32,395 nucleotides of DNA from positions 1-32,395 of the forward strand of contig JANYLG010000192.1 in NCBI GenBank assembly GCA_025363775.1. The letters run 5' to 3'. The DNA is from Acidobacteriota bacterium (GTDB lineage: Bacteria > Acidobacteriota > Vicinamibacteria > Vicinamibacterales > Fen-181). The position numbers and the translations under genes are program-made. How positions within the stretch are numbered: position 1 is the stretch's first letter; every line of letters begins with the position of its first letter. Shown here one piece after another: positions 1-32,395 of this stretch. The notes beneath the pieces were generated by a model. It was not told the DNA's origin, searched no databases, and worked only from the letters and a program-made list of their open reading frames with translations.

Positions 1-1367
1 ACGTCGCGGATGTTCGCCATGCCGGTGGCATAGACGACCGCGCGGTCGAACCCCAGGCCGAACCCGGCGTGCGGCACGGTCCCATACCGGCGCAGGTCTC
101 GGTACCACCAGTACACCGCAGGGTCGAGCCCCATCTCGGCGATGCGGCGGTCGAGGACATCGAGCCGCTCCTCGCGTTGGCTGCCACCGATGATCTCTCC
201 GATGCCTGGAGCGAGCACATCCATGGCGGCCACGGTGCGGTCGTCGTCGTTCAGGCGCATGTAGAACGCCTTGATCTGCTTTGGGTAGTTGAGCACGACC
301 ACCGGTCGCCCGGCGTGCTCCTCGCACAGGTACCGTTCGTGCTCGGCCTGCAGCGCGACACCCCACTCCACCGGGAACTCGAAGGAACGGCTGCTGCGGC
401 GGAGGATCGCGACCGCCTCGGTGTATTCCATCCGCACGAAGCTGGAGCGCACGAAGTCCTCGAGGCGGCGTACCACATCCTTGTCGATCCGATCGGCGAA
501 GAAGGCCATGTCGTCGGCCCGCTCCACCAGCACGGCGCTGAAGATGTACCGGAGGAACTCCTCGGCCAGATCGGCGTTGGCCGTGAGATCGGCAAACGCC
601 AGCTCGGGCTCGACCATCCAGAACTCGGAGAGGTGCCGGCTGGTGTTGGAGTTTTCGGCGCGAAAGGTGGGGCCGAAGGTGTAGACGCGCGAGAGCGCCA
701 GGCAATAGCTCTCGACATTGAGCTGCCCGGACACGGTGAGATGGGTGGGCCGCCCGAAGAAATCCTGCGCGAAGTCGATCCGCCCCTCCGACGTGTGCGG
801 GAGATTGGCCAGGTCGAGCGTCGAGACGCGGAACATCTCCCCGGCGCCCTCGGCGTCACTGGCGGTGATGATGGGTGTATGCACCCAGTAGTAGCCGTGC
901 TCGTGAAGGTAGCGGTGCATCGCCATGGCGAGGCAGTGCCGCACCCGCGCCACCGCTCCGAAGGTGTTGGTTCGGACGCGGAGGTGCGCCACTTCACGGA
1001 GATACTCGAAGGAGTGGCGCTTGGGCGTGATCGGGTAGCTTTCCGGGTCGTCGACCCAGCCCACCACGGTCACCGACTCGGCGAGCAGTTCCACCGCCTG
1101 TCCCTTCCCCTGGGACGGCGCCAGGGTTCCCATGGCGGTGACGGCGCAGCCCGCGGACAGGCGCAGGACCTCGTCCTGGTAGTTGGCCAGCGCGGCGGGT
1201 GCCACCACCTGCAACGGATCGTGGCATGACCCATCGTGAACATGGAGGAAGGAGAGCCCCGCCTTGGAGTCGCGGCGGGTGCGGATCCAGCCCTGGACGG
1301 TGGCGGGCAATCCGGCAGCCACCCGGCCCCCAAGGATGTCAGCAATGCGATAGGTCGGTGCGGCCAC
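1..1367 (-). CDS. asnS: Asparaginyl-tRNA synthetase (partial, C-terminus off the window)
   Basis: Cytoplasmic class II aminoacyl-tRNA synthetase that charges tRNA-Asn. It is absent from the ORF track because it runs off the left edge without a stop. Translating the minus strand from 1367 gives an uninterrupted frame of about 455 codons. The N-terminal OB-fold anticodon-binding domain has '[12 protein letters not shown]' and '[10 protein letters not shown]'. The class II core has '[20 protein letters not shown]' (motif 2) and '[20 protein letters not shown]' (motif 3), which is typical of AsnRS rather than AspRS. Only about ten residues should be missing. I chose the GTG at 1367 because GAGGAG lies just upstream with good spacing and the protein then begins at the usual N-terminus. 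It diverges from eno. The overlapping ORFs at 69-1229 (+) and 251-997 (-) are shadows. Confidence 0.95.
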
Positions 1368-1746
1368 AAGGCTCTCCTCTGATCGTGCCGGGCGGACAGG
1401 CGTCCCGGCGAATGTCGTTGCAATCCCCTTCGATTGTACTGGGAAATGGGACCGGATCGAATGTCACGTTCTGCCCGGCGACCTGCAGCACGGGAGATCG
1501 AGCAGGTGGCGGCGCACGTCGATCGTCTCCCCGTGGTTCTGAACAGGTATGATTGCCTGAGCGACGTAGAAAACCGCGAGGCGGGAGCTTCGCCAGCCGA
1601 ATCAACGGAGGCCGCGACGGTCGCTCGCGCGATCGCGGGGCCGTCTTGCCGCCTCGCCTGGCGCTGGTGATGGCCTGGCAGAACGGTCTTGCGGGATCTT
1701 GTGGGCATCTCAACACGACGGGCCGGTAGCCCGGGGAGTCTTCAGC
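1368..1746. other. Divergent intergenic region asnS/eno
   Basis: This 379-nt gap separates divergent genes. Besides the possible asnS promoter there is a TATGAT hexamer at 1548-1553 on the plus strand that could be an eno -10, but I see no convincing -35. The 78-aa ORF at 1434-1670 has no recognisable domain and I do not call it. No RNA gene or repeat was recognised. Confidence 0.4.
1433..1461 (-). promoter_or_regulatory. Possible asnS promoter
   Basis: On the minus strand a good -10 hexamer TACAAT lies at 1438-1433. Seventeen bases upstream is only a weak -35, TTCGAT. The -10 sits about 65 nt upstream of the asnS GTG. The same TACAAT hexamer recurs upstream of two other minus-strand genes in this window, which gives some support. 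Confidence 0.35.
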
Positions 1747-3024
1747 ATGAGTGCGATTGCGCAGGTTCGGGCACGGGAAATCCTCGACTCGCGTGGAAAC
1801 CCAACGGTGGAAGTGGATGTCCACCTGAAAGACGGCGCCTGGGGTCGGGCCGCGGTCCCGTCGGGCGCCTCGACTGGCGAGCGTGAAGCCCTCGAGTTGC
1901 GTGACGGCGACAAGCACCGCTTTGGGGGCAAGGGCGTCATGCTCGCCGTGAATCACGTCAACACCGAGATCGCGAAGGCGCTCGAGGGTGCCGATTGTCG
2001 GGACCAGGCTGGAATCGACTGCCGGCTCATCGAGCTCGACGGTACGCCAGAGAAAACGCGGCTCGGCGCGAATGCGCTGCTCGGTGTCTCGATGGCCGTC
2101 GCGCGTGCCGCGGCTGATGACGCCAAGGTGCCTCTCTACCGCTACCTCGCCGGCAGGCGACGCGTCTCCCGCCTTCCGGTGCCGATGATCAATGTGGTGA
2201 ACGGCGGCGTCCATGCCGCGAACACGCTCGACTTCCAGGAGTTCATGCTGGTGCCGGTCGGAGCGCCGACCTTCAAGGAGGCCATTCGCTGGAGCGCCGA
2301 AGTCTTCCACGCCCTGAAGGCGCTGCTGAAAGAGAACGGCCATCCCACCTCGGTGGGTGACGAGGGCGGCTACGCGCCGAACTTCCACAAGGCGGAAGAA
2401 GCGCTGGACGCGATGGTCCTCGCCATCAAGCGCGCCGGCTACACGCCCGGCGCTGACATCAGCCTGGCGTTGGATTCGGCCGCCAGCGAGATGTGGGAAG
2501 ACGGCGGCTACGTCTTTCATAAAGCCGGCGGCGGCCGCCTGACGCCCGCACAGATGGTGGATCTCTACGCCGCCCTGGTTGGGCACTACCCCATCGTCTC
2601 GATTGAAGACGGCCTGGCCGAGAACGACTGGGACGGCTGGAAGGCGCTCACCAATCGCCTGGGAGCCTCGACGATGCTGGTGGGCGACGACATCTTCGTG
2701 ACCAATCCGGCCATCATCGCGAAGGGCATCGCCGCAGGGGTCGCGAACGCCACGCTCATCAAATTGAATCAGATCGGGACGGTGACCGAGACGCTCCAGG
2801 CGATCGAGACGTCGCGGACCGCGGGCTATCGGGTCGTGATCTCGCATCGTTCCGGAGAGACCGAGGACCCCTTCATCGCGGATTTCTCGGTCGCGGTCGG
2901 CGCCGATTACATCAAGACCGGTTCGGTCGCCCGCTCTGAGCGCGTGGCGAAGTACAACCAACTGATGCGGATCGAGGAGGAACTGGGAGCGGCGGCCCAG
3001 TACGGTCGCACGATCGTGGGCTAG
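1747..3024 (+). CDS. eno: Enolase (phosphopyruvate hydratase)
   Basis: Cytoplasmic glycolytic enzyme that interconverts 2-phosphoglycerate and phosphoenolpyruvate; in many bacteria it also associates with RNase E. The protein is 425 aa, the normal family length. It opens with '[16 protein letters not shown]' and contains 'VGDDIFVTN', the signature '[14 protein letters not shown]' with the catalytic Lys at about residue 339, and 'SHRSGETED' near the C-terminus. The ORF track begins at a TTG at 1699, but the ATG at 1747 gives the canonical N-terminus and has GGGGAG upstream. It is transcribed alone, divergent from asnS, and a 108-nt gap separates it from the next gene. Confidence 0.97.
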
Positions 3025-3132
3025 CGGAAGGCCTTCGAGTTCCTTCGCGGCAGAGTTCGCGGAGGCGTATAGTTGATGTTGCCGATCGGAGACAATGAGG
3101 TCTCCGTGGAGCCTGATGGAGGAAGATAAGCT

Positions 3133-3723
3133 ATGCGTGTCAGTGTCAGATTCTTGGGGCTGGCCTTGGGCCTCGCTCTCTCGGTTGCCGGATGCGGGGC
3201 GCCGCCCGCGGCAGACATGAACGCGGCCAAGACCGCCGTCGAGAAGTCTGTGGCGGCAGGCGCTGGTGATTACGCCGCCGATTCGCTGAAGGCTGCCCAG
3301 GATGCCCAGGCATCGCTCGATGCCGAGGTGAAGGCCCAGGACGGCAAGTGGTTCAAGTCGTACGACAAGGCGAAGGAACTCTCGGCCGTCGTGAAGACGG
3401 CAGCCGACAAGGCTGCGGCCGATGCCGTCACCGGTAAGGAACAGGCCAAGACCGAGGCGACCGCCGCCATCGGCGAGGCCAAGACCCTGCTGGACGAGGC
3501 CAAGGCTCTCCTGAACAAGGCGCCGAAAGGGAAAGGCTCGGCTGCCGACATCGAGGCCATGAAGGCCGACCTGACGGCCGCGACCACCGCGATCACGGAA
3601 GCCGAAGGCGCACTGAGCAGCGAGCGCTTCCTCGACGCCAAGGCCAAGGCGTCAGCCGCCAGGAACACCGCCTCGAGCGTCAAGACCGCCGTTGAGACGG
3701 CCATGGCAGCCAAGAAGCGGTAG
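3133..3723 (+). CDS. Alanine-rich coiled-coil lipoprotein (DUF4398-like)
   Basis: A 196-aa predicted lipoprotein. It has a short positively charged start, a hydrophobic stretch and the lipobox 'SVAGC' with the lipidated Cys at residue 21. The rest is rich in Ala, Lys, Glu and Asp and should form long helices or coiled coils with no catalytic motif. Residues 46-56 ('DYAADSLKAAQ') resemble DUF4398 proteins and match residues 66-76 of the next gene ('TWAPDELRAAE'). The C-terminus is 'AAKKR', reminiscent of the basic tail through which Braun's lipoprotein is attached to peptidoglycan. GGAGGAAG precedes the ATG. A TATAGT at 3068-3073 could be a -10. L,D-transpeptidase genes follow directly. A structural envelope role is likely; covalent anchoring is inference. 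Confidence 0.85.
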   Translation: MRVSVRFLGLALGLALSVAGCGAPPAADMNAAKTAVEKSVAAGAGDYAADSLKAAQDAQASLDAEVKAQDGKWFKSYDKAKELSAVVKTAADKAAADAVTGKEQAKTEATAAIGEAKTLLDEAKALLNKAPKGKGSAADIEAMKADLTAATTAITEAEGALSSERFLDAKAKASAARNTASSVKTAVETAMAAKKR

Positions 3724-3735
3724 CGCGATTCCCGG

Positions 3736-3784
3736 GCGAACCCCCTGCGGGACGGCGCCATCCGGCGCCTCCTACAGGGTTCGC
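3736..3784 (+). promoter_or_regulatory. Composite stem-loop between lipoprotein and transpeptidase genes
   Basis: An outer stem pairs 3736-3747 (GCGAACCCCCTG) with 3775-3784 (CAGGGTTCGC) with a two-base bulge. An inner perfect 6-bp stem pairs 3754-3759 with 3764-3769 (GGCGCC/GGCGCC, loop ATCC). No T-run follows, so it may be a partial terminator, an attenuator or an mRNA-stability element that sets unequal output of the two genes. Confidence 0.5.
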
Positions 3785-3819
3785 GTGTCGCGGCACCCTG
3801 GCCCTCAGGATTCTCTCCA

Positions 3820-5010
3820 TTGGAGAACAGCACACCGCAAGGCGCGAACGGTTGGGCGCGGAGCAGATGGTACGCCCTCGCCGCCGGCATCGCGCTGCTG
3901 GCGATCGCGTACGGCATCGTGAGCGTCATCGGATCGCGTCGCGAGACCGCGATCCGAACTGCGTCCGACGCCGCCCGCGTGGCCGTTCGGGAGGCACGTA
4001 CCGCAGAGGCCAAGACGTGGGCCCCGGATGAATTGAGGGCCGCCGAACGCGCCTCGAGCGACGCGCTGACCGCCCAGCGCATCGAGGAGACGGGATTCTG
4101 GCCCGTCCCCGACGCCGCGCGCGTCGTCCGAGCGTATGCTGGAGCCGAACGTGCGGCGCGAGAGGCGCTCACACTCGCGCGCACGCGCCGCGCGGCGGCG
4201 GAAGGTGGGGCGACCTCCCAGATCGAGGAAGCCGGCGCGGCCGTCTCGTCCAGCGAGACGCTGGCCTTGACGATCCACGTTGGCGCCGAGCGCCGCCGCA
4301 TGTTGGCCCAGGCGCGATCGGTCCTGGAGGAAGCGCGCGCCTACCAGCGCGAGGGCGATTTCAAGAGCGCGGCCATGCGTGCGCGCCAGGCCACGGAACT
4401 GGCCGTGGGCCTGCGCGACGACGCGGCTGCGGTGGCCGCCCGCTACGCCGATTCCGACACGGTCGCACGGTGGCAGCGCTGGAAGGAAGAAACCATCGCC
4501 TGGTCCCGGCGCGAGGGCCGGGTGGCAATCGTCGTGTTCAAGGAAGCGCACCTGCTGACGCTCTTCGTGCGCGGCGAGCCAGTGAAGACGTACCAGGTCG
4601 ACCTGAGCGTCAATTGGATCGCCGACAAGTCGCAGGAAGGCGACCGCGCAACCCCCGAGGGCCGATACCGGGTGGCCAGTCGGACGGCGAATCTGTCGTC
4701 GGTCTATTACAAGGCCCTGCTCCTCGACTACCCCAATGCGGAAGACCGCGCCAGGTTCAGCCGCGCGCGCCGCAGCGGTGAGGTACCGCCTTCGGCCAGA
4801 ATCGGCGGCCTCATCGAGATCCATGGCGGGGGCGGCCGTCGCCAGGATTGGACGACCGGCTGCGTCGCCCTGGCGAATACCGACATGGACGAGGTGTTTG
4901 GTCGCGTGGGCGTCGGCACGCCCGTCACCATTGTGGGAAACGACAACTATGGAGCCATCGCCGAGTTTGCCGTCAAGCAACGGCAGGCCAGAGCCGGCCG
5001 CCGGCCCTGA
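3820..5010 (+). CDS. Membrane-anchored L,D-transpeptidase (YkuD) with helical N-terminal domain
   Basis: A 396-aa protein. Residues 18-38 form a membrane anchor. Residues 40-220 are an Ala/Arg/Glu-rich helical region with a DUF4398-like motif ('TWAPDELRAAE'). Residues 225-375 form a YkuD domain, which cross-links peptidoglycan or joins proteins to it by L,D-transpeptidation and normally faces the periplasm. The active-site segment has His335 ('IEIHGGGG') and Cys348 ('WTTGCVALAN'); the residue two before Cys is Thr rather than the common His, a known-looking but non-canonical variant. The start is a TTG with AGGA nine bases upstream; no better start is visible. The gene lies between the lipoprotein gene and a second transpeptidase gene and overlaps the latter. 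Confidence 0.88.
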   Translation: MENSTPQGANGWARSRWYALAAGIALLAIAYGIVSVIGSRRETAIRTASDAARVAVREARTAEAKTWAPDELRAAERASSDALTAQRIEETGFWPVPDAARVVRAYAGAERAAREALTLARTRRAAAEGGATSQIEEAGAAVSSSETLALTIHVGAERRRMLAQARSVLEEARAYQREGDFKSAAMRARQATELAVGLRDDAAAVAARYADSDTVARWQRWKEETIAWSRREGRVAIVVFKEAHLLTLFVRGEPVKTYQVDLSVNWIADKSQEGDRATPEGRYRVASRTANLSSVYYKALLLDYPNAEDRARFSRARRSGEVPPSARIGGLIEIHGGGGRRQDWTTGCVALANTDMDEVFGRVGVGTPVTIVGNDNYGAIAEFAVKQRQARAGRRP

Positions 5011-5740
5011 GCCCGACTCGCTATCGACATCTGCGCCGATCAACCCGTCTGCCATAGGTCCGCGCGGATTTGGCCTGCTTCCGCTCGACCGGCGTACCTG
5101 GAGTCTCGTGACACTGGTCACCCTGCTGCTCGCCATCGCGTGGGCGGGCACGGGTTATCGCTACGAGCCGTACGTGGAAGCGCCCCCAGCATTGTCGGGC
5201 GACGTCCCGGCCAACGATCGCAGCCTGAAGCCGTTGGCATCGCGCCTGGCCAGGCGCACACGCGATCTCAACGCTCGCTTGAAAGCGACCGCCCCGCGCG
5301 GGGTGTACATTGTCATCGATCAGACTCAGAACCGGCTGTACCTGAAACGCAACGATGAGACGCTGCTCCAGGCCGTGTGCTCGGCAGGCTCTGGCATGGT
5401 GCTCAAGGAGAGCGGCGGCAAGAAGCGCGAGTGGGTGTTCGACTCGCCGCGCGGACGATTCGAAGTGTTGTCGATGCTGCGCAATCCCGTGTGGAGGAAA
5501 CCCGATTGGGCCTTCGTGGAAGAGTCGCAGCCAATTCCGAAAAACCCGACCGAACGCCTTGACTACGGCTCGTTGGGCGAGTATGCGCTGTATTTCGGCA
5601 ACGGGTACATGATCCACGGAACCCTGTACGAACGGCTGCTCGGACGAGCCGTCTCGCACGGGTGCATCCGCGTGGGGCACGACGATTTGCGCGAGGTCTG
5701 GGCGCATGCGAATGTCGGCACGCCGATCTTCATCTACTGA
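4949..5740 (+). CDS. L,D-transpeptidase (YkuD), second copy
   Basis: About 263 aa from the chosen start. One transmembrane segment ('WSLVTLVTLLLAIAW') is followed by a periplasmic linker and a YkuD domain starting at 'GVYIVIDQTQNRLYL'. The catalytic signature is canonical: His223 in 'YMIHGT' and 'SHGCIRV' with His237 and Cys239. It probably performs peptidoglycan 3-3 cross-linking or attaches envelope proteins. The ORF track starts far upstream at 4736 inside the previous gene; the ATG at 4949 is the most reasonable start and overlaps the previous gene by 62 nt, which implies translational coupling. A GTG at 5108 is a shorter alternative but would lose part of the anchor. The stop is followed almost at once by the next gene's earliest possible start. 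Confidence 0.88.
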   Translation: MEPSPSLPSSNGRPEPAAGPEPDSLSTSAPINPSAIGPRGFGLLPLDRRTWSLVTLVTLLLAIAWAGTGYRYEPYVEAPPALSGDVPANDRSLKPLASRLARRTRDLNARLKATAPRGVYIVIDQTQNRLYLKRNDETLLQAVCSAGSGMVLKESGGKKREWVFDSPRGRFEVLSMLRNPVWRKPDWAFVEESQPIPKNPTERLDYGSLGEYALYFGNGYMIHGTLYERLLGRAVSHGCIRVGHDDLREVWAHANVGTPIFIY

Positions 5741-5807
5741 CATGCCACGATATCTGTTCCCCCGACGTCGAGGACTTCTCACATCAGGGACGAAGGTGTG
5801 GCAGGTC

Positions 5808-6554
5808 ATGACGAGACGCCGAGCACGGTGCGGCTGGGGGCTGGCGATGGTCGCAGTCGGCGTCCTGGCCGCCGCGTGCACGAGAGCCCCGACAACACAA
5901 AAGTCCACCGATCTTCGGGCGGAAGTGGCCCGGCTCCAGCGGACCAGCGCGCTCCTTCAGCGCCAGATCGATCTGGCCGACGAGAAGGAGTTTTACCTGG
6001 TGATCGATCCGGCCGGGTCCGAGGTGTCGCTGATGCTTCGTGGCGCCCAACTGCAGCGCTATCCCGTTCTTGGTCTGCAGATCGGACACCCCCGGGTCTC
6101 ATGGGTGGGCCGGCACGATCCGCGGCCGTGGCAGGGCACAACCTGGTTGAATGGCAAGCTGGATCCGCCCCGCCAGATCGACCGGCTTGTCATTCAGGCC
6201 GCCCCGCCGGGCAAGGACGTGGCCGAGCCCGAGCCGGCGGTAATCCCGCCCACAGCCGAGGAGCTCTACCCCGTGCCGACGCGGTACCATATTCGCTTCG
6301 CCGGTGGCCTCTCGCTGGAGATCCGCCCGCGTGAAGCGGACGCGAATGCGGGGCGCTGGGCACGTCTGTGGGCTTCCTGGAGCGCCAAGTGGCGTGATGT
6401 CGCTTCCGCGGTTCTTGCCAGGGATCGCGACGCCGTCAGGCTGCGCATGGCCATGAACCCGAAGGACGCCGAATCGCTCTACCGCTCCCTGCCGCCCGCC
6501 GTCCGGCTCATCGTCCTTGCCGGCCGCCCAGACGCGCCCGCGGATTCCAAGTGA
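5808..6554 (+). CDS. Lipoprotein resembling the YkuD N-lobe but without its catalytic motif
   Basis: About 248 aa. The lipobox 'VLAAAC' follows a basic, hydrophobic signal sequence, so it is probably an outer-membrane lipoprotein. After a short coiled coil ('AEVARLQRTSALLQRQ') comes 'EFYLVIDPAGSEVSLMLRGA', which aligns by eye with the first YkuD strands of the upstream gene ('GVYIVIDQTQNRLYLKRNDE'). No HG..SHGC motif follows, so transpeptidation is not expected. It may be a partner or regulator of the adjacent enzymes. I chose the ATG at 5808, which gives a normal lipoprotein signal. An ATG at 5742, one base after the previous stop, would add 22 residues. The 3' end overlaps the convergent M1 remnant. 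Confidence 0.75.
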   Translation: MTRRRARCGWGLAMVAVGVLAAACTRAPTTQKSTDLRAEVARLQRTSALLQRQIDLADEKEFYLVIDPAGSEVSLMLRGAQLQRYPVLGLQIGHPRVSWVGRHDPRPWQGTTWLNGKLDPPRQIDRLVIQAAPPGKDVAEPEPAVIPPTAEELYPVPTRYHIRFAGGLSLEIRPREADANAGRWARLWASWSAKWRDVASAVLARDRDAVRLRMAMNPKDAESLYRSLPPAVRLIVLAGRPDAPADSK

Positions 6555-7061
6555 CCAGTAGAGCCTTCTTCGCGAACTCGCCGGCCTGCATCAGCAGCCA
6601 CGTGATCGGATCGAGCGTGACGTCGAGCGGTTCCTTGTCGAGCGGGATGGTGAACGTCTGGTCGCGTTGACCGAACTGCACCACCTCGACCTTCGGCGCG
6701 GCGCCGCGATCGGTCACGATGCCGATGTCGATGGCCGTCACGTAGACCGTGTCGGTCGCCTGCGCCTGGCGGAGTTCAACGGTCAACACGCCGGCGGCGT
6801 AGGCCCAGCTCCCCTTGAGGCGCCAATCAGATCGAGGAGCAGTTCTGCGACACCGTCTGTCTTGAACACGAGGTCGATGTCGGCCTGGCCCGAGATGACG
6901 CGGGTCCCATCCTTCAGCTCGATCCTGAAGATGTACTGCTGGACGTCGATGCCTGGCTGTCTTGTGTAGGTGTCCGCCGCGGCCGGCGCGCCGGGCGCCA
7001 TGAGCATGACGGCGGCAACGCCGACATCTCCGACGAACCGGCCGATGAGCCGTCGAAACAT
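6508..7061 (-). pseudogene. Collapsed M1-family aminopeptidase
   Basis: Two frames carry the two ends of one protein. From the ATG at 7061 (GGAG upstream) there is a signal peptide and 'QPGIDVQQYIFRIELKDGTR', the usual start of M1 metallopeptidases. At about 6818-6828 the homology jumps into another frame with 'LKGSWAYAAGVLTVEL' and 'TFTIPLDKEPLDVTLDP', the usual end of the M1 catalytic region. The HExxH zinc centre and everything between are missing, so an internal deletion has joined the termini out of frame. The intact family is several times longer. It overlaps the end of the upstream convergent lipoprotein gene by about 47 nt. A functional short gene is unlikely. Confidence 0.75.
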
Positions 7062-7149
7062 GAATTCGCTCCGTGTGATGGCCGAGGGTTCGTCTGCCAC
7101 CTCCCGGCGTGACCGGATGGCCGGTGGCCGCGACCAGTGCTGACAAGGC

Positions 7150-7189
7150 GAAGGCCCGGACCCGCCATTCCTGGCGAACCCGGGCCTTC
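7150..7189 (-). terminator. Strong composite hairpin after the C69 peptidase gene
   Basis: A perfect 10-bp outer stem (GAAGGCCCGG at 7150-7159 with CCGGGCCTTC at 7180-7189), a symmetric 3x3 internal loop and an inner 5-bp stem (7163-7167 with 7172-7176) leave a 4-nt loop. Read on the minus strand the loop is GGAA, a GNRA-type tetraloop. It lies about 65 nt beyond the C69 stop and before the M1 remnant. It lacks a T-tract, so termination is inferred from strength and position. Confidence 0.6.
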
Positions 7190-7253
7190 TCGACAATCCT
7201 GTGTTCGGCCGCCAATCACCCTGCCGAGACTCTGTGGTTCCGGCTCGACCGGG

Positions 7254-9053
7254 TTACGGCGTCTCGCTCTTCTTCTCCACCTTCTTCTCGCTCTTCCTCT
7301 CGACCTTCGGCGGGGCTGAGGGAGCCGTCGGAAGCTTCGTGCCAATCGGGCCCTGTTGCTGGAGCCACTCGGCCGGGATGGTCCGCTTCTCCGGGGTCGT
7401 GCGCGATCCGCCGTCCTGGTAGTCGGTGACGAGTTTGTCGGCCAGCTCCCACCACTTCATGAAGTTCTCTTGCGCGACACGGTTCGAGTAGTCGCTCATG
7501 AACGTGCGTGCGCGAGCGGGATCCGTCTGATGGATCTCGAGGGCCATCTTCTCGACGACCGGTTGATCGGCGAACAGCTTGTTCTCGATCTCGGCTTGTT
7601 TCGCGCGAATGTCCTGGATCATGCCGCGCCAGTTCAGGTTCGACCAGTTGCCGATGAAGTTCGACGCCCAGTAGGCGGAGTTGCGATCGAAGCGGTCGCG
7701 GCGACCGATCTCGAACGAGGTCGGCACCTTGAAGTTACCCGCGTAGAACGGCGTGAACACGGAGGTCTTCGCGTCATCCGGCGCGAACCACGCGAGGCTG
7801 CCGATCCACGCCGGCATGCCGGCGCGCGCCTGGAGCACCGTCACGTACGAGCACTGCTGCACGGCCACGACGCGCTCCACCGGCGAGTAGCCCTCGACCG
7901 GCTTGTAGTCCCGCGGCATCGACCAGCGGTTCGGCGTGCCAAACGGGCCGGCCAGCGGGTTCTTGGTCTGGTCGAACTCCGTCCCCTCGTAGACGTCGCG
8001 GTGAATCGCCATCAGGTCGCGGACGGTGACCTTCTTGTCGGGCTTCACCGAGAACGGCTGTTCCGGCGCCCACGGGTCGAGTTTCAGCGACGGCGCCAGG
8101 ATGCTGAGCACGCGCCATTCACGGCGGTTGGGTGTGGGCGGGCCCGACATCCCGAAGGTCCGGTTGAAGAGGAACGGTTCGCCCTTCTTCCACCAGCCCA
8201 TCTTCTCGGCCACGTCGTACACGTTCTTCGAGTACATCGTCTGATTCGGGTCGTCGGTCAGGGTGGTAATCCTCGACCGGTTGGCGGACACGCCCACTTC
8301 GCCGGGAGGAATCCGCTTGGCCGCCCAGACGGCCCCGATCTCGGCAGAACCCGGTCCGAAGATCTCGAACTGCCAGATCTCCTTGGCGTCACCGATCGTC
8401 AGGCACTCGCCGCCATCGCCGTAGCCGTGCTTCTCGGCGAACTCGCCCATGATCCGGATGGCTTCACGGGCGGTGGACGCGCGCTCGAGGGCCAGACGTT
8501 CGAGCTCCATGATGTCGAACATCCCTTCGTCGCTGTAGAGCTCGCGGCGGCCGCCGATCGTCGTCTCGCCAATGATGACGCCCTTCTCGTTCATGAAGGG
8601 GTAGGACGCGTCATAGCGGGTGAAGGTCTGCGCCACCTCCGCGATCTCGCCGGCCCTGTGTTCCTGCCCGTTGGGCGGCTTCTCTTCACCCAGGCCGCCG
8701 CCCTTCATGACGACGCGCTTGGCGTCGGCAGGGTGCTTTCCGCCCGGCACCACCTTGATCCGAATTTCGTATCCGCCGTCGCACGAGTGGCTGGTCAGCG
8801 TGCCGTCTGCGGACGTCTCCGGGCTGGTCGGAACCGACGTGCACGCCTCGCACGCGTTTTCCCACACCTCGTTCGGTACGCCCTCCGGCCTGGGCCACCC
8901 GCAGATCTTCTTGCCGTACAACTCCGGCTGAATGCTCTGCGCACCGTTCTGCGGCTTTCCGCTCTGTGGCTTCCCGTCCTGGGGGCCGGCCACGCCCACG
9001 AGGCCGGCCAGCATCACAATCAGTCCTGTACAAAGTATTCTCGTCATCCTCAC
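7254..9053 (-). CDS. Secreted C69-family dipeptidase
   Basis: About 599 aa. An N-terminal hydrophobic signal precedes a short repetitive 'GKPQSGKPQNG' linker. The segment 'CEACTSVPTSPETSADGT' carries the expected N-terminal-nucleophile Cys of peptidase family C69 (PepD/U34), normally exposed by removal of a propeptide. The body contains family-like 'NEKGVIIGETTIGG' and 'GDAKEIWQFEIFGPG'. The tail 'KVERKSEKKVEKKSETP' is low-complexity and basic. The likely role is periplasmic dipeptide or small-peptide hydrolysis. The ORF track starts at 9059, but AAGGAG at 9066-9061 is only one base from that ATG and seven from the GTG at 9053, so I prefer the GTG. It diverges from the sulfatase-fold gene and has a hairpin downstream. 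Confidence 0.9.
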   Translation of the reverse strand: MRMTRILCTGLIVMLAGLVGVAGPQDGKPQSGKPQNGAQSIQPELYGKKICGWPRPEGVPNEVWENACEACTSVPTSPETSADGTLTSHSCDGGYEIRIKVVPGGKHPADAKRVVMKGGGLGEEKPPNGQEHRAGEIAEVAQTFTRYDASYPFMNEKGVIIGETTIGGRRELYSDEGMFDIMELERLALERASTAREAIRIMGEFAEKHGYGDGGECLTIGDAKEIWQFEIFGPGSAEIGAVWAAKRIPPGEVGVSANRSRITTLTDDPNQTMYSKNVYDVAEKMGWWKKGEPFLFNRTFGMSGPPTPNRREWRVLSILAPSLKLDPWAPEQPFSVKPDKKVTVRDLMAIHRDVYEGTEFDQTKNPLAGPFGTPNRWSMPRDYKPVEGYSPVERVVAVQQCSYVTVLQARAGMPAWIGSLAWFAPDDAKTSVFTPFYAGNFKVPTSFEIGRRDRFDRNSAYWASNFIGNWSNLNWRGMIQDIRAKQAEIENKLFADQPVVEKMALEIHQTDPARARTFMSDYSNRVAQENFMKWWELADKLVTDYQDGGSRTTPEKRTIPAEWLQQQGPIGTKLPTAPSAPPKVERKSEKKVEKKSETP

Positions 9054-9162
9054 GGACATTCTCCTTGGTAACCGGTCAGGTACTCTCGGTCATCGCGCCT
9101 GGCCGGGCGCATCGGCGCCCTCGGTGCATAGCCGTCGTCGGGCGGCGGACCACTGAGCAGGG

Positions 9163-9176
9163 CGAGGGTATCACGA
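9163..9176 (-). promoter_or_regulatory. TCGTGATACCCTCG element upstream of C69 gene
   Basis: On the minus strand this 14-mer contains an extended -10-like TGATACCCT, about 110 nt upstream of the C69 start. The identical 14-mer lies just upstream of tdh (24135-24148). No good -35 is seen at either site. It could be a promoter core or a regulator site. Confidence 0.35.
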
Positions 9177-9274
9177 AGCGGGCGCCAGGAGATCACGAGG
9201 GTCGGATTGGCCCCTTGTCCCGGGAAGACGTGTGCTAGCATTCGGTTCGGACCTCGCCGCTCCCTTGGGCTGAT

Positions 9275-11401
9275 ATGGCACGAACCGTCGTTCGCGTGGC
9301 TGCCGTCGTCGCGGCGCTGTGGTCGGTCACGCCGGCGTCGAATCCGGCCGGGCAAACTCGGCCTGCGCGGCGCCCGAACATTCTGCTCGTCACGATCGAT
9401 ACCCTGCGGCCGGACCGGGTCGGCGTGTACGGCGCCCGGTCGCCGGCGACGCCGGTGATGGATCGGCTGGCGGCTGGCGGCTGCCTGTTCGAGGACGCAG
9501 TGGTCCAGGTGCCCTTGACGCGGGCGTCTCACGCGACCATCCTCACCGGACTCTACCCGTTCCAGCACGGCATCCGCGACAACTTCGCTCCACCGCTCGC
9601 GGCCGCTCACCGGACGCTGGCCGAAATTCTCAAGGGACAGGGGTACGTCACCGGCGGATTCGTCGGATCGTTCATCGTGAATACGCAGTCGGGGTTGAAT
9701 CGCGGGTTCGACGAGTTCGACGACGTATTCGAAACGGGCGGCAAGGGCTCCGCCTTCTTCACCGAGTACCAGCGGCGTGCCGGGCAAGTGGAAGAGCGTG
9801 CAGGCCCGTGGATCGAGCGGGTAGCCGCCGGGAGCCGGCCGTTCTTTGCCTGGGTCCACTTCTACGACCCGCATTCACCGTACACGCCCCCGCCGCCCTA
9901 CAACACGCGCTATGCCAAGACCCCGTACGACGGCGAAGTCGCGTACACCGACGAAATTCTCGGGCGGCTCTTGGCGCGCCTGACCAAGCTCGGGGTCGCC
10001 GACCGTACGCTGGTGGTCTTCACCTCCGATCACGGCGAGGCGCTCGGCGAGCACAAGGAGGAAGAACACGGCTTCTTCGTCTACGACGTCGTGTTGCGCG
10101 TGCCGCTCATCCTGCGGATGCCCGGCCGGGTTGCCGCAGGCGTACGGGCGAAGACGGAGGCGCGGAGCATCGACCTGCTTCCGACGATCCTCGACCTGGC
10201 CGGCGTCCGCGCGGCCACTCCGCCGGGGCTGCCCGGTCGTTCGCTCGCGGCGGCGATCGACGCGCCCCAGAAGAAAGACCCGCAGGTCGTCTCCTACTCC
10301 GAGACGCTCTTTCCGCGCCTGCACTTCGGCTGGAGCGAGTTGCGATCGGTCCGCATGGGGGGCTGGAAGTACATCCAGGCGCCGCGGCCCGAACTCTACG
10401 ATCTCGCGCACGATCCCGGCGAGCGAAGCAATCTCTTCGCGGCCGAAGGGCAGCGCGCGGCAGCCCTGCGGTCGCGCCTGCTCGACACACTCGGCGGCAG
10501 TCCCGAGTCGGCCGTCGTCGGCGTGGCCAGCCCGAAGCTGGATCAGGCGACGATGGACCGCCTGGCCAGCCTCGGGTACGTCAGCGGGCCGGGCGGCGGC
10601 GCGCCGAGCAACGCGGACCCGAAGGACAAGATCGACGAGTTCCTGGCTTACGGCGGGGCAATCCGGAGCGCCCTCGCAGCGTTCGAGCGAGGCGACCTCC
10701 AGGCGGCGGTCAAGGGGCTCGAGGCCATCGTCTCGGCAGGGCGCGGCGGGTTCGACGTGAGCTTCTACCTCGGCCGCGCCTACCTCACGCTCGGGAATTT
10801 CCAGGCCGCGGTCCCGCACCTGCGCGAAGCGATCCTCAAGGTCCCGACCTACACGCCTGCCTATCTCGAGCTGGCAAAGGCGTTCGTGGCACTCCGGCAA
10901 TTCGACGAGGCCATGCGCATCCTGCGAGACGGCCTCGCGCGCGACCCCGGCAACTTCGAATTCCACTCGCACCTCGGCTTCATTGCCCGCGCCAGGCGGG
11001 ACCTGCCGACCGCGCGCCGGCACTACGAGACCGCCCGGTCGCTCGAGCCCGGGGACTTCGACGTGCGCATGAACCTCGGCGCGATCTACCGGGACCTGGG
11101 CGAGCCGAAACTGGCGCTCCAGGAGGTGGATGCCGCGCTGAAGATCCAGCCGTCCGCAGGCGAGGCGCACAACCAGCGGGGCATGCTGCTCGGAGGCTTG
11201 GGCGATTTTACCAGGGCGGCCGGCGCCTTCGAACGAGCCACGACCCTGGATCCGAAGAACGCGTCGACCTGGTTCAACCTGGGTCTGGCACGGCTGCGCA
11301 CGGGGAACAACGCGGGCGCCGCCGCCGCGTTGAGGAAGGCCATCGAGCTGAAGCCAGACTTCGACGAAGCCAAGGCACTGCTCGCCAAAGCCGGGCGCTG
11401 A
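9275..11401 (+). CDS. Sulfatase-fold (alkaline phosphatase superfamily) protein fused to TPR repeats
   Basis: A 708-aa exported protein. A signal peptide or anchor is followed by a sulfatase-fold domain (about 33-420): the metal-binding 'ILLVTIDTLRPDRVG', the active-site segment 'VPLTRASHATILTG' and 'FTSDHGEALGEH'. The usual formylglycine Cys of C-x-P-S-R is Thr82 here and the Arg is His. It therefore should not need formylglycine activation, and a phospho- or other ester transferase/hydrolase is as plausible as a sulfatase. About six TPR repeats (about 465-708) suggest a partner protein. It is closely similar to the minus-strand gene at 14401-16566. The stop lies only nine bases before the receptor promoter. 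No clear SD is visible before the ATG. The 804-aa ORF in another frame is a shadow. Confidence 0.9.
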   Translation: MARTVVRVAAVVAALWSVTPASNPAGQTRPARRPNILLVTIDTLRPDRVGVYGARSPATPVMDRLAAGGCLFEDAVVQVPLTRASHATILTGLYPFQHGIRDNFAPPLAAAHRTLAEILKGQGYVTGGFVGSFIVNTQSGLNRGFDEFDDVFETGGKGSAFFTEYQRRAGQVEERAGPWIERVAAGSRPFFAWVHFYDPHSPYTPPPPYNTRYAKTPYDGEVAYTDEILGRLLARLTKLGVADRTLVVFTSDHGEALGEHKEEEHGFFVYDVVLRVPLILRMPGRVAAGVRAKTEARSIDLLPTILDLAGVRAATPPGLPGRSLAAAIDAPQKKDPQVVSYSETLFPRLHFGWSELRSVRMGGWKYIQAPRPELYDLAHDPGERSNLFAAEGQRAAALRSRLLDTLGGSPESAVVGVASPKLDQATMDRLASLGYVSGPGGGAPSNADPKDKIDEFLAYGGAIRSALAAFERGDLQAAVKGLEAIVSAGRGGFDVSFYLGRAYLTLGNFQAAVPHLREAILKVPTYTPAYLELAKAFVALRQFDEAMRILRDGLARDPGNFEFHSHLGFIARARRDLPTARRHYETARSLEPGDFDVRMNLGAIYRDLGEPKLALQEVDAALKIQPSAGEAHNQRGMLLGGLGDFTRAAGAFERATTLDPKNASTWFNLGLARLRTGNNAGAAAALRKAIELKPDFDEAKALLAKAGR

Positions 11402-11410
11402 CCATTCGCC

Positions 11411-11439
11411 TTGACACCATGGATCGACGCTCCTACACT
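11411..11439 (+). promoter_or_regulatory. Sigma-70-type promoter of the TonB-dependent receptor
   Basis: A perfect -35 TTGACA (11411-11416), an exact 17-bp spacer and -10 TACACT (11434-11439). It starts nine bases after the sulfatase-fold gene's stop and predicts a leader of about 135 nt before the receptor ATG. It is the best promoter match in the window. Confidence 0.75.
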
Positions 11440-11498
11440 ACCTCACCGATAGCTCTTCCAGGGTCTGTGCACGTCCGTTCCACAAGTCTCGCATCGCG

Positions 11499-11572
11499 CC
11501 TCCACGCTCCTGTGGCGGTTTCTGTCGGGCTTGCGGGTTCCGCACGGGTCGGTCGTCTACTTGCGTGGGAGG
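11499..11572 (+). promoter_or_regulatory. Possible Shine-Dalgarno-occluding helix in the receptor leader
   Basis: CCTCCACGC at 11499-11507 can pair with GCGTGGGAGG at 11563-11572 with one bulged G. The right arm contains the receptor's GGAGG ribosome-binding site (11568-11572). A smaller hairpin (TGCGG-GTT-CCGCA) lies between the arms. This would allow control of translation by leader folding. No known riboswitch class is recognised. Confidence 0.35.
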
Positions 11573-11579
11573 TGATCGT

Positions 11580-14366
11580 ATGCGACGAGCTGTCCTCGGC
11601 ATGGTGCTGCTGGTGCTGGGCGCGTTCCTGCTCTCCCCGGCGTCAGGCACCGCACAAATCGTCACCGGCACCCTCCGTGGTGTCGTCACCGACGGCACCG
11701 GAGCCATACTCCCCGGCGTCACGGCGGAACTGACCGGGCCGGCGCTCATCGGCGGCCCGAAGACGGTGGTGACGGATGGGAAGGGCCAGTACCGTTTCCC
11801 GAACCTGGCCCCCGGGATCTACACGATCACCGCCACCCTCTCCGGCTTCCAGACGACGCGCCGCGAGGGGATCCGCGTCGAGGTTGGCAGCCAGTTCGAC
11901 GTGGACTTCAAGATGGCCGTCGGCGGCGTGTCCGAAACGGTCACCGTCGAAGCCGCCGTGAATCTGGTGGACACGTCCCGATCGGCCATGACGACGACGA
12001 TCCCGACCGAGTTGCTCGAGTCCACGCCCACCGCCCGGTTCACGTTCTTCGACGTCGCGTACATGACACCCGGCGTCTCGACCGCGCGGTTCGACAACAG
12101 CGCGTCCCGCGCGTCGGCGTTTGGCGCGAACGTCAACGAGAACCAGTACCTGTTCGACGGCGCGGACATCACCGCCACGCAGACCGGCGCGGCATGGGTC
12201 TGGCCGAGCACCGACATCATCGAGGAAGTACAGGTGATCGGTCTCGGCGCGCCGGCCGAGTACGGCAACTACCAGGGCGCGGTATTCAACGTCATCACCA
12301 AGTCGGGCAGCAACAGGTTCTCCGTCAACGGCAACTTCTACTGGCAGCCAGCGGCGCTGACCGGGACCAACGTGAAGCTGGAGAATCCAGATACCGGCGA
12401 CGTATGGGGCTTCAACCGATCGCAGTACCGGGACTTCAGCCTCCAGGTCGGCGGCCCGATCAAGAAGGACAAGCTGTGGTACTTCGGCGGCATGCAACTG
12501 CGCCACGATCACTTCTCCGAGCCGGGAACGAACCCCGCGTGGCCGAAGATGGAGAACGACTGGCGCGCCTTCGGCAAGGTGACGTGGCAGCTGAGCAAGA
12601 ACAACAAGATCAACGCTTCCTTGGAGTGGGACGGCAACACGATCCCGCGCACCGTCACGATCAACTCGCCGTACTCCGTCGGGGGCTCGGAGGTCGGCAA
12701 CCAGCCGGTGCCCAACATCTCGTGGACGTCAGTCATCAACGACAAGACGTTCGTGGACGTGAAGTACGCCGGGTTCTACGGCGTGGACAAGTGGCGGCCG
12801 AACTCCGGCGACTTCAACACGCCGGGGCACTACGACAGCTCCACCGGGGTGTACTCCGTCAACAGCGCCAGTTGGTACGACGGCAACGTGTGGAAGACGC
12901 AGATTTCGGGAAAAGTGTCTCGCTTCATCCCGAATGCTGCGGGGAGTCACGATCTGCGGGCCGGGGTGCAGTACATCGGGGGCGGCAGTGACTACAAGCA
13001 GGGCTACGCCGGCGGGATGACGTACTACGACTACAAGGGCCAGTACGACGAGCTGCGGGTCCAGAACGCGTACCACCGCGACAGCGCGATGCGCAACATC
13101 GGCGTGTTCATCGACGACACGTGGAACGTCGCGAAGCGGGTCAGCCTCACGCTGGGTCTCCGCTTCGACCACTCCACCGGAACGGTGCCAGACTATCCAC
13201 AGCTCGACGCCCTCGGCAACACGACCGGTACCACCATCACAAATCCAGGCGACGTCGTCTTCTGGAACAACATTTCGCCTCGTGTCGGCGCGAACTTCAG
13301 GTTCGACGAATCGGGCAAGACGATCGGGCGCTTCCATTACGGCCGGTTCTACGGCCAGCTGCAGACGCGCATCTACCGCGACCTCAACCGCGCGGTAGCG
13401 CCCGCCACGCTCTACGCCCTCGACCCGAAGACGGGCTCGAAACTGAGCGTCATCAGCGTCACGGATCCCACAATAGGAATCCCCGAACTACAGGACAACC
13501 TGAAGGCTCCTTACACCGACCAGATATCCGTCGGCCTCGACCGCGAGCTCGGCGGCAACATTTCGATTGGCGGGTCGTTCATCTACAAGAAGGGCGGCGA
13601 CCTCATCGGCCGCACGCGGCCCCACGCCACCTTCACGCCGGTCAACTGGACCTACACCGACCGCAACGGGCAGTCGAGGACGGTGACGCTCCAGTCGCAG
13701 AACAACACGGACGCCGTGGGGAACACCGTGCGTATCATCAGCCAACCGCTGTTCCACCAGGAGTACAGGGGGCTCGTCCTCCAGGCGAACAAGCGGCTGG
13801 CGAACAACTGGATGATGCTCGCGTCACTGACGGTGTCGAAGTCCTACGGCATGAACGCCGGGAGCGCCTCGCGCGACCCGGGCACGCAGCAGAACTCGAA
13901 CGTCGGCACGTTCGGCCGCGACCCGAACGACTTCATCAACGCCGACGGCGTACTGACCGGCGACCGCCCGTACATGTTCAAGATGCAGGGGGCGTACAAC
14001 CTTCCCCTCGGGATCCAGGTCAGCGGCGACTGGCAATTGCTTTCGGGCCGGCCGATTTTCACCGCGGTCCGGACGCCGAGCGGGCTGCTCAAACAGGGAC
14101 GGCTCTATATCTTCGATGTCCCCAGGCCTGAGGAAGTCGTCCGCGCGTCCCGGTTGAACCTGGTCGGTTTCCGCGCGCAAAAGGACTTCAAGTTCGCGAA
14201 CAATCGGAAGGCCAGCCTCTCCGTGGACCTCCTCAACGCGTTCAACGACGACTCGTACTACGAGGTGTCGAGCACCGTCGTCCCGTCCGCCTCGCAGGCG
14301 TACCTGCAGGGCGTCACGTTCGTGCCCCCGCGCCGGGCGAATATCGTGCTGAAACTGTGGTTCTGA
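11580..14366 (+). CDS. TonB-dependent receptor, Oar-like, with carboxypeptidase-regulatory domain
   Basis: A 928-aa outer-membrane protein. It has a signal peptide ('VLGMVLLVLGAFLLSPASGT'), a carboxypeptidase-regulatory-like domain at about 30-110 ('GVVTDGTGAILPGVTAELTG'), then a plug region ('NENQYLFDGADIT', 'NYQGAVFNVITKSGSNRF'). A long beta-barrel follows, with many aromatic alternating strands and a typical C-terminal Phe ('RRANIVLKLWF'). Such Oar-type receptors take up large ligands or oligomers using TonB energy; the ligand cannot be read from sequence. I use the ATG at 11580, which has GGAGG seven bases upstream, not the GTG at 11565. It lies between two homologous sulfatase-fold/TPR genes that point towards it, which suggests shared substrate handling. 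A bidirectional terminator hairpin follows. Confidence 0.92.
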   Translation: MRRAVLGMVLLVLGAFLLSPASGTAQIVTGTLRGVVTDGTGAILPGVTAELTGPALIGGPKTVVTDGKGQYRFPNLAPGIYTITATLSGFQTTRREGIRVEVGSQFDVDFKMAVGGVSETVTVEAAVNLVDTSRSAMTTTIPTELLESTPTARFTFFDVAYMTPGVSTARFDNSASRASAFGANVNENQYLFDGADITATQTGAAWVWPSTDIIEEVQVIGLGAPAEYGNYQGAVFNVITKSGSNRFSVNGNFYWQPAALTGTNVKLENPDTGDVWGFNRSQYRDFSLQVGGPIKKDKLWYFGGMQLRHDHFSEPGTNPAWPKMENDWRAFGKVTWQLSKNNKINASLEWDGNTIPRTVTINSPYSVGGSEVGNQPVPNISWTSVINDKTFVDVKYAGFYGVDKWRPNSGDFNTPGHYDSSTGVYSVNSASWYDGNVWKTQISGKVSRFIPNAAGSHDLRAGVQYIGGGSDYKQGYAGGMTYYDYKGQYDELRVQNAYHRDSAMRNIGVFIDDTWNVAKRVSLTLGLRFDHSTGTVPDYPQLDALGNTTGTTITNPGDVVFWNNISPRVGANFRFDESGKTIGRFHYGRFYGQLQTRIYRDLNRAVAPATLYALDPKTGSKLSVISVTDPTIGIPELQDNLKAPYTDQISVGLDRELGGNISIGGSFIYKKGGDLIGRTRPHATFTPVNWTYTDRNGQSRTVTLQSQNNTDAVGNTVRIISQPLFHQEYRGLVLQANKRLANNWMMLASLTVSKSYGMNAGSASRDPGTQQNSNVGTFGRDPNDFINADGVLTGDRPYMFKMQGAYNLPLGIQVSGDWQLLSGRPIFTAVRTPSGLLKQGRLYIFDVPRPEEVVRASRLNLVGFRAQKDFKFANNRKASLSVDLLNAFNDDSYYEVSSTVVPSASQAYLQGVTFVPPRRANIVLKLWF

Positions 14367-14378
14367 TGTGATCGGTGG

Positions 14379-14400
14379 GCGCGGGGCGCCAGCCCCGCGC
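14379..14400. terminator. Bidirectional terminator hairpin between convergent genes
   Basis: A perfect 9-bp stem, GCGCGGGGC (14379-14387) with GCCCCGCGC (14392-14400), loop GCCA. It fills the 34-nt gap between the receptor stop and the stop of the convergent sulfatase-fold gene. T-tracts are absent on both sides, as is common in GC-rich genomes. Confidence 0.6.
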
Positions 14401-16566
14401 TCACTCGTCGTGCGGCACCTTCTCCACCTCCGCCAGCAGCGTTCGCGCCTCCCCGAAATTCGGCTTGATCGCCAGCGCCCGGTGCAGCGCCTCAGCGGAG
14501 GCCCGCCGGTCGCCGGCCCGATACCGCGCCAGTCCCAGATTGAACCAGAACTGCGGGTTCCCGGGCGCCAGCGTCGATGCGCGCTCGAACGCCGCGGCCG
14601 CGTCCGGGAAGCGGCCGGCGCCGCCGAGCAGCATGCCGCGCTGGTTGTGCGCGTCGCCCTCGTCCGGCCGAAGGGCCAGTGCGGCGTCCACCTCGCCAAT
14701 GGCGCGTGCGACGTCGCCCGTGTCGCGATACACGGCCGACAGGTTCATCCGCACGTCGAAATCGCGTGGCTCCAGCGCCCTGGCCTTCTCGTACTCTGCC
14801 TTCGCGGCATCCAGATCCCGCCGCGCCCGCGCGATGAAGCCCAGGTGCGAGTGGAACTGGAAGCTGTCCGGATCCCTGGACAGGCCCTCCCGGAGTACCG
14901 CCACCGCGGCGTCGTACTGGCCGATCGCGACGTGCGCCCTCGCGAGGTCGATGTAGGACGGAGCGTAGGTCGGCAGCTTCCGAATCGCCTCCCGCAGGGG
15001 ATCGATCGCCTGCGCGGACCGGCCCTGCCGCAGGTACGCGGCGCCGAGATAGTAGTACACGTCGAAGGCCGCGCGCCCCGTCTCGATAGCCGACTGGAAC
15101 TGCGCGATCGCGGACGGGAGGTCGCCGCGGTCGTAGGCCTCAAACGCCCCGCGGACCCGCCGCGTGTACGCCTGGAATTCCGCGATCGCATCCTTCGGGT
15201 CGGCGCGGCCGCTTCCGCCGCCGCTTCCACCGACGTAACCCAGGCTGGCCAGACGGCGGAGCGTCTCCGGGTCGAGCGCGGGATTGGCGACGCCGACCAC
15301 GGCCGACTCGGGGCTGCCACCGAGCGCGTCGAGCAGGCGTGAACGCAGCGTCCGCGCACGCGGGCCCTCCCGCGCGAACAGGTTCGTCCGTTCTCCCGGG
15401 TCGCGATCGAGATCGTAGAGCTCGGGCCGCGGTGCCTCGATGTACTTCCACCCGCCGAGCCGGATCGACCTCAGGTCGGCGCAGTCGAAGTGGAGACGCG
15501 GGAAGAGGGTCTCGGCGTACGCGGCGACGTCGCTGGCGGTGCTGCCGGGCGTCCGGAGAGCCGGCGCCAGGGAACGGCCGGGCAGCGCACCCGAAATGCC
15601 AGTTCCGCCCCCGACGAGGTCGAGAATCGTCGGCATGAGGTCGATGCTTCGGGCCTGGGTCCGCGTCCGCAGTCCGGCCGGAAGCATCCCGGGCCCCCGC
15701 ATGATGAGCGGCACCCGCACGGTGGTGTCGTAGACGAAGAACCCGTGCTCGGCCTCGCCGTGTTCGCCCAGGCCTTCTCCGTGGTCGGATGTCACGACGA
15801 CGAGGGTGCGCTCGCGAATTCCGATCCGATCGAGCCGCGACAGCAGCAGGCCGAGCACCGAGTCGGTGTACGCCACTTCGCCGTCGTAGGGACGGCCCGC
15901 GTAGCGGGCTGCGTAAGGCGATGGCGGCGTATAGGGGGAATGCGGATCGTAGAAGTGCACCCACGCGAAGAACGGCCGGGCGCCCGAGGCGACGCGCTCG
16001 ATCCACGGGCCCGCGCGCTGCTCGACCTCACCGGCGTTCCGCTGGTGCTCGGCCAGGAAGCTTGACGCATCGCCGATTTTGCCGAACGAGTCGTCGAACT
16101 CGTCGAAGCCGCGGTCGAGACCCGACTGGCGGTTCAGCATGAACGCGGCGACGAACCCGCCCGTGACATAGCCCCGTGACGTCAACTCCTCCGCCAGGGT
16201 ACGGTGCTCAGGGGCGAGCGGGAACGAGAAGTTGTCGCGGATGCCGTGCTGGAAGGGGTGCTTCCCGGTGAGAATCGACGCGTGCGATGGGCGGGTCAGT
16301 GGGACCTCAACCGTCGCCTGCTCGAACAACACGCCGTCCTTCGCGAGCCGGTCGAGCGTCGGCGTCAACGAACTCGTCGCACCATATGCGCCCACCCGGT
16401 CCACTCGAAGCGTGTCGATGGTCACCAGCAGCACGTTGGGACGCGTGGCCAGCGACGGACCACGCCGGCGGGTCTCGCCGTGCGCCGCGATCACGGCGAG
16501 CGCCAGCGCAAGCGCCACGAACGACCGCCGACCCCGGAGACGCACTGCCTTCATCGTCCTGCTCAT
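14401..16566 (-). CDS. Sulfatase-fold protein fused to TPR repeats, second copy
   Basis: A 721-aa exported protein and paralogue of 9275-11401; long stretches are nearly identical, such as 'GPWIERVASGARPFFAWVHF' and 'FQHGIRDNF'. The signal peptide is followed by 'VLLVTIDTLRVDRVG', 'VPLTRPSHASILTG' with Thr91 at the formylglycine position, 'VTSDHGEGLGEH', and about six C-terminal TPRs. The start is the ATG at 16566; an ATG four codons later has AGGA close by. It is the last gene of a five-gene operon, 39 nt after the racemase gene, with a hairpin in the gap. The context suggests that an extracytoplasmic ester- or phosphate-modified compound is processed alongside peptide catabolism. The exact reaction is unknown. 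Confidence 0.9.
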   Translation of the reverse strand: MSRTMKAVRLRGRRSFVALALALAVIAAHGETRRRGPSLATRPNVLLVTIDTLRVDRVGAYGATSSLTPTLDRLAKDGVLFEQATVEVPLTRPSHASILTGKHPFQHGIRDNFSFPLAPEHRTLAEELTSRGYVTGGFVAAFMLNRQSGLDRGFDEFDDSFGKIGDASSFLAEHQRNAGEVEQRAGPWIERVASGARPFFAWVHFYDPHSPYTPPSPYAARYAGRPYDGEVAYTDSVLGLLLSRLDRIGIRERTLVVVTSDHGEGLGEHGEAEHGFFVYDTTVRVPLIMRGPGMLPAGLRTRTQARSIDLMPTILDLVGGGTGISGALPGRSLAPALRTPGSTASDVAAYAETLFPRLHFDCADLRSIRLGGWKYIEAPRPELYDLDRDPGERTNLFAREGPRARTLRSRLLDALGGSPESAVVGVANPALDPETLRRLASLGYVGGSGGGSGRADPKDAIAEFQAYTRRVRGAFEAYDRGDLPSAIAQFQSAIETGRAAFDVYYYLGAAYLRQGRSAQAIDPLREAIRKLPTYAPSYIDLARAHVAIGQYDAAVAVLREGLSRDPDSFQFHSHLGFIARARRDLDAAKAEYEKARALEPRDFDVRMNLSAVYRDTGDVARAIGEVDAALALRPDEGDAHNQRGMLLGGAGRFPDAAAAFERASTLAPGNPQFWFNLGLARYRAGDRRASAEALHRALAIKPNFGEARTLLAEVEKVPHDE

Positions 16567-16568
16567 CA

Positions 16569-16588
16569 GGCCGGCGGAAGAGCCGGCC
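16569..16588 (-). promoter_or_regulatory. Intercistronic hairpin before second sulfatase-fold gene
   Basis: A 7-bp stem, GGCCGGC (16569-16575) with GCCGGCC (16582-16588), and a 6-nt loop fill most of the 39-nt gap. It could reduce read-through or protect the upstream transcript. There is no T-run. Confidence 0.45.
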
Positions 16589-16605
16589 GGCCCGCCGCCG
16601 TTGGG

Positions 16606-17715
16606 TCAGGCGCAGAATTCCTGGCGCCGCACGGTGACCTTCTCCAGCCTTTCCTGCACCACCTCGACGCCAATCCCTGGCCCCGTCGGCACCGCCATCG
16701 TGCCGTCACGCGCCACCTCGAAGGCGGGCTCGACGATGTCCTGGCGGTAGTACCGCTTGCTGGCCGAAATGTCACCAGGCAGCGTGAAGTTCGGCAACGA
16801 GGCGAGCGCCACGTTGCCCGCCCGCCCGATGCCCGACTCCAGCATGCCGCCGTGCCAGACCGGGATGTGCTGCGACGCGCACAGATCGTGGATCAGCCGC
16901 GACTCGGTGAAGCCGCCCACGCGCCCCGGCTTGATATTGATCACGCGGCAGCTCTTCAGCTCGAGGGCCGCCCGCGCGTCCGCGACCGAGTGGATGCTCT
17001 CGTCCAGGCAGATCGGCGTCTTCAGCTCGCGCTGCAGCTTCGAGTGATCGTAGATGTCGTCGTGCGCGAGCGGCTGCTCGATGAGCAGCAGGCCGTACCC
17101 GTCCATGGCGCGGAAGATCTCCACGTCGCCCAGCTCGTACGCCGAGTTCGCGTCCACCTGGAACAGAATGTCCCGGTACTCACGGCGAACCGCCCTGACG
17201 TACTCGAGGTCGCTCCCCGGCGCGATCTTGATCTTGATCCGCTGATACCCTTCCTCGAGGTACCCGGTCACCTTCTTCACGAGGTCCGCGGGGGACGACT
17301 GGATGCCGATGCTCACACCGACGTCGATCCGCTCGCGGGTGCCGCCGAGCAGGCGCGACAGCGACACGCCCTGCGCCTTGGCGAACGCGTCCCAGAGCGC
17401 CGATTCCAGGCCGGCCTTCGCCATCATGTGCCCGCGCACGCGCGCCCCGAGCGCGATCGCATCGACCACGCTGGAGATCTCCTTGCCGAGAACGGCGGGA
17501 ATCAGGAAGTCGCGCAGGATGTGCCAGGCGGTCTCTGTCGTCTCGTAGGAGTAGAACGGCGTGCTCTCGACGACCGACTCGCCCCACCCCGTCACGCCGT
17601 CCGCGTCCACCCGGACGATGATGTGCTCCTCGTCGGTCTCGACGCCCATCGAGGTGACGAACGGCGCCACCAGGACGAGCTTCACGTGCCTCAGTTCGAT
17701 TCGCTCGATACGCAT
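16606..17715 (-). CDS. Enolase-superfamily N-acylamino-acid racemase / o-succinylbenzoate synthase-like
   Basis: A 369-aa cytoplasmic protein of the MenC/NSAR subgroup. Visible catalytic features are Lys161 and Lys163 ('RIKIKIAPGSD'), metal ligands Asp188 ('FQVDANSAY'), Glu213 ('IEQPLAHDD') and Asp238 ('CLDESIHS'), and Lys262 ('INIKPGRVGG'), followed by 'GGMLESGIGRAGNVALASLP'. These positions match those known for N-succinylamino-acid racemases almost exactly. Menaquinone genes are absent nearby, while a dipeptidase and an amino-acid transporter are adjacent, so racemisation of N-acyl amino acids is more likely than o-succinylbenzoate synthesis. Sequence alone does not separate the two. AGGAG precedes the ATG. 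It is fourth in the operon, 28 nt after the transporter gene. Confidence 0.88.
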   Translation of the reverse strand: MRIERIELRHVKLVLVAPFVTSMGVETDEEHIIVRVDADGVTGWGESVVESTPFYSYETTETAWHILRDFLIPAVLGKEISSVVDAIALGARVRGHMMAKAGLESALWDAFAKAQGVSLSRLLGGTRERIDVGVSIGIQSSPADLVKKVTGYLEEGYQRIKIKIAPGSDLEYVRAVRREYRDILFQVDANSAYELGDVEIFRAMDGYGLLLIEQPLAHDDIYDHSKLQRELKTPICLDESIHSVADARAALELKSCRVINIKPGRVGGFTESRLIHDLCASQHIPVWHGGMLESGIGRAGNVALASLPNFTLPGDISASKRYYRQDIVEPAFEVARDGTMAVPTGPGIGVEVVQERLEKVTVRRQEFCA

Positions 17716-17728
17716 ACGTGCTCCTGTC

Positions 17729-17745
17729 GAGGCCCTCGCGGCCTC
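17729..17745 (-). promoter_or_regulatory. Intercistronic hairpin before racemase gene
   Basis: GAGGCC (17729-17734) pairs with GGCCTC (17740-17745) around a 5-nt loop. It overlaps the transporter stop codon and lies just before the racemase SD. It may influence translation coupling. It is short, so this is tentative. Confidence 0.3.
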
Positions 17746-19195
17746 ATTCCCACTGGAAGAAGAGGACGGGCGGAATCAACAGCAGGAAGCTCAACACCAC
17801 CAGGATGAGCATCAGCGGGAAGAACCACCGCGCCCAGCGATCCCACGGGATCTTCGCCGCGCCGAGCACGCCCATCGTGACGGCGCTGGTGGGGAGGATC
17901 GGGTTGATGAACTCACATAACTGGTACGCGTACACGGCGGTCTGCCGCGTGATGCCCGTCAGGTCCGCCAGTGGCGCCATGACCGGCATCGTCAGCGCCG
18001 CCTGCGCCGTGCCGGAGTGGATGAAGAAGTTGATGACGCACTGGAGGAGGAACATGAGCTGGGCGATGACGCCCCGCGGCAGCGCGGTGAGCAGGCTCGA
18101 CGTCCCGTAGAGGATGGTGTCCATGATCTTCGCGTCCTGCGCGATGACCAGCAGGGCTCGCGCGCAGGCGACGATGAACACCACGCCGACCATGTCCTTG
18201 GCCCCGGTCACGAAGGTCTTCGCGACGCGGCTCGGCCCCATCCCGCCGGCGAACCCCAGCACGATGCCCATGCCGAAGAAGAGCATCGCGATCTGGTCGA
18301 TGTACCACTGCCACTTCAGGACGCCCACGACGAGCAGGACCATGGAGACGACAAACAGCGTCAGCGTGGCCACGTGCCGCGCGTCCCAGCCGACGTCGGC
18401 GCCGGAGTGCGGCTGCACCGCCTCGCGCTCGCGGTCGATGTCTCGGACCAGGCTGATCTCGGGGTGGCGCTTCACCTTCCGGGCGTAGCGCATCACGTAG
18501 GCGATGATGACCGCGGTCCCGACGACCCAGGTGATGAGACGGTAGACGAGACCCGAGTAGAGCGGCACGCCCGAGATGCTCTGCGCGATGCCGACCGTGA
18601 ACGGGTTGAAGAACGCCGCCGCGAAGCCCGCCGCCGCGCCGAGGAAGGGGATCGACGCGCCGACAATCGAGTCGTACCCGAGGCTCCTCGCCAGCGGGAT
18701 GAAGATGATCACGAAGGGGATGGTCTCCTCGGCCATCCCGAAGATCGACCCGGCGAGCGAGAACACCACCATCAGGGCCGGGATGATCATCCCCTCCAGG
18801 TACGGCCGCCGTGTGATCGACGCGGTCAGCCGCCTGATGCCGAACTCCACGGCCCCCGTCTCCTGGAAGATGGCGAAGCTGCCGCCGATCATCAGCAGGA
18901 AGCAGATCAGGAGGGCGCCGTCGAGGAACCCCTTGATCGGCGCCATCAGCACCATCTGCGGGCCCAGGTACACCTTCGGCACCTGCTGGTAGGTCCCCGC
19001 TACAGTGACGCTGCGCACACCCGCGCTCGTCTGGACGTTCACCCGCTGGTACTGCCCGGACGGGATCACCCACGAGAGGGCCAGCACCAGGATGACGAGG
19101 GCGAACACCACCACGAGGGTGTGGGGCATGTGCATCCGCTTCAGCCACGAGTGCCTCTCGGGCGGGACGACGGTCGCGGATCCAGTGCGATTCAT
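17744..19195 (-). CDS. YfcC-family membrane transporter
   Basis: A 483-aa polytopic inner-membrane protein of the YfcC/DcuC-like family (COG1288 type). These proteins are thought to move basic amino acids, peptide-derived or C4-dicarboxylate-like solutes. About 11-12 hydrophobic segments are visible, beginning with 'MPHTLVVVFALVILVLALSW'. A large periplasmic loop follows helix 1. Family-like stretches include 'FGMAEETIPFVIIFIPLA', 'GFAAAFFNPFTVGIAQS' and 'FINPILPTSAVTMGVLGAAK'. GAGGA lies about nine bases before the ATG. It is third in the operon, between the isoaspartyl dipeptidase and the racemase, and should import the compounds these enzymes act on. Confidence 0.9.
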   Translation of the reverse strand: MNRTGSATVVPPERHSWLKRMHMPHTLVVVFALVILVLALSWVIPSGQYQRVNVQTSAGVRSVTVAGTYQQVPKVYLGPQMVLMAPIKGFLDGALLICFLLMIGGSFAIFQETGAVEFGIRRLTASITRRPYLEGMIIPALMVVFSLAGSIFGMAEETIPFVIIFIPLARSLGYDSIVGASIPFLGAAAGFAAAFFNPFTVGIAQSISGVPLYSGLVYRLITWVVGTAVIIAYVMRYARKVKRHPEISLVRDIDREREAVQPHSGADVGWDARHVATLTLFVVSMVLLVVGVLKWQWYIDQIAMLFFGMGIVLGFAGGMGPSRVAKTFVTGAKDMVGVVFIVACARALLVIAQDAKIMDTILYGTSSLLTALPRGVIAQLMFLLQCVINFFIHSGTAQAALTMPVMAPLADLTGITRQTAVYAYQLCEFINPILPTSAVTMGVLGAAKIPWDRWARWFFPLMLILVVLSFLLLIPPVLFFQWE

Positions 19196-19223
19196 GCGTG
19201 CGATCCTCGGACGTGGGTTCGGC

Positions 19224-20387
19224 CTATTCGAAGGTGCCCCTGGCGAGCGCGACGCCCGCCTTCATCAGCCAGCGGCCCCGGGCGACGACGCTGTGGATCT
19301 CGAGATCCCCCGGCGTCAGCAACACCAGGTCGGCAGCGTGACCGGCTGCCAGCTGGCCCTTTCCGCGCAGCCTGAGGATGCGCGCGGGATTGGACGTGAT
19401 GACCGACAGCGCCACGTCCAGCGGCACCCGCTCCTGGAGCACGGCGTCGCGCACTTCCGGGAAGAGGCTGGTGACACGGCCCACGCCGACGCCGACCGTC
19501 CGGCCCTGCGCGTCGAAGTTCGGCAGGCTCCCCTGCCCGTCCGACGTGAAGGTGATCTGCGTCCCCGCCACGCCTGCGTCGAGCATGCGGCGCAGCCCCT
19601 GGCTGCACTTCACCTCGCCCTCCGCGATGTACGCCGGGACCGTGGACGTGGTGAAGTCCACGAACCCCCCGGCCTTCGCGTGCGCGATCCCCTCCTCGAA
19701 CAGGCCCGGGTTGCGGTTGATGTGGGTGGGCAGGAACTGCGTGGCCGGAATCTCGGTCTCGGCGATAACGCGGCGTAGCAGATCCAGCCCCCGGCGGCCA
19801 TCCCCGAGGTGGATGTTGACGATACCCGCCTTGCCCGAGAGGATGCCTCCGCGGCGCGATTCGGCCGCAAGGCGGACGAACTCGTCGAAGGTCGGTTGCG
19901 TCGAGCGGTGATCGGAAATGGCGACCTCGCCCACGCCGATGATCTTGTCCACGAACAGCAGGTCGCGTTCGATGCTGCCGGTGAGTGTCTGCAGCGGGAC
20001 GGCGTAGTGGCCGGTGAGCACGAACGTGCTGATGCCCTCCTCGTCGAGGCCACGGGCCTTCGCCAGGAGACCGGCGAGGCTGCGTGTGACGCCATCGGTT
20101 CCGAGGCAGCCGACCACGGTCGTCACGCCGCCGCGAATCGCGTCGGACAGCGCCAGCTCTGGCGTTCGCGTGGCGTACCCGCCCTCTCCGCCGCCCCCGA
20201 GGATGTGAACGTGGGCGTCCACGAAGCCGGGCACGGCGACGAACCCGGCGGCGTCGAACACCTCGCAGTACTCAACCGGCATGCGAATCTCCGGCTCCAC
20301 GCGCAGGACCCGGCCGCCAGCCATCAGCACATCCACTCGGCCGGCCCGAGCGGGCGTGTAGACCTCGGCGTTCTTGATCAACAGCAT
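19224..20387 (-). CDS. iadA: Isoaspartyl dipeptidase (amidohydrolase superfamily)
   Basis: A 387-aa cytoplasmic metallopeptidase that releases beta-aspartyl residues from isoaspartyl dipeptides. The metal motif 'DAHVHILGGGGEGG' (His59, His61) and 'LSDAIRGGVTTVVGCLGTDG' are typical of IadA, as are His193 ('NIHLGD'), His222 ('LPTHINRN') and Asp283 ('FTSDGQGS'). At the position where E. coli IadA has its carboxylated bridging Lys (as I recall, before 'AISDHRS'), this protein has Glu154 ('GVGEVAISDHRS'). It may be a variant subgroup with glutamate as the bridging ligand. GGGAG lies six bases before the ATG. It is second in the operon, 30 nt after the CapA-like gene. Confidence 0.9.
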   Translation of the reverse strand: MLLIKNAEVYTPARAGRVDVLMAGGRVLRVEPEIRMPVEYCEVFDAAGFVAVPGFVDAHVHILGGGGEGGYATRTPELALSDAIRGGVTTVVGCLGTDGVTRSLAGLLAKARGLDEEGISTFVLTGHYAVPLQTLTGSIERDLLFVDKIIGVGEVAISDHRSTQPTFDEFVRLAAESRRGGILSGKAGIVNIHLGDGRRGLDLLRRVIAETEIPATQFLPTHINRNPGLFEEGIAHAKAGGFVDFTTSTVPAYIAEGEVKCSQGLRRMLDAGVAGTQITFTSDGQGSLPNFDAQGRTVGVGVGRVTSLFPEVRDAVLQERVPLDVALSVITSNPARILRLRGKGQLAAGHAADLVLLTPGDLEIHSVVARGRWLMKAGVALARGTFE

Positions 20388-20417
20388 CGACAGCTCCCTG
20401 ACCGGCTCAGCCTCCGC

Positions 20418-21767
20418 CTACAGCGCGACCTCCGCGTACCAGCCCTTGACGGTGATCTTCGTTCCGTACGGCTCGGACAGCTTCTGGATCTTCTCGAACA
20501 TCTCCTTCGCCCGCTGATCGGTCACCAGCCGGGGCACGCCGTAGAGCGGCCCCTCGTCGTCGATTGCGATCGGGATCAGCTGGATCTTCCGCAGCTTGTC
20601 GCCGTTGACCGTCATTCGCACCAGCACGCCTTCCATCGTCTCCGGCGTGTCCCTCCGGTCCCACACCGACACGTTGGTCGGGCGTTCCAGCTCGGTGTCA
20701 CGCTGGTGGATCAGGTCGATCGGGATCTTGTCGGGCGTCCGGTACTGATAGATGAAGTCCGAGAGGCTGAAGAAGATCGGCTTGCCCTTGTAGATTTCGA
20801 TGCCGCGCAGCACGTGGGGCCCGCTGCCAAGCACCATGTCTGCGCCCGCGTCGATCGCTCTCCGGTACATGATCTCGTCGTTGGCCGGCGTCTTGTTCTG
20901 GATGCCGTAGACCCGGTGGTGGCTGACGTCGTGATTGTGGAGGGAGACCATGAGGAGGTCGGCGTGCCGCCTCGCCACCACGATGTCGTCTTCCATCGCC
21001 TGGACGTCGCCCTCGAGCGGCCCCTCGACCGATTCGACCTTGCCGTCCTTCGCCACGAGGATCATCGCCGGATCGATCGTGGCAAGCGAGGGTGCGTTCG
21101 GGTCCGCGCTGCGGTACTTGTTCGTCCAGTACCGCATGTACGACAGCAGCGAGAACCGGGTCGTCCGGCTCTGCACCCGGTGCGTGCCGGGCGCGTGCGC
21201 CGCGGCGAGCGTCGCGCCCGCCCCGGCGTGCGTGATGCTGGTCAGATCGAGCGCGCGCAGGCACTCCTTCAGCCCCTCGGGGCCGAAGTCGAGGGCGTGG
21301 TTGTTCGCCATGCTGACCATATTGATGCCGATGCTGGCGACCTCCCACGCGAACTCCCGCGGCGCCCGGAAGTTGTAGAACGGCCGCTGCAGCTCCGGGT
21401 GCTCGTTGATCGAGAACTCGAGGTTCCCATAGCCGATGTCCGCTTCCTGCATGATGCGGAAGAGGCCCTTGCGGTTGGGATCCGGCAGGTCGCTGATCTT
21501 CTGGTTGAAGATCATGTCGCCGACGGCGGTGATGATGGTGTCGCCAGGCTCCTCTTTGATGAGCTGCGTAATCCGCTCGTCCCAGTTGACGGTGGCTGGC
21601 GCCTCCTTGGGCCGGACGAGGCGGTTGTAGACCGACCGGCTCTGGTCCCACGTGATCTTGCCCTGCGGGGCCTGCGCGAGGCCAGCGTCGCCGGCCAGGA
21701 GCAGGAACCCGGCCAACCAGACTGGCACACAGAAGACCTTCAGCAGACCCCGCCAGTTCGCACTCAT
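20418..21767 (-). CDS. Secreted CapA/PgsA-family metallophosphoesterase-like protein
   Basis: A 449-aa protein. A signal peptide ends near residue 33 ('AGLAQAPQ'). The CapA fold follows: 'ITAVGDMIFNQ' (Asp84), 'GNLEFSIN' (Asn115, Glu117), 'MANNHALDFG' (Asn155, His156), 'LHNHDVSHH' and 'GSGPHVLRGIEIYKGKPIF'. CapA/PgsA proteins are linked to poly-gamma-glutamate production or handling. No pgsB or pgsC partner is present, so poly-gamma-glutamate synthesis is unlikely here. It is first in an operon with an isopeptidase, a transporter and a racemase, so processing of gamma- or beta-linked peptide material outside the cytoplasm is a reasonable guess. GAGGAGG precedes the ATG. Confidence 0.88.
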   Translation of the reverse strand: MSANWRGLLKVFCVPVWLAGFLLLAGDAGLAQAPQGKITWDQSRSVYNRLVRPKEAPATVNWDERITQLIKEEPGDTIITAVGDMIFNQKISDLPDPNRKGLFRIMQEADIGYGNLEFSINEHPELQRPFYNFRAPREFAWEVASIGINMVSMANNHALDFGPEGLKECLRALDLTSITHAGAGATLAAAHAPGTHRVQSRTTRFSLLSYMRYWTNKYRSADPNAPSLATIDPAMILVAKDGKVESVEGPLEGDVQAMEDDIVVARRHADLLMVSLHNHDVSHHRVYGIQNKTPANDEIMYRRAIDAGADMVLGSGPHVLRGIEIYKGKPIFFSLSDFIYQYRTPDKIPIDLIHQRDTELERPTNVSVWDRRDTPETMEGVLVRMTVNGDKLRKIQLIPIAIDDEGPLYGVPRLVTDQRAKEMFEKIQKLSEPYGTKITVKGWYAEVAL

Positions 21768-21800
21768 GATGCCTCCTCGGCCCTTCTCAAAGCCGGGTGC

Positions 21801-21806
21801 ATTCTA
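21801..21806 (-). promoter_or_regulatory. Possible -10 of the capA-iadA-yfcC-racemase operon
   Basis: TAGAAT on the minus strand lies 33 nt upstream of the CapA-like ATG, in the 82-nt gap after the S9 peptidase gene. No good -35 is seen. It would allow the operon to be transcribed separately from the peptidase. Confidence 0.35.
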
Positions 21807-21849
21807 CCAGCGTCGCATCGATTCAGGCGGGATCTTTTCTGACGAGAGC

Positions 21850-23892
21850 CTACTCCTTCCCGGGCAACTCCGGCTTCGCAAAGTCCGGCAGCGGGTCACC
21901 AAAGATGTAGTGATTGAACCACCCCAGGTTGTGCTCCATCACGGCGCGCATCGCCTTCGGCTTGGTGATGCCGTGGCCGAAGCCCTTGTAGACGACCATC
22001 TCGGCCGTCACACCCCGATCCTCCAGCCCCTGGCGGAGCTCGTACGCGTTGGCGATCGGCACACGACGATCCAGCTCACCGTGCTGGATCAGCGTGGGGG
22101 TCCTGGCCTGCTTGATGTACGTCATCGGCGAGGTCTTCGCATAGATCTCCGGGTCGGCCGCCGGGTCGGCGCCAAGGTACTGGACGGTGAAGGGGGTGAT
22201 GTCGGTGTTGTAGTAGTAGGTGGCCCAGTTGGAGATGCCAGCGCCGACCGAGATCGCGGCGAACGCGTCACTCGAGGTCGTCAGGAACGCCGAGATGTAC
22301 CCGCCCTGGCTCCAGCCCATGCACCCCACGCGCTTGGGGTCCACCCATCCGAGCTTGACCAGGTGATCCACGCCGGACAGCACGTCCCAGGCGTCGCCCA
22401 CGCCGAGATTGCGCACGTTGAGCTGCCGGAACTTCTCCCCGTATCCGGCGCTGCCGCGGTAGTTGACTTTCAGGATCAGCGCGCCCCTCTCCGCCCAGAT
22501 GTCCGACGGATAGGTGCGCGTGTCGATCATCGTCGGCCGATCCACCCCGGTCGGACCGCCATGGATGATGCAGAGGAGCGGGTACTTCCTGGCCGCGTCG
22601 AAGTCGGCGGGCTTGATCAGCACTCCTTCGATCTCTGTCCCGTCCTTGCTCTTCCACGAGATGACCTCGCGACGACCCAGTCGGTAGCCGCTCACCTGGT
22701 CGGTCATCGTCGTCAGACGACGAGGCGCAAACGGCTGGATCGACGACACGTAGATCTCGCTCAGCGTCGTGGGCGAAGCCGCCGTAAAGACCACCGACCT
22801 GCCGTCCCTGGTGACGCTGGCCCCTCCGAGCATCAATGTATCCGGCTGGCTGAGACGCGTCGTCTTGCCCGTCGTCGGATCCACCCGGAACAAGTGGGAG
22901 GCTGTCTTCTGTGACGCCCCGAAGTAGATCCCGTCGGCGTACCAGTCGATCAGCCCCGGCTGCTCGTCGAATCCGTCGGTGATCGAGCGCGGCACGCCCC
23001 CTTCGACTGGCACGACCGCGAGCCGGCTGTTGGCGTGGAAGGACTTCGGGTTCCCCATCGCCGACGAGAACACCAGCATCCGGCCATCGGGCGACCACCG
23101 GGGACCGTTGTCCGGCCCCGCGAGGTCCACGACCTTTCGAACCGCGTTCGTGGACAGATCCAGGAGGTAGATATCGGCGGTGCCGTTTTGCACGAGGTCG
23201 GGGTTGACCGTGGCGCTGAACGCGATGCGCCGGTTATCGGGAGACCACGAGAACGAGGACACGGTGTAGTCCTTGCCCTTGGTGCGCTGCGTGCCTGCGA
23301 CGGGCGCTGCGAGCGCCTCTGCCACGTCGAACGTCCGCAGATGCTGGTGCGCGTACTCGCGGCGCACAACCTCGAAATCGCCCAGGTGGTCCCTGCGCGC
23401 CTTGACGTCCTTCTCGTTGACATCGCTCGTGGTGAAGGCGATCTGCCGGCCGTCGCCGGACCAGGCGTAGCCGCCCGCGCCGTTCTCGGCGTTGGTCAAC
23501 TGCACCGCCTCGCCGCCGTCGGGACGGATGACGAAGATCTGGCTCTTGTCACCCACGCGAGAACTGGTGAACGCCAGCCAGGCTCCGTCGGGCGACCACC
23601 CCGGACTGGCGCACGACTTGTCACCGCGCGTCACCTGGAAGTTCCGGCCGGACGCCACGTGCACGAGCCAGATCTGGGTGACGAACGCGTCCTGCTTCCA
23701 GTCGGCCGAGCTGACGGTGTAGGCCACCCAGGTGCCGTCAGGCGACACCTGGGGGCTGCCGAGGGTCTTCAGGTTGAGGAGGTCATCGATCGCTGGAACC
23801 TGCGTGGCGCTCGTCTGGGCGACGGCGGACCACGGCAGTGCCGCGAGAGCCAGGAAGAGCAAGGCCAGCAGGCGCTTCTTCGTCATTGTCAT
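21850..23892 (-). CDS. S9-family prolyl oligopeptidase (acylaminoacyl-peptidase/DPP type)
   Basis: About 680 aa with a signal peptide ('LLALLFLALAALPWSAVAQ'), so probably periplasmic. The N-terminal part is a seven-bladed WD/PD40-like propeller with repeated 'SPDG' or 'WSPD' turns. The C-terminal alpha/beta-hydrolase domain has 'CIIHGGPTG', Ser528 in 'GWSQGGY', Asp608 in 'GELDRRVP' and His640 in 'GFGHGITK'. It should cleave short peptides. The ORF track runs on to 25110 through the antisense of tdh; I use the ATG at 23892, which has GGAG six bases upstream and gives a proper signal peptide. It precedes the capA operon on the same strand and may add to peptide use. Confidence 0.93.
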   Translation of the reverse strand: MTMTKKRLLALLFLALAALPWSAVAQTSATQVPAIDDLLNLKTLGSPQVSPDGTWVAYTVSSADWKQDAFVTQIWLVHVASGRNFQVTRGDKSCASPGWSPDGAWLAFTSSRVGDKSQIFVIRPDGGEAVQLTNAENGAGGYAWSGDGRQIAFTTSDVNEKDVKARRDHLGDFEVVRREYAHQHLRTFDVAEALAAPVAGTQRTKGKDYTVSSFSWSPDNRRIAFSATVNPDLVQNGTADIYLLDLSTNAVRKVVDLAGPDNGPRWSPDGRMLVFSSAMGNPKSFHANSRLAVVPVEGGVPRSITDGFDEQPGLIDWYADGIYFGASQKTASHLFRVDPTTGKTTRLSQPDTLMLGGASVTRDGRSVVFTAASPTTLSEIYVSSIQPFAPRRLTTMTDQVSGYRLGRREVISWKSKDGTEIEGVLIKPADFDAARKYPLLCIIHGGPTGVDRPTMIDTRTYPSDIWAERGALILKVNYRGSAGYGEKFRQLNVRNLGVGDAWDVLSGVDHLVKLGWVDPKRVGCMGWSQGGYISAFLTTSSDAFAAISVGAGISNWATYYYNTDITPFTVQYLGADPAADPEIYAKTSPMTYIKQARTPTLIQHGELDRRVPIANAYELRQGLEDRGVTAEMVVYKGFGHGITKPKAMRAVMEHNLGWFNHYIFGDPLPDFAKPELPGKE

Positions 23893-23922
23893 TGTCGTCT
23901 CCGAACGGGGTCGGGTGGAATT

Positions 23923-23936
23923 AGCCCAATTGGGCT
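23923..23936. promoter_or_regulatory. Perfect 14-bp palindrome upstream of S9 peptidase gene
   Basis: AGCCCAATTGGGCT is a perfect inverted repeat 31 nt upstream of the S9 start. It falls just downstream of a -10-like TACAAT (minus strand, 23957-23952), near the expected transcription start. It is placed like a repressor operator; the regulator is unknown. Confidence 0.45.
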
Positions 23937-23951
23937 GCCTGGCAAAACGGA

Positions 23952-23957
23952 ATTGTA
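23952..23957 (-). promoter_or_regulatory. Possible -10 of S9 peptidase gene
   Basis: TACAAT on the minus strand, 60 nt upstream of the ATG. The -35 region has no clear match. The same hexamer occurs upstream of asnS and of the secreted protein at 25218-25982. Confidence 0.35.
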
Positions 23958-24134
23958 ATCCAGCTGATTGGTACCAGAGCCCACTTTCGTGAACACCTCC
24001 CCCAATCCACTTCACGAACGGCGAGCGCACGCCGTGCATCCCGCCCCCGGTGTCAGACGTGCGCGCCACACCAGAAGTTCGCCTTCCCGGCGCCTGCCCA
24101 GCACGCCTGCCCAGCGCTTCGGCCGCACAACGAA

Positions 24135-24148
24135 TCGTGATACCCTCG
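24135..24148 (+). promoter_or_regulatory. TCGTGATACCCTCG element upstream of tdh
   Basis: Identical to the 14-mer upstream of the C69 gene. The TACCCT hexamer (24141-24146) ends ten bases before the tdh ATG. If it is a -10, the transcript would begin at or near the start codon, matching the lack of an SD. Confidence 0.35.
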
Positions 24149-24156
24149 TCGCCGAT

Positions 24157-25197
24157 ATGATCAAGACCATGCGCGCTCTCGTCAAGGCCGAGCGCGGCCC
24201 CGGACTCGTCATGCAGGAAGTGCCGGTTCCGGAGATCGGCCCGAACGACGTGCTGATCCGCATCCACAAGAGCGCGATCTGCGGCACGGACGTCCACATC
24301 TGGAAGTGGGACGCGTGGGCCCAGAAGACGATCCCGGTGCCGATGCACGTGGGCCACGAATACGTGGGCATCATCGAGCAGGTCGGCATCGCCGTCGTCG
24401 GCTACCAGCCGGGCGACCGGGTGTCTGGTGAAGGGCACATCGTGTGCGGCCACTGCCGCAACTGCCGTGCCGGCAAACGCCACCTGTGTCCGAACACCGT
24501 CGGCGTCGGTGTGAACCGGCCGGGCAGCTTCGCCGAATACCTCTGCCTGCCCGCGTTCAACCTGTTCAAGGTCCCCAAGGAAATCCCCGACGATATCGCC
24601 TCGATCTTCGACCCGTTCGGCAACGCGGTCCACACCGCCTTGTCCTACAACCTGGTGGGCGAGGACGTCCTCATCACCGGCGCGGGCCCGATTGGCATCA
24701 TGGCCGTGGCCATCTGCAAGAAGGCCGGCGCCCGTCACGTCGTCATCACCGATGTGAACGACTATCGCCTCTGCCTGGCCCGGACCCTGGGCGCGACGAG
24801 GGCGGTGGATCCCACGAAGACCGATCTCCGGTCCGTGATGAAGGACCTGGGGATGACCGAGGGCTTCGACGTCGGCCTCGAGATGAGCGGAGCGGGCGTC
24901 GCGTTCCAGTCGATGATCGACTCGATGGCCAACGGCGGCCGGGTCGCGCTCCTCGGGATTTTCGGGGAGCAGGTCGCGATTGACTGGGGCAAGGTCATCT
25001 TCAAGGGGCTGTTCCTGAAGGGCATCTACGGACGCGAGATGTTCGAGACCTGGTACAAGATGGCCGCGATGGTGCAGTCGGGCCTCGATGTGAGCCCGGT
25101 CATCACCCACCGCTTCCAGATTGAACGGTTCGCCGAGGGCTTCGAGGCGATGATCAGCGGCCAGTCGGGCAAGGTGGTCCTCGACTGGGGCGTCTAG
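24157..25197 (+). CDS. tdh: L-threonine 3-dehydrogenase
   Basis: A 346-aa zinc-dependent medium-chain dehydrogenase that oxidises L-threonine to 2-amino-3-ketobutyrate with NAD+ in the cytoplasm. Catalytic zinc ligands are in '[10 protein letters not shown]' (Cys42) and 'GHEYVG' (His67, Glu68). The structural zinc loop has Cys97, Cys100, Cys103 and Cys111 ('[15 protein letters not shown]'). The Rossmann motif is '[11 protein letters not shown]'. '[15 protein letters not shown]' is characteristic of Tdh rather than other dehydrogenases. The usual partner kbl is not adjacent. The ATG at 24157 has no visible SD; an in-frame ATG at 24169 is the alternative. The gene converges with the next gene with only 20 nt between stops. 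Confidence 0.93.
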
Positions 25198-25217
25198 CGT
25201 GTCTCACACCGCGGAGC

Positions 25218-25982
25218 TCAGAACACGACGACCTTCGTGACCTTTCCCTGCCGGAACGTGATCACCTGGTTCTTCAGGTCCTTCAGCTCGTACTGCCACT
25301 TCTCGATCGGGTCTTCGCCCGACACGTCCACCGTCTTCGTCTTCGGCTCCCCGAGGATGGCGAAGACGGTCTTCTTGTCCATGCCGACGGTGATCTGCCC
25401 GCGCTCCGCGGCGTCGCGGTCGTGGGGCGACAGGTCGCGCCGTGCGATTTCCTGCTTCAGCGAGGACGCGTCCACCAGTGGCTCGAGGTACGCCGCGAGC
25501 CGCGCCAGGTTGTCCACGTCGGCCTCGGTCACCGGCCGGTCGAACCGCAGGTTGATCCGCGAGCCGCCCGGAACCTTGCCGTTCGCCCCCTTCCGCTGTT
25601 CGCGCTGCTTCTCGGTGGTGGACATGTAGTCGCCCCACGTCCCGAAGCCACCGCCGTTCAGGTGGAGTTCGAGGTGCTTGGCCTTCAGAACGACCGTCGT
25701 GATGGTGGCGGGCTCGCCGATCTCGATCCCGACGCCATTGTCCTTGATCGTGCGCGTAATCACACGCTGGTCCCACGTCCCGTCGATGTGGAGATCGACG
25801 CCGAGGTTCGAGGCAGGGAAGGTGATCTTCGCCACCAACCGCTTGTTCAACAGCACGCGATCGAGCCGTTGCTGGCACCGGTCGCGGGCCTCTCCGTCCA
25901 GCTGTTCCTGCGCCGACACGGTCGTGCCAAGGTCGAGCGTGACCAGCGCGGCCGCCAGGACAAGCCAATACGGTTGGAACAT
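25218..25982 (-). CDS. Secreted protein of unknown function with BamE/SmpA-like C-terminus
   Basis: About 254 aa with a signal peptide ending near 'TTVSAQE'. I do not recognise the middle part. The last 60 residues ('GQITVGMDKKTVFAILGEPK', then 'EKWQYELKDLKNQVITFRQG') resemble the small BamE/SmpA-type fold in which a 'GM.K.EV...LGEP' helix precedes a strand pair. The ORF track begins at 26030, but AGGAGG lies six bases before the ATG at 25982, and that start gives a normal signal peptide. The similarity suggests an envelope role only. It shares a divergent promoter region with the glycine-zipper gene. Confidence 0.75.
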   Translation of the reverse strand: MFQPYWLVLAAALVTLDLGTTVSAQEQLDGEARDRCQQRLDRVLLNKRLVAKITFPASNLGVDLHIDGTWDQRVITRTIKDNGVGIEIGEPATITTVVLKAKHLELHLNGGGFGTWGDYMSTTEKQREQRKGANGKVPGGSRINLRFDRPVTEADVDNLARLAAYLEPLVDASSLKQEIARRDLSPHDRDAAERGQITVGMDKKTVFAILGEPKTKTVDVSGEDPIEKWQYELKDLKNQVITFRQGKVTKVVVF

Positions 25983-26028
25983 CCCCTGCCTCCTCGCAAA
26001 ACGGACGGAATTGTCACGTGTGAGGTTC

Positions 26029-26034
26029 ATTGTA
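26029..26034 (-). promoter_or_regulatory. -10 of the secreted BamE-like gene
   Basis: TACAAT on the minus strand, 46 nt upstream of the ATG at 25982. It is 29 bp from the opposing TATAAT of the divergent gene, so the two promoters overlap in their upstream regions. Confidence 0.45.
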
Positions 26035-26063
26035 CCAGAGGTCGCGGCGGCGTAGGCCGGAGG

Positions 26064-26069
26064 TATAAT
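26064..26069 (+). promoter_or_regulatory. -10 of the glycine-zipper gene
   Basis: A consensus TATAAT 21 nt upstream of the ATG. A consensus -35 is lacking. It predicts a very short leader containing the strong GGGGGAGGAAA ribosome-binding site. Confidence 0.5.
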
Positions 26070-26090
26070 TCGAAGAGGGGGAGGAAACCA

Positions 26091-26657
26091 ATGAAGAGCT
26101 CGTTACACTTCCCAGTCAAGCGCGCCCGGCAGGCAACCGCGTGCGCCTTGATCGTTGCCTGCCTGCTGGCGTGGCCGACGAACGCCCGAGCGCAGAGCGC
26201 CGACGAAGGTACTCTCATCCTGGCACCCGGCGTGCTGCCCAACGCGATCGAGCCAGCCAGGGTGCTTGGGAGCACTTGCGGCGGCGACACCTCCGCGGGC
26301 GGGTTCTGGGTCGGGCATCAGGCGGCACAACAGTCGAACGGTCCGGCGACGAGCCAGATTCGTCGTTCGGTGGCAAATCTGGACCTCCAGGCGATCACGA
26401 TTGCCGACCGGAAGCTCACGCCCGACGCGCAGCGGTCATACCGGGGGCGGCGCGGACGCCGGAATTCCGGCGACCGCGCGGTGATGGGCCTGGTGCTCGG
26501 TGCGATCGGTGGCCTCGTCGTCGGCGGTGTCATCGGCTCACAAATCTCAGCCCACTCTTGCCGCTGCGACAATCCAGAGCTCCACGGCTTCCTTATCGGA
26601 GCGCCGATTGGGGCAGTCGTGGGCGGGTTCCTGGGCTATGCCATCGCCGCGCGCTAG
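26091..26657 (+). CDS. Exported glycine-zipper protein
   Basis: A 188-aa protein of unknown function. The signal peptide probably ends at 'NARAQS' (about residue 34). Two C-terminal glycine-zipper segments, 'GLVLGAIGGLVVGGVIGSQ' and 'GFLIGAPIGAVVGGFLGYA', flank a short Cys-containing loop ('HSCRCDNPELHG') and should form a membrane hairpin. Such hairpins occur in outer-membrane and pore-forming proteins. The ORF track extends the frame far upstream to 25422; the ATG at 26091 has an excellent SD and a consensus -10 just before it. It borders the decayed region on its right. Confidence 0.75.
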   Translation: MKSSLHFPVKRARQATACALIVACLLAWPTNARAQSADEGTLILAPGVLPNAIEPARVLGSTCGGDTSAGGFWVGHQAAQQSNGPATSQIRRSVANLDLQAITIADRKLTPDAQRSYRGRRGRRNSGDRAVMGLVLGAIGGLVVGGVIGSQISAHSCRCDNPELHGFLIGAPIGAVVGGFLGYAIAAR

Positions 26658-27041
26658 CAGCCCGTCGCGAGAGCGCGCAGCGAATAATCCTCGCGCAGAC
26701 CCGTTGACTGCGCTGCGGTGTGAGTCGTGCAGGTAGAGCGGACCTGTGCCGCACTGAGGACTATCGTTGAAATCGGCCCGGTCTTTCTCGCAGCGAGGCC
26801 GGCCCAGGTGCGCACGACCAGGCGGAAAAACGGTCGTCCACCACTCCAACCCACTCGAGATCGTGCGTGACAGCCATCACCGGGCAACGCGAGTCGGGCC
26901 AGTCTGACCCGTTGGCCGCCAGGTAGTTGAACACCGCGGCGCTCGCTCCGATCCGGTCGGCCGAAATCGTGCGTCAAACACCGGGGCGCCACCACGGAAC
27001 GAGTGGCGCGGCCCCCGCGGCGATCCGCGTTGCGATCCCGG
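26658..27041. other. Intergenic region with decayed sequence
   Basis: Apart from the MutS-like fragment I see no gene, RNA or clear repeat. ORFs listed here (26654-27079 minus and others) are Arg-rich shadow frames without domains. Confidence 0.4.
26825..26967 (-). pseudogene. MutS-like ATPase fragment
   Basis: One minus-strand frame encodes 'DRIGASAAVFNYLAANG' and, 12 residues later, 'VMAVTHDLEWVGVVDDRF'. This is the pattern at the end of MutS-family ATPase domains (helix, then 'THD.EL....D'). The frame is stopped just before this stretch and loses similarity after it, so only about 47 residues survive. No other part of MutS is seen nearby. The match is by eye and short. Confidence 0.45.
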
Positions 27042-27610
27042 CTACGCCGAGGTCGCTGTGTCGGCTGAGTATCCCGCACGCTGTTTCGCTTCAGCAGCGC
27101 TCAGCCGGAACACGGCCAAGGCCCCGGCTACGCCTGCGAGAAGGTCGACGCCGACATGCAATACCTGGCCCGGTTCAGGCTGCCCAGGGCCACGAACAGG
27201 ACCGCGAGCTGAAGGCCTACGAACGCCGTGCGCAGGATCCCCTTGATGCCCTGATATGCGTGCCCGATTCCGAACACGATCGCGCCAGCCACGACTGCAA
27301 CCCATGTCGAGCCGGTGGCCACGCGGAGAATGTTCACCAGCCAGCCCCGGTAGAGCAGTTCCTCACAGATACCTGCCGTCAGACACACGCATACGAAGGC
27401 TGCCATCTCTACGCCGGAGGCTGGCATCAGTCTCCGCAGGCGTCCGACTGCAGCAACGAGAGCCGGCAGCTGCGCGCGCCGCAGCCGCCACAGGACGATC
27501 CCGGACACCACGGCCAGGACAAGAAGGAGCGCAGAGGTGACAACGAAGGTCAGGTGTGCATCTCCAAGACGTTCACCGGCATCGCTTGCGGAAAGGCCGT
27601 GACGCCGTGA
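27042..27610 (-). pseudogene. CPBP-family intramembrane protease, truncated and frameshifted
   Basis: The family is an integral-membrane glutamic protease (CAAX protease and bacteriocin-processing relative). The main frame (27128-27511 in the track, extendable upstream without an ATG) has 'ICEELLYRGWLVNIL' (EExxxR) and 'VFGIGHAYQGIKGIL' (FxxxH). Near 27172 the frame must shift by one base to continue into 'QVLHVGVDLLAGVAGAL', the third conserved motif, which ends at 27042. The N-terminal helices are missing: homology stops at about 27610, where a truncated antiporter fragment begins on the other strand. The frameshift alone could be a sequencing error; the truncation could not. Confidence 0.7.
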
Positions 27611-27956
27611 TCGTCTTCGCCGGCAATCGCGCTCGGGTCCGCCGCGCTGTTCGGCGTCTCGATGGCCCTCGATGCGTTTCTCGCCGGGATCGTTGTCGGG
27701 CGGACAGACTATAGCTTGCGAGCGGCGTCTGAGGCGCTGCCGATGCGCGACGCGTTCGGGGTCCTGTTCTTCGTGTCCATCGGCATGCTGATCGATCCTC
27801 GCGACCCGATTGCCCGGCCTGGTCGAACGGTGGGCCGCTCGTCTGGAATGGCAGAGGCGGCTCGGACCGCAAGTGTCGCCGCAGGAAGGGTCGGCCGCGG
27901 ATCGACCTCATCCCGACAATTGTCGCGCGGATCCTGGCCGTCAGGCGGTGGTCGTC
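27611..27956 (+). pseudogene. KefB/YbaL-type cation:proton antiporter fragment
   Basis: The first frame reads 'AIALGSAALFGVSMALDAFL', then 'YSLRAASEALPMRDAFGVLF' and 'FVSIGMLIDPRDPIARP', a highly conserved part of CPA2 antiporters. A second frame from about 27810 reads 'LPGLVERWAARLEWQRRLG' and ends in 'DPGRQAVVV', which resembles the linker before the RCK/TrkA-N domain. The membrane helices between these parts, the start of the gene and the RCK domain are missing. It is clearly a relic with internal deletion and frame change. Confidence 0.7.
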
Positions 27957-28066
27957 CGGCACACCACCCGGTGTCCGGAGTCCGTGCCCTTGATCTTCTC
28001 TTTCGCGACGAGTTCCGATACGATTGCGACCAACCGTGATGAGATCATAAGGAGCGACCCGGGATT

Positions 28067-28423
28067 ATGGACCCTCTCCAGAAACAAAGAGCGGAAAGCG
28101 TCGCGAAGGCCCACATAGGCTGGTTCGAGGATCTTCGGAAGGCTATGGAGACCGGCCAATCCGATATGGCGCCTGCGGTGGTCGCCGTGGACACAGAATG
28201 TGAGTTCGGAAAGTGGGTACATTCGGAACTCCACGCCTTGTGTTCTGCCGACCTCTTCGAGCAGATCAAGCGCATTCACGCAGATTTTCACCGGGCGGCC
28301 GCGGCAATCCTGACGCTGGCGTTGAATGGCCGACAGGCGGACGCTCGCGCCCGGCTTGGAGGAAGCTCAGAGCTGGGCGAGCTATCGAAGCGTCTCATTC
28401 AGAAGGTCCAGGAACTGCGCTGA
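28067..28423 (+). CDS. Stand-alone CZB (chemoreceptor zinc-binding) domain protein
   Basis: A 118-aa soluble protein made of one CZB domain. These are four-helix zinc-binding domains, normally attached to chemoreceptors or diguanylate cyclases, that sense zinc or oxidants. The pattern His16-x-x-Trp19, 'CEFGKWV' (Cys45) and 'HADFH' (His71, His75) supplies the expected His/Cys/His/His ligands. The length suits a single domain with nothing fused. AAGGAG lies 12 bases before the ATG, rather far. It is apparently intact although pseudogenes lie on both sides. No chemotaxis gene is visible in the window. Confidence 0.8.
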   Translation: MDPLQKQRAESVAKAHIGWFEDLRKAMETGQSDMAPAVVAVDTECEFGKWVHSELHALCSADLFEQIKRIHADFHRAAAAILTLALNGRQADARARLGGSSELGELSKRLIQKVQELR

Positions 28424-28535
28424 TCGTGATGGTGGGAGACAACGCCGGCCCGACTGCGTGGAACAGCCACGGCGTCGACTGCGCGTTGCCCAGGCCGGCC
28501 GGCAGAGGAGAATGGCCCGCGGTGCCCTGAACACC

Positions 28536-28970
28536 ATGAGCTCGAAGAAAGCCAGCAAGGGCATGATCGCCGGCCTCTTGCCGGACGAGATGACGGCGAC
28601 CATCCGTTCCTTGGTGGCAACCGAGAACCTCTATTTGTCGGCCACACGCGAAGTCGCGACGCAGCTCGAAAACCTGAACGACGAGTTCAATTACACGAAG
28701 GATCGCAACCGATCCACCTGATCGTCATGAGGGTCAAGATTGTGACCGTCCCGGTGTTCCTCTCGGATCGCACCGAGCTCGTCAAGGTCGAGGTCCAGAT
28801 ACGCATCGTCGCGATGGACTTCTGGGCGTCGCTGGAGCACGAACTGGCGTACCAGCTGGCCGACAGCGAGAACGGGGACGTGGCGGGGGAACTGAAGGCC
28901 TAGGCGGAGGTGATCCCAGAGACCGATCTCCGAATGCACGCGCTGCACAACAACGTCTCTCGCTCCAGCC
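28536..28970 (+). pseudogene. Collapsed small (p)ppGpp synthetase (RelA/SpoT domain, YjbM-like)
   Basis: The intact family makes the alarmones ppGpp and pppGpp. From the ATG at 28536 the frame reads 'GLLPDEMTATIRSLVATE' and 'LENLNDEFNYTKDRN', then hits a stop. Shifting one base at 28709 continues as 'PIHLIVMRVK', matching the family's 'DRNPIHxIxSRxK'. This jumps directly to 'VTVPVFLSDRTELVKVEVQI' and 'VAMDFWASLEHELAYQ', so the catalytic core of roughly 70 residues is deleted. After 'GELKA' a TAG interrupts, followed in frame by 'AEVIPETDLRMHALHNNV', the usual family tail. There are three independent lesions: frameshift, deletion and nonsense codon. Confidence 0.8.
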
Positions 28971-28975
28971 AAGCG

Positions 28976-29399
28976 GCGTCGCGAACTGATCGCGTCCGGG
29001 CAGGCGGCTGGCGAGGCAGCCGAGGAACGGTCAAGGTCACGCTCGTTGGAATCGGAGTGAAGGGCTTCTGTCGGCCTTCGCGCCTCTAGCTCTCCCCACC
29101 CGAGTGCGCACTTCCTTCGTGGCTCCCTTGATCGGCAGGAGGTTCCCTGGAGACGGATGTGGTGTTGCTTGACGTTAGCGGCGATCGGACCTCCGCGTTG
29201 CCGTCAATCAGACCGGAACAACAGGAGTGCTGCCGGCGCCGTCCATAGCGATTTCGCCGGTGTTTCCGACACCTCCCACGTCCGTCCTCGCAGGCCAGTG
29301 TGAATTGGCTGACACAAAAGCGGCCACAACGCCTGCTCACCAGGCGCTGTTCGCACAAGACGCTGGACCGCAACCTCGCGTTTCTTAAGGGCTTAAAGT
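28976..29399. other. Non-coding stretch before tRNA-Ala
   Basis: No credible gene is seen in 424 nt. It holds a 14-bp direct repeat of tRNA sequence (29188-29201). The ORF at 29086-29574 (minus) reads through the tRNA and is rejected. No clear terminator for the tRNA is seen. Confidence 0.4.
29188..29201. repeat. 14-bp direct repeat of tRNA-Ala anticodon-arm sequence
   Basis: GACCTCCGCGTTGC occurs here and exactly again at 29428-29441 inside the tRNA gene. Such a copy is what a tRNA-integrating element would leave, although the interval is only 240 bp and no integrase is present. Confidence 0.45.
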
Positions 29400-29475
29400 T
29401 GGTGGACGGCACAGGGCTCGAACCTGCGACCTCCGCGTTGCGAACGCGGCGCTCTCCCAACTGAGCTAGCCGCCC
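29400..29475 (-). tRNA. tRNA-Ala (anticodon CGC)
   Basis: The minus strand folds as a full cloverleaf of 76 nt with encoded CCA. The acceptor stem GGGCGGC/GCCGTCC contains the G3-U70 pair that identifies alanine tRNAs. The D arm is GCTC...GAGC. The anticodon stem-loop is CCGCG-TTCGCAA-CGCGG, giving anticodon CGC, which reads GCG codons. The T loop is GGTTCGAGCCC-like. Confidence 0.93.
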
Positions 29476-29515
29476 ACTCCAAGGCACCAGCCCGTCGTCC
29501 CGGCTGGAGCTTTTG

Positions 29516-29545
29516 ATTCTAGCACGGCCGGGCAAACCGCCACAA
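29516..29545 (-). promoter_or_regulatory. Probable tRNA-Ala promoter
   Basis: On the minus strand, TTGTGG (-35) and TAGAAT (-10) are separated by 18 bases, about 40 nt before the tRNA 5' end. A small hairpin (CCAGCC/GGCTGG) lies in the predicted leader. Confidence 0.5.
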
Positions 29546-29672
29546 TGCACCCTCGAGATCGTCGGTTGACGCAAGTTTCCGTGAGGCCCCTGGAATCTGT
29601 CTCAGGCGGACCTTCGCTGGCGTCCCCCGTGATTGACTTGACACCCCGCACAACCCGCAGGGAAGATACGGC

Positions 29673-30041
29673 ATGCCTGTTCCTCGCATCACCAAGGACG
29701 ATCTGAAACAGCGACTCGAAAGTCCTGACACCTCGGCCCGCCCGACGATCATCGACGTCCGCCTGAAATACCCGTACGAGCACAGCACGGTACGCCTGGC
29801 CGGCGCGGTCCGGATGATGCCGAACGCCCTCAACGTGTCGCAACTCTCCCGCGATCGTGACATCGTGGTCTACGACTCCGACCCCGACGAAGTGACCGGC
29901 TCCACGGTTGCAATGAATCTGATCAGGCAGGGCTTCCGGGTCTCGGTGTTGAAGGGCGGGATTGCCGAATGGGCGGGCGCCAACTTTCCCGTCGAGACCA
30001 AGAGCGCACCGAAACTCACATCGCCGCCCGCCAAGGCCTGA
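29673..30041 (+). CDS. Rhodanese-like protein without catalytic Cys
   Basis: A 122-aa single rhodanese domain. The fold is clear: 'TIIDVRLKYPYEHSTVRLAG', then 'DIVVYDSDPDEVTGSTVAMN', then 'RVSVLKGGIAEWAGANFPVE'. The active-site Cys, normally in 'VVYC.CP.E..S', is Asp68 here ('VVYDSDPDE'), so sulfurtransferase activity is not expected. It may bind a ligand or a partner. There is no signal peptide. The Pro/Lys-rich tail is disordered. AGGGAAG precedes the ATG. The following DUF2723 gene starts 18 nt after the stop, so the two are probably co-transcribed. Confidence 0.88.
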   Translation: MPVPRITKDDLKQRLESPDTSARPTIIDVRLKYPYEHSTVRLAGAVRMMPNALNVSQLSRDRDIVVYDSDPDEVTGSTVAMNLIRQGFRVSVLKGGIAEWAGANFPVETKSAPKLTSPPAKA

Positions 30042-30059
30042 CGCGCGCAGGAATCCAAC

Positions 30060-32021
30060 GTGCACGTGCTGCGATTACGTCTGCTGGCCGCCGGAACCCT
30101 GGCGGCCGTCGCCTTCTTGCTCTACTCTTCGACGCTCCTCCCTGGACAGGATCTTGGCGACACCGCCTCGTTCCAGTCGATTGCCGGTGAGCGCCTGCTC
30201 ACGCCGCGCCAGGGCTATCCGCTCTACTTCGCCGTCATTGGGTTGTTCGTACACGGGCTGCCGGTCGAGGCTGCGCGCGCGACCAACCTTGCGTCCGCCG
30301 TGGCAGCCGCGGTGGCCGTCGGTCTCGTGGTGCTGGTCGGCGCCGAGCTTGGCGGTACGCTGGTCGCGGGCCTGGTGGCCGGCCTGCTGCTGGCCGGCTC
30401 GTACACCTTCTGGTCGCAGGCGATCATTGCCGAGGTCTACGCGCTCCACCTGCTCATCGTCGGCGCCTGCCTGCTGGCGTTGATCGGCTGGTACCGGCGC
30501 CCATCGCTGTGGCGCCTCGGCCTGTTCTTCGCCGTCTACGCGCTCGGCTTCGGCAACCACCTGTCGATGGTCCTGCTGCTCCCTGGATTTGCGCTGTTCC
30601 TGCTGATCGCGGCCCCCGGCGGCCCGCGCGAGATGGTGCGGCTGCGCGTGGTGCTCCTCGCGCTGGGGCTGGCGTCGATCTTCACGCTCCAGTACTGGTG
30701 GAACTTCTCGTCGCTGCTCGACGAACCCGGTCATCCGGGCTACGGCGAACTGCTCGGGAACTTCTGGTTCGACGTCACGAAGTCGGACTGGCGCGCCAAC
30801 ATGGTGTACGGGATCCCGGAGTCCACGCTCTGGGACCGATTCGCCATGTACTGGTTTGATCTGCGTCAGCAGTTTGGCGTGCCGGGCGCACTCGCCGCGC
30901 TCGTGGGTGCCGCCTGGCTGCTGTGGAAAAGATGGCGCATGGGGGTGATGCTGCTGGCCCTCTGGCTAACGAGCTGGTTGTTCGCGTTCACTTACAACGT
31001 GGGCGATACGCACGTCTTCTACATGTCGTCCCACCTGGTCGTCGCGCTGGCCGCTGGATGCGGTGCCGGGTGGGTCGTGCTGGCGATACGGGACACGGCC
31101 GCGCCCCGCCGGCCCGTCGCCTGGCAGAAGGTGTTGTCAGCTGGCACAGCCTGGCTGGTGACCGCAGTCGTCGTTGCCTATCCCGCATGGCGTGCGTTCG
31201 ACACGTACCCCGCGATGGACCGCAGCGGCGACCGGGAATCCACCCGGTTCCTGGACCAGCAGCTCACGGCTGGGATGGACGGGGGACGTGAGATCCTTGG
31301 CGCCGACATGAACTGGCAGTTGCACAACGGCCTCGACTACTACGCCAAGTACACGCGACCCGATCTCGTCGTGTTCAACCTGCCAGACACGCTGCTCTAC
31401 TTCCCATTCCTCGTGGCAACCAACGCGGCGCTTGGCCGGCAGATTGTCCTCACCGAAGGGGCGGCGACGATGGTCAGGGACTTGTACGGCCATCTCTTCA
31501 GCCTCGATCTGGACCCACGCCTGCCCGTGGAATCGCTGTCACAACGCGTCGCGACACTGCCCCCGGGGACCCGCTATGTGCTGGCGGTCATCGAGGCGTA
31601 TCCCGAGTCGCCAATCGACCCGACCGCGCTCTCAGCGGCCACCCGCCAGTTGGGCCTGCGCCCGGACGATCTGCCGACCGGTCGCTACGCCGCGGTGGTC
31701 GGGCGCGTGGGTGAACGGCCGGTCGCACGGTTGTCCGGCACCACGCCGTTCCGGGCGCGGACCGACCTGGAGGGGCAACTGGTGGACGTGCGGATCGAAT
31801 GCTGGCTCCCCGCCGACACCATCCGTCGGGCCGGCTTCGGCCATGTCATCGTCAACGATCGTCACGTGCTGACGCTCGACCGCGGCGTGTCATTCGTGGC
31901 GTTCGGCCCGAACGGCGCCGCCACGCTCCGGGCGTGGGACCCGGGTCTGTACGCCCCCCAGCCGAGGTTCATCGTTCGGCCGGGACATGGGCAGTCACAC
32001 GGATGGGGAGCGCCTCCGTGA
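30060..32021 (+). CDS. DUF2723 family membrane protein (GT-C-like)
   Basis: A 653-aa integral-membrane protein with about 9-11 transmembrane helices over the first 370 residues and a soluble C-terminal region. 'STLLPGQDLGDTASFQSIAG' followed by 'GYPLYFAVIGLF', and later 'YTFWSQAIIAEVYALHLL', match DUF2723 proteins. These resemble GT-C glycosyltransferases that use polyprenyl-phosphate sugars, with acidic residues in the first periplasmic loop (Asp). The acceptor is unknown. It starts with GTG at 30060 with AGGA eight bases upstream; another GTG two codons later is possible. Its stop is one base from the lolA start, implying co-expression. Confidence 0.85.
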   Translation: MHVLRLRLLAAGTLAAVAFLLYSSTLLPGQDLGDTASFQSIAGERLLTPRQGYPLYFAVIGLFVHGLPVEAARATNLASAVAAAVAVGLVVLVGAELGGTLVAGLVAGLLLAGSYTFWSQAIIAEVYALHLLIVGACLLALIGWYRRPSLWRLGLFFAVYALGFGNHLSMVLLLPGFALFLLIAAPGGPREMVRLRVVLLALGLASIFTLQYWWNFSSLLDEPGHPGYGELLGNFWFDVTKSDWRANMVYGIPESTLWDRFAMYWFDLRQQFGVPGALAALVGAAWLLWKRWRMGVMLLALWLTSWLFAFTYNVGDTHVFYMSSHLVVALAAGCGAGWVVLAIRDTAAPRRPVAWQKVLSAGTAWLVTAVVVAYPAWRAFDTYPAMDRSGDRESTRFLDQQLTAGMDGGREILGADMNWQLHNGLDYYAKYTRPDLVVFNLPDTLLYFPFLVATNAALGRQIVLTEGAATMVRDLYGHLFSLDLDPRLPVESLSQRVATLPPGTRYVLAVIEAYPESPIDPTALSAATRQLGLRPDDLPTGRYAAVVGRVGERPVARLSGTTPFRARTDLEGQLVDVRIECWLPADTIRRAGFGHVIVNDRHVLTLDRGVSFVAFGPNGAATLRAWDPGLYAPQPRFIVRPGHGQSHGWGAPP

Positions 32022-32022
32022 T

Positions 32023-32395
32023 ATGGTTGTCTCAGAGTTTTGCCGGGTGCATGCTGTGATCTATCTGCTGCTCGTCATCCTGTCGTCGCTGGCCGTGAAC
32101 GCCGCGTCCCAACCGGCGAGGTCGGCGGCCGACGTAGCTCGTCACCTGCAGCGGAAGTACGACCAGGTCCGCGATTTCTCCGCCGATTTCGAGCACGCCT
32201 ACCTGGGTGGGATCCTGAAGAAGAAAGTCACCGAGCGGGGCACGCTGCTTGTCAAAAAGCCCGGCATGATGCGGTGGACCTACACGAACCCGGAGAAGAA
32301 GGAGTTCGTGTCGGACGGAGTGAAGCTCTATTCCTACGTGCCCGAGGACAAGCAGGTCATCGTCAGCACCGTGCCGGCCGCGAACGAGGCCAGCA
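32023..32395 (+). CDS. lolA: Outer-membrane lipoprotein carrier LolA (partial, 3' end off the window)
   Basis: About 124 codons are present. The frame is missing from the ORF track because it has no stop. A signal peptide ('VIYLLLVILSSLAVNAAS') is followed by 'ADVARHLQRKYDQVRDFSAD', then 'GTLLVKKPGMMRWTYTNP' and 'KEFVSDGVKLYSYVPEDKQV', typical of periplasmic LolA, which ferries lipoproteins from LolCDE to the outer membrane. I start at the ATG at 32023, one base after the DUF2723 stop; a GTG at 32056 would also give a signal peptide. Its presence fits the several lipoproteins in this window. Confidence 0.88.
   Translation, partial: MVVSEFCRVHAVIYLLLVILSSLAVNAASQPARSAADVARHLQRKYDQVRDFSADFEHAYLGGILKKKVTERGTLLVKKPGMMRWTYTNPEKKEFVSDGVKLYSYVPEDKQVIVSTVPAANEAS

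Follow-up and report, generated by a model that had tools for sequence, protein, structure and literature searches.

A soil acidobacterial gene array as the candidate uptake and cleavage half of a split cyanophycin-scavenging system

Cyanophycin is a nitrogen-storage polymer of cyanobacteria. A published cyanophycin utilisation locus, reported by Ben Hania et al. as cited in PMC10206079, unites a cyanophycinase, an isoaspartyl dipeptidase (IadA) and a transporter, and several lineages still have missing cyanophycin-degrading enzymes (PMC10206079). IadA is promiscuous and also works in protein-damage turnover, and the enzymes from cyanophycin clusters are not specific for beta-Asp-Arg (PMC10206079). 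Within the Acidobacteriota, the excerpted account of Ca. Sulfomarinibacter describes secreted cyanophycinases together with an isoaspartyl dipeptidase (PMC8528874), and there is precedent for a TonB receptor adjoining cyanophycinase (PMC3400609).

We analysed a 32,395-nucleotide stretch of DNA (the window) from a soil acidobacterium, which encodes a minus-strand array of five genes separated, from CapA on, by 30, 28, 28 and 39 nt in the ORF call (Table 1). These values agree with the five ORFs and the gaps of 28-39 nt in an initial annotation, whose protein families were upheld by profile scores that rule out chance at the protein level. The label YfcC is sound as regards the DcuC superfamily, but the score against NF008611 (358 bits) falls under its cut-off of 500. 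An S9 peptidase gene absent from that annotation lies 82 nt upstream of CapA on the same strand (start set from the sister-genome ORF), and since a 97% identical orthologue also precedes IadA in the sister genome G002, we regard it as probably the head gene of the operon. A promoter scan found none, terminator-like sites were no more frequent than expected by chance, and a GC-rich inverted repeat can be read in the 39-nt gap between the racemase and sulfatase-TPR genes.

Table 1. Features of the array and its flanks (positions in the window).
Feature	Position	Strand	Evidence
S9 (prolyl oligopeptidase-type) peptidase, exported	21850-23892	-	PF00326 166.6 bits, DPPIV_N, PD40
CapA-like (PGA_cap) protein, 449 aa	20418-21767	-	PF09587 163 bits; Sec-type signal sequence (by eye)
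IadA isoaspartyl dipeptidase, 387 aa	19224-20387	-	TIGR01975 equivalog 528 bits (cut-off 331); signal sequence absent (cytoplasmic)
DcuC/YfcC-family inner-membrane transporter, 483 aa	17744-19195	-	PF03606 335 bits
NSAR/OSBS family enzyme (type A), 369 aa	16606-17715	-	TIGR01928 361 bits (cut-off 201)
Sulfatase-fold + TPR protein, exported, 721 aa	14401-16566	-	PF00884 156 bits and many TPR models
Oar-like TonB-dependent receptor (sulfatase block)	11565-14366	+	PF25183, PF13620, PF00593
Second sulfatase-TPR gene, inverted copy	9275-11401	+	PF00884 169 bits

We favour, with some reserve, the reading that this operon is one half of a cyanophycin-scavenging system, that for uptake and cleavage, and that the half which cuts the polymer is encoded elsewhere in the genome. 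IadA, which matches IadA relatives among solved structures (E down to 3.8e-112), and the transporter are encoded 28 nt apart, and the two genes are adjacent in 6/6 other genomes of the window's family and in most Holophagaceae, the pair being kept across the window's family, its order and the Holophagaceae. In relatives, genes for a TonB receptor, an exported cyanophycinase and an M14 peptidase form a single run with the pair; the Holophagaceae run reads TonB receptor - cyanophycinase - M14 - IadA - YfcC, and in the order-mate G060 a cyanophycinase (179 bits, cut-off 126.6) lies immediately upstream of IadA-YfcC. Because the closest solved chains of the M14 neighbours are carboxypeptidases (E 2e-7), none labelled cyanophycin dipeptide hydrolase, we do not claim them as CphZ. 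No cyanophycinase was found near IadA-YfcC within the flanking DNA examined in G001-G006, G149 and G251.

The window's genome (83% complete) encodes two cyanophycinases over cut-off on contigs C194 and C187, both with signal-like N-termini and with cyanophycinases as their nearest solved proteins; the window's own contig (C133) has none over cut-off. In the window itself, the cyanophycinase link runs through relatives. No cyanophycin synthetase (CphA1) scored over cut-off in this genome (best TIGR02068 110 bits vs 850), and the synthetase is likewise absent by TIGR02068 from the sister genome, which is 100% complete.

In the proposed scheme, the exported cyanophycinases encoded on the other contigs would cut external cyanophycin of dead cyanobacteria to beta-Asp-Arg. 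The exported CapA-like protein, probably a metal-dependent calcineurin-fold enzyme, is linked to cyanophycinase genes in relatives and may aid degradation, acting on the polymer or on pieces of it either as an epimerase or as a hydrolase of isopeptide bonds. The transporter, to judge from its constant pairing with IadA, would import the dipeptides, and cytoplasmic IadA, by family, would split them, releasing Asp and Arg or other amino acids. The racemase may act as a partner enzyme, converting N-acyl-D-amino acids back to their L forms, or may be nothing more than menC; the core would not include the sulfatase-TPR gene. The route first proposed for the array thus stands in outline for extracellular processing, import and isopeptide cleavage, given the relatives of IadA-YfcC beside exported cyanophycinase, M14 peptidase and TonB receptor, and those of CapA beside cyanophycinase.

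CapA/PGA_cap proteins are usually named capsule-synthesis proteins. Among the 23 acidobacterial genomes that carry this CapA subfamily, 22 also encode cyanophycinase, vs 118/396 overall (counts that ignore relatedness), and in 16 of the 23 the two genes lie no more than 7 kb apart. CapA relatives adjoin cyanophycin-degrading genes in four acidobacterial families: in the Holophagaceae CapA is convergent with cyanophycinase at 4-7 kb, and in three further families it lies 87-183 bp from it, behind a TonB receptor and a GntR regulator. The two genes are separated by 2 Mb in G322, and G357 has CapA and no cyanophycinase. The annotated genes next to CapA, both in the window and in the mapped relatives, include no capB or capC partner, and CapA had no match to plasmids. 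The initial annotation had named poly-gamma-glutamate among the substrates to be tried in growth tests; cyanophycin or another beta-aspartyl polymer is likelier, as the linked hydrolase is a cyanophycinase over its curated cut-off, and poly-gamma-glutamate was rejected as first-choice substrate.

The nearest solved relative of CapA is the epimerase MslH (8gq9, E 4.8e-23). In MslH, the metal ligands are E44, N87, H259 and H261 and the catalytic dyads H88/D91 and H295/D11; by alignment, CapA N156, H157, D160, H277, H279 and H318 match active-site positions, D84 and E117 were assigned to theirs by motif, and all eight sites are invariant in 12 relatives. Because these metal and catalytic residues are retained, CapA may plausibly be an exported enzyme that hydrolyses isopeptides or acts as an epimerase. 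Such residues are common across the metallophosphatase superfamily and are no proof of epimerisation, and CapA scores 116 bits against the MslH-type model NF038314, under its cut-off of 700. An AlphaFold2 model of CapA (9 sequences) reached a pLDDT of 38.5 and was left out of the fold searches. We tentatively propose, as a possibility short of an even chance, that the subfamily comprises exported enzymes, so far unrecognised, that break down cyanophycin or isopeptides resembling it, for example as an isopeptide hydrolase with the calcineurin fold or as an epimerase that repairs Asp residues racemised as the polymer ages; in some lineages they would be partnered by an N-acylamino-acid racemase. 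If it acts on cyanophycin, the capsule naming misleads here and the subfamily would be a new enzyme class in soil nitrogen-polymer recycling. The adjacent exported metalloenzyme is a directly testable candidate for a missing cyanophycin-degrading enzyme, and the unassigned YfcC transporter group gains a concrete candidate substrate, beta-aspartyl dipeptides.

The full five-gene order was seen in the window only and in none of the other genomes compared, so that the neighbourhood analysis speaks against an order conserved across relatives. The sister genome G002 (96-98% amino acid identity) retains IadA-YfcC-NSAR with identical spacing, has lost most of CapA with both CapA ends still present, and lacks a 7.2-kb sulfatase - TonB receptor - sulfatase block, of which the 5' end of each sulfatase gene persists. 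Insertion of CapA and the sulfatase block in the window is ruled out by these remnants, which mark deletions in the sister. Together with the retained genes they indicate that the array predates the split of the two sister species, and we infer that the five-gene order was also present in their common ancestor. CapA is dispensable in the sister, which lost most of it and kept the rest.

The alternative with the best standing, at somewhat under even odds, concerns the racemase gene alone and is compatible with the favoured reading for the rest: the gene may be menC (o-succinylbenzoate synthase), its position in the operon accidental. The enzyme has the motifs KxK, DAN, E, D and K-P-G-R, including the catalytic Lys/Asp/Glu, and it matches the solved Amycolatopsis NSAR 1sja (E 2.2e-110). 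Genes for MenB and MenA-, MenE-, MenD-, MenF- and MenH-like proteins (A, D, F and H by sequence reading) lie together on contig C115, menC not among them, and in the complete sister genome no gene but the racemase orthologue passes the cut-off of TIGR01928; two further enolase-superfamily genes there encode a ManD-type dehydratase and an epimerase-like protein that is exported. Against menC, most Acidobacteriota with the family are without MenB (among ~30 carriers tested, G237 alone has it), so that there the family is not menC, and in G005 and G182, which have no MenB, the gene adjoins CapA. In G001 and G004, the role of menC could be filled by type C orthologues. The assignment of the window's racemase is ambiguous: it is the best candidate for menC, but NSAR/OSBS genes also adjoin CapA in two further genomes.

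Less probable, at roughly one chance in a handful, is a general isoaspartyl-peptide salvage, in which IadA and YfcC recycle beta-aspartyl dipeptides of damaged proteins, fed by the S9 and other exported peptidases, with CapA, racemase and sulfatase as mere neighbours outside any shared pathway. The breadth of IadA from cyanophycin clusters is in keeping with it, as are the M28, S9 and M14 peptidases that are frequent neighbours and the pair's occurrence without a nearby cyanophycinase in the majority of f1 and f9 genomes; the repeated cyanophycinase - (M14) - IadA - YfcC runs in Holophagaceae and G060, and the two cyanophycinases of the window's genome, argue against it.

A D-amino-acid route appears improbable. 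Here CapA would epimerise or release D-residues, the NSAR would racemise N-acyl-D-amino acids, and IadA and YfcC would take the isopeptides, the substrate being either a polymer with D-residues or Asp-rich material that has aged and racemised. NSAR-family genes of two types lie beside or near CapA in the window, G005 and G182 (chance ~0.2% each), a recurrence that weakens the view of the NSAR as a random passenger; the solved protein closest to CapA is a peptide epimerase that shares its active-site residues, and N-acyl-D-amino-acid-deacylase-like ORFs, by sequence reading, flank CapA in G357 (L138). However, cyanophycin consists of L-residues, an NSAR gene is missing from the surroundings of CapA in most of its other lineages, neither a D-aminoacylase nor an N-acyltransferase was seen next to the genes of the window, and the active-site residues, common to the superfamily, are no proof of epimerisation.

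That a genuine five-gene pathway, acting on a sulfated or phosphorylated substrate, has the sulfatase-TPR gene as its last member, as that gene's strand, the 39-nt gap and the recurrence of NSAR - TonB receptor - sulfatase-TPR in G001 (C302; receptor homologue 63%) might suggest, is unlikely, given the gene's 64% identity to the inverted copy across the TonB receptor, the loss of the block as a whole in the sister, the inverted repeat in the gap, and the G001 block lying without IadA, YfcC or CapA nearby. The gene probably belongs with the adjacent sulfatase/TonB-receptor block, and the single five-gene system first proposed is not borne out.

Compared with described systems, the window resembles the cyanophycin utilisation locus in the tight linkage of IadA to a transporter, in a genome with cyanophycinase and no CphA1 over cut-off, and in relatives that have cyanophycinase, IadA and transporter side by side. 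It differs in that its cyanophycinases are on other contigs and that the place held in relatives by cyanophycinase or an M14 peptidase is taken by a CapA-like protein. With no cyanophycinase over cut-off on its contig, we do not count the window among canonical members of the locus; it would be better described as a functional analogue. The secreted-type cyanophycinases, IadA and missing synthetase of its genome are as in Ca. Sulfomarinibacter; CapA, the YfcC pair and the racemase set it apart from that account, as far as the excerpt extends (PMC8528874). CapA shares with MslH (8gq9; PMC10406935) the PGA_cap-type calcineurin-fold family and matching metal and catalytic residues, whereas MslH belongs to a lasso-peptide biosynthetic cluster and CapA has a catabolic context and a signal-like N-terminus. 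The racemase matches the Amycolatopsis NSAR/OSBS enzymes (1sja, 4a6g) over its full length, with their catalytic and K-P-G-R motifs, and has different operon partners. The PF09587 domain is shared with CapA of poly-gamma-glutamate capsule operons, but the window's CapA is without capB/capC-like neighbours among the genes examined and its relatives are linked to cyanophycinase. The initial statement that no such system had been described holds for the whole set but not for the core, which matches the published locus (PMC10206079); what is new is the tie of CapA to cyanophycinase genes in Acidobacteriota, for which we found no published report.

The five genes proposed by the initial annotation are all present on the minus strand, separated by gaps of 30, 28, 28 and 39 nt, and Pfam and NCBIfam profiles back their names: a PGA_cap protein (CapA), an isoaspartyl dipeptidase above the curated NCBIfam cut-off (IadA), a DcuC-superfamily carrier of the YfcC type, a racemase of the N-succinylamino-acid racemase/o-succinylbenzoate synthase (NSAR/OSBS) family above the TIGR01928 cut-off, and a protein with a sulfatase plus a TPR domain. 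An exported S9 peptidase, missing from that annotation, is encoded on the same strand 82 nt upstream of CapA. The window is the entire contig of an acidobacterial MAG (completeness 83%), and those relatives of its IadA that carry names come from MAGs of Acidobacteria and Holophagaceae. A promoter scan of the region found no sigma-70-like promoter, and terminator-like sites occurred at chance frequency only; the array genes are presumably co-transcribed. The racemase/sulfatase-TPR gap holds a GC-rich inverted repeat (GGCCGGC ... GCCGGCC) that may separate transcripts.

Features in the window and in stretches of relatives' DNA (L-numbers)
Feature	Sequence	Coordinates	Strand
YkuD L,D-transpeptidase domain protein	window	3820-5010	
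Exported C69-family dipeptidase	window	7254-9059	
Sulfatase/TonB-receptor block	window	9275-16566	
Gap 2 against sister	window	9307-16543	
Sulfatase-TPR	window	14401-16566	minus
Inverted repeat	window	16567-16600	
Racemase (NSAR/OSBS)	window	16606-17715	minus
YfcC-type carrier	window	17744-19195	minus
IadA	window	19224-20387	minus
CapA	window	20418-21767	minus
Gap 1 against sister	window	20458-21706	
Exported S9 peptidase	window	21850-23892	minus
GntR-family regulator	L132	6105-6824	
GntR-family regulator	L133	4705-5394	
GntR-family regulator	L134	4436-5140	
GntR-family regulator	L135	13706-14356	
Remoter CapA and flanking ORFs (G357)	L138	8650-17267	
Type B gene, TonB receptor, sulfatase-TPR (G001)	L151	924-6563	

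The claimed gene order held only in part. Every one of the seven genomes in the family sample has IadA and then the YfcC-type carrier, as do order-mates and most of the Holophagaceae examined; the racemase behind the carrier is confined to the window and its sister species G002, and sulfatase-TPR comes next in the window alone. No carrier accompanies the remoter IadA genes of Acidobacteriota (36-52% identity), several of which adjoin a cyanophycinase homologue, and genome G005 has a further arrangement (M28-YfcC-IadA, M14, CapA, NSAR-type gene).

Alignment with the sister by blastn shows two clean gaps. The first removes the CapA interior, leaving its last 40 and first ~60 nt; the second removes nearly all of both sulfatase-TPR genes and a TonB receptor, leaving the 5′ ends of both sulfatase genes, with short shared sequence at the joint. 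Because these ends persist, the ancestor most likely carried the complete set of five, two of which the sister then lost; the same remnants oppose late insertion of CapA and the sulfatase block. The deletion shows CapA to be dispensable in the sister, an assembly error being possible in this MAG. There the C69-family dipeptidase gene comes next after the racemase, the sulfatase block being absent.

Sulfatase-TPR is best assigned to this sulfatase/TonB-receptor block, in which two 64% identical, inverted copies flank the receptor. A second instance of this gene association occurs in genome G001, where a receptor homologue (63%) and a sulfatase-TPR (59%) neighbour an NSAR-family gene of type B; this group contains no IadA. 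Elsewhere in the window, a second, similar-looking ORF (to 5740) overlaps the YkuD protein gene downstream.

The racemase matches Amycolatopsis NSAR over its full length, with all catalytic motifs present. NSAR-family type A occurs in the window, the sister, G006 and the distant family f66; type B, in G005, G182 and G001 (contig C302), adjoins CapA in the first two and a TonB receptor and sulfatase-TPR in the third; type C is order-wide, in what we read as an accD/folC-like context. In other Acidobacteriota, genomes that have the family mostly lack MenB. However, the menaquinone genes of the window's own genome (contig C115) include no menC, and in the complete sister no gene but the window orthologue passes the TIGR01928 cut-off: of the two further enolase-superfamily genes there, one encodes a ManD-type dehydratase and the other an epimerase-like protein that is exported; both points count against a metabolic link of the racemase to the array, where its role is putative. 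For the window copy, menC is slightly ahead of NSAR.

The IadA-YfcC pair and CapA are linked to cyanophycinase genes in relatives. Holophagaceae have the order TonB receptor, S51 (cyanophycinase-type) peptidase, M14 peptidase, IadA, YfcC, M28 peptidase, CapA being encoded on the other strand, and in order-mate G060 a cyanophycinase lies immediately upstream of IadA-YfcC. The S51 proteins of five stretches (L067, L132, L135, L126, L061) score 161-190 bits, above the curated cyanophycinase cut-off of 126.6. The CapA subfamily (membership at E up to 1e-60) occurs in 23 of 396 sampled Acidobacteriota; cyanophycinase (E up to 1e-30) occurs in 22 of these 23 carriers versus 118 of 396 overall (Fisher p ~1e-11, kinship ignored), and in 16 of the 23 the two genes lie at most 7 kb apart. 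Spacing is 87-183 bp in three families (G380; G237 and G261; G182), with a TonB receptor and a GntR-type regulator, and 4-7 kb in Holophagaceae. Linkage in at least four of six families gives a rough, post hoc p of ~6e-9 at ~0.5% chance per lineage. The exceptions are G322, whose two genes are separated by 2 Mb, and G357, in which no cyanophycinase was detected; other unlinked carriers have the genes on separate contigs. A literature search found no mention of cyanophycinase together with CapA with the terms tried. The GntR-family regulator adjoining the TonB receptor-cyanophycinase-CapA run is likely a substrate-responsive switch. In G357 a remoter CapA (47-52% identity) lies between two amidohydrolase-like ORFs resembling N-acyl-D-amino-acid deacylases.

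The nearest solved relative of CapA is MslH (8gq9, E 4.8e-23), a Ca-dependent peptide epimerase of calcineurin fold (PMC10406935). MslH residues N87, H88, D91, H259, H261 and H295 align with CapA N156, H157, D160, H277, H279 and H318, and D11 and E44 match D84 and E117 by motif. All eight are invariant across 12 relatives; the predicted site is therefore intact, its residues being common in the superfamily and compatible with hydrolase and epimerase alike. Structure prediction failed (pLDDT 38.5). The neighbouring exported cyanophycinase suggests that exported CapA may act, by a putative reaction, on cyanophycin polymer or its fragments.

Two proteins of the window's own genome pass the cyanophycinase cut-off, one encoded on contig C194 (165 bits) and one on C187 (137 bits), both outside the window; their translated N-termini look signal-sequence-like by eye. 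For the C194 protein, the closest solved chains belong to cyanophycinases (E 2e-27). A profile search of seven family genomes found no cyanophycin synthetase reaching cut-off. Described cyanophycin utilisation loci combine cyanophycinase, IadA and a transporter in synthetase-free genomes (PMC10206079); a secreted cyanophycinase together with IadA has been described in Acidobacteriota (PMC8528874), as has a TonB receptor adjoining cyanophycinase (PMC3400609). Since its cyanophycinases lie outside the cluster, we do not file the window as a canonical locus of this kind; it would instead work like one, as a split variant, with the substrate and the transport direction of the YfcC-type carrier presumed.
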